Shown here: piece after piece, positions 1 through 35,880 of the stretch | How the letters are laid out: each line of letters starts with the position of its first letter | How positions within the stretch are numbered: the first letter of the stretch is position 1 | DNA from: a virus | Strand: one strand, 5' to 3' | Length of the DNA stretch: 35,880 nucleotides | IMG/VR virus record: IMGVR_UViG_3300030098_005816 | Location: 1-35,880 of that record | Notes under the pieces: model-generated | Told to the model about the DNA's origin: nothing | Seen by the model: the letters and a program-made list of their open reading frames with translations, nothing else | The model's database searches: none | Program-made: the position numbers and the translations under genes

Positions 1-1
1 T

Positions 2-337
2 TCTTTAAAGAAAAGAAGTAAAGAGTATGAAGTAAAATTTAACATATCTTTAACTGAAATACGTGAAATGCTATACGCAGCATATAGCAAACCTTGTAGA
101 TATTGTAAAAAGAAATTAGATGTAACAAATATGGTATGTGACCATAAACACCCAATATCATCTGGAGGAGGTTCATTTAAGAGCAACCTTCAAATGATAT
201 GTGCATCTTGTAACACAAAAAAAGGCCCACTTACTGATAAAGAGTATAGAACATTTATCAAATGGGTCAAAAAACAAGACGACAGAGTGCAAGGATATAT
301 ATTAAGAAAACTTGCAAAATCAGACGTTTTTAATTAG
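2..337 (+). CDS. HNH endonuclease, 5' end cut by window
   Basis: The frame is open from base 2 with no stop, so the gene starts outside the window; the ATG at 68 is probably internal because the codons before it (ending ...LTEIREM) read as natural protein. The visible part ends in a ββα-metal (HNH) nuclease fold: a CRYC pair, then D-H-K-H-P-I-S with a glycine run, then N-L-Q and a second C-x2-C (CASC) followed by N. The DH pair would supply the general base and metal ligand, and the four cysteines a structural zinc. Such proteins nick or cut DNA, either as free-standing homing-type nucleases or as packaging partners. Sequence alone does not tell which, and it is far from the terminase in this window. 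Family call is solid; role is open. Confidence 0.88.
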   Translation, partial: SLKKRSKEYEVKFNISLTEIREMLYAAYSKPCRYCKKKLDVTNMVCDHKHPISSGGGSFKSNLQMICASCNTKKGPLTDKEYRTFIKWVKKQDDRVQGYILRKLAKSDVFN

Positions 338-345
338 GAGAATAG

Positions 346-498
346 ATGGCATTAACAGAAGCAGAAAAAAAAGCTAGTCTAAAGCTTTTTAACAAAAGAA
401 AACAGAAAATATTAGACGCTACTGACAATGGTCGATGTTGGTGGCTTTATCAACAACTAACATCAGTAAAACGCTTTAAACCAAGCGACGGTAGGTAG
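346..498 (+). CDS. Small hypothetical protein, 50 aa
   Basis: A 50-codon frame starts at ATG 346 with AGGAG at 336-340, five bases upstream, and ends at TAG 496-498. It begins 8 bases after the HNH stop and ends one base before the next ATG, so it fits the tight operon spacing. The product is lysine-rich at the N-terminus (MALTEAEKKASLKLF), with a Cys-Trp-Trp in the middle and a basic C-terminus. No family recognised. The ribosome site and spacing are the main support for it being real. Confidence 0.6.
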   Translation: MALTEAEKKASLKLFNKRKQKILDATDNGRCWWLYQQLTSVKRFKPSDGR

Positions 499-499
499 A

Positions 500-631
500 A
501 TGAGAAAATTAAACAGATTTGATAAATTTCTTATAAATATTCTTTGGTATATTGGGTATAAACCTAGTAAATTATCGGTACTCTTCAAGGTATCAACAAG
601 AACAATTTATAGGAAATTATGGAAAAAGTAA
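500..631 (+). CDS. Small helix-turn-helix protein, 43 aa
   Basis: ATG 500 to TAA 629-631. The C-terminal half reads S-K-L-S-V-L-F-K-V-S-T-R-T-I-Y-R-K-L, which follows the usual helix-turn-helix pattern of resolvase/Fis-like domains (hydrophobic spacing, small residue at the turn, then S-x-R-T-I-Y-R as the recognition helix). The whole protein is strongly basic. It is short enough to be one DNA-binding domain only, so a regulator or DNA-bending role is inferred. The start is two bases after the previous stop; the following gene starts inside it at 619, suggesting translational coupling. No clear ribosome site precedes it (only GGTAGG), so it may be translated by coupling. Confidence 0.55.
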   Translation: MRKLNRFDKFLINILWYIGYKPSKLSVLFKVSTRTIYRKLWKK

Positions 632-711
632 ACTGTTTACAATGTGGTAATGTCGTCTCAGGAGGGGACTGTGGTTATGTTTGCAATATATGCGGATATG
701 CCGAAACTTGA
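619..711 (+). CDS. Tiny zinc-ribbon protein, 30 aa
   Basis: ATG 619 with AGGA at 611-614 and TGA at 709-711; overlaps the helix-turn-helix gene by 13 bases in another frame. The product has C-x2-C-G near the N-terminus, a further Cys, then C-x2-C-G near the C-terminus, the pattern of a minimal zinc ribbon. Five cysteines in 30 residues is far above chance for AT-rich DNA. The 3' part of the gene is also the body of a long inverted repeat (640-732), so an RNA role for this stretch competes with or adds to the coding reading. Confidence 0.5.
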   Translation: MEKVNCLQCGNVVSGGDCGYVCNICGYAET

Positions 712-732
712 GACGACATAACACCACGATTG
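640..732. repeat. Long inverted repeat / RNA hairpin candidate
   Basis: An 11-base perfect inverted repeat (ATGTCGTCTCA at 650-660, its complement at 709-719) is extended outward by GTGGT and CAAT blocks that also pair with the right arm through 729-732, with small bulges. Arms are 21 and 24 bases, loop about 48 bases. The left arm lies inside the zinc-ribbon gene and the right arm covers its stop codon. It is not followed by a T-run, so it is not a simple intrinsic terminator. It could be an operator, an mRNA structure controlling the nuclease gene at 782, or a small RNA. Confidence 0.6.
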
Positions 733-781
733 AGTTCAATCAAAGATAAAAGTGTTAGTAATCAATGGGTTAGGAGACTCA

Positions 782-1531
782 ATGAAAAAACTAATGATTG
801 ATGACTATATTAATAGTCTAAAGATAAAAAGACATGAAAGTGCAGGACGTTGGTATTCTCAAGGCAAAAGCTTAAATTGGAAACCTTCAGTAACTACAAT
901 CATAGGAGAATCTTGTGCAAAGGGTAAGTTCTTTGATGAATGGCTTATGAAAAATGGTATGAATGCTGAAAAGTTAAGAGATGAAGCAGCTAGAAGAGGA
1001 ACAATAGTACATGAAAACATTGAGATGTTATTAAACAATGGAGAAATTAAAGCAACAGATGAATTTACACAAAAGTGTTTAATGAGCTTTGAGAAATGGT
1101 ACTATGAAGTAAAACCAACTGTAATGTGTCAAGAGATATTCCTATATCACAAAGACATGCCCTGGGCAGGCACTCCAGATATTGTAGCAGAAATAGATGG
1201 CAGTTTATCTATTGTTGATATAAAAACTGGAGACTACAGGAAATCCCACGAAATACAACAACTTATGTATAGAGATTTATGGAATAAAATATTCCCTGAA
1301 ACACCTATAGTAAACATTTATGGGTTGTATGTAAAAGGAAAGTGGATGAAAGAACCTGCATATGGATTTAGAAAGTTCAAAGACAACGACATACATCATA
1401 AAGTATATGATTTATGGTGCTTTTTAAACTTTCCATATGGAACACCCAAACCTAAACATAAAGCCAAATTAAAGGAGGTATTCAAGCTTGGACCCTTTGG
1501 AAACACACGAAGCATTGATGAATTGCTGTGA
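782..1531 (+). CDS. PD-(D/E)XK exonuclease, RecB/Cas4-like
   Basis: A 249-aa protein with the full motif set of RecB/Cas4-type PD-(D/E)XK nucleases: an early H77 in R-R-G-T-x2-H, E118, then G-T-P-D133, then V-D146-I-K148-T-G, then Q159/Q160 and Y163 of the downstream helix. D133, D146 and K148 would bind metal and activate water. The family trims DNA ends in phage recombination and DNA breakdown. A GTG at 752 is in frame, but ATG 782 has AGGAG at 772-776 five bases upstream, so 782 is chosen. No four-cysteine iron-sulphur cluster as in true Cas4 is present, and no recombinase (Erf/RecT-like) gene is seen beside it in this window. Confidence 0.85.
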   Translation: MKKLMIDDYINSLKIKRHESAGRWYSQGKSLNWKPSVTTIIGESCAKGKFFDEWLMKNGMNAEKLRDEAARRGTIVHENIEMLLNNGEIKATDEFTQKCLMSFEKWYYEVKPTVMCQEIFLYHKDMPWAGTPDIVAEIDGSLSIVDIKTGDYRKSHEIQQLMYRDLWNKIFPETPIVNIYGLYVKGKWMKEPAYGFRKFKDNDIHHKVYDLWCFLNFPYGTPKPKHKAKLKEVFKLGPFGNTRSIDELL

Positions 1532-1697
1532 TAAAGTAAGAGCACTTGCAAGAGTCAATAGAAGACAACAAGTTATGATTACAGACCTTAAGCGTGAGCT
1601 AAAAGGCGAAAAACAATTGAGGAAGAAAGCTGAGAGCTATACAAAAGAGCTCGAAAGCTTTCTGTCTCAAGAAGGAGAGAATAATGGCACAAGGTGA
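1488..1697 (+). CDS. Small coiled-coil protein, 69 aa, TTG start
   Basis: Starts at TTG 1488 behind a strong AAGGAGG (1472-1478) and overlaps the end of the nuclease gene by 44 bases. The ATG at 1518 has no ribosome site, which is why the TTG is preferred. The C-terminal two thirds is a charged Lys/Glu/Arg helix with leucine spacing typical of a coiled coil. Two adjacent cysteines (N-C-C-D) sit near residue 13. No family recognised; co-translation with the nuclease suggests a partner role, which is inference. Confidence 0.65.
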   Translation: MDPLETHEALMNCCDKVRALARVNRRQQVMITDLKRELKGEKQLRKKAESYTKELESFLSQEGENNGTR

Positions 1698-1896
1698 TAG
1701 TTTATTTTATTATATGGAAGATTCTGATTTAATAGAAGAAAATGGAGAATGTTACATAAAAGTAAATAAAATAATGATTCATAAAGGTAACGGAAAATTT
1801 GTAGATTACTTAACAATAGACAAAAAAGCTTTAGATATTGTAAAAAAAGGCTTTATTGTATACAATGAGAGGTCAAAAGATGGCGAGAAAAAATAA
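1684..1896 (+). CDS. Hypothetical protein, 70 aa
   Basis: ATG 1684 follows AAGGAG by a short spacer and overlaps the previous gene by 14 bases. The product is a mixed α/β-looking small protein with an acidic N-terminus (Y-M-E-D-S-D-L-I-E-E-N-G) and alternating hydrophobic residues typical of β strands (C-Y-I-K-V-N-K-I-M-I). No recognised family, signal peptide or membrane segment. Its 3' end overlaps the next gene's start (1880). Confidence 0.7.
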   Translation: MAQGDSLFYYMEDSDLIEENGECYIKVNKIMIHKGNGKFVDYLTIDKKALDIVKKGFIVYNERSKDGEKK

Positions 1897-2104
1897 TAAG
1901 GGTAAACCAACCCGTAAAGATATAGAAACAGCTTTAGCATTTATTGGAAAAAAACTTCAATATTTAGAACAATTATCAGTAAGTACTGAAAATATAATAG
2001 ATGCTTATATCAACTTTAAAGAAGATAAAGATGCTTTTTTAAAATATCTTGAAAAAAAATTCCCAGCAAAAGAAGAAAAAGAAGTAGTAAAAACAGAAGA
2101 ATAG
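1880..2104 (+). CDS. Hypothetical protein, 74 aa
   Basis: Start set at ATG 1880, seven bases after AGAGG (1868-1872); upstream in-frame TTG 1856 and ATG 1865 have no ribosome site. A basic N-terminus (RKNNKGKPTRKD) is followed by a helical body (I-E-T-A-L-A-F-I-G-K-K-L-Q-Y-L-E-Q-L) and a Lys/Glu tail. The pattern, basic arm plus amphipathic helices, resembles small phage accessory proteins, but no family is recognised. Overlaps the preceding gene by 17 bases. Confidence 0.65.
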   Translation: MARKNNKGKPTRKDIETALAFIGKKLQYLEQLSVSTENIIDAYINFKEDKDAFLKYLEKKFPAKEEKEVVKTEE

Positions 2105-2118
2105 TAGTAAGTTATACT

Positions 2119-2301
2119 ATGGACTTTTGCGATAAATGCGGTAAAGATATAGATGTTTTAGAACCATGCTTAAAACTTCAGTATGGATTTGTTAATGATG
2201 ATGGCTCATATGGAGAAATGGGTTATATATTAATTCATGTAGACTGTTTTAATGATGTAGATGCATTGACTAAGATATTAGACGCATTTCAAAAAAACTA
2301 A
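2119..2301 (+). CDS. Small Cys-rich protein, possible zinc finger, 60 aa
   Basis: The N-terminus is MDFCDKCGKDI, a C-x2-C-G knuckle, with later C17 and an H-V-D-C (H40, C43) that could complete a zinc site. The upstream sequence has only a weak purine stretch. This is the last + strand gene; its stop TAA (2299-2301) overlaps the stop of the giant - strand gene (2298-2300), so the two transcription units converge with no spacer. Confidence 0.6.
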   Translation: MDFCDKCGKDIDVLEPCLKLQYGFVNDDGSYGEMGYILIHVDCFNDVDALTKILDAFQKN

Positions 2302-5300
2302 TCTTCTAATTGAGCCTTTAAAGATTCAGCATTATTATAAGTAGGATGATAACTCATCTCTTTTTTAAGCTTAGCTCTTTCACCTTGAATATCACCGTAA
2401 GGAATCCCAGTAAACTTTTCTATAGTTCTATAAGGGTTATCTAAAATATTACCTTTAGCCCAAGGTGATATATCTCTTGCAACCCTACCAAATGGAAATA
2501 AAGTATATAAATGATAATCAAAGAATTTATTATAGTTATCATCTGTTAAAGTTTTTAACATACTTATAGGTCCTCTAGTAATAGGAGGAGTTATAATTTG
2601 AAGAGGGGCTATAGCAGTAGGATAAGTACCCCAAAATGCTCTATTCCTAGTATTTTCATCACCAAATAACCATTCAGTAGTTTCTTTAAAATGATTTAAA
2701 GGAGCTGGTATAGCATTATCAAATAAACTCATAGCAAATACACTACCAAGAGAGTATACAAGTAAATCTATTTGTGCTGTTCTTTTAAACTTTTCATATT
2801 CTGGAGTACCTTGACGATAACCCCTTATACGAGCTTCTCTTATAACATCATTTCTAAATCTAGCAGAGTTCCAAGACCATAATTGGAAACGTGTCATTAC
2901 TTTACCAAGAGCTGTTCTGGAAAAGGCTGGACGACTAGGAGCACTGTATAAGAACTGTGTAGCTTTTACACCTTTCTTAGCCATTTCAATTAAAAATGGA
3001 TGGTCATGCTGAGTTATAGCGCCACCAAACATTTCCCAAGCTTTAATATAATGAGCCATAAAAGCATCTCTTCTAAGGGCCATTTCAGGTATCGACATAG
3101 ATTTAGCAGCAATTTCTAATAAACGAGAACCTACTTTATGTTTATCAGCAAGCTCTCTTAAAGTATTTTTATCAACTTTACCTTCATTAGTAATACGTTT
3201 AGTTAAATCAGTTAAGAAATTTTTAGACTTTGCACTTTGAAACTCTTTTTGCATACCCCATTCATTAGATAACATTTCAGGAAAAATACCCTGTTTAATA
3301 ACAAAATCTAAAATAGCTTGATTACTAGTCCATTCTGGATTAATTGTTCTTAAAAAATTATAATCTCTAGCTTTCTTTAATGCAGTAGCACCTGCACTTT
3401 GAATGGTATGCATAGAACCACCAAATAGGTTATTTATCATAGATTTAGGGTGTGCTAATAAAGACATTAGTTCATATTTAGCTTCAAGATTAGACCATCT
3501 TGCAATATCCTGAACACTAAACTTGCCCATACCTGGAATATCTTCTTTTAACCCAATCTTTTTAGCAATTTTATTTACTCTATCTCTAACTTTATTATCA
3601 GCCCACCAAGCATAAGGAGTACCTTTAAGCTTCATACCTGGGTCATTAATCATATAATCAGGTATAATACTAGGGTGGCCCATAGCATCTTGTACATAAA
3701 GCTTATAATGGTCAGCCCATCTATCTTTTAAACTTCTACCTGTTTTATGGTCAAATTCAACTTTATCCCATCCCTTTTTAAAAGCCATTTGGTCATAATC
3801 AACAAGAATATCTCTTGATAATATTTGTGCTAATTGTTTATAATAAGTTTTAAATATATTTCTAGAATAAGTTTCAGCTACAGTAGCGTCAATAGACCAA
3901 CCTGGGATATGGCTTGTTCTTTGTCTCATTGAACCTGTCATTTGGTTAGCTTTAAACCAAGTAACATTATCAGTATTTTTTGTTTGAGCTCTCATAGGGT
4001 CAATTGTAGCATCATAAGCTTCCCAATTTTCAGTACCAGTAATCCAATCTCCAGTTAAAGTTTTTGTACGCCACTGAATTTTTTCAAGCTCTTTTTGTTT
4101 TTCAGAATTAGGCAAATTAGATTCGTAAATAGTTTTAGCAGCTTCTCTTAATGCTTTAGTAGCTAAACCTTTATCAAAAAACATGTGAGGCCAGTATCCT
4201 TCTTTTATTTCGCCAGTAGATTCTGGTAAATATATTTCTTCTCTAAGTTTTTTTCTAGATTTAAACCTTTGTTTTTTAACATCATGAAGCTTTATCATCA
4301 TAGAACGTGCAATTTGTCTTAACCCGTCTATACCAAATTCAGTTGTTATATCTTCACCTTTTTCATAAGCTTTATATATATCTTTTACAAATCTTTTATA
4401 ATCATATATAGCTTCCATAGGTTTTTCTCTACCAGCAAAGTCAGCAAAATCATAATAATCCCAATAAAGTTTTTCACCTTTTTTATTCCTTAAATGATAA
4501 GAATCTAATAACTTTTTATTACCAGATATAATATTATGCATCTTTTTAAAATGACCTTTGTATATACCTTCAATTTGCTCTACTAATTGCTCACCAGAAA
4601 CTTCAATACGTTTTAACGTCTCAGGAGAAGTTATTCTGTACATATTTCTTTTGATGTTATTATAATCACTATCCTTTACTTCTTTATTATATTCTTTTAG
4701 ATAATTATTAGCCCATTGTTTACTTAGTCTTTTATCAGAAGATAAAAGTTTACTTATATTACCGTCTCTTTCAATCTTTCTAACAGCTATACGTCTAAAT
4801 AATTCACCTTCTGGTAAAGAATCTAAAAACTCTAATTGCTTTCTAAGAACACCAACTTCCTCTTCACCTTTAGCTTGAGCTTTATCCATACTTAAAGTAA
4901 CGGCATGTTGCAATTTCTCTGAAAAATTACTAGGTATTTGCATGTCACCAGCTGAAACTTCTCCTGCTTTTGTGACAAATAAACCTCTCTTCTTTAACAA
5001 TTCTATGTCATATTTCATAGATTCTCTACCTATAGTAAGAGGAAACATGTATGTATATCTTTTTTTAAGAGTAGGCTTTTTATCTCCCCATAATCTTTGC
5101 CATATAGTACCTCTTTGAAGCTCTTTAAAGTAATTATTTAAATCTATAAAATCCTTATAAGATAAAGCATTAAAATCTTTACCTAATATACCTCTAACAA
5201 CCTCATTTAAATTTTGTCCTATTTTACCATTATAAAACTTTAAATGCTCCACTAATTCAGTAAGTTGTTGTTTAACTTCTTTTGGCATCTCTTTTTTAGT

Positions 5301-8300
5301 GCCTTTACCATGTAATCCTTCATATCCTGTAGTAGTGTCTTCAAGTATAGTATTTTCAGGTAAATCCTTTTCTACCATTTCACCTTTTTCAATATTTTCA
5401 GCAAATTTATTATCAGGTTTAACTCTTTCATATGCCTTGTTCATTATATTAGCATAATCTCCAATAAAATCAACAACACTAGCTTTATCAACACTTTTAG
5501 ATGATAGGCCTAGTTTACTTATAGAAGTTTCAGTTGTACCATCTCTAAATGTACCTAACATAAGCATATCAAACATTTTTTGAGCTCTATTATTAGGAAG
5601 CGTTGCTTTAAAATTAGCTATTTCAGCATCTATTTGAGCCTGGTCTAATGTAGAACTTCTTTCTTTGCCTTTAGGAGGTTCTAAACTACCAAAAGCTTTT
5701 CTAATAGCTTTTTCTCCACTTTTAGGAACTTTAATTCCATCAATTTCACCTACAGAATCTTCTTCGCCTATACCTTTTCTTTGTAAATAGCTATTACGCC
5801 TTAAATCACTAACTTTTTTTAGTATTTTCTGAAATAATACAGGCCCTATATCTTTATTATTATAAAAACGATAAACCTGTCTAAATGAAACCATATCACT
5901 AACGTCTTGAGTCAGTATATCTTCAGAGAATTTAACAAACTCTTTTAGTAAATCTTTTCTATATTCTTCACTATTTATAACACGAGATTTATTCCTGCCA
6001 CTAATTTGTGAATGTCTTGCATTGCCTTTTCTCCAAGGACTACCTTTTGATGCCATTATTTTGTTAAAGTCTTTTATATTAGTTATGTGAGCAGTTTTAT
6101 CTAAAACGCTTTTTTTCCATAATCCAGAACTAGCTACAGCCCTTACAGCATCATTAAAAGGGACTTCTAAGTTTTTTAAAAGAGCCTTAAACTCAGGAAA
6201 GCTTTCTACAACTTTATTATGCTCTTTATACATTTGAAATAAAAATGGTACATTTATATTCTTATAAGGACTATCGTATAAATCAACTGTATTAGCTAAC
6301 TTACCTATTTTAGTCAACATAGAATTTTGAGCTTTTTCTAAACCTAAACCTTTGTTATTATTAAAATGATTTGTCTTAGATTTTATTTCTTGAGCATTCC
6401 AAGATTTATTATTAATATAATCTCTTCCATATAATGCCGCATTTGTTTCAAACAATTGACCTATTACACTATGCCTGTCTCTTAAAATGTTATAGTTCTC
6501 ATTTGTTAGTTTAATATTCTTCCCATCAATCTTTACTTTAAAATAAGCGTTACCTAATTTAGCTGCATAATCAGCATAACCTCTTAAACCAGCAACGTCT
6601 AACGGGTCAGAAGTAAATGCAATCATAGAAGAAGCTAATTGTCTTGCATTTTTTAATTCAGTTTCATTAGTCCTTGCTTCTATAGATATTTCTTGTTTAT
6701 AAGGTTTTTTACCATAAGCAGCTTTTACCATTCTAAAAAAATTATCTTGTTTATTAGGCAATTGTAAAATAGAATTGTGAGCAGACTTTAATACTTGAGT
6801 CATACTTACTGTCCCACCAAGTAAATTACGACCTTCAACTGCTCTTTCAGATATATCTTGTCTCCATTGACTGTCATATTGCCAAATTTTACTGTCCCTA
6901 GCCTCAGGGTCAATACCTGTATCTTTTAAGCTATCTTGAGTTGTTAAATACTCTTCGTAAGTTGTTTTCCCTTCTTTAAATTCTTTTTTAATTGTTTTTT
7001 TTAATTCATTTAATTTTTTTTGTAAATATTTCCAAGTTTTAGGTGCTTCAGTTTTTAATTGAGCTCTACCAGTACCAAACCCATCTTCTGGGAGAACTAT
7101 AGTTTTACCCTTAGGAATAGTGGCAAAAGCTTTATCTATAGCTCTTATATTAGAATCGTATTCTTTATCAGTCATAAATTCTTTTGGACTTTTTTTAGTT
7201 GGAATACCATGAGCATTAGGTTCGTCTCTTATTACAGCTTGACCAGCTCTAGGTCCTCTTCCAATCTTTGCTAAATTATCGCTAAACAAATAAATTTTAT
7301 TTGGATTTGCTTTTAATGTTTCAGGAGTATACCATGGCACAGTTTCTATTTTTACAAGTTTTTTACCCTTTACTTCTACAGGAACAAAGCCTTTCTTTCT
7401 ATCAGGGATAACACCATCCTTATCTAAATATTCATCTTTATTTTCATGAAACTTGTCTATCCATTTCTTTTTAAATCCACCACCTTTTGCTCCTTCTCTA
7501 CCAGCAAAAAATATAAAGGCCTCATCACCATCAAGGTCAGCACCACCTTCAGCTCTCATAGCTCTTGAATGCATTAGTATACCATGGCCATTTCTTTCTG
7601 TAAATCCACCAAATTTCATACGTTGAGCACCACTAACAGAGTCCATAGGAACACGTACTGTTAATGCTGTTAAAGCGTCTTCTGCTTTCTTTAATTCTTT
7701 GCCTTTTAATTCGCCTGATTCATATGCTTTCCAAAGTCTTTCTAAAGTAGTGTTTTCGTGGCCAGAAACGGTTGTTTTAAGCGGCATTTTTTTAAATGAG
7801 TTATCTAGATAGAATATCTCATCATTTGTCTCTAATTCTTTAAATCTGTCATCTTTTCTAAACCACTTATCATAACCTCTCATTCTAGCTACACCACTGT
7901 TACCAATTTTAGGCTTACTAAGTGATTGAAATACATAGTTTCTTATAACTTGAAATCTATAAGGCCTTATATATTTATGTAATAATACAGTATTTATATT
8001 GCCAGGTCTACCAGCTAACTTTTCACTTTGAGACCAATCTTTTGCAGCTTCTACAATCCTGTCTGTAGAACTGTTAAATTCGTTTATATTATCAAGTATT
8101 TTCTCTCCCTCAGCGGCAGTTATTTCACCTTCTTGAACTCTAGAAGCAACATTATCTCTATTTATCTTCATTAAACGCATATAAGCTATGTCTGTAAACT
8201 CAGTAGGTGTACCATTTATTGCATTAAGTAAATTATCCATACCTAGTTTATCAACATTCTTTTCTAATATATTTAATAATACTTTAGACTCAGGGTTTTC

Positions 8301-11300
8301 TACATACTCTTTATATACCTCATTAATTTTAGAATCACCTTCATACTTCTTATACAAAGTTTCATTAAAGAAATCTTCAATTAGTTTCTGAGAAAATGGT
8401 TTATGAGTATTCTGAGCCATTGCCATTAACAACTGCTTAGGTATACCGTGTCTATGAGTACTACCATCAGGATTATAACCTGCCATAGTATTTGATTGTT
8501 TTACATTGTATCCATATTTTATATTTTCTAAAGGCATTTCATATATTAAATTAGGGTCATCTATTATTAATTCATCTTTTTCAATTTTATAATCAGTTAT
8601 TTTACGTTCACCTCTTTGTTTAACAGCTGATTCTTGCATAATCATTTGTATACCAGCTTTACGCATTTGTCTGGAAGCTTCTGGTCCTGCACTATGCATC
8701 ATATGTTTACCAAGTAATGCACCATTTTCAGCATCAGGACTAACAATAAAATTTTTACTTTGTCCACTCTCAGGTAACCCACTATCTTTAATTAGAGAAT
8801 TAAGATAGTTATCTTCAACAATAGTCATACCATCTACATTTTCGCCATACTCAGTATTTTTGCTATCTTTATTTAGTTTTTTAATTCTTTTAAGCTTATT
8901 TTTTACTAACTTAAATAATTTAGGGTCTAAATCTCTTGCTATTATATACCTTACATTACCATTTTCTACAGCATTTAAAAAATCTTCACTAACATTATTT
9001 CTTTCACCTTGTTTTAATTTAGATAAATATTCCCCATAGTGATTTGCTACAAAATCTTTATCAGCTTTCCATGTTGGAGTAAACCATATTTGTTGACGCT
9101 TATTCCAAGCTGTAGCATTTTTAATGTATCCCTCGCCTTCAAATAGTCGTTTTAAAACCTTTGAATATTCAGTAGCTGTTTTAGGTTTAAATCCGTTTAA
9201 AGAAATATCCCACATTATATTATTTAAATACATTTCCCTAGCTTCTTTTTGAGAAAAGTATTTATTTCTTTTTAAAGCATCGTTAAAATATTTTGCATTT
9301 TTACCTTTAGATAAATAATTCTGTAAAAAGCTATTAATATAATACAATTTAGGTCCATTATTCATATCTGGGTGCTTCTTAATATATATTATAGTATCAT
9401 TATCACCTTTACCTCCAAAAGGATAAAAACCTTTTTTCCACATATCTTTATGCATTTTTTTTATAAACTTATTATATACTTTTATTCCATCATCTTTAAA
9501 TTCTTTTATTAAATGCTTTCTATATTGACTAAGTGTTAAATCTTTAAATTCTCCTTTTGTACCTCTTACAGTAATATTGTCAAATACATAATGAGAATCT
9601 GGTCTATTAGGACTATCAGGTGATATATTTAACATCTCTTCTAAAGCTCTTTGTACTTCCATCTTAGGCTCTATATTTTGCTTCCTATTACCAGCTAAAG
9701 TAAAACCATCTTCTCCTCTTATTTGGATTTTAATAGACTTAGATTTAGGGTCAGCTCCAGAAACATTCAAATATTTTACTGGTTCACCAAAATTCTTACG
9801 AGTTAACCATTGTCTAAAGTTATCCTTTGTTGCTTCATCTATAGTTATATCAATATTTTCTTTATCTTTTAAAGTAGACTCTATTTCTCTAACAAGTTCT
9901 TCAGTATTTACTTTTTGATTTTTTCTACTATATTTTTCTTGTTTAACTATACTGTCTATAAAATTAGTTAACCTAATAACTTCATTTCTTTTAGTAGAAG
10001 GACTAAACGAAGGTTTATCCCAAATTTCTTTTAAATTATCTTGAACAAAAATTTCAGACTTTCTAAATAAATCCATATTAGATAGCATTCCAATATCATT
10101 ACCATCATTAACTCTTTCTTCTACTCTAATTTCCCCTGTTTCTTTATCAATAAATTCATAAGGATTTAAATCAAGAAGTGTTTTTTCTTTTGCTTTTAAT
10201 TTACTAAGTTCACTTTTTAAAGCTTCTAAATTTTGTTCTTCAATTATCCTATCTGCACCACCAAGTTTATCTAATTTCTTTTGAGATTTAACTATATCAT
10301 CAGTTAATGTAGCCTTCTCTTCGTATAGTTTATTTAACTCCTTTTCAGTGTCTCTAGCTAAACCAGTACGAGCTTTTTCTAGAGATACTTCTTCAGTCAT
10401 TTTTACATATCTTTCCCAACCTTTTTCTGAAAGTTGAGTTTTATCAGGCTCAATACCCATTTCTTTTGCAATTATTTCTTGCATTGCAGTTTTTGTTTCT
10501 GGGTCAGGATTATAATGAACACTTTTAGGGTCATTCATTTCTTTTCTTATAGCCTCTTTATATTCAGGAGCAAGTTCACTCCATCCTTCAACAAGAGTAG
10601 GGTCTTCTGTGGCTCTTAATTTATAGTTGGCTTTTTTATTACCAGTACCATAAGCCTCTTTTTGCATTTTAGTAAAAAATTCTTGCTTTGCTTTTTGTAC
10701 ATGACTTACAGCTCCACCACCAAAGTATGCACCAAGTAAATATTCATATACTTGTTCGGGAGTAGTTGCTCCTCTTTGTGTAGCAGGTAATCCTTGAAAT
10801 ATAGAACCAGCAATGGCTCTTTGAGCATATGCTAATTTACCTCTGCCAGGTATTATATTACCTAAAGCACCAAATGCGGCACCAAATTTTACTCCACCTA
10901 AACCAGCTTCAATCATACCATCTACACCTTGTTTCCAGTTACTTACAGCACTAGCAACACCAAGTTTAAATCCTTCTTCTGCAACACTTTTTGTAGCTCC
11001 AGAAGTAAGGAATTTAGCAACAACACCAGAAGCGTCTGCTCTTCCTCCTAAAGCTGTTTTCATTACAGGGCTTATAACTTTTGATATTTTCTTAGTAGCG
11101 TATTCACCTGCTCCTAAAGGTATAGACCTTATACCACCTAAAGCATTAGCAGCTCTAGTTAGTCCAAGTAGTTTTAATGGTTTAGCCATCATATTAGGAG
11201 CAAACCCTAATAAATGTCCTACATTACGTGCTATTGCTTCATATTCATTATCAGGTGGGTCTACAGCACCAAGTGTTGTAAAACCTTCTAATAAACCACC

Positions 11301-11558
11301 TCCAAATTGCTTTAAAGCTTCGCCAATGCTAAACTCACCTTCATAAAAGCCTACATTATGATAAATAGCATGCTTTTTTATCTTGTCTATAGCTTCTTGG
11401 TTATATCTTTTGGGGTTTTGTTTGTATCCACTAATCAGTCTTTTTAATTGTGATTTAGAATACTGAGGTTTAAAGTCAGCTTGAGTAGCTGCTTTATCAC
11501 CTTGTGGTTGTTCTGGTTGTTGACTATAGTCGTATAAACCATAAGGGTTTACAGCCAT
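2298..11558 (-). CDS. Giant internal virion protein with RNA-polymerase-like motif, 3086 aa
   Basis: Starts at ATG 11556-11558 with AGGAG at 11565-11569. Visible layout: residues about 80-290 are Gly/Ala-rich and hydrophobic, as in ejected phage proteins; about 400-465 is a coiled coil; F-G-G-K-G-D-N-D lies near 710; D-G-M-T-I at 909 with lysines at 951 and 980; R-x-P-x5-G-x-Q to A-D-L-D-G-D at 1302-1345; a separate small domain at about 1405-1515; a hydrophobic segment near 2931-2955. The A-D-x-D-G-D signature is the metal-binding core of the multisubunit RNA polymerase beta' chain and of single-chain relatives such as the crAss-like phage virion polymerase. Last gene of the late operon, behind three ejection-protein candidates. 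Virion location and polymerase activity are inferred; a large polyvalent ejection protein without polymerase activity is the alternative. Confidence 0.8.
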   Translation of the reverse strand: MAVNPYGLYDYSQQPEQPQGDKAATQADFKPQYSKSQLKRLISGYKQNPKRYNQEAIDKIKKHAIYHNVGFYEGEFSIGEALKQFGGGLLEGFTTLGAVDPPDNEYEAIARNVGHLLGFAPNMMAKPLKLLGLTRAANALGGIRSIPLGAGEYATKKISKVISPVMKTALGGRADASGVVAKFLTSGATKSVAEEGFKLGVASAVSNWKQGVDGMIEAGLGGVKFGAAFGALGNIIPGRGKLAYAQRAIAGSIFQGLPATQRGATTPEQVYEYLLGAYFGGGAVSHVQKAKQEFFTKMQKEAYGTGNKKANYKLRATEDPTLVEGWSELAPEYKEAIRKEMNDPKSVHYNPDPETKTAMQEIIAKEMGIEPDKTQLSEKGWERYVKMTEEVSLEKARTGLARDTEKELNKLYEEKATLTDDIVKSQKKLDKLGGADRIIEEQNLEALKSELSKLKAKEKTLLDLNPYEFIDKETGEIRVEERVNDGNDIGMLSNMDLFRKSEIFVQDNLKEIWDKPSFSPSTKRNEVIRLTNFIDSIVKQEKYSRKNQKVNTEELVREIESTLKDKENIDITIDEATKDNFRQWLTRKNFGEPVKYLNVSGADPKSKSIKIQIRGEDGFTLAGNRKQNIEPKMEVQRALEEMLNISPDSPNRPDSHYVFDNITVRGTKGEFKDLTLSQYRKHLIKEFKDDGIKVYNKFIKKMHKDMWKKGFYPFGGKGDNDTIIYIKKHPDMNNGPKLYYINSFLQNYLSKGKNAKYFNDALKRNKYFSQKEAREMYLNNIMWDISLNGFKPKTATEYSKVLKRLFEGEGYIKNATAWNKRQQIWFTPTWKADKDFVANHYGEYLSKLKQGERNNVSEDFLNAVENGNVRYIIARDLDPKLFKLVKNKLKRIKKLNKDSKNTEYGENVDGMTIVEDNYLNSLIKDSGLPESGQSKNFIVSPDAENGALLGKHMMHSAGPEASRQMRKAGIQMIMQESAVKQRGERKITDYKIEKDELIIDDPNLIYEMPLENIKYGYNVKQSNTMAGYNPDGSTHRHGIPKQLLMAMAQNTHKPFSQKLIEDFFNETLYKKYEGDSKINEVYKEYVENPESKVLLNILEKNVDKLGMDNLLNAINGTPTEFTDIAYMRLMKINRDNVASRVQEGEITAAEGEKILDNINEFNSSTDRIVEAAKDWSQSEKLAGRPGNINTVLLHKYIRPYRFQVIRNYVFQSLSKPKIGNSGVARMRGYDKWFRKDDRFKELETNDEIFYLDNSFKKMPLKTTVSGHENTTLERLWKAYESGELKGKELKKAEDALTALTVRVPMDSVSGAQRMKFGGFTERNGHGILMHSRAMRAEGGADLDGDEAFIFFAGREGAKGGGFKKKWIDKFHENKDEYLDKDGVIPDRKKGFVPVEVKGKKLVKIETVPWYTPETLKANPNKIYLFSDNLAKIGRGPRAGQAVIRDEPNAHGIPTKKSPKEFMTDKEYDSNIRAIDKAFATIPKGKTIVLPEDGFGTGRAQLKTEAPKTWKYLQKKLNELKKTIKKEFKEGKTTYEEYLTTQDSLKDTGIDPEARDSKIWQYDSQWRQDISERAVEGRNLLGGTVSMTQVLKSAHNSILQLPNKQDNFFRMVKAAYGKKPYKQEISIEARTNETELKNARQLASSMIAFTSDPLDVAGLRGYADYAAKLGNAYFKVKIDGKNIKLTNENYNILRDRHSVIGQLFETNAALYGRDYINNKSWNAQEIKSKTNHFNNNKGLGLEKAQNSMLTKIGKLANTVDLYDSPYKNINVPFLFQMYKEHNKVVESFPEFKALLKNLEVPFNDAVRAVASSGLWKKSVLDKTAHITNIKDFNKIMASKGSPWRKGNARHSQISGRNKSRVINSEEYRKDLLKEFVKFSEDILTQDVSDMVSFRQVYRFYNNKDIGPVLFQKILKKVSDLRRNSYLQRKGIGEEDSVGEIDGIKVPKSGEKAIRKAFGSLEPPKGKERSSTLDQAQIDAEIANFKATLPNNRAQKMFDMLMLGTFRDGTTETSISKLGLSSKSVDKASVVDFIGDYANIMNKAYERVKPDNKFAENIEKGEMVEKDLPENTILEDTTTGYEGLHGKGTKKEMPKEVKQQLTELVEHLKFYNGKIGQNLNEVVRGILGKDFNALSYKDFIDLNNYFKELQRGTIWQRLWGDKKPTLKKRYTYMFPLTIGRESMKYDIELLKKRGLFVTKAGEVSAGDMQIPSNFSEKLQHAVTLSMDKAQAKGEEEVGVLRKQLEFLDSLPEGELFRRIAVRKIERDGNISKLLSSDKRLSKQWANNYLKEYNKEVKDSDYNNIKRNMYRITSPETLKRIEVSGEQLVEQIEGIYKGHFKKMHNIISGNKKLLDSYHLRNKKGEKLYWDYYDFADFAGREKPMEAIYDYKRFVKDIYKAYEKGEDITTEFGIDGLRQIARSMMIKLHDVKKQRFKSRKKLREEIYLPESTGEIKEGYWPHMFFDKGLATKALREAAKTIYESNLPNSEKQKELEKIQWRTKTLTGDWITGTENWEAYDATIDPMRAQTKNTDNVTWFKANQMTGSMRQRTSHIPGWSIDATVAETYSRNIFKTYYKQLAQILSRDILVDYDQMAFKKGWDKVEFDHKTGRSLKDRWADHYKLYVQDAMGHPSIIPDYMINDPGMKLKGTPYAWWADNKVRDRVNKIAKKIGLKEDIPGMGKFSVQDIARWSNLEAKYELMSLLAHPKSMINNLFGGSMHTIQSAGATALKKARDYNFLRTINPEWTSNQAILDFVIKQGIFPEMLSNEWGMQKEFQSAKSKNFLTDLTKRITNEGKVDKNTLRELADKHKVGSRLLEIAAKSMSIPEMALRRDAFMAHYIKAWEMFGGAITQHDHPFLIEMAKKGVKATQFLYSAPSRPAFSRTALGKVMTRFQLWSWNSARFRNDVIREARIRGYRQGTPEYEKFKRTAQIDLLVYSLGSVFAMSLFDNAIPAPLNHFKETTEWLFGDENTRNRAFWGTYPTAIAPLQIITPPITRGPISMLKTLTDDNYNKFFDYHLYTLFPFGRVARDISPWAKGNILDNPYRTIEKFTGIPYGDIQGERAKLKKEMSYHPTYNNAESLKAQLED
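7014..7346 (-). other. Embedded small phage domain (F-x-D-N-L / R-D-E-P-N-A-x-G-I-P-T-K type)
   Basis: Residues about 1405-1515 of the giant protein carry the string F-S-D-N-L, G-R-G-P-R-A-G-Q-A-V-I-R-D-E-P-N-A-H-G-I-P-T-K, and later P-E-D-G-F-G-T-G-R-A-Q-L. I recognise this as the pattern of a small free-standing phage protein family of unknown function (I believe the Pfam DUF7831 group, from memory). Here it sits about 60 residues after the D-x-D-G-D motif, as an insertion in a giant protein. Confidence 0.55.
7524..7655 (-). other. RNA polymerase beta'-like catalytic region in giant protein
   Basis: Residues 1302-1345 of the 3086-aa protein. The order R1302-x-P1304-x5-G1310-x-Q1312, then G-x-I-x2-H1330, then A1340-D1341-L-D1343-G-D1345 matches the cellular beta' order R-A-P-T-L-H-R-L-G-I-Q, then A-I-Q-L-H-P, then A-D-F-D-G-D with the same R-P-G-Q spacing, and the His-to-first-Asp distance differs by one residue. 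In polymerases the three aspartates hold the catalytic magnesium. A calcium EF-hand is unlikely: position 6 is Glu, not Gly, and position 12 is Ala, not Glu/Asp. Confidence 0.65.
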
Positions 11559-11561
11559 AGA

Positions 11562-12494
11562 TTACTCCTCGTTAGATGTAAGACTTGTGCCTATATCTTT
11601 TGCTAGACTTAAATAAACTGCAGCATTTACAATTTTTCCTACAGGAACACCTCTAATTTTAAGATTTGATAAATTTTTAATCATGTCCTTACCTTTTGTT
11701 TTCCAACCTTTTGGAGTTGTAACTTTACTTTTTTGTTGAGCCCTATAGTCTTTTGCAAATTCTTTTTTACTTTGACGTTTACTTCTATCGCCTTTATAAT
11801 TTTGTTGGTATTTTCTATATGCTTCATCTATTTGTGCTTTTTTTACATATACTCTAGGAGATTTAGGTTTAGGTTTAGCACTTCCAGGTTTCATATAGTT
11901 ATAAGCACCTTTTGCTCCTCTATATGTTCCATATGCACCAGCTCCTAAAGCTCCTGCGCCTAAAACAGTAGTTAATAAAGGACTTTCTCCTGGCATTTCC
12001 ATTATATCTTCACCAATATTTTTCCAATAATCAGTAAATGTTTTATCTTTTGTTAAATAAGGAGCTAGTAAATCTTGTGTTTCAGGGTCTGCATTTAACA
12101 TAACTTTCTGCAATTTAGCTATAGCATCTTCATTTCCCTTTAAAGACTTTTTAATATCTCTAGTTTTTATACCTAATGTAGCAGCTGAATTTATAAGTTT
12201 AGTTATTTTATTATTATCATAGTCTTTTACTAGTTTGTAATTTTCTAAAAATTGTGTATAGTTAGGCTTTAATCCCTTTGATATAGCTGCGTCACTATAT
12301 TTTTTCCAAAGAGAATCTGAAGACTCAAGTACATGTGTTGGGAAATTTATAGCTTTATTTGTTGTATCAATAGAACCTGGATTATCTCTAACTTCTTTAG
12401 TTACTTTAGTCCAAAAGTTCTCATCTAATTGATTAGTTCTTAATTGTCTATAATCTTGCCATTTTTGGGCTCTTTCTTCAAAAGGATAACTCAT
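11562..12494 (-). CDS. Probable ejection (internal virion) protein, 310 aa
   Basis: ATG 12492-12494 is chosen over an upstream in-frame ATG at 12512 because GGAGGA lies just before it and because it forms a TAATG junction with the preceding gene's stop. The N-terminal 165 residues are charged and helical; about residues 170-200 form a Gly/Ala-rich hydrophobic stretch (T-V-L-G-A-G-A-L-G-A-G-A-Y-G) able to enter a membrane; the C-terminus is very basic. No sequence family recognised. A helical body with a glycine-rich hydrophobic segment, just ahead of the giant protein, fits proteins that podoviruses eject to form a channel across the envelope. That role is inference. Confidence 0.6.
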   Translation of the reverse strand: MSYPFEERAQKWQDYRQLRTNQLDENFWTKVTKEVRDNPGSIDTTNKAINFPTHVLESSDSLWKKYSDAAISKGLKPNYTQFLENYKLVKDYDNNKITKLINSAATLGIKTRDIKKSLKGNEDAIAKLQKVMLNADPETQDLLAPYLTKDKTFTDYWKNIGEDIMEMPGESPLLTTVLGAGALGAGAYGTYRGAKGAYNYMKPGSAKPKPKSPRVYVKKAQIDEAYRKYQQNYKGDRSKRQSKKEFAKDYRAQQKSKVTTPKGWKTKGKDMIKNLSNLKIRGVPVGKIVNAAVYLSLAKDIGTSLTSNEE

Positions 12495-13255
12495 TATTCC
12501 TCCAACCACCAATTTGTTTGGTCTTGATATAAATTATTAGCATCTACCGCATTCTTAAAACCTTGTACAGAATAAGGGTTTACTGTAGGTTGATTTAAAG
12601 GTGGAGTTTGCATTAAATCAGTACCAAAGTCATAGTTATATTGATTAAACGAATCTTGCCCTGTAGTTCTACCTTCTTCATTCCATTTCATTAAAGCGTC
12701 TTGAATTTCTGTTTCATTAGCATCTTCACTAATACCTAATTGTTCTGCTTCTGACTTCATCCAAGTTGGAAATTCAACTAACTTTGGAATATCTAATTTA
12801 ACAGGTTTTTGGCTGTCTAACCAAATCTTATTCCACATATCAGTATTTAAATTAGGAACAGGTCTAGGGCTAGGTATTTCTTCCTTAGGTAAACCTCTTA
12901 ATAAACCTCTTAATTGAGATTTCTTTATATCCATCTCATCTTTTAATCTACCAAATCGTCTATCAGACATTCCTCCTTGAAATAAACCTTCATCATCAAT
13001 CATTTTTTTATTTATATTTGAGGGTATATTAGTTATAAAATCAAGCAGTGATTTTCCTTTATTAAACACGCCTTCTTTTACATCTCCAACCTTATCAATA
13101 ACACCACCACCAAAGCCTTTTGCTTTATCATATCCTTCTTCTATCTTACCCCAATTTTCTCCTGCTAATTGACCTAAGTCAAAACCAGCTTCATTTACCA
13201 TTTGGTTTCTTACTAAATTACGAGCTAATAAAGGTGAAAAATCTATTCTAGCCAT
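12494..13255 (-). CDS. Probable ejection (internal virion) protein, 253 aa
   Basis: Joined to both neighbours by one-base overlaps. The N-terminal part is Gly/Lys/Asp-rich (G-Y-D-K-A-K-G-F-G-G-G-V-I-D-K-V-G-D-V-K-E-G) and reads as an amphipathic helix; the C-terminal half is Asn/Pro/Trp-rich and low in helix. No recognised domain. Position between two similar structural candidates and the late promoter-like element at 13993 suggests an internal virion or tail-tip component. Evidence is positional. Confidence 0.55.
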   Translation of the reverse strand: MARIDFSPLLARNLVRNQMVNEAGFDLGQLAGENWGKIEEGYDKAKGFGGGVIDKVGDVKEGVFNKGKSLLDFITNIPSNINKKMIDDEGLFQGGMSDRRFGRLKDEMDIKKSQLRGLLRGLPKEEIPSPRPVPNLNTDMWNKIWLDSQKPVKLDIPKLVEFPTWMKSEAEQLGISEDANETEIQDALMKWNEEGRTTGQDSFNQYNYDFGTDLMQTPPLNQPTVNPYSVQGFKNAVDANNLYQDQTNWWLEE

Positions 13256-13974
13256 TATTTATCCTCTCCTGGAGTACCACCAGTTTTCATTAAATACTCT
13301 AATAAACCAGCTCCCATTCCGCCCATTGCATCACCAAAGTTAATCGGCATACTTGCTAAATCTCTTTCTGTTTGATATGCACCATATTGTTGATAGCCTT
13401 TACCTGCTTCACCCATCAAACCAATTCCTTGATTAAGTCTTTTTCTAAGCATTTCATTAATCATGTTTTGAGTTTGAATGTTCATACCAGCTAAATTAGA
13501 CTCTCTTTTTTGTCCTAGTATACCACTGTATCCACCAACTCCACCTTGCATTATATTTCTATTATTCATCATACTTGTAAAAGCGGCTGAATCTTTAGAT
13601 AAATTCCTTATCCTTGTAGCTTCATCAAGATTTACCTGTGAATTTGGGTCTGTGTAATCTGCACCTAAATCAACTTGTTTATCTAAAGTAGATTTCCATG
13701 GAGCCATATTATCTTCTAAAGTAGGTTGGTTTTTGCCTTTATCTAAATGTTGAGCAAGCAAAGGCCCTCCAAATTGAAGTGCAAGACCCGCAACTTGAGG
13801 CCAAAAATATTCTTTCATACCTGTTTTTGGATTAGTTGTTCCAGAACCCATACTTTGAGTAGCAACTTCACCTAAAAGGCCATAGTTATCTATCCAATGA
13901 GCTTCTGTGTCATTAACATGAGAAGGTTCTCCTCCAACGTTTCTTATTTGCGTATCTCCATACCTACCGTGCAT
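13255..13974 (-). CDS. Probable internal virion/structural protein, 239 aa
   Basis: ATG 13972-13974 has AAGGAG at 13981-13986 six bases upstream; the TTG just before it is rejected. The N-terminus (G-D-T-Q-I-R-N-V-G-G-E-P-S-H-V-N, then G-S-G-T-T-N-P-K-T-G) resembles an N-terminal motif I know from phage structural proteins near ejection genes. A hydrophobic stretch follows (V-A-G-L-A-L-Q-F-G-G-P-L-L), then Gln/Asn/Met-rich helices and a Gly/Met-rich tail. First gene after the putative promoter, so probably heads the ejection module. Exact role unknown. Confidence 0.6.
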   Translation of the reverse strand: MHGRYGDTQIRNVGGEPSHVNDTEAHWIDNYGLLGEVATQSMGSGTTNPKTGMKEYFWPQVAGLALQFGGPLLAQHLDKGKNQPTLEDNMAPWKSTLDKQVDLGADYTDPNSQVNLDEATRIRNLSKDSAAFTSMMNNRNIMQGGVGGYSGILGQKRESNLAGMNIQTQNMINEMLRKRLNQGIGLMGEAGKGYQQYGAYQTERDLASMPINFGDAMGGMGAGLLEYLMKTGGTPGEDK

Positions 13975-13992
13975 CAAAAACTCCTTTAACTT

Positions 13993-14037
13993 TAGTTTTC
14001 GTCAATCTAATATACAAAATAAACTCCAAAATTCCAA
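13993..14037 (-). promoter_or_regulatory. Candidate late promoter and conserved 31-bp element, copy 2
   Basis: In the 65-base gap before the ejection genes. On the - strand the element reads TTTA, 2 nt, TTGTATATTA, 2 nt, TTGA, 2 nt, AAAACTA (13993-14023). It contains a -10-like TATATT (14009-14014), with TTGGAA (14032-14037) 17 bases upstream as a weak -35. A near-identical copy lies before the portal gene. The conserved block extends past the -10, which is unusual for a plain σ70 promoter. Confidence 0.5.
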
Positions 14038-14042
14038 ACACT

Positions 14043-15176
14043 TTATCCTGCATCTGCAGCTCCTGTTGGATTACTTAATGAATACCAATGTGTTCCATTA
14101 CAATAAAGTGTATATCCTCCATAACCAACAACTCTTTCATCACTTCCTGATGTTAAATAAATCTTTTGATGTGAACCTACTGCAGGACTTTCATTGTGTT
14201 CTAATTGTATAAAGTTTGCTGTATCTGTTTTGACTATATATAAAATTTGTCCTGCTACACCACCACTAAACCCGCCTATAGTTACATTATTACTTGAAGT
14301 ATCTACTTCTAATACTGTAGTATCTGATACATCAATACCATCTGTAGGTCCTGCCGTAGTAAATGCAGTATGTTTATATGATACAGTACCATCTACGTCA
14401 AGTTTAGTAGTAGGACTTGCAGTACCTATACCTACATTATCGCCATTACTACCATTAAGTATTAAATCGCCATCTGCTTGTAATTCTAATTCAGCACCAC
14501 CTGTACCAACATAAGTAATAAAAAAACCACTATCATTACTATTATTATTAAAATACATATCTACATCATCGTGAGCATTTGTAAATGTTATTCCTGATGT
14601 AGCACCACCTGTACCTGTTAAATGTAATAATGTTTGAGGATTTGTAGTACCTATACCTACATTATTTGTAGGAGATAAGATAACATGTCCAGTAGATTCT
14701 AACTTTAAATTACCCCAAGCTTTTACAGATGGAGTTGCTACTGAAGCTGTTGATATTTTAGTAGGGTCTAAATTAAGTGTTAATCTATCATTTCCTTGGT
14801 ACCCATAATCTATTTGCCCGCTAGTCATATTAATAACTGGAGGGTCATTTAATGGAGCTGATTTGTTTAAAGGGCCAAATGAGGCATTATTATCTTTATA
14901 CCAACCACCTTCCCCTCTAATGTAAAATTCGTACCTATTTGGACCTATTTTGTTGATTTTTATATCACCATGCTGTCCTTTATAAGTATCAGCATCAGCT
15001 CTACTTGAAGGAGCATTTACTCTTTCAATTAAACCATTTACTTGTTCAGTTAAATGCTTAAAACCTGCATCTATATCATAATTATTATGTTCAACAACTT
15101 TTCCTAAAGTATTGAAACTAGAACTATCTTTAAGTCCTTTTGTAATTTTCTTAAATGATACAGTTTTTTTACTCAT
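14043..15176 (-). CDS. Tail fibre protein with G-I-G-T repeats, 377 aa
   Basis: Starts at ATG 15174-15176 in a TAATG overlap with the nozzle-like gene. The first about 60 residues are helical and probably anchor the fibre to the tail (H-L-T-E-Q-V-N-G-L-I-E-R-V-N). The middle contains two copies of N-V-G-I-G-T-x2-P-x2-x-L-x-V/L, a repeat common in trimeric β-helical phage fibres, 75 residues apart. The C-terminus (G-Y-G-G-Y-T-L-Y-C-N-G-T-H-W-Y) resembles a fibre tip or chaperone-like end, possibly the host-binding part. Position next to the tail protein supports a receptor-binding role. Gly/Thr/Ser/Asn-rich composition agrees. Confidence 0.75.
   Translation of the reverse strand: MSKKTVSFKKITKGLKDSSSFNTLGKVVEHNNYDIDAGFKHLTEQVNGLIERVNAPSSRADADTYKGQHGDIKINKIGPNRYEFYIRGEGGWYKDNNASFGPLNKSAPLNDPPVINMTSGQIDYGYQGNDRLTLNLDPTKISTASVATPSVKAWGNLKLESTGHVILSPTNNVGIGTTNPQTLLHLTGTGGATSGITFTNAHDDVDMYFNNNSNDSGFFITYVGTGGAELELQADGDLILNGSNGDNVGIGTASPTTKLDVDGTVSYKHTAFTTAGPTDGIDVSDTTVLEVDTSSNNVTIGGFSGGVAGQILYIVKTDTANFIQLEHNESPAVGSHQKIYLTSGSDERVVGYGGYTLYCNGTHWYSLSNPTGAADAG
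14421..14665 (-). repeat. Direct repeats in tail fibre gene
   Basis: The 20 bases at 14421-14440 recur exactly at 14646-14665, 225 bases (75 codons) apart in the same frame. They encode the N-V-G-I-G-T cores of the two fibre repeats. Conservation at DNA level suggests recent duplication or exchange of fibre modules. Confidence 0.75.
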
Positions 15177-18100
15177 TATTTAATTCTTTTTTTTCTATAG
15201 GTAACTGCAAAAGAATCTATAAAAGACTTTTGATTTTTAAAGACTATTTTTACAGATTTACCTTTTGTTCCAGAAGGAAACTTTAATACAGGCATAGCTG
15301 TTCTTATTGGGTTTATTTCAACACCAGCAGTACCAAAATCACCTCCATACCAATCTACAGCTTTAGTACCTAATTGTCCTCTAAAAGTAGAAATTTTTAC
15401 AGAATCAGGAGATGTATTAATTTCGTTTTCGCCACTAGTTGATTGTAACCAATCTAAATAAATGTTTCTAACTCTAACAAATTCCTCATAAAACTTACCA
15501 TTGCTATCAGTTCCTGAGAAATATAAATATTGACCTCTATGTATATGCACTAATTCATTTGATTCTCCTTGTTTTGTTTTATTATCATATTTACTATGAG
15601 GAGGGTCCATAAATTCAGGTATACTAGTTGTTGATATCGAGAAAGCGTCATTTAAATCTCCTCCAGCAGGATTTTTTAAACCATTTGAAGCTGTGTTAAA
15701 AATAGGTAAATGAGTTTCTACTGTATAAATACTTTTAGTTTTATCGTTTGCTAAATAATCTCCTATATGAGCTTTTCTATTTTGAACTCTCATAGTTTTT
15801 AAAACACCATCTACATAAACTTTTAAATCATCATTCTCAGAAGCATCTTCTGTATTTAAATTATGAGATTCATTTTCTGTTATATAATTGTCATCTACTT
15901 GTTCATAAGCGCCAAATCCCCAATCTGAACCTTCTAAATTATCAGTTGCTGTAGCTTGGGCTCCATAATTGTTAAATGTGTTTAAACAAACTTCTCCTCT
16001 TACATATAATCTTTTAAATGATTTTTCAAAGTTAGGACTATTCATAATAAATTCTTTACTTTCCCAAGTAAAAGCCTTTTTATTTCTTTTGTCCACTCTA
16101 TAATTATAAACTTGATAACCATCATTAAATACAACTTCACCTTTTCCAGTTGTTGCTACAGATTTTACATTTGGACAAGAGAAATAATCCCATCTTTTAT
16201 CTTTTATAGTAAATGCATAAGCTCTGGATTGATGGCTTTTATAACTTGTATTAAAATTCTGAGTATCTGCATCATTAAATCCTTGAAGTATTACATACAG
16301 ACATTGTTTTGGAGAATCAAAAACAACTCTAGGAGTATAACCTAAAGTTTCTGCTTTCTTTATTGCATCTAAATAACCTATTTGATATTCAGGTCTACTG
16401 TGATTATATAGTATTGGATTTCCTATACTAACTGCTTCTTTACCATTATGAATGTATATATTATTTCTATCAGCAAAAAATAGACCTATATCTGTCACAA
16501 CAAATGACTTACTATTTAAAATCCCAATACCTTCAGTTTTTTCTTCTATGTACATTTCTTGAGGATTTATTATATACGTATTATTTTCATCCCACATAAA
16601 AATTCTATTTGCAAAAGACGCAATAGCTACTGGTTGTGTTGGTAAATCAAGAAAATCATTAGACCAATCAAATATAGAAAACTTACCTTGTTTAGAACGT
16701 AACATGATATGTTCTCCATTTTGTATTTCAGGATGATTAATTTTAGCAACAAACAAGAAATCATTTAACTGACATGATAAAGAATAGTTAGGCGTAAAGT
16801 TATCTAATGTTTCAGAAACTCCATTTAAACCTTCATAAGATACTCCAACACTTTCGTCATTAAATTTATATCTATAAATTTGACCTCTTTTTACAAGTTG
16901 ATTATCGTTAGGTTTTAAACTAACTGATTTAACTAACCTATACAAAGCATTAATTTCATTTTTTCTATATATATTAATATGAGTAACTCTTGGATTTAAA
17001 TTTAAAAAACTAGAACTAGGTATTTCAAAAATTAACTTTATATACTTAGAATCAACTGAAATAGGTTCTTTAAAAGTAGCTTTACTTAAAGGTGCTTCTT
17101 GAAACCCATCGTATACATAAGATAGTTTGTAATAAGCAACACTATTGGCTTTAAATTCAACACCAACATTTTCTCCATCAACTACATCAGCAGGTTCTTC
17201 ATGGTCTTTATACAATAATTGTTTTCTATACAATTTAGTATGAGCACCTACAACTTCATGAGTATTGTCTACATCATAATAAGTTGTTGTAGATGAATTA
17301 TACGTTGGATAAATACCATCTTCAGAATTAGTTGAAATTGTTGTTCCAGCTGTACTTCCCCAACCTTCAGTAGGTCTTTTATGAGTAGCAATTCCTTCTC
17401 CAGTCTGTAAAACAGCTCTATCAAATCCAGCTTCCACATCAAAACTTCCACTGTAACCAGACTTATTGTTTGGTGAAGCGTCACTAGTAGACCAAAAATT
17501 CCAAAGTCTATCGTATTTATAGTAAGGAAAATCTTTAGTATAACTACTTCCAGCAGCTTCATCAAGAGGGCCATTTGTAGTACCACTTAATTCTGGGTTA
17601 AATTGAGGTCTTGCCCAAACAGAAATACTTTGTTGCTCATAATCTCCTGTTCCACCTACTATTATCGGGCAATAAACATCTAATAAAACATCTTGAGTTA
17701 CATTACCGCTATCGGCATAAAAAGTTCTTTGGTCTAGATTACTATCATATTTAACTGGAGAATCTGAAAGTCCTTGGTTTAAGTTTTTAAATAACATAGC
17801 ATTATTTGTATAACTTACTATTTGTTTAAAATAATCACTTTTATTATTCTTATATTGCTTTATAAGTGGAACTATTTTTGAATTAGCGGCTTTGCTTTGA
17901 GAACTTTTCCAAGCAAGATTTTGATTGTCACCTGTATTTCCACCATCTGTTTGATTCACTCCATAACCTTCTTGTTGATAAAAATTTATACATTTAGGGT
18001 CAATTACAGTTACTATAGTAGAATCTGTTGCAGAATCAGAAATAGGACTTTTTTCTGCATTTCCTGAAATTATATACCCATGCTTTCTACTAGAAGTTCC

Positions 18101-21100
18101 TCCAGCATTTATCTTTTGCCAAGATATAAAATCAACACTTTTTATACTTTTCATTTCGTAATCATCACCTAAATCAATTGCACGCATAGCGCTTCTTGGT
18201 GAATTTAAAACTTCAAAATCATTTAAGCTGTCATGAGTATTAAGACTATAATCTGTTTTTTTATAAACAGAATCAGTTAAAGCTGTAGTATTCCAACACA
18301 TTACTGTTTTTCTATTATCCCATCTTGTACCGTCTGGAGTAGTAGCGCCATCAAAACCATTATTATTCATACCAGACATATCACCGCTTGAACCAGCGAC
18401 ATCAGAATAAAATCCAGCATTTTCACAACCATACCCACCAAAATTAGCAGGATTACCACTAGAACCAGCTAATTCTGGGTCGTCTTTATGTGGCCACCTA
18501 TATGTTAAATATCCTGTACCAAAGGCTGTTCTAGTCATATCCAGTATTGTACTTTTACTCTGACCTGCTCTATTTACATATGTATTATCACTCCCTATAT
18601 CCTTTACACTAAAACCAGTTGTAGCTTCTGGTACAGCTTCGGAACCATTAATTCTTTCTATTATTGAATACATTTCAAAACCTTGACCAAAAACTCTTTG
18701 ATGGTTTCCTGTACTCCATCCTCTATTTATAAAATTTATTTCTTGATTTGTAGCCCAAGTAGTTGTAATATTATTGTAATGACCAAACCCATCTGCCCCT
18801 TTATATGAACCCCCATAGCCAGTATTATCTAAATTAACATAACCTGCTCTCATATCTGAAAGACCTGATACATCTTTTTCTACTTCTTTACTTCCATTCC
18901 AATCATGATGAGTCCTGTATTGGTTAAATCTACTAAATCCTACAGTAGCTGGTACACTAGATTCTGTACGCCAACCAGCTTCGGTATCATTAAATATTGT
19001 CTCTGTACCTGAGCCATTATAAGCCTTTGTTACATTGCTTGAGTCATTATTTGGAGCACCTTGTATTTCTCCATAAGAAAATTCAGCTTTTCTATCTGAA
19101 GCAGTTTCTTCTAAAGAGCAAAAAGCAACAGGTGAATCATGTTGAGTAAACATTACATTTTGATTTTCATAATCTTCAATTACAGCAGTCTTAGCTCGAT
19201 ACCAAGAAACATCATGGTCAGATTTTTCTGCCGTTAATTCTCCACCTTCTTTTATATATCGACCACTTAGATTTCCAAAAATATTAACAATATGAGCAAC
19301 TGGAACTCCATTTTCTGTGACAGTTTTCTTACTTTTTGTTCCTGTATGATACCATTCTTTAAAATGAGGTTTTAAACAATGCCTATAATTAATCCATTGC
19401 CTATAATTATTATTACCAGGTTTTGCATCCCAACCTAAATTACCTCCAAAGCTTAATTTATATTTTTCATAATCAAATGCGCTTCCATAAAAAACTTTCC
19501 AAGACATCCATTCTCCAGAAGGATTTCTAAAATTTACAAGATTTTGACTGTCTGCATAATCATTATAATGTTGTCTTTCTGCCATACCACCTATAGCAGC
19601 CATTTGTTCTCTACCTTTACCTGAACTAGAACCGTCATCATGAAAGTTTTTAACTCTATCATCATTTCCAGACCTTTCGTCTCTTGAAAAATGAAATTTA
19701 TCTATAGGGTAGTAAACTTTTTTCCCACTATTTTCATCATTTTTATAAGCGCCACATGTAATATGTGCACATTCTTGATAAGAAGGAGTTTTATCATACA
19801 TATAAACTTCGTAATTACTATTTACTCCTATTGGGTCTTGTACGTCATTAGCATTTGAAGCGCCTCCCCAATACTCATTTATCATACCTTGTGGTCTGAA
19901 ATTAAATAAAAACAAATCCCATCTAGTGTGAGGGGATTCTGCAGTTTTATTGTAACTTACCCAAACTCTCCATCTACCGTCTCCTATAGAATTTCCATTT
20001 GTAGAGCCATCTCCTAAATGAGGTTTATGAGAATAAGTTTCGCATATAGATGATATATATTGGTCTGTAGGAATTGGGTCCCATTGATAATCTCCAACAG
20101 TATCCCTTAGTCTACTTCCATCCATTTCTCCATGTAACCTAACCATACCATTATCAACACCTGTGTCATCAAATGAAAATAATGTAGGATGAAGTCTTTC
20201 AAAATTTAGTGTTATTACTTCTGATTGTACTCTAGAAGTTGATGCGTCAATAAGGTCCCAATTTGTTAAATCAACTAAATATAGTTTATCATGCTCATTC
20301 TTATTAGCAACCCAAAACTTACCATATCCCATATGATAATTCTTTTGTACTTCTCTTATACTAAAATTATCAAAATATACTGTAAAAGCACTAGATGTTG
20401 AGGCTTGTATAAGCAATCTAGCGTGGTCTGTAGTTCCATCATAAACAAAGTCAAAATAATCTGTTGTTGGGCCTGTAGTAGCAGTGTAATCTTTTTTAGA
20501 GTCACTATCAATAGTATATGCATCTACTCCCATTCCTACTGTCAAAGTACCGCTAGTATAAGCTGATATTTCTATAGAATAACTAACTCTGTAAGTTTTT
20601 CCTGACTCCATACCTGTTTCAAATTTAGCTCCATCAAGATATAGTGTTTTAGTATTAGACGCATCACTTGTTACATATAAAAGCAAATAATTATCTGTAA
20701 AAAATGTTCCTTCAGTAGCTCCTGAAGAAGCACTCTTATTGACGGTATTAAATTTATTAGGAGCTGCCGCAGAAGTCCAATTATTAGCTGAACTAAAATC
20801 TCTATTTGTTATATTAAATATATGTTCATGTCCAAATCCTCCACCAAATCCTCCTGCTCCATCAGTACTTTTACATTCTGACATAGTAGATATTTGGAAA
20901 TTATCTACATTTAGTTCTTCTGCTAAATTAATTATCTCTACAGAACTTTGGCTCATATTTATAGGTTGACCATTAGAGTCTGTTAATTGTACATTATTAG
21001 CTTTTAATTGAACATCTTTTTTAGATGTAGTTTTTATTCTATAAATACTTGAATCATCATTAGAATGTCCAAATACATAAGCTGGCATACCACTATAAGC

Positions 21101-22894
21101 TCTTTCTGAATCATGCGCATTACATGTAGTATCATCAGTGCCGTCACCATGTGTTGCTTCGTCTTGGTCACCTATTAAATGACCTATATAAGCAAATCTA
21201 ATTAATCCAGCAGGACTACCATCTGGTTGAGAATCTTTATCTACAGTACCATCAGCAGGAACATGGACTATTTGAAATAAATCTCCTGTGTGAAGAGCTT
21301 CTGCGTCAGTACCACCTTTATCAGTAGTTCCATGTCCAGTATATGCTTCATCTTCTATCTCTACATCGCTTGTAGAAGTTGGAGTTTCATCTTCATGACC
21401 ATCAGAACCTATATAAGCTGATTTAGTTATATCACCTTTAGTAAAAGACTTTAAAAGTCTTAAATGGGTAAACGCATCATTATCACCAGCTATAGTAGCT
21501 CCATCGTATGCTCCAGCTAATGCATTACTAGTAGCTTCTAAACCTTGACCTAAATCTAATCTAAATATCATACCTCTTTTAAAGCTGCTGTAGTTAGTTG
21601 GTGCTGTTCCTGTAGAATTTTCTAAACATTTCATAGCCCATTGATTTACAGTCCTTCTATAGTGCCCAGAAACACTGGTAGCAAACTCATCAGTACCATC
21701 TGCATTAGCGAAAATACTAGCTGAACCAGCTATACCTCCATTATCACTATTTAAACCATAATGAAGTGTTGGAACAACCATATTATCTAAAGAAAGTTCA
21801 CCATGATAATTTGGCATTTGTTCTAAAGAACTTCTAGTTAAAATAGTTTGTTCATCATAATTAACATCTAATTGTGGTCTATCTATTTCACCTAACCATA
21901 AGGCATAATTAGAAGGTAAATTACCAGTACCTATGTATAAGTTTTTATTTCTTTGTTCTGCTGATATATTAAAACCATTAACAGAACTTGATATATTACC
22001 TAAATTAATAGATGAAAAATTATCTGTACCTACGTTTTTTAATAAAACTGCTTTTGCAGCATGTGTTATACCAAATAAATTATAACTACCTTTTTGATTT
22101 ACTGGTTTTAAAAATTTAAATGAAAATGGATTATCATCAGAATTTGAATCAGGAAGCATTCCATTACCTCTAACAAATTTACCATCTCTAGTAGAATCCC
22201 ATGATGCTAAATGACTATATTTATCGCTATCTGGATATAATATATTAGCTGTAGTTATATCTCCTGATGTAAATATATCTGTACTATAATTAGCATCTGC
22301 TGTATTTAAAAAAAGAGGAGATTCTGGAGGATTTATATTGCCTAAAAAGTTACTTCTTATAATAACATAATACCTTGTATCTGCTTCAGACACAATTTCT
22401 TCATATGTATTTAAAGAAAAATATTGGCCTATTCCACTTACATTATTTAAAATAGTAGGAGTAGTTAACGCTGATAATCTTTTCTTTAATTCAGATAATA
22501 AAGTTGTTAAATCATTATCTGACCATACAACTTGTACTACTTCAGCATTATTACTATCTGCTATAACTTGTAAAGAGGCTGGAACAGATGTAGAAGAATT
22601 TTGTATAAGTACTAAAAATGTCTTATTATACCCATAAACAAAGAACGATGTATTGTTCATTGTGCTAGAATTGGCTGTTACAAGCCTTATAACCCATCTA
22701 GCGTACCTAGGTAGCTCCCAACCATTTTCTTTGTCTAAAATGTAGTCTCCCTTAATTCCTCTAAGAGAGCCTTTTTCAATATCAGAATCAATATCTAATG
22801 AAAAAGTAGCGAAATCATTAGCTAAATCAGTTTCAGAAACTGTTCCAACAAGACCACCAGTAAACTTATTTACTTCTTTAGACTCAACAGCCAT
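15176..22894 (-). CDS. Giant nozzle-like tail protein with large insertion, 2572 aa
   Basis: The N-terminal about 200 residues (F-T-G-G-L-V-G-T-V-S, then a G-I-K-G-D-Y segment) and the region from about 1890 to 2270 (Y-R-K-N-E, D-N-F-T-P, then G-K-F-S-I-F-D-W-S-N, L-P-T-Q-P-V) look like the β-propeller tail nozzle/stabilisation protein of P22-like podoviruses (gp10 class). These usually run about 450-900 residues, so about 1500 residues are inserted. Around 695-850 the insertion has a jelly-roll, carbohydrate-binding-like module (G-K-T-Y-R-V-S-Y-S-I ... V-Y-F-D-N-F-S-I-R-E-V). The rest is Asn/Gly/Ser/Tyr/Trp-rich with no recognised fold. No ribosome site precedes ATG 22892-22894; it starts three bases after the previous stop and may rely on coupling. 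Nozzle assignment is moderate. Confidence 0.7.
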   Translation of the reverse strand: MAVESKEVNKFTGGLVGTVSETDLANDFATFSLDIDSDIEKGSLRGIKGDYILDKENGWELPRYARWVIRLVTANSSTMNNTSFFVYGYNKTFLVLIQNSSTSVPASLQVIADSNNAEVVQVVWSDNDLTTLLSELKKRLSALTTPTILNNVSGIGQYFSLNTYEEIVSEADTRYYVIIRSNFLGNINPPESPLFLNTADANYSTDIFTSGDITTANILYPDSDKYSHLASWDSTRDGKFVRGNGMLPDSNSDDNPFSFKFLKPVNQKGSYNLFGITHAAKAVLLKNVGTDNFSSINLGNISSSVNGFNISAEQRNKNLYIGTGNLPSNYALWLGEIDRPQLDVNYDEQTILTRSSLEQMPNYHGELSLDNMVVPTLHYGLNSDNGGIAGSASIFANADGTDEFATSVSGHYRRTVNQWAMKCLENSTGTAPTNYSSFKRGMIFRLDLGQGLEATSNALAGAYDGATIAGDNDAFTHLRLLKSFTKGDITKSAYIGSDGHEDETPTSTSDVEIEDEAYTGHGTTDKGGTDAEALHTGDLFQIVHVPADGTVDKDSQPDGSPAGLIRFAYIGHLIGDQDEATHGDGTDDTTCNAHDSERAYSGMPAYVFGHSNDDSSIYRIKTTSKKDVQLKANNVQLTDSNGQPINMSQSSVEIINLAEELNVDNFQISTMSECKSTDGAGGFGGGFGHEHIFNITNRDFSSANNWTSAAAPNKFNTVNKSASSGATEGTFFTDNYLLLYVTSDASNTKTLYLDGAKFETGMESGKTYRVSYSIEISAYTSGTLTVGMGVDAYTIDSDSKKDYTATTGPTTDYFDFVYDGTTDHARLLIQASTSSAFTVYFDNFSIREVQKNYHMGYGKFWVANKNEHDKLYLVDLTNWDLIDASTSRVQSEVITLNFERLHPTLFSFDDTGVDNGMVRLHGEMDGSRLRDTVGDYQWDPIPTDQYISSICETYSHKPHLGDGSTNGNSIGDGRWRVWVSYNKTAESPHTRWDLFLFNFRPQGMINEYWGGASNANDVQDPIGVNSNYEVYMYDKTPSYQECAHITCGAYKNDENSGKKVYYPIDKFHFSRDERSGNDDRVKNFHDDGSSSGKGREQMAAIGGMAERQHYNDYADSQNLVNFRNPSGEWMSWKVFYGSAFDYEKYKLSFGGNLGWDAKPGNNNYRQWINYRHCLKPHFKEWYHTGTKSKKTVTENGVPVAHIVNIFGNLSGRYIKEGGELTAEKSDHDVSWYRAKTAVIEDYENQNVMFTQHDSPVAFCSLEETASDRKAEFSYGEIQGAPNNDSSNVTKAYNGSGTETIFNDTEAGWRTESSVPATVGFSRFNQYRTHHDWNGSKEVEKDVSGLSDMRAGYVNLDNTGYGGSYKGADGFGHYNNITTTWATNQEINFINRGWSTGNHQRVFGQGFEMYSIIERINGSEAVPEATTGFSVKDIGSDNTYVNRAGQSKSTILDMTRTAFGTGYLTYRWPHKDDPELAGSSGNPANFGGYGCENAGFYSDVAGSSGDMSGMNNNGFDGATTPDGTRWDNRKTVMCWNTTALTDSVYKKTDYSLNTHDSLNDFEVLNSPRSAMRAIDLGDDYEMKSIKSVDFISWQKINAGGTSSRKHGYIISGNAEKSPISDSATDSTIVTVIDPKCINFYQQEGYGVNQTDGGNTGDNQNLAWKSSQSKAANSKIVPLIKQYKNNKSDYFKQIVSYTNNAMLFKNLNQGLSDSPVKYDSNLDQRTFYADSGNVTQDVLLDVYCPIIVGGTGDYEQQSISVWARPQFNPELSGTTNGPLDEAAGSSYTKDFPYYKYDRLWNFWSTSDASPNNKSGYSGSFDVEAGFDRAVLQTGEGIATHKRPTEGWGSTAGTTISTNSEDGIYPTYNSSTTTYYDVDNTHEVVGAHTKLYRKQLLYKDHEEPADVVDGENVGVEFKANSVAYYKLSYVYDGFQEAPLSKATFKEPISVDSKYIKLIFEIPSSSFLNLNPRVTHINIYRKNEINALYRLVKSVSLKPNDNQLVKRGQIYRYKFNDESVGVSYEGLNGVSETLDNFTPNYSLSCQLNDFLFVAKINHPEIQNGEHIMLRSKQGKFSIFDWSNDFLDLPTQPVAIASFANRIFMWDENNTYIINPQEMYIEEKTEGIGILNSKSFVVTDIGLFFADRNNIYIHNGKEAVSIGNPILYNHSRPEYQIGYLDAIKKAETLGYTPRVVFDSPKQCLYVILQGFNDADTQNFNTSYKSHQSRAYAFTIKDKRWDYFSCPNVKSVATTGKGEVVFNDGYQVYNYRVDKRNKKAFTWESKEFIMNSPNFEKSFKRLYVRGEVCLNTFNNYGAQATATDNLEGSDWGFGAYEQVDDNYITENESHNLNTEDASENDDLKVYVDGVLKTMRVQNRKAHIGDYLANDKTKSIYTVETHLPIFNTASNGLKNPAGGDLNDAFSISTTSIPEFMDPPHSKYDNKTKQGESNELVHIHRGQYLYFSGTDSNGKFYEEFVRVRNIYLDWLQSTSGENEINTSPDSVKISTFRGQLGTKAVDWYGGDFGTAGVEINPIRTAMPVLKFPSGTKGKSVKIVFKNQKSFIDSFAVTYRKKRIK

Positions 22895-22897
22895 TTA

Positions 22898-23578
22898 CTA
22901 TACCATAGCCATGTATAATTCTATATCAACAGAAGCTGTATCAGACTTAGCTGTTATTCCTGATAAGTCTTGTAATGCAGGTGTAAATGTTAAAGTACCA
23001 TTTGATACTGCACCACCTGTTGTAGACGCGCTTAACTCAAACGATGTAACTGCTCCTGCAGTATTAACAGAAGATACATATGCTCCAGCTGGTATACCAG
23101 TTCCTGAAACAAATAATCCAGGCGTTATCTTAACGCTTGAATCGCAAGTTATTGTTGGGTCATCATTATAATCGCATGTAGCATCTGTAAAAGATAATGT
23201 AGTTTGATTTGCATCAAATATATCTGCTACTCCTCCAGTTAAATCAGGACATATAATATACGATTGTCCTTTATCTACCTTTATAGCGACTTCATCAGAA
23301 CTTGTATTTGTTAAAGTTAAAGTTACATGATTAGTATCATCAAGATTTGTTATTCTTATATATCTTATATCAGCAGCTACAAATTGACCAGCACCAAATA
23401 AGCTACTAAATGAAACTATACTTGTATCAGTAGTTGTATTTGTTGTCATTGTTCTTCTGTAAATATCAGATATATTTGAAATACTATGTGAGTGAGTTTG
23501 ACCCTCATCTTTACTATTTAATGATATAGATTCAGTTACAGTTAATGTTAATGTGGCTGTTCCGTACGACCTAGCCAT
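22898..23578 (-). CDS. Structural β-rich protein, 226 aa
   Basis: Strong ribosome site (AAGGAGGAGAAGG directly before ATG 23576-23578). The product is Thr/Ser/Val/Ile-rich with many predicted β strands and no membrane segment. Residues about 130-195 hold a small module with G-L-F-V-S-G-T-G-I-P-A-G-A-Y-V-S-S-V, a pattern seen in many phage surface proteins, flanked by two cysteines (T-C-D-Y-N-D-D, T-I-T-C-D). It seems inserted in the rest of the protein. Position just ahead of the nozzle-like gene suggests a tail or head-tail component. Confidence 0.6.
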   Translation of the reverse strand: MARSYGTATLTLTVTESISLNSKDEGQTHSHSISNISDIYRRTMTTNTTTDTSIVSFSSLFGAGQFVAADIRYIRITNLDDTNHVTLTLTNTSSDEVAIKVDKGQSYIICPDLTGGVADIFDANQTTLSFTDATCDYNDDPTITCDSSVKITPGLFVSGTGIPAGAYVSSVNTAGAVTSFELSASTTGGAVSNGTLTFTPALQDLSGITAKSDTASVDIELYMAMV

Positions 23579-23759
23579 CCTTCTCCTCCTTCTTATAATT
23601 ACATTTAAAATTTTCTATAATATTAATTCTTTTTTCTAATTCTTCTACTTTTGTATCTAATTCGTTTCTATCAAATACATAAGCCATTACTTTATCTAAC
23701 TTAAAATGTTTAGTTAAAGCTCCTGCAACATGATTGATTAGCATTTTAGGAACTATCAT
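23571..23759 (-). CDS. Small protein with coiled-coil end, 62 aa
   Basis: ATG 23757-23759 overlaps the stop of the short upstream frame (TAATG). Residues 1-30 are mixed hydrophobic/basic (K-M-L-I-N-H-V-A-G-A-L-T-K-H-F-K-L-D-K-V), and residues 31-52 give a short Leu/Ile-spaced coiled coil (L-D-T-K-V-E-E-L-E-K-R-I-N-I-I-E). I have seen similar short proteins in marine phage tail/lysis regions, without known function. Confidence 0.65.
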   Translation of the reverse strand: MIVPKMLINHVAGALTKHFKLDKVMAYVFDRNELDTKVEELEKRINIIENFKCNYKKEEKDG

Positions 23760-23857
23760 TATTTATCCATTAGTATATCTTCGATTCTATCAAATCGTTC
23801 ATCTATTTTAGTCTCTATTTTAGCAGTAGTTACTTTTAAATCATTTATCTTGGTCAT
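23759..23857 (-). CDS. Coiled-coil fragment, 32 aa, probable second half of a split gene
   Basis: ATG 23855-23857 to TAA 23759-23761. The product is one amphipathic helix with Ile/Leu at heptad positions (I-N-D-L, A-K-I-E-T-K-I-D, R-I-E-D-I-L). It overlaps the membrane-protein frame at 23841-23966 by 17 bases in a different frame. Removing one A from the five-A run at 23857-23861, or one base nearby, would join the two into a 68-aa membrane-anchored coiled-coil protein. Either an indel or programmed frameshift, or two overlapping genes. No clear ribosome site precedes this ATG. Confidence 0.5.
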   Translation of the reverse strand: MTKINDLKVTTAKIETKIDERFDRIEDILMDK

Positions 23858-23966
23858 TTTTAACAGTATCTATCTTATGGCTATAACTACCAGTGGTAAA
23901 AAATAGAGTACCCGCTACAGTCACAATAGTTACTACATTAGCTATATTTATAGTGGTATCAATCAT
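23841..23966 (-). CDS. Small membrane protein, 41 aa, possibly frameshifted
   Basis: ATG 23964-23966 has AGGAG at 23971-23975 and overlaps the preceding gene by 8 bases. Residues about 7-27 form one membrane span (I-A-N-V-V-T-I-V-T-V-A-G-T-L-F-F), followed by a hydrophilic tail ending at TGA 23841-23843. Similar phage proteins carry a span and then a cytoplasmic or periplasmic coiled coil; here the coiled coil is in the next frame. A holin-like or envelope-anchored role is possible but not shown. Confidence 0.6.
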   Translation of the reverse strand: MIDTTINIANVVTIVTVAGTLFFTTGSYSHKIDTVKNDQDK

Positions 23967-24330
23967 CTTTCTCCTGTTCACATTCTGCTTCCCATTTAGT
24001 TAAATCTAACATGGGCAGTGGTTTCTCTATGCTATGGTCTTTTAGCTTATCATTTTGTATTGCCATTTTACTACCGCCTTTAACATAAGGCTTTCCTTTT
24101 ACACATCCAATGTTATAAACAAAGAATATTGTCTTAAATATACCTACTCTTACAACTCTAGCAGGCCTTTCATCTAAGGTAATAACATCGTCTGTATTAA
24201 GGTCATTACCAAGAAATACTTTTAACCCTTCAACTACACCCTCTATTGCTGAACGAAAGAAAAGAATTGCACCACCAGCTACAAACAGCCAACTGTATTG
24301 ACCTACTAAATCCTTTAATTCGTTTTCCAT
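23959..24330 (-). CDS. Membrane protein with MscS β-domain-like segment, 123 aa
   Basis: Residues about 13-38 form one hydrophobic helix (W-L-F-V-A-G-G-A-I-L-F-F), followed by a helix, then L-N-T-D-D-V-I-T-L-D, A-R-V-V-R-V-G, F-K-T-I-F-F and later S-K-M-A-I-Q-N-D-K-L. This order (entry to a β domain, G/D-D-x-I, a V-x-x-x-G-x-x-x-T strand pair and a final P/Q-N-x-x-L) resembles the central β domain of small mechanosensitive channels, where it follows the pore helix. The family normally has at least three spans, so this would be a stripped-down version. Similarity is by eye. The C-terminus is acidic. Sits between the phosphoesterase and the small membrane gene. Confidence 0.5.
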   Translation of the reverse strand: MENELKDLVGQYSWLFVAGGAILFFRSAIEGVVEGLKVFLGNDLNTDDVITLDERPARVVRVGIFKTIFFVYNIGCVKGKPYVKGGSKMAIQNDKLKDHSIEKPLPMLDLTKWEAECEQEKDD

Positions 24331-24335
24331 CTAGT

Positions 24336-25124
24336 CTAGTTCCCATTTATAAGCTCCCCCCATAATGAGGTTTTGCCATTTATTATTTGTACAACATGTA
24401 CAGTAAATAAACCTCCTCTAAAGTAATCAACTACTGCAAAAGCATGTGCCCAATTGATAGCTCTACCACCTAGCCATTTATTCTTCTCAGGACTCATATC
24501 CTTTAAACACCCCATACTCCAGGCAGACTTAGGGCCATCTATATGAGTTACAGAAGCTTGCTGTAGCCCATGATGGTGTCCATACATTACATTAGCACCT
24601 AATTGTAAGTGTGCTTTTGCATGATGCATACCTGATTTATGATGCCCATGATAATAATGTAGTTTACCAATCTTTAACCATTTCTTAGGTTCTAAATCAG
24701 CAGGATAATACTTATATCCTCTACCCTTTAAATCAACTGCTGTATGAAACTTATATTGAGGTAAATAAGGGTGTTCATTAACAAACATATTACACCACTC
24801 ATCATGGTTACCTCCACACAAGTATTTCTCTGTGCAGTTTACTTTATCTAAAGATTCATCTATACTGTCAAGAAGCTCGTTGACACCTTCTACATCCTTG
24901 TCAACTCTAGGTATAATGTACTCTAATGGCGGTTTTTTCTTAGCTTTCCATTGCCAGTGAGATACACTTGCCCATTCACCTACATCGCCTAAATCTACAT
25001 AAGCATCAGGCTTTATTATTTCTATTGCTTTTTTTACTACCTTTATTGCTGCCTTATCTTCCAAAGGTGCATGTTTGTCTGGTGTGACAATTACACGCTT
25101 TAAAACGCCTTTGTCTTTTGACAT
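24336..25124 (-). CDS. Calcineurin-like metallophosphoesterase, 262 aa
   Basis: All five metal-binding blocks are visible in order: D16-x-H18, D44-L-G-D47, G-G-N106-H107-D108, H156 with H159/H161 in Y-Y-H-G-H-H, and G-H183-H-H185. That order is the two-metal centre of calcineurin-like phosphoesterases (Mre11/YfcE-type fold), which hydrolyse phosphomono- or diesters. Extra histidines (M-H-H-A-K-A-H) stand near the site. It starts at ATG 25122-25124 with AAGGAG over the previous stop. Substrate cannot be told: nucleic acid, nucleotide or cap-like phosphate. It is unusual to find it inside a structural operon, although phages often carry such enzymes. Confidence 0.9.
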   Translation of the reverse strand: MSKDKGVLKRVIVTPDKHAPLEDKAAIKVVKKAIEIIKPDAYVDLGDVGEWASVSHWQWKAKKKPPLEYIIPRVDKDVEGVNELLDSIDESLDKVNCTEKYLCGGNHDEWCNMFVNEHPYLPQYKFHTAVDLKGRGYKYYPADLEPKKWLKIGKLHYYHGHHKSGMHHAKAHLQLGANVMYGHHHGLQQASVTHIDGPKSAWSMGCLKDMSPEKNKWLGGRAINWAHAFAVVDYFRGGLFTVHVVQIINGKTSLWGELINGN

Positions 25125-25132
25125 ATTTCTCC

Positions 25133-25447
25133 TTAGTTTAGTGTCTTGTCTATTTCACCCCAATCATTGGGATTAGTCCAAGCGGAAGTCGCGCCTTCCA
25201 AAAGTTCTAAGGTTTTTGTTCTACCTAATTTTAAAAATCTATCTCCGCATTTAATACACTGCCATAATAAAGAACTATCATAAGTTCCTATTATTTCCAA
25301 ACCTGCAATACTTTCTTTACCGCAACTAGGGCATTTTTCAGGCTTTGTTTTATATTCTTTATTGCTTTCAACACCAATTCTTTCAACTATATCTCCAGTC
25401 TCTTTATCAGTTATATCATTAAGTAGAACAAATAGCTTTTCTATCAT
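25133..25447 (-). CDS. Zinc-ribbon protein, 104 aa
   Basis: C39-P-S-C42 and C64-I-K-C67-G form a classic zinc ribbon, with a β-rich link between (I-A-G-L-E-I-I-G-T-Y). The N-terminal 35 residues are acidic and β/α mixed. Overlaps the upstream gene by one base, and its stop is covered by the ribosome site of the phosphoesterase gene, so the two are likely co-translated. Binding of nucleic acid or protein is possible. No specific family recognised. Confidence 0.7.
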   Translation of the reverse strand: MIEKLFVLLNDITDKETGDIVERIGVESNKEYKTKPEKCPSCGKESIAGLEIIGTYDSSLLWQCIKCGDRFLKLGRTKTLELLEGATSAWTNPNDWGEIDKTLN

Positions 25448-25626
25448 TACTTCATTATAGCTTCTTTTACTACCTCTTCAACAGAATCATATATCGCTGT
25501 GATAATTTTTTCTTCTGTTTTTTCTGAGATAATAGGTATGTCTACATTATCATTTAGTTTAGTGATTATTTTTTCTTTCATCTCATCATTAAATATATAA
25601 TCAACTACCATTTCTTTCAGGTCCAT
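25447..25626 (-). CDS. Small acidic helical protein, 59 aa
   Basis: ATG 25624-25626 follows AAGGAG (25633-25638) by six bases, and the stop (25447-25449) overlaps the next ATG. The protein is Glu/Lys/Ile-rich, with several amphipathic helices (M-V-V-D-Y-I-F, K-I-I-T-K-L, I-I-T-A-I-Y-D-S-V-E-E-V-V). No family recognised. Its regular start signal and tight spacing support it as real. It follows the connector gene, so a small head-tail or accessory role is inferred only from position. Confidence 0.75.
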   Translation of the reverse strand: MDLKEMVVDYIFNDEMKEKIITKLNDNVDIPIISEKTEEKIITAIYDSVEEVVKEAIMK

Positions 25627-25636
25627 TTATTTCTCC

Positions 25637-26380
25637 TTAAAAATCATAGGGTTTTATAAACCCAGTTGTTGTTTTAGTACGTTCAAATTTCTTAATTCTT
25701 TTTATACCTTCTCTAAATTGCCCATCAAAAAAACTTAGTAAATCAGCATTTATATTTTCAGGGTCTTTATAACCTCTAGCTATAGCCCCATTTAGTAAAA
25801 CATCGTGAAATTGTGCAGGTATAAGCTCTAAAGGCCCTGCAACTGTATCATTATTTTCACTACTTTCAAAATTAGGAGGTATACATATTCCATATACTCT
25901 TATATTAGAAGTTCCAGAAACTGAACAAGATTGATAATCAACTGTTCTCCCATCCCTTGTAATAGAGTTGTTTACTCTCTCAATTATAGCTAATCTGTCT
26001 GTAGGAGTTGTTCCTTCACTACTTGAGTCATAACTACTAATTTTCCAAAATCTTTTGTTTTCTGAATTACCAATAGGAGTAGCTAAAGCTGTGTCTGAAC
26101 TATCTGCTGGACTTGTAAATTCATCGTCATCAATACTAATATCTCCTACTAATCTAGGAATCATAACATCATTAAAATAAACCTTTTCTATTTTTATTAT
26201 AGACGCATCTAAATTGTACCATCTTTGACCAGCTACTGAATTAATAAGCCAAGTTCTTTTAGTAACTAAAGTTTCTTCAGCTATTATATTTGCAGCGCTT
26301 TCTAAATAAAGTTCTGATTGCTTATTAGATAAATGAGGATGATGCTTTTCTAATAATTCAAGTATTTGTAGTTTATTCAT
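25637..26380 (-). CDS. Head-tail connector (adaptor-like), 247 aa
   Basis: The N-terminus is helical with a pattern like phage adaptor proteins (L-Q-I-L-E-L-L-E-K-H-H-P), followed by E-E-T-L-V, R-T-W-L-I-N-S-V-A-G-Q-R-W-Y-N-L and I-K-I-E-K-V-Y-F-N. A long β-rich middle and a helical C-terminus (F-H-D-V-L-L-N-G-A-I-A-R-G-Y) resemble P22 gp4-class adaptors. It overlaps the preceding structural gene by eight bases. Assignment rests on this pattern and on order after portal, scaffold and capsid. Confidence 0.6.
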   Translation of the reverse strand: MNKLQILELLEKHHPHLSNKQSELYLESAANIIAEETLVTKRTWLINSVAGQRWYNLDASIIKIEKVYFNDVMIPRLVGDISIDDDEFTSPADSSDTALATPIGNSENKRFWKISSYDSSSEGTTPTDRLAIIERVNNSITRDGRTVDYQSCSVSGTSNIRVYGICIPPNFESSENNDTVAGPLELIPAQFHDVLLNGAIARGYKDPENINADLLSFFDGQFREGIKRIKKFERTKTTTGFIKPYDF

Positions 26381-27173
26381 TTAATTGAACATCCCCTCCG
26401 TATTTAGCTAAAATATACTTATATTGTTCTTGTTTTGCTGAATTTAATGAAGCTATTTGAGAAGCTAATAAAGTAGTTAACTCAGTATCTTCTTCTTCGT
26501 GTACAAAATCTGCCATATAATTTTGGATTAAATTGATAGCAGTTTGTAAATAAACTAATTCTTTTGCATCTGTAGGTATTCCATAAAATATTGTATCTTC
26601 TGCAGCTTCTTCTATATCAGAAAGGTTTTTCCCCGTTAAATCAAACGTTCCATAAAACCCCCCATTTTGATTAAATTTTAACATACTAATCCAAAATATT
26701 CTTGCTTTTGGATGATTATAAGTAGTAGACTCGCCAATAGTTATAGCATCTTTAGGGATTATATTTAATTGACCTCCAGTTGTTGTAAAATATCTAGGTA
26801 AATATTTGTTGTTTTCGTAATAAATACTATCAGAATTTAAAGCTAAATTATAAGCTTTTAAACTATCAAGACTTCTAGCGGGATAGTAAACAGCTGGAGA
26901 TGAGTTTAATATTTGTCTTTCAACAGAAATAAGTCTTTTATCTTTGGTAAATCCATCTATAAGCCACGAACTTACACCTTGAGAATCTTCTAGCATGTAA
27001 TACCTTGAATTTAAAGTGGTATTAACAAGAGAATCATGAATTGCATCATCTGTTAAAATCCCTAATGTAGTTTTCCAAGCTTCTTCAAAAGAGTTATTAA
27101 TAACAGAATCTCCAAATAAAGAGATTAAATCATTACTAACAAGAGAAGTTATTTTATCTATAGGTTTAATCAT
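26373..27173 (-). CDS. Second connector/tail-completion protein candidate, 266 aa
   Basis: The N-terminal 60 residues are helical. Residues 60-160 are β-rich (S-R-Y-Y-M-L-E-D, G-G-Q-L-N-I-I-P-K-D-A), and the C-terminus is helical again (L-V-Y-L-Q-T-A-I-N-L-I-Q-N-Y-M-A-D-F-V). That α-β-α plan is common in ring-forming connectors of podoviruses. ATG 27171-27173 overlaps the stop of the 36-aa gene by four bases (ATGA). A tailspike-attachment or minor capsid role is the alternative. Confidence 0.55.
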   Translation of the reverse strand: MIKPIDKITSLVSNDLISLFGDSVINNSFEEAWKTTLGILTDDAIHDSLVNTTLNSRYYMLEDSQGVSSWLIDGFTKDKRLISVERQILNSSPAVYYPARSLDSLKAYNLALNSDSIYYENNKYLPRYFTTTGGQLNIIPKDAITIGESTTYNHPKARIFWISMLKFNQNGGFYGTFDLTGKNLSDIEEAAEDTIFYGIPTDAKELVYLQTAINLIQNYMADFVHEEEDTELTTLLASQIASLNSAKQEQYKYILAKYGGDVQLNE

Positions 27174-27280
27174 TTTTTCTTCTTATTAAATTTTCTTCTA
27201 GTATTGTTGGAACTTACCTTTGATTGATATTTTTTTCCAACACTTGTACTATTTACCATTTTATATTTTGTCTTTGTCAT
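27170..27280 (-). CDS. Small basic protein, 36 aa
   Basis: ATG 27278-27280 follows AGGAG (27285-27289) by four bases; stop TGA overlaps the next start. The product has many Lys/Arg (R-R-K-F-N-K-K-K-K at the end) and Ser/Thr/Asn, with no hydrophobic core. A nucleic-acid-binding or capsid-lining peptide is possible. A stable hairpin lies just upstream (27291-27312). Confidence 0.7.
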   Translation of the reverse strand: MTKTKYKMVNSTSVGKKYQSKVSSNNTRRKFNKKKK

Positions 27281-27290
27281 ATTTCTCCTA

Positions 27291-27312
27291 ATAGGGGCCC
27301 GAAGGCCCCTAT
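27291..27312 (-). promoter_or_regulatory. Stable UUCG hairpin beside ribosome site
   Basis: ATAGGGGCC (27291-27299), loop CGAA (27300-27303), and its exact complement (27304-27312). On the - strand transcript the loop is UUCG closed by C-G, a very stable tetraloop. It ends one base before the AGGAG of the 36-aa gene. No U-run follows on the - strand, so it is probably not an intrinsic terminator for late transcripts; on the + strand a weak T-rich stretch follows and it could stop antisense reads. Confidence 0.75.
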
Positions 27313-27326
27313 AGTTTATTTACTGA

Positions 27327-27773
27327 TTATGATGGGTCAGCTCCAACTCCTCCGATTGTTACATCAGAAGCAGCAGGGCCTCCATCATGATACATAACTG
27401 TCCAAGTTACAACAGCAGTTCCAGAACCACTATCTTTTGTGGTATTAAACTTAATACCAGGAGATGCGGGAGCAGAACTCACTTTATATAACTTAGTTGT
27501 ATTTTGAGCTTGGTTGTCTATAATATCAGTTGCTATAGATTGATAAGTAGATTCATCGTCTTGAACACCATGAATCGAAGTATCAGCTACAACTGTACCA
27601 GTATCAGCTATAGCTACTTGAAGCATATAACCTCCAGCGTCAACTATATCTTTTAAGTCAGCGCCTGTTATAGCAGTACTAGTAACACCAGCACTAGTTC
27701 CTGAAGCTAAAGCAGCAGAAGCTTCTGATAGTTTTACCCAACCATTACCCATATGAGTTTTAGTAAAAGCCAT
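27327..27773 (-). CDS. Small head protein, possible decoration, 148 aa
   Basis: Lies directly after the major capsid gene (14-base gap). The product is Ala/Gly/Ser/Thr-rich with β-type alternation (G-Y-M-L-Q-V-A-I-A-D-T-G-T-V-V), no membrane segment and a low-charge, glycine-rich tail. Size and place fit capsid decoration or stabilising proteins. No motif proves it, and a tail-tube or minor-capsid role cannot be excluded. Confidence 0.55.
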   Translation of the reverse strand: MAFTKTHMGNGWVKLSEASAALASGTSAGVTSTAITGADLKDIVDAGGYMLQVAIADTGTVVADTSIHGVQDDESTYQSIATDIIDNQAQNTTKLYKVSSAPASPGIKFNTTKDSGSGTAVVTWTVMYHDGGPAASDVTIGGVGADPS

Positions 27774-27787
27774 TATTCACCCCCTTC

Positions 27788-29203
27788 TTAAGTAAACTTA
27801 ATAATACAGTGAGTTTCTGGTAAGCTGATTTCTAATCCAGCCTCAGTAATAATTTGGTCTTTTCTACCATCAACATCATTATTTTGAATGTTAGTTTCAA
27901 TGAATGTGTCTCTGCTTATACCATTACCAGCTAGTGGTCTATAAGCAACATTACCCATATCAACTGCAACACAATAGTCTTCCCATGGACCTCTTAATAA
28001 AGGTTCAGCAACAAAGTGTAAGTTACCAAAAATAGTATTTACCATTGTTACAGTATGACCAAATGCACCTTTAATATTTTGCACATCTAATCTATATTGA
28101 GAAGAACCAACTGTATTGTTTAAGAAAGAGCCGTTACCCATTTTATTCAAATAAGTAATTACTTTTCTTGAAGCTAATACAAGTTTGTTTCCACTATTTC
28201 CACTTTCAGGTGCAAAGAAATCTTCCATTGCATCTAAGAAAGCGTCATAGCCTGAAGAAGCATAACTCATTGTATATACTTTACCAAACGATTCAGTATA
28301 AGGAACTATACCATGTGAGTATCTAACAGGACCTGATGTAACACCTTGCTCATCGACTGTACCACCAGCGGCACCTCCGTTAGCAGAACCAATTCCAAAA
28401 AGCATTGAATGCTCAATGTCCATTTTGTGTTCCATTAATTTATCAGTCCAAATACGTTGAAACTCATTTGAGTTACCTCTATAACGAGTCGCTAAAGCAG
28501 TATTTGAGAAAAGGTTCATGCCAGTTTTAAAAATCTGACAATATCCTTCTCTATCAAATAGTGAGTCTTCCCAACCGTCTGGGGCTGTTCCACCCTCACC
28601 ATATGCTGTTCCAATTACTTGGATATTAGCACCAGCTGCAACTACTACATCTGTACCATCAACTGGCCAGTTGTCTCCAACAAATTCTACTCCTGATTCA
28701 ACAGTAGCAGATTCGTCTCTAACTAAAATATTAGTTTCAGTTGCATCTGTGGCATTATCTAGGTAGTCACCAGATTTAATTCTAAATCTTCGTACTACAC
28801 CATCATTACATGCTACAGCTAAAACATCGCCACCTTTTAAAAATTTAGGTTGTTTTCCTGTTGCAGATATTCTACCATATTCATCATAGTATACCTCAAC
28901 AGCAGCTGCTACATCGCCACCAGTGTCATTTAATGTTGGAGGTGTTCCAGCATCCAATGTAAATGTCCAGCCATCAACAGCTTTCATATTTTTACGTTGC
29001 CATTGATGTCTTTGTTCTAAGAATTTAAATACAGGGTCGTCTGTCATTTTTTTCGCTACTTTGCTTAAGTATACAAAAAATGGACTTTGCTGAGGAGCAA
29101 GCTCTGCAACACGTTCTCCAAAATTAAACAAACGTCTACTATCATTGATAGAGACTGCGCTTTGGACAGCGTTACCTGCATTTGGTGAATAAAAATTCGC
29201 CAT
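27788..29203 (-). CDS. Major capsid protein, 471 aa
   Basis: The length, order after portal and scaffold, and Gly/Ala/Asn-rich mixed α/β composition fit a major capsid protein of the HK97-type fold. The N-terminus R-R-L-F-N-F-G-E-R-V-A-E-L-A-P-Q-Q-S-P-F is a helix like those I know from uncultured marine phage capsid proteins, and the ending (P-W-E-D-Y-C-V-A-V-D-M-G-N-V-A-Y-R-P-L) fits an axial domain. ATG 29201-29203 has GGAG upstream. Name rests on position and resemblance. Confidence 0.8.
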   Translation of the reverse strand: MANFYSPNAGNAVQSAVSINDSRRLFNFGERVAELAPQQSPFFVYLSKVAKKMTDDPVFKFLEQRHQWQRKNMKAVDGWTFTLDAGTPPTLNDTGGDVAAAVEVYYDEYGRISATGKQPKFLKGGDVLAVACNDGVVRRFRIKSGDYLDNATDATETNILVRDESATVESGVEFVGDNWPVDGTDVVVAAGANIQVIGTAYGEGGTAPDGWEDSLFDREGYCQIFKTGMNLFSNTALATRYRGNSNEFQRIWTDKLMEHKMDIEHSMLFGIGSANGGAAGGTVDEQGVTSGPVRYSHGIVPYTESFGKVYTMSYASSGYDAFLDAMEDFFAPESGNSGNKLVLASRKVITYLNKMGNGSFLNNTVGSSQYRLDVQNIKGAFGHTVTMVNTIFGNLHFVAEPLLRGPWEDYCVAVDMGNVAYRPLAGNGISRDTFIETNIQNNDVDGRKDQIITEAGLEISLPETHCIIKFT

Positions 29204-29269
29204 TGTTTATCTCCGTTTCATTTTGTACCCTCTCTCAGCTGTCGCGTAGACCTTCGAGTAGGATTTTAA

Positions 29270-30172
29270 TTACCAAGGGTTATTTTTTTTATAACCTTCT
29301 ATTATCGAGTTCATAATTCCATCCTCTGCACTTCCTTGAGGGTCATTCTGTTGAGAAGGCAAAACTCCCATAGGAGACGGAACCTGTTGAGCTCTAGCTT
29401 GTTGATTAAACGTATCGCTAGGGCCAGATTGCGTTTGCTGTTCTGGTTGACCTGTTCCCTTCTTAAGTCTATACAAAGAGACTAAATTATCCATTGATAA
29501 TGAATCTGGAGTTGACATTGTGTTTACAAAATCAGCTGCTTCTTCTTGGCTTAATCCATATTGTCCTTGTACCTGATTATACACTCCATTTAACTGTTGT
29601 CTTTGAGCGGCAATAGCTTCATTTCGTTGTATTTCTTGAACTCTTTGAGCTCTTTCATGTTCTAATTGTTCAGATATAAGAGCAGTTTGATATTCGCTTT
29701 TGTAAGCATTGTATTGTATCATCTGGTCTCTCCATGCTTCAGTATCATTTAAATACCTTGCACTTGCACTATTTGGGTCTTCCATCGCTTCTGCTCTGGA
29801 AAATCCAGCTGGCGCTTCAGGTTTAACTGGAGGTTCAGGAAACTGTTCTACATTTTGCTCTTGCTGCTGAACAGGAGCCTGTGTATTGGCTTGCTGTAAA
29901 GCACCTTGCATTTGTTGAACTTGTTGCCTTAAATTTGCATTCTCATTAGCTTCTTTGTTAGCTTGTGATTGCCAAAATTCAAATCTTTTAGCATCATTTT
30001 TAGCTTGTACATCATCAACTTGAGGCTGCTCTGTAGAAGGTGTCCTTGAAGGAGCTTCTGTTCCAGTTTCTGGTGTTTCGGTATTACTAAAAAACGCTTC
30101 TTCTACCGATAATTGTTCAGAGCCCTGAGGTTCAGGGGTGTCTGTATTGTTGGTTGTTTCTAGTGCGTCCAT
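29270..30172 (-). CDS. Scaffolding protein, 300 aa
   Basis: ATG 30170-30172, preceded by GGAAAAG. The product is acidic at the N-terminus (Glu/Thr/Pro-rich), has a long Gln/Asn-rich coiled coil at about residues 60-110 and a second helical part at 145-210, and ends in a short helical tail. Lying between portal and capsid, with low complexity and strong helix content, it fits a P22-type scaffolding protein that binds the coat during shell assembly and leaves later. No protease motif was seen, so a cleavage role is not supported. Confidence 0.75.
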   Translation of the reverse strand: MDALETTNNTDTPEPQGSEQLSVEEAFFSNTETPETGTEAPSRTPSTEQPQVDDVQAKNDAKRFEFWQSQANKEANENANLRQQVQQMQGALQQANTQAPVQQQEQNVEQFPEPPVKPEAPAGFSRAEAMEDPNSASARYLNDTEAWRDQMIQYNAYKSEYQTALISEQLEHERAQRVQEIQRNEAIAAQRQQLNGVYNQVQGQYGLSQEEAADFVNTMSTPDSLSMDNLVSLYRLKKGTGQPEQQTQSGPSDTFNQQARAQQVPSPMGVLPSQQNDPQGSAEDGIMNSIIEGYKKNNPW

Positions 30173-30202
30173 TTTCTTTTCCTATTTTTAGCTGCCTCTA
30201 TG

Positions 30203-32374
30203 CTACTTAGAGGGTGAGCTTTCTTTTTTAGTTGCGTCTTTTATTTGACGCTTAACTGTAGCGAGATTATCATCGAGCCTTTTTTCAAACAAGACGCCAG
30301 CAGATTCAGTTTTGTTTTTAGTTTTATCAAGTTGTGTTTTAAACTTCTCGACTTCAACTTTCTTACGAAGATTGACTGCTTCTCTATCTCTAGTTTGCAA
30401 GTCTCCTTCAAGTTTCTCAATCTGCTCTTGTTGTTGTTTAATCATGCCTTCCATTTGAGCAATCTGGTCAGTTCTTTGCATTACACCTTCCATATCAAAG
30501 ATTTCTGTTTTCTTAAGAACTTCTTGTTTATCTACTAACCCTTTAGAGTAAGCATCTAAATAGAACTCAAGTTCAGCAAATCTATTAGTAGGTAATGTAC
30601 TACCACTGACTACGACCACATCATATTTTCCGATTGTTATATCGTTAAAAATTTGTAATTCTCCAGTTTTATCATCATATAGTCTTTTATTAACTACATA
30701 TTCATTCATAGAGTTATTTGGATTAACAACTCTAAATGTTTTTTCTATACTATACAATTGTTGCATTAAAGGTATAGCTACCTGACCTACTCTTACTAAA
30801 GCTTGTTCTATGTCAGTTAATTTAGATTTAATCTTTCTTTGACCAAATTCATCAAGAGCTATAGTAGCTTTATATGTTTGAGGTGCTGAAGCAGAATTAC
30901 CGCTCATCATTTCATATAAACCTAAAGCATGGTCAATATCATTTTTAGCTGTAGTTTCATTACTGTATAATTCGTTAGGTAACGGACTAGGCTGTACTGT
31001 TACTGGAGCACCATCAGTAGGGTCATAAGGTATAGCAACACCAGGCTGTGCCCATTTTTCTTCAAAGTCTTTCATATCTACACTACCTTCAGGAACTAAT
31101 ATTTTAGTATTAGTACTTGTAGTAGCGTGAGCAATAATTAAAGAACGAGTTTTATTTATATATTCTTGTAATCCTTTTACCATTCTTACATCAGATGTAG
31201 GATAAGGAGTCCTAGTATGTAAATTACACATAGGAACTATAGGGTATTGGTCAATAGGTAAAATTCTTTCATATAGAACAGTCTCTCCAATTATAACACA
31301 TTGTTTAATTCTTGTAACAGATATATGAACCGTTTGAATAAGCTGTTTCATAATTAAACCTTGATAATCAGTTTGCTCTATTTGAGGAGCAGGAATATCA
31401 GGTTCAGGAACTTCAGCATCAGCACCAAGGCCAATTTGAGCCATTTGCTGAGAATCCATATCTCTTTTTTGTTGTTTTTGCATTTCCCATTGTTGCATTA
31501 ACTGAGATATTAATTGTTGAGCTTGCGTTTCATCAACTACAACTTGTCCTTGTATTATCCAAGCTGGTCTTTTTATATATTGGTTAAATTCTTCTTCATC
31601 GAGTAATTCTTCTTTTTTGCTAAATGTTTCAAATGTTCTTATTTTTTTAACATCTATTTTATAATATCTTTCATAACCTCTTACATATTCACTTTGTTCA
31701 TGCAATAAACCTACATCTTCTGGGAAGAATACTTTATTGTCGTTATCTCTTGCGGTTTCTGGTGCATTAAAGTCTTGCTCTCCAGATGCATCATCTATTT
31801 CTTTTTTGTATTTTGGATATAATTTTTTAGCTTGTTCTCTACTAAATAAACGAGAGACTATTATATTTTCTGCATCGTCAAAAAACTTGTGTCTAGAATT
31901 TGGGTCTACATATACATCAAGAGGGTCTATATCGTGCATACAAACTTCACCTTTACCCATATCCATCATAGGGTCTTGATATATATTAATATATCCTACA
32001 CCCATTACATAATAATCATCAATAGCTTGTCTAATAACACTTCTACCATCAGATATATCATACATATAAGAAAGTAATGCGCTCATTACATTAGCTACTT
32101 TTCTATCACTATCTTCTCTTGGGGAACATCTAAAAGACGGTCTATTAGCAGTAAGCATTGCTTTTGCTGTTTCTACTGCTGGATGTATTCTATTAACAAC
32201 AATAGGAGCTTGACCTCTAGCTTCTAACGTTTCTGCTTGGTCTTTAGTCCATTGCCTACCTAAACGAAATTCTTTATCTTCTTTAGCCTGTTTAGCCCAA
32301 GCATCTCGTTTTTTGCTATAGTCCTTATATAACTGTATCGTAGTATCTACGACTTTGTTGTCCTGTTTATCCAA
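30203..32374 (-). CDS. Portal protein, P22-type, 723 aa
   Basis: Starts at TTG 32372-32374; no in-frame ATG is near and an AGG lies seven bases upstream. The protein has the layout of P22-like portals: a charged N-terminus, the wing/clip region with A-M-L-T-A-N-R-P-S-F, a D-P-L-D-V-Y-V-D-P-N-S segment, then helical stem and crown. The last about 90 residues are a coiled coil (M-E-G-M-I-K-Q-Q-Q-E-Q-I-E-K-L). A Gln/Met-rich insertion (Q-Q-L-I-S-Q-L-M-Q-Q-W-E-M-Q-K-Q) sits near residues 280-330. It would form the dodecameric ring at one vertex through which DNA is packed and ejected. The gap before it holds a candidate promoter. Confidence 0.85.
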   Translation of the reverse strand: MDKQDNKVVDTTIQLYKDYSKKRDAWAKQAKEDKEFRLGRQWTKDQAETLEARGQAPIVVNRIHPAVETAKAMLTANRPSFRCSPREDSDRKVANVMSALLSYMYDISDGRSVIRQAIDDYYVMGVGYINIYQDPMMDMGKGEVCMHDIDPLDVYVDPNSRHKFFDDAENIIVSRLFSREQAKKLYPKYKKEIDDASGEQDFNAPETARDNDNKVFFPEDVGLLHEQSEYVRGYERYYKIDVKKIRTFETFSKKEELLDEEEFNQYIKRPAWIIQGQVVVDETQAQQLISQLMQQWEMQKQQKRDMDSQQMAQIGLGADAEVPEPDIPAPQIEQTDYQGLIMKQLIQTVHISVTRIKQCVIIGETVLYERILPIDQYPIVPMCNLHTRTPYPTSDVRMVKGLQEYINKTRSLIIAHATTSTNTKILVPEGSVDMKDFEEKWAQPGVAIPYDPTDGAPVTVQPSPLPNELYSNETTAKNDIDHALGLYEMMSGNSASAPQTYKATIALDEFGQRKIKSKLTDIEQALVRVGQVAIPLMQQLYSIEKTFRVVNPNNSMNEYVVNKRLYDDKTGELQIFNDITIGKYDVVVVSGSTLPTNRFAELEFYLDAYSKGLVDKQEVLKKTEIFDMEGVMQRTDQIAQMEGMIKQQQEQIEKLEGDLQTRDREAVNLRKKVEVEKFKTQLDKTKNKTESAGVLFEKRLDDNLATVKRQIKDATKKESSPSK

Positions 32375-32383
32375 TAGTTTGCC

Positions 32384-32429
32384 TAGTTTTTATCAACTTA
32401 ATATACAACTTAAAGGGTCATCCAATCAA
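32384..32429 (-). promoter_or_regulatory. Candidate late promoter and conserved 31-bp element, copy 1
   Basis: On the - strand the block TTTA, 2 nt, TTGTATATTA, 2 nt, TTGA, 2 nt, AAAACTA (32384-32414) sits between the large terminase and the portal and covers the terminase stop codon. It holds a -10-like TATATT (32400-32405) with TTGATT (32424-32429) 18 bases upstream. The copy at 13993 shares 25 of 31 positions. Would drive the portal-capsid-tail genes. Confidence 0.5.
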
Positions 32430-33903
32430 GCTTTTTCTTTGGTTTACTTAAATAATCATCATCTTTATCAAAATCTTTCACTCTAGAAGGTTTTGAACCA
32501 TCCAATGCTGTCCATATAGCGTCCATAACATCATCATGTTTTCCTCTAGGGTAACTTAAAAATTCTTGTTGAGGTATATTATCCTGTGGTCTAAAATAAA
32601 AAGAGCCTTTAGCAAATAAAGGGACTAAAGATAATAACCGTTCACTTTTTCTGTTTCGTGGTTTTACACCTTTTTCAAGACCTGGTATATACAAACTTTC
32701 TTTTAACATAAGTTCTCTAACTGCTGTTCTTAAAGCCTCTTGATAACCTACTGTTTCTATTTTCATCCTTTTAGGTTTATACTTCTTAAAAACGTCAATA
32801 AGCTTTTGAGGCTGTTCTGCAGGACTAATTCTATCCCTATAAACATCAACAATATACTTATTATTATCGGAGTCAATACCCATTGTAGCAACAACAAAGT
32901 AATCGGCAGTGGAAGAAAGACTACTAGCAGGGTCAACTCCACAATAGATTTCAATTGGTTTAATCTCTTCTTTTCCATCTATAGTCCTAACTAGACAATT
33001 TTGTCCATTAATTCTTTTGTAGTCATAATGATGCATTTTTATCCATTCTGGTTTGAATGGAGCCATATCAGGAGATTGGGCTATATTCATATACTCTTGA
33101 TAGAAACCATTTAAGTTTCCTACAGATGCAAATTCTTTTTTAATTTCCATTATTCTTGATTTAGGAAATCTTTCAGGCCATATGCTTTTTTCATCCTCGT
33201 CCCATATAGAATACCATAAAACATTCCATGCTGGAGAATCTTTAGCCCAATATAAAAAACAATCTTCTGATATTACTGTACCAATCATAGCTATTTTACC
33301 TTCATCAGATAACGATGGTATTACAGCCTCTGTAATCCACTTTCTGTTTTTAGCCCTAGCTTCTGGAGTAAATGCATTTAACTCTGACTCAAAGTCATCT
33401 ACTATAATAAGATTAGGACGAGTATCTCCTTCAATAAATCCTCTAACTCTTTGTCCAGTACCTACAGCTATAATCCTAGCTCCATTAGCTAATACTATAT
33501 CATTATTAGTCCATCTTTTAGCTGTAGTAGGACCAAGGTCTCCAAATATAGAGCTAAATTTATCTGAATGAGTTAAATGATATTTAATACGTGATAAGAA
33601 ATTTATAGACTGAGTTTGTGACTCAGATATTATAACAATAAATAAATCTTCATCAGATTTTTTAAAAGCTAATCTCCATAAAGGGAAGATGAGGGTGGTA
33701 ACTGTAGACTTTGCTGTACCACGGGGAGCTGCAATTAACACCCTCCTTTTGTCGTCATTAGCTAGATAAGAATACACATCTTTGTGAAAAGGTGGTGTAC
33801 TCTTTCTAAGGGCTGTAGGGAAGCAGTGCCTTCCGAACAGCGCCATATTATTACGAAGCTTTTTTAAAGCCTGCATTTGGCTATATTGTTCTTCGTAATC
33901 CAT
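32410..33903 (-). CDS. terL: Terminase large subunit, 497 aa
   Basis: Both halves of the packaging motor are visible. ATPase: Walker A A-P-R-G-T-A-K-S-T (59-67), Walker B L-I-I-V-D-D-F-E (165-172), with D169/D170 and E172 as catalytic carboxylates. Nuclease (RNase H-like): G-V-D324-P, K-I-E383-T, and K-H-D457-D458-V-M-D461, the acidic set for metal binding. Length is usual for the family. ATG 33901-33903 overlaps the previous stop by one base. It translocates DNA through the portal and cuts concatemers. The flanking 5' gene is the HExxH protein rather than the small terminase, which is less usual. Confidence 0.95.
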   Translation of the reverse strand: MDYEEQYSQMQALKKLRNNMALFGRHCFPTALRKSTPPFHKDVYSYLANDDKRRVLIAAPRGTAKSTVTTLIFPLWRLAFKKSDEDLFIVIISESQTQSINFLSRIKYHLTHSDKFSSIFGDLGPTTAKRWTNNDIVLANGARIIAVGTGQRVRGFIEGDTRPNLIIVDDFESELNAFTPEARAKNRKWITEAVIPSLSDEGKIAMIGTVISEDCFLYWAKDSPAWNVLWYSIWDEDEKSIWPERFPKSRIMEIKKEFASVGNLNGFYQEYMNIAQSPDMAPFKPEWIKMHHYDYKRINGQNCLVRTIDGKEEIKPIEIYCGVDPASSLSSTADYFVVATMGIDSDNNKYIVDVYRDRISPAEQPQKLIDVFKKYKPKRMKIETVGYQEALRTAVRELMLKESLYIPGLEKGVKPRNRKSERLLSLVPLFAKGSFYFRPQDNIPQQEFLSYPRGKHDDVMDAIWTALDGSKPSRVKDFDKDDDYLSKPKKKLDWMTL

Positions 33904-34883
33904 TATTGTTCCGTCTCTAATACATCTCCTAATAAACTACTACTGATACCAATTGGAGCTAGTCCCCAAATAGCTTTTTCTAAATCAAAAACTTTAGAAG
34001 AGCTACCAAAAATTTCTATTAAATCATCTAAAGCTCTATTACCAGTCTTAACATTTGGTTCTGCTCCTATTGCCTCTAGAATTTTACCCTGTCCTTTTAA
34101 TTCATCAAATCTGTTTTTGCCTCCCATTTTACCAGGCCTATTTTTTAGTAACCTTAATTCTTCCAATCTTGCAGAAACTTCTTCTGGGTCTTTTAAATAA
34201 TTAAAACGAGGTCTTCTTTTACTCCCTAAGGAAGGAATATCTACTAAATTTTTATCTATTAAATTTTTTATTGCTCTATATGGCCCTTGCTGACCAGATG
34301 GCATTGCTGTAGTACTAGGGTCTAATCTCATTATATTCATATTAGGATTATCCATCATTCTAGATTGAACTGCGTGTTTAATTTCGTGAACACCAGCGTC
34401 CGTTATATCTCTATTTGGTTGTTTAGATAATATTTTAGCTACATTTGTAGATGGATTGTATTGACCTACAGTACCACCTACTAAAGCTTTATCTTTCTTT
34501 AATATCTTTACATTTACATCTTTTATAGCTTTTTTTACTGAACTTTCATACCAATAAGGAAAGCTTGGACTATCAAATATTCTTTTTATATTTTTATCTC
34601 TACTTTTTAAATTTTGACTAATGTAACTTTTTTTAGATGGTAAAGGACTACTTTTTGCAGTTAAACCTAAATCTTCAAATTGTTTTACATATTCATCCCA
34701 TTTTTTAGATAAAGTTTTAGAATTAACACTTTGCTTATAACTATCTATAGAATTTTGTTTATATCTATTCATTGCTTTATCATTAAGCAAAAGTTCAGAA
34801 GCTTTATTTTTTATTTGTCTAGAACTAGGCTGTTTAGATTTAGCAAAAACTTTTGCTATTTGATTTAAAATTTTAGGATTAAT
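33903..34883 (-). CDS. HExxH metallopeptidase-like protein, 326 aa, probable AUU start
   Basis: Contains G-V-H-E-I-K-H-A-V-Q, an HExxH zincin motif (H166-E-I-K-H170 with the longer start; H135-H139 from the TTG at 34790). A later P-E-E-V-S-A-R-L-E-E could give the third zinc ligand. The frame is open back to 34892, and AGGAG (34889-34893) lies five bases before an ATT at 34881-34883; the residues that follow (N-P-K-I-L-N-Q-I-A-K-V) look like real N-terminal protein. TTG 34790 has no ribosome site and would leave a 92-base gap. It may cut host or phage proteins during assembly or entry, as other phage zincins do. Ends with a hydrophobic segment (W-G-L-A-P-I-G-I). Confidence 0.7.
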   Translation of the reverse strand: MNPKILNQIAKVFAKSKQPSSRQIKNKASELLLNDKAMNRYKQNSIDSYKQSVNSKTLSKKWDEYVKQFEDLGLTAKSSPLPSKKSYISQNLKSRDKNIKRIFDSPSFPYWYESSVKKAIKDVNVKILKKDKALVGGTVGQYNPSTNVAKILSKQPNRDITDAGVHEIKHAVQSRMMDNPNMNIMRLDPSTTAMPSGQQGPYRAIKNLIDKNLVDIPSLGSKRRPRFNYLKDPEEVSARLEELRLLKNRPGKMGGKNRFDELKGQGKILEAIGAEPNVKTGNRALDDLIEIFGSSSKVFDLEKAIWGLAPIGISSSLLGDVLETEQ

Positions 34884-35638
34884 TATTTCTCCTCAGTAGT
34901 TGTTTTTGTTGCTATAAGCTTATCTTCTTCTTCTCTTAACTCATCAATAAGTTTAGTATTACTTATAGCTTCTAGTTTTTCAGTTGTTTTAACAAGTTGC
35001 TTCTCTTTCATTCCATGCATATTTTGCAAATTCTCTACAGCACGCATTAAATTAGTAACATCCTTTTTATCTTTAGCCATAGCTATTACTTGAGAAAATA
35101 AATCTAAAGTATAGGTCTTATCTAACCCGTGGTCAGACAATAAATCTGCTAGTTCTTCTTTTATCATTTTATCAAAAACCTCCGTTTTCATCATACGCTT
35201 CCATTTTTTAAATTCAGAAGGCGTATAGCTACCAAGCACCATATCAAGTGCTAAATTATAGTCCCATGTAACAGAATAGGCTTTAGCAAGGTTTTTCATC
35301 ATATCTTGCTTAGACTTAACTTCTAGCATAGGTTTGCCAGTCATTGTAGTATTAGTCTTTCTACCTGATACCTTTAATTTCTTAGAAGCATATTTAGGAT
35401 TAAAAAAAGTGTAACCCCATGGGAACCTGAGATATATATTGCTTTTGTCATGATTAGATTGATACTCCTTACGATTAATGCATTTAGCAACGTAATCATC
35501 ATCAGATATAGCATATCCCCCAGGTTGAACCATTTTCCAGTATACATACTTAATACCTTTTTTGTCCGCTTCTTCTTTTCTGTAGATAGTATATGTAGTA
35601 TTTCCCACATCTTTATGGTCTATATTTACTGTATACAC
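34883..35638 (-). CDS. Probable terminase small subunit, 251 aa
   Basis: GTG 35636-35638 shares one base with the previous stop (TAGTG), so coupled translation is likely. The N-terminal 90 residues are aromatic and β-rich (K-Y-V-Y-W-K-M-V-Q-P-G-G-Y). The C-terminal 120 are helical with L-A-D-L-L-S-D-H-G-L-D, L-D-L-F-S-Q-V-I-A-M-A-K-D, a pattern like helical parts of small terminases. It stands two genes before terL, in the usual place, but no DNA-binding motif is clear. The N-terminal half is larger than typical, so a packaging-related protein of another sort is possible. Confidence 0.5.
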   Translation of the reverse strand: MYTVNIDHKDVGNTTYTIYRKEEADKKGIKYVYWKMVQPGGYAISDDDYVAKCINRKEYQSNHDKSNIYLRFPWGYTFFNPKYASKKLKVSGRKTNTTMTGKPMLEVKSKQDMMKNLAKAYSVTWDYNLALDMVLGSYTPSEFKKWKRMMKTEVFDKMIKEELADLLSDHGLDKTYTLDLFSQVIAMAKDKKDVTNLMRAVENLQNMHGMKEKQLVKTTEKLEAISNTKLIDELREEEDKLIATKTTTEEK

Positions 35639-35730
35639 TAATACTTTTTCTTAGGTTTAGCCTTACTTTTATTCTTTTTCTTTGGCGGTCTACCTCTTTT
35701 AGAACCGTAAGTTCCTTTACCTTGTGGCAT
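35638..35730 (-). CDS. Tiny AT-hook-like basic protein, 30 aa
   Basis: ATG 35728-35730 with AGGAG at 35736-35740. The product carries R-G-R-P-P-K-K, the AT-hook core, inside a Lys-rich tail, after a M-P-Q-G-K-G-T-Y-G-S start that I know from small proteins in uncultured phages. It likely binds the minor groove of AT-rich DNA; with the terminase nearby a packaging role is possible. Lys-rich codons are common in AT-rich DNA, so the motif could be partly compositional. Confidence 0.65.
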   Translation of the reverse strand: MPQGKGTYGSKRGRPPKKKNKSKAKPKKKY

Positions 35731-35732
35731 AA

Positions 35733-35880
35733 TTACTCCTTTATTTCAAAATGTGGAAAATCATCAAAGTTATTGTCATCTACCTCAAAATTCATATTCC
35801 AATCTCCACCCCATCTAAGTTTTATTCCCATAGACTGAGCAATGCCAATAACAAAACCAGCAAAAAGATGAAAACGTTCC
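35733..35880 (-). CDS. Endolysin C-terminus, M15-type peptidase, cut by window
   Basis: The last 48 codons of a gene running off the right edge. The visible end reads L-R-W-G-G-D-W-N, then D-D-F-P-H-F-E, the C-terminal signature of L-alanyl-D-glutamate peptidases (VanY/M15 class): the His and Glu near the end belong to the zinc/active-site region, and W-G-G-D-W is typical. It would cleave peptidoglycan for lysis. The ribosome site of the next gene lies inside its end. The N-terminal part, with the other zinc ligands, is outside the window. Confidence 0.75.
   Translation of the reverse strand, partial: ERFHLFAGFVIGIAQSMGIKLRWGGDWNMNFEVDDNNFDDFPHFEIKE

Follow-up and report, generated by a model that had tools for sequence, protein, structure and literature searches.

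The late operon of the phage studied here ends in a gene for a protein of 3,086 residues carrying a short motif that resembles the catalytic loop of the bacterial RNA polymerase subunit beta', and this raises the question of whether the phage makes an RNA polymerase of its own and where such an enzyme would act. The window, that is, the whole stretch of 35,880 nucleotides that we analyzed, represents 35.9 kb out of a 36.8-kb virus record, which belongs to an uncultured phage with a genome of ~50 kb. The ORF list and the composition of the window showed that the reading frame is intact, with 3,086 codons encoding a protein of ~353 kDa with a pI of 9.3. Its parts are listed with the other features of the window in Table 1.

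Table 1. Features of the window that bear on the giant protein.
Feature	Window positions	Strand	Basis
Giant protein, 3,086 aa	2298..11558	-	Late operon's final gene; ORF, composition
N-terminal region, residues 1-769	9252..11558	-	Family conservation, hydropathy
Predicted polymerase core, residues 770-1720	6399..9251	-	AlphaFold2 model, Foldseek, conservation in 32 relatives
Putative DPBB-A, residues ~868-1015	8514..8957	-	Model strand pattern, invariance 72/72, gp66 alignment
Putative DPBB-B, residues ~1221-1355	7494..7898	-	Model strands 1221-1355, hhalign block 1190-1352
Catalytic signature R1302-x-P ... A-D1341-L-D1343-G-D1345	7524..7655	-	Sequence, invariance 71/71
DUF7831 domain, residues 1408-1514, after DPBB-B	7017..7337	-	Pfam PF25176, E 9.5e-29
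Candidate bridge helix, residues 1563-1598	6765..6872	-	One long model helix, conservation, low-confidence gp66 alignment
Conserved SSMIAFTSDPLDVAGL, residues ~1642-1658, candidate trigger-loop side	6585..6635	-	Conservation, low-confidence gp66 alignment
C-terminal region, residues 1721-3086	2301..6398	-	Mostly helical; conservation, poor model
Three consecutive ORFs (316, 253, 240 aa), no cysteine	11562..13977	-	Composition
Head module: SU10-type major capsid, P22-like portal, terminase large subunit	27788..33903	-	Pfam, PHROGs

The minus-strand late operon encodes the terminase large subunit, the portal, the capsid protein, a metallophosphoesterase, a 2,572-aa protein, four smaller ORFs and, as its last gene, the giant protein, in agreement with the initial annotation, which took it for the final late product. 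The same annotation described the head genes as P22-type; this holds for the portal, which is P22-like (also phrog_156), but not for the capsid, which is of the SU10 type (Pfam matches of the head genes: PF17236, E 1.1e-27; PF16510, E 6.4e-67; PF17289, E 5.4e-7). A plus-strand block, in which we found a weak PD-(D/E)XK nuclease match, converges on the giant gene. In a 51-kb relative, the plus-strand early block encodes ThiF, an AAA ATPase and a DnaB helicase with a primase domain. The ThiF-family gene of this relative lies beside a possible JAB-domain gene that falls below the Pfam cut-off (L203:2379-4190, plus strand), and the pair possibly serves ubiquitin-like conjugation or counter-defence.

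Three other features of the late strand were noted. The 2,572-aa protein (window 15176-22894, minus strand) is a second giant late protein, with 16 cysteines and no Pfam or PHROG match. Just upstream of the capsid gene (window 29229-29264, minus strand) lies a near-invariant 30-nt leader, CTACTCGAAGGTCTACGCGACAGCTGAGAG, whose core occurs in 29 IMG/VR contigs with a homologous capsid gene downstream wherever the ORF is long enough to compare. The leader forms a predicted hairpin with two compensated pairs in the closing stem; it has no match in Rfam and is possibly a new RNA regulatory element. Between two late genes there is also a GC-rich hairpin, GGGGCC ... GGCCCC (window ~27290-27312, minus strand), with similar sequence in relatives.

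The catalytic signature, RVPMDSVSGAQRMKFGGFTERNGHGILMHSRAMRAEGGADLDGD, lies at residues 1302-1345 (window 7524-7655, minus strand), exactly where it had been reported, and reads R-x-P-x5-G-x-Q ... G-I-L-M-H ... A-D-L-D-G-D, with ADLDGD at 1340-1345. Comparison with E. coli beta' (NP_418415) bore out both distances given in the initial annotation: the spacing of R-x-P-x5-G-x-Q is the same (RVPMDSVSGAQ versus RAPTLHRLGIQ), and the distance from the His to the first Asp is off by one (11 versus 10 in E. coli). Across all six reading frames, the window has the pattern [AN]D-x-D-G-D just once. AD-x-D-G-D arose in 57 of 20,000 shuffles of the giant protein, so this piece is weak on its own; conservation is the real test of the motif.

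A single sequence recovered 6 loci of the family from IMG/VR, a first alignment 40, and a wider alignment at least 199. Because the search that yielded 199 members used GGADLDGD as one pattern, we first assessed conservation with the 40 loci, which had been gathered with patterns excluding the motif and from which a 32-member alignment was built. All three aspartates are present throughout this alignment (DLDGD in 31 members, DLDAD in one). They are also kept in 71 of 71 informative relatives from a non-redundant set of 72, one of which ends before the motif, in answer to the question, raised in the initial annotation, of whether homologues conserve them. Columns at least 97% identical account for 20 of the 44 in the motif, compared with 55 among the 950 of the entire core. 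R1302 and P1304 of the beta'-type motif, together with K1041 and Q1042, are likewise invariant wherever sequences reach, in the 32 core-aligned and the 72 non-redundant relatives. The Q of G-x-Q, which had been counted as part of the motif, did not hold up: 35 relatives have H at this position and 30 have Q, and because H stands there about half the time, Q is not a defining position. The residues proposed for the first barrel had been rated weak, but they are well supported by the invariance of D909, G910, K935, K951 and K980 in all 72 non-redundant relatives. Further downstream, R1566 and R1577 of the candidate bridge helix are near-invariant in the family alignment. D1651 and P1652 are kept in 68 of the 68 sequences covering them, within a conserved SDP motif (1650-1652) whose candidate trigger-loop role comes from model secondary structure and a low-confidence alignment.

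Conservation of this kind bears on two other explanations. The D-L-D-G-D might resemble a polymerase by chance and be a calcium-binding or unrelated acidic loop, as the shuffled sequences alone would allow; given the invariance, the order of the motif, the fold match described below and a Pfam search that returned no calcium-binding family, we consider this scarcely conceivable. The EF-hand in particular, which the initial annotation had excluded, was rejected on fold and conservation. Alternatively, the giant chain could be an ejected protein in which a two-barrel fold has taken on another task, such as binding or translocating DNA with no RNA synthesis, a role that the large non-polymerase flanks and the DUF7831 insert would suit. 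However, the three aspartates and the expected catalytic lysines and arginines are fully invariant, and since complete invariance is hard to explain without catalysis, such a protein seems very improbable. We predict with considerable confidence that the giant protein is an active RNA polymerase.

We then examined the predicted fold. AlphaFold2, run on the alignment for residues 770-1830, gave a model with a mean pLDDT of 82.8 and a pTM of 0.78, in which the motif region and the DPBB-B strands (1221-1355) are mostly above 90. A Foldseek search of the PDB with this model returned as its best match the phi14:2 virion RNA polymerase (6vr4, E 1.1e-6), followed by QDE-1 (from E 7.8e-5) and then by bacterial beta', yeast polymerase I and the phage AR9 RNA polymerases. 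Two-barrel RNA polymerases made up 50 of the 50 PDB matches listed. Thus, the fold search that had been suggested as a check matched the model to two-barrel enzymes, with an enzyme of a crAss-like phage at the top. Against viral models, two relatives were found (E 8e-51 with a TM-score of 0.68, and E 5e-37), and many of the matches beyond them were crAss-like phage proteins. Normalized by query length, whole-chain TM-scores against solved enzymes stayed low, with none of the best matches above 0.28, presumably reflecting differences between lineage-specific domains, and rmsd values were large, so that only the core is comparable with the solved enzymes. The C-terminal half (residues 1895-3086) was modelled poorly, with a pLDDT of 60, and a fold search with it gave nothing at E below 0.3, indicating that the polymerase matches are specific to the core. 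Taken together, the models indicate that residues ~770-1720 almost certainly adopt a two-barrel polymerase fold; the putative boundaries of DPBB-A were drawn from secondary structure.

The fold could also be that of a two-barrel enzyme that makes or copies something else, for example a DNA polymerase resembling PolD or a QDE-1-like enzyme that reads RNA templates. QDE-1 is indeed the second-best fold match, and PolD likewise has paired double-psi barrels, as stated in PMC10770324. But the best match is a DNA-dependent virion RNA polymerase, PolD is absent among the 50 Foldseek matches listed, and the early block of the 51-kb relative already supplies replication genes, the helicase with its primase domain. 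We therefore hold an enzyme of this type to be highly improbable and favor an RNA polymerase with a DNA template.

Sequence searches alone did not lead to this result: with the giant protein, Pfam and PHROGs recognized the DUF7831 insert and matched no polymerase model, and a PDB sequence search found no RNA polymerase. When the family profile was compared by hhalign with a second profile built from 80 gp66-type loci, residues ~1190-1352 aligned with the catalytic block of gp66 (pairwise P 2.4e-4), placing the same catalytic motif in register, which was the outcome sought when a search with gp66 profiles was first proposed. Restricted to the gp66 columns, the alignment scored 35.3, about 5 sd over 60 block-shuffled profiles (mean 20.0, sd 3.0, maximum 29.2). 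A forced full-length alignment to gp66, of low confidence, kept the order of further conserved elements: E-x-V-D-G opposite N-Q-T-D-A; K935 and K980 opposite lysines, the latter as M-R-K-A-G-I ... A-V-K980-Q-x-G opposite M-N-K-Q-D-I ... G-V-K-V-G; A-V-E-G-R-N-L-L-G of the bridge-helix candidate opposite Y-A-G-G-K-S-G-V-G; and I-A-F-T-S-D-P opposite N-A-F-V-D-N-A-K-D-P, NAFVDNAKDPYI. The single sequence of E. coli beta' gave an hhalign P of 0.23, which is not significant, yet it aligned at the same loop, as did the single sequence of P23-45 gp64, again without significance; a profile alignment of the family to P23-45 gp96 did not find the gp96 motif. A search of ten relatives for a T7-type polymerase gave no match, and neither did its control. 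Judged by these profiles, the giant-protein family is a sister of the gp66 family rather than a member of it, because the sequence homology is distant. We regard it as a new family within a kind already known, the single-chain two-barrel virion RNA polymerases; its members may already stand in the survey of viral two-barrel polymerases that accompanies PMC10770324 as Supplementary Data 4.

Measured between stop codons, the full-length giant ORFs of the family have 2,919-3,525 aa, and the relatives' contigs reach 56 kb. Outside the core, conservation is found at residues 65-290 of the N-terminal region, where mildly hydrophobic stretches lie near residues 81, 116 and 218, and is best in the C-terminal region at residues 2600-3060. 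DUF7831 stands at about the same site in a few relatives (L002, L008) and is absent from most; another relative, L032, has a DUF7831-like motif in a separate ORF, and other viruses have DUF7831 as a stand-alone protein. After the catalytic barrel, the domain is thus an optional insertion. The window and every relative examined are metagenomic. Searches by tblastn of 50,697 phage records with the core, a divergent relative and the C-terminus found no family member, and none was found in GTDB genomes. Roseobacter phage CRP-810 was considered as an isolated member and rejected, as its giant proteins have no D-x-D-x-D and no family match. The capsid protein of this phage (L209) is related and its genome is laid out in the same way, with a 2,016-aa cysteine-free protein without D-x-D-x-D in the corresponding slot.

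We then asked where the enzyme would act. The giant protein contains no cysteine in 3,086 residues, versus ~19 expected from the window's other genes. Family-wide, 118 ORFs contain 5 cysteines in 347,737 residues, and 113 of them have none. Similar compositions are seen in N4 vRNAP (0 in 3,500), T7 gp15 and gp16 (none), P23-45 gp96 (0 in 5,002) and phi14:2 gp66 (2 in 2,180). Absence of cysteine is in keeping with a chain that has to unfold and traverse the envelope. Because other virion proteins can also be cysteine-free, among them the N4 capsid protein and the CRP-810 fibre, it supports ejection without proving it. The three cysteine-free ORFs next to the giant gene were assigned no family in our search and are possible co-ejected proteins. 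By analogy, the last-late-gene position, the lack of cysteine and the short-tailed-type head genes suggest an enzyme that is packaged and ejected, and we think it likely that the giant protein reaches the cell in this way for early transcription.

The same two-barrel polymerase could instead stay out of the virion and act in the infected cell, as P23-45 gp64 does, with the flanks otherwise used. P23-45 has both virion and non-virion forms, according to PMC10770324. Against this, the giant gene ends the late operon and lies outside the early block, the chain is nearly cysteine-free family-wide like ejected proteins, and the non-virion gp64 has just 616 aa; we regard a non-packaged enzyme as unlikely. 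In our judgment the giant protein is likely to belong to the same broad class as crAss-like gp66, being a single-chain two-barrel RNA polymerase packaged in the virion. Residues ~770-1720 would form the enzyme, with catalytic lysines in DPBB-A, the metal-binding D-L-D-G-D in DPBB-B and a bridge-helix/trigger-loop region, and the flanks of ~770 and ~1,370 residues may serve head packaging and passage through tail and envelope. Made last among the late proteins, the polymerase would be packaged, ejected along with the DNA, and used to transcribe early genes off the incoming genome, from early promoters and without host RNA polymerase. Intergenic regions were inspected by eye for promoters of the giant enzyme, and none was found.

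Several known systems resemble this arrangement. N4 gp50 has a T7-type single-subunit polymerase fold, unrelated to the two-barrel enzymes. It shares with the giant protein its size (3,500 aa), the lack of cysteine, the same logic of use and the place of its gene, the last minus-strand late gene, converging on plus-strand genes. Like the giant protein, phi14:2 gp66 (6VR4) is a single chain with DPBB-A before DPBB-B and R-x-P before D-x-D-x-D, and a giant late virion protein, as ours would be, with few cysteines; it is also the best solved fold match. The two are only ~11% identical, gp66 has D-F-D-I-D in place of D-L-D-G-D, and unlike gp66 the polymerase here is set between large flanks, with a DUF7831 insert in some members. 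Genomes of crAss-like phages are ~100 kb, versus relatives' contigs of at most 56 kb with a P22-like portal and an SU10-like capsid. In gp96 of the Thermus phage P23-45, a two-barrel polymerase with D-x-D-G-D also lies within a cysteine-free giant protein, but there it is N-terminal on a long-tail tape measure protein. QDE-1 and the eukaryotic RNAi polymerases share the single-chain two-barrel fold, whereas QDE-1 is a cellular enzyme without virion flanks and ~10-12% identical. Bacterial beta' has the same R-x-P-x5-G-x-Q spacing and an NADFDGD-like catalytic loop, but beta and beta' are separate subunits, with no significant sequence similarity to the giant protein.

Fusion of a virion two-barrel polymerase to a large protein has precedents in crAss-like phages and P23-45, as PMC10770324 and PMC7886860 describe. 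Few phage single-chain two-barrel polymerases have been characterized: crAss gp66, P23-45 gp96 and gp64, and YonO. With the present family, at least 199 environmental phage contigs join this list, from genomes about half the size. The family is invisible to Pfam, PHROGs and PDB sequence searches, and its diversity makes it a useful alignment of the active site of two-barrel enzymes. Near absence of cysteine combined with the last-late-gene position may serve as a marker of ejected proteins. We lean toward the view that small uncultured phages whose head genes are of the short-tail type widely carry ejected two-barrel RNA polymerases of a hitherto undescribed family, unrecognized by sequence. 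If so, an injected multisubunit-type polymerase would be a common strategy for starting transcription, far outside the crAss-like and jumbo phages, and DUF7831, where it has been inserted behind the catalytic barrel, would act as an optional modifier of the polymerase. The phages of this family probably carry a transcription enzyme of their own into the cell, which predicts that early transcription in these phages starts without the host enzyme.
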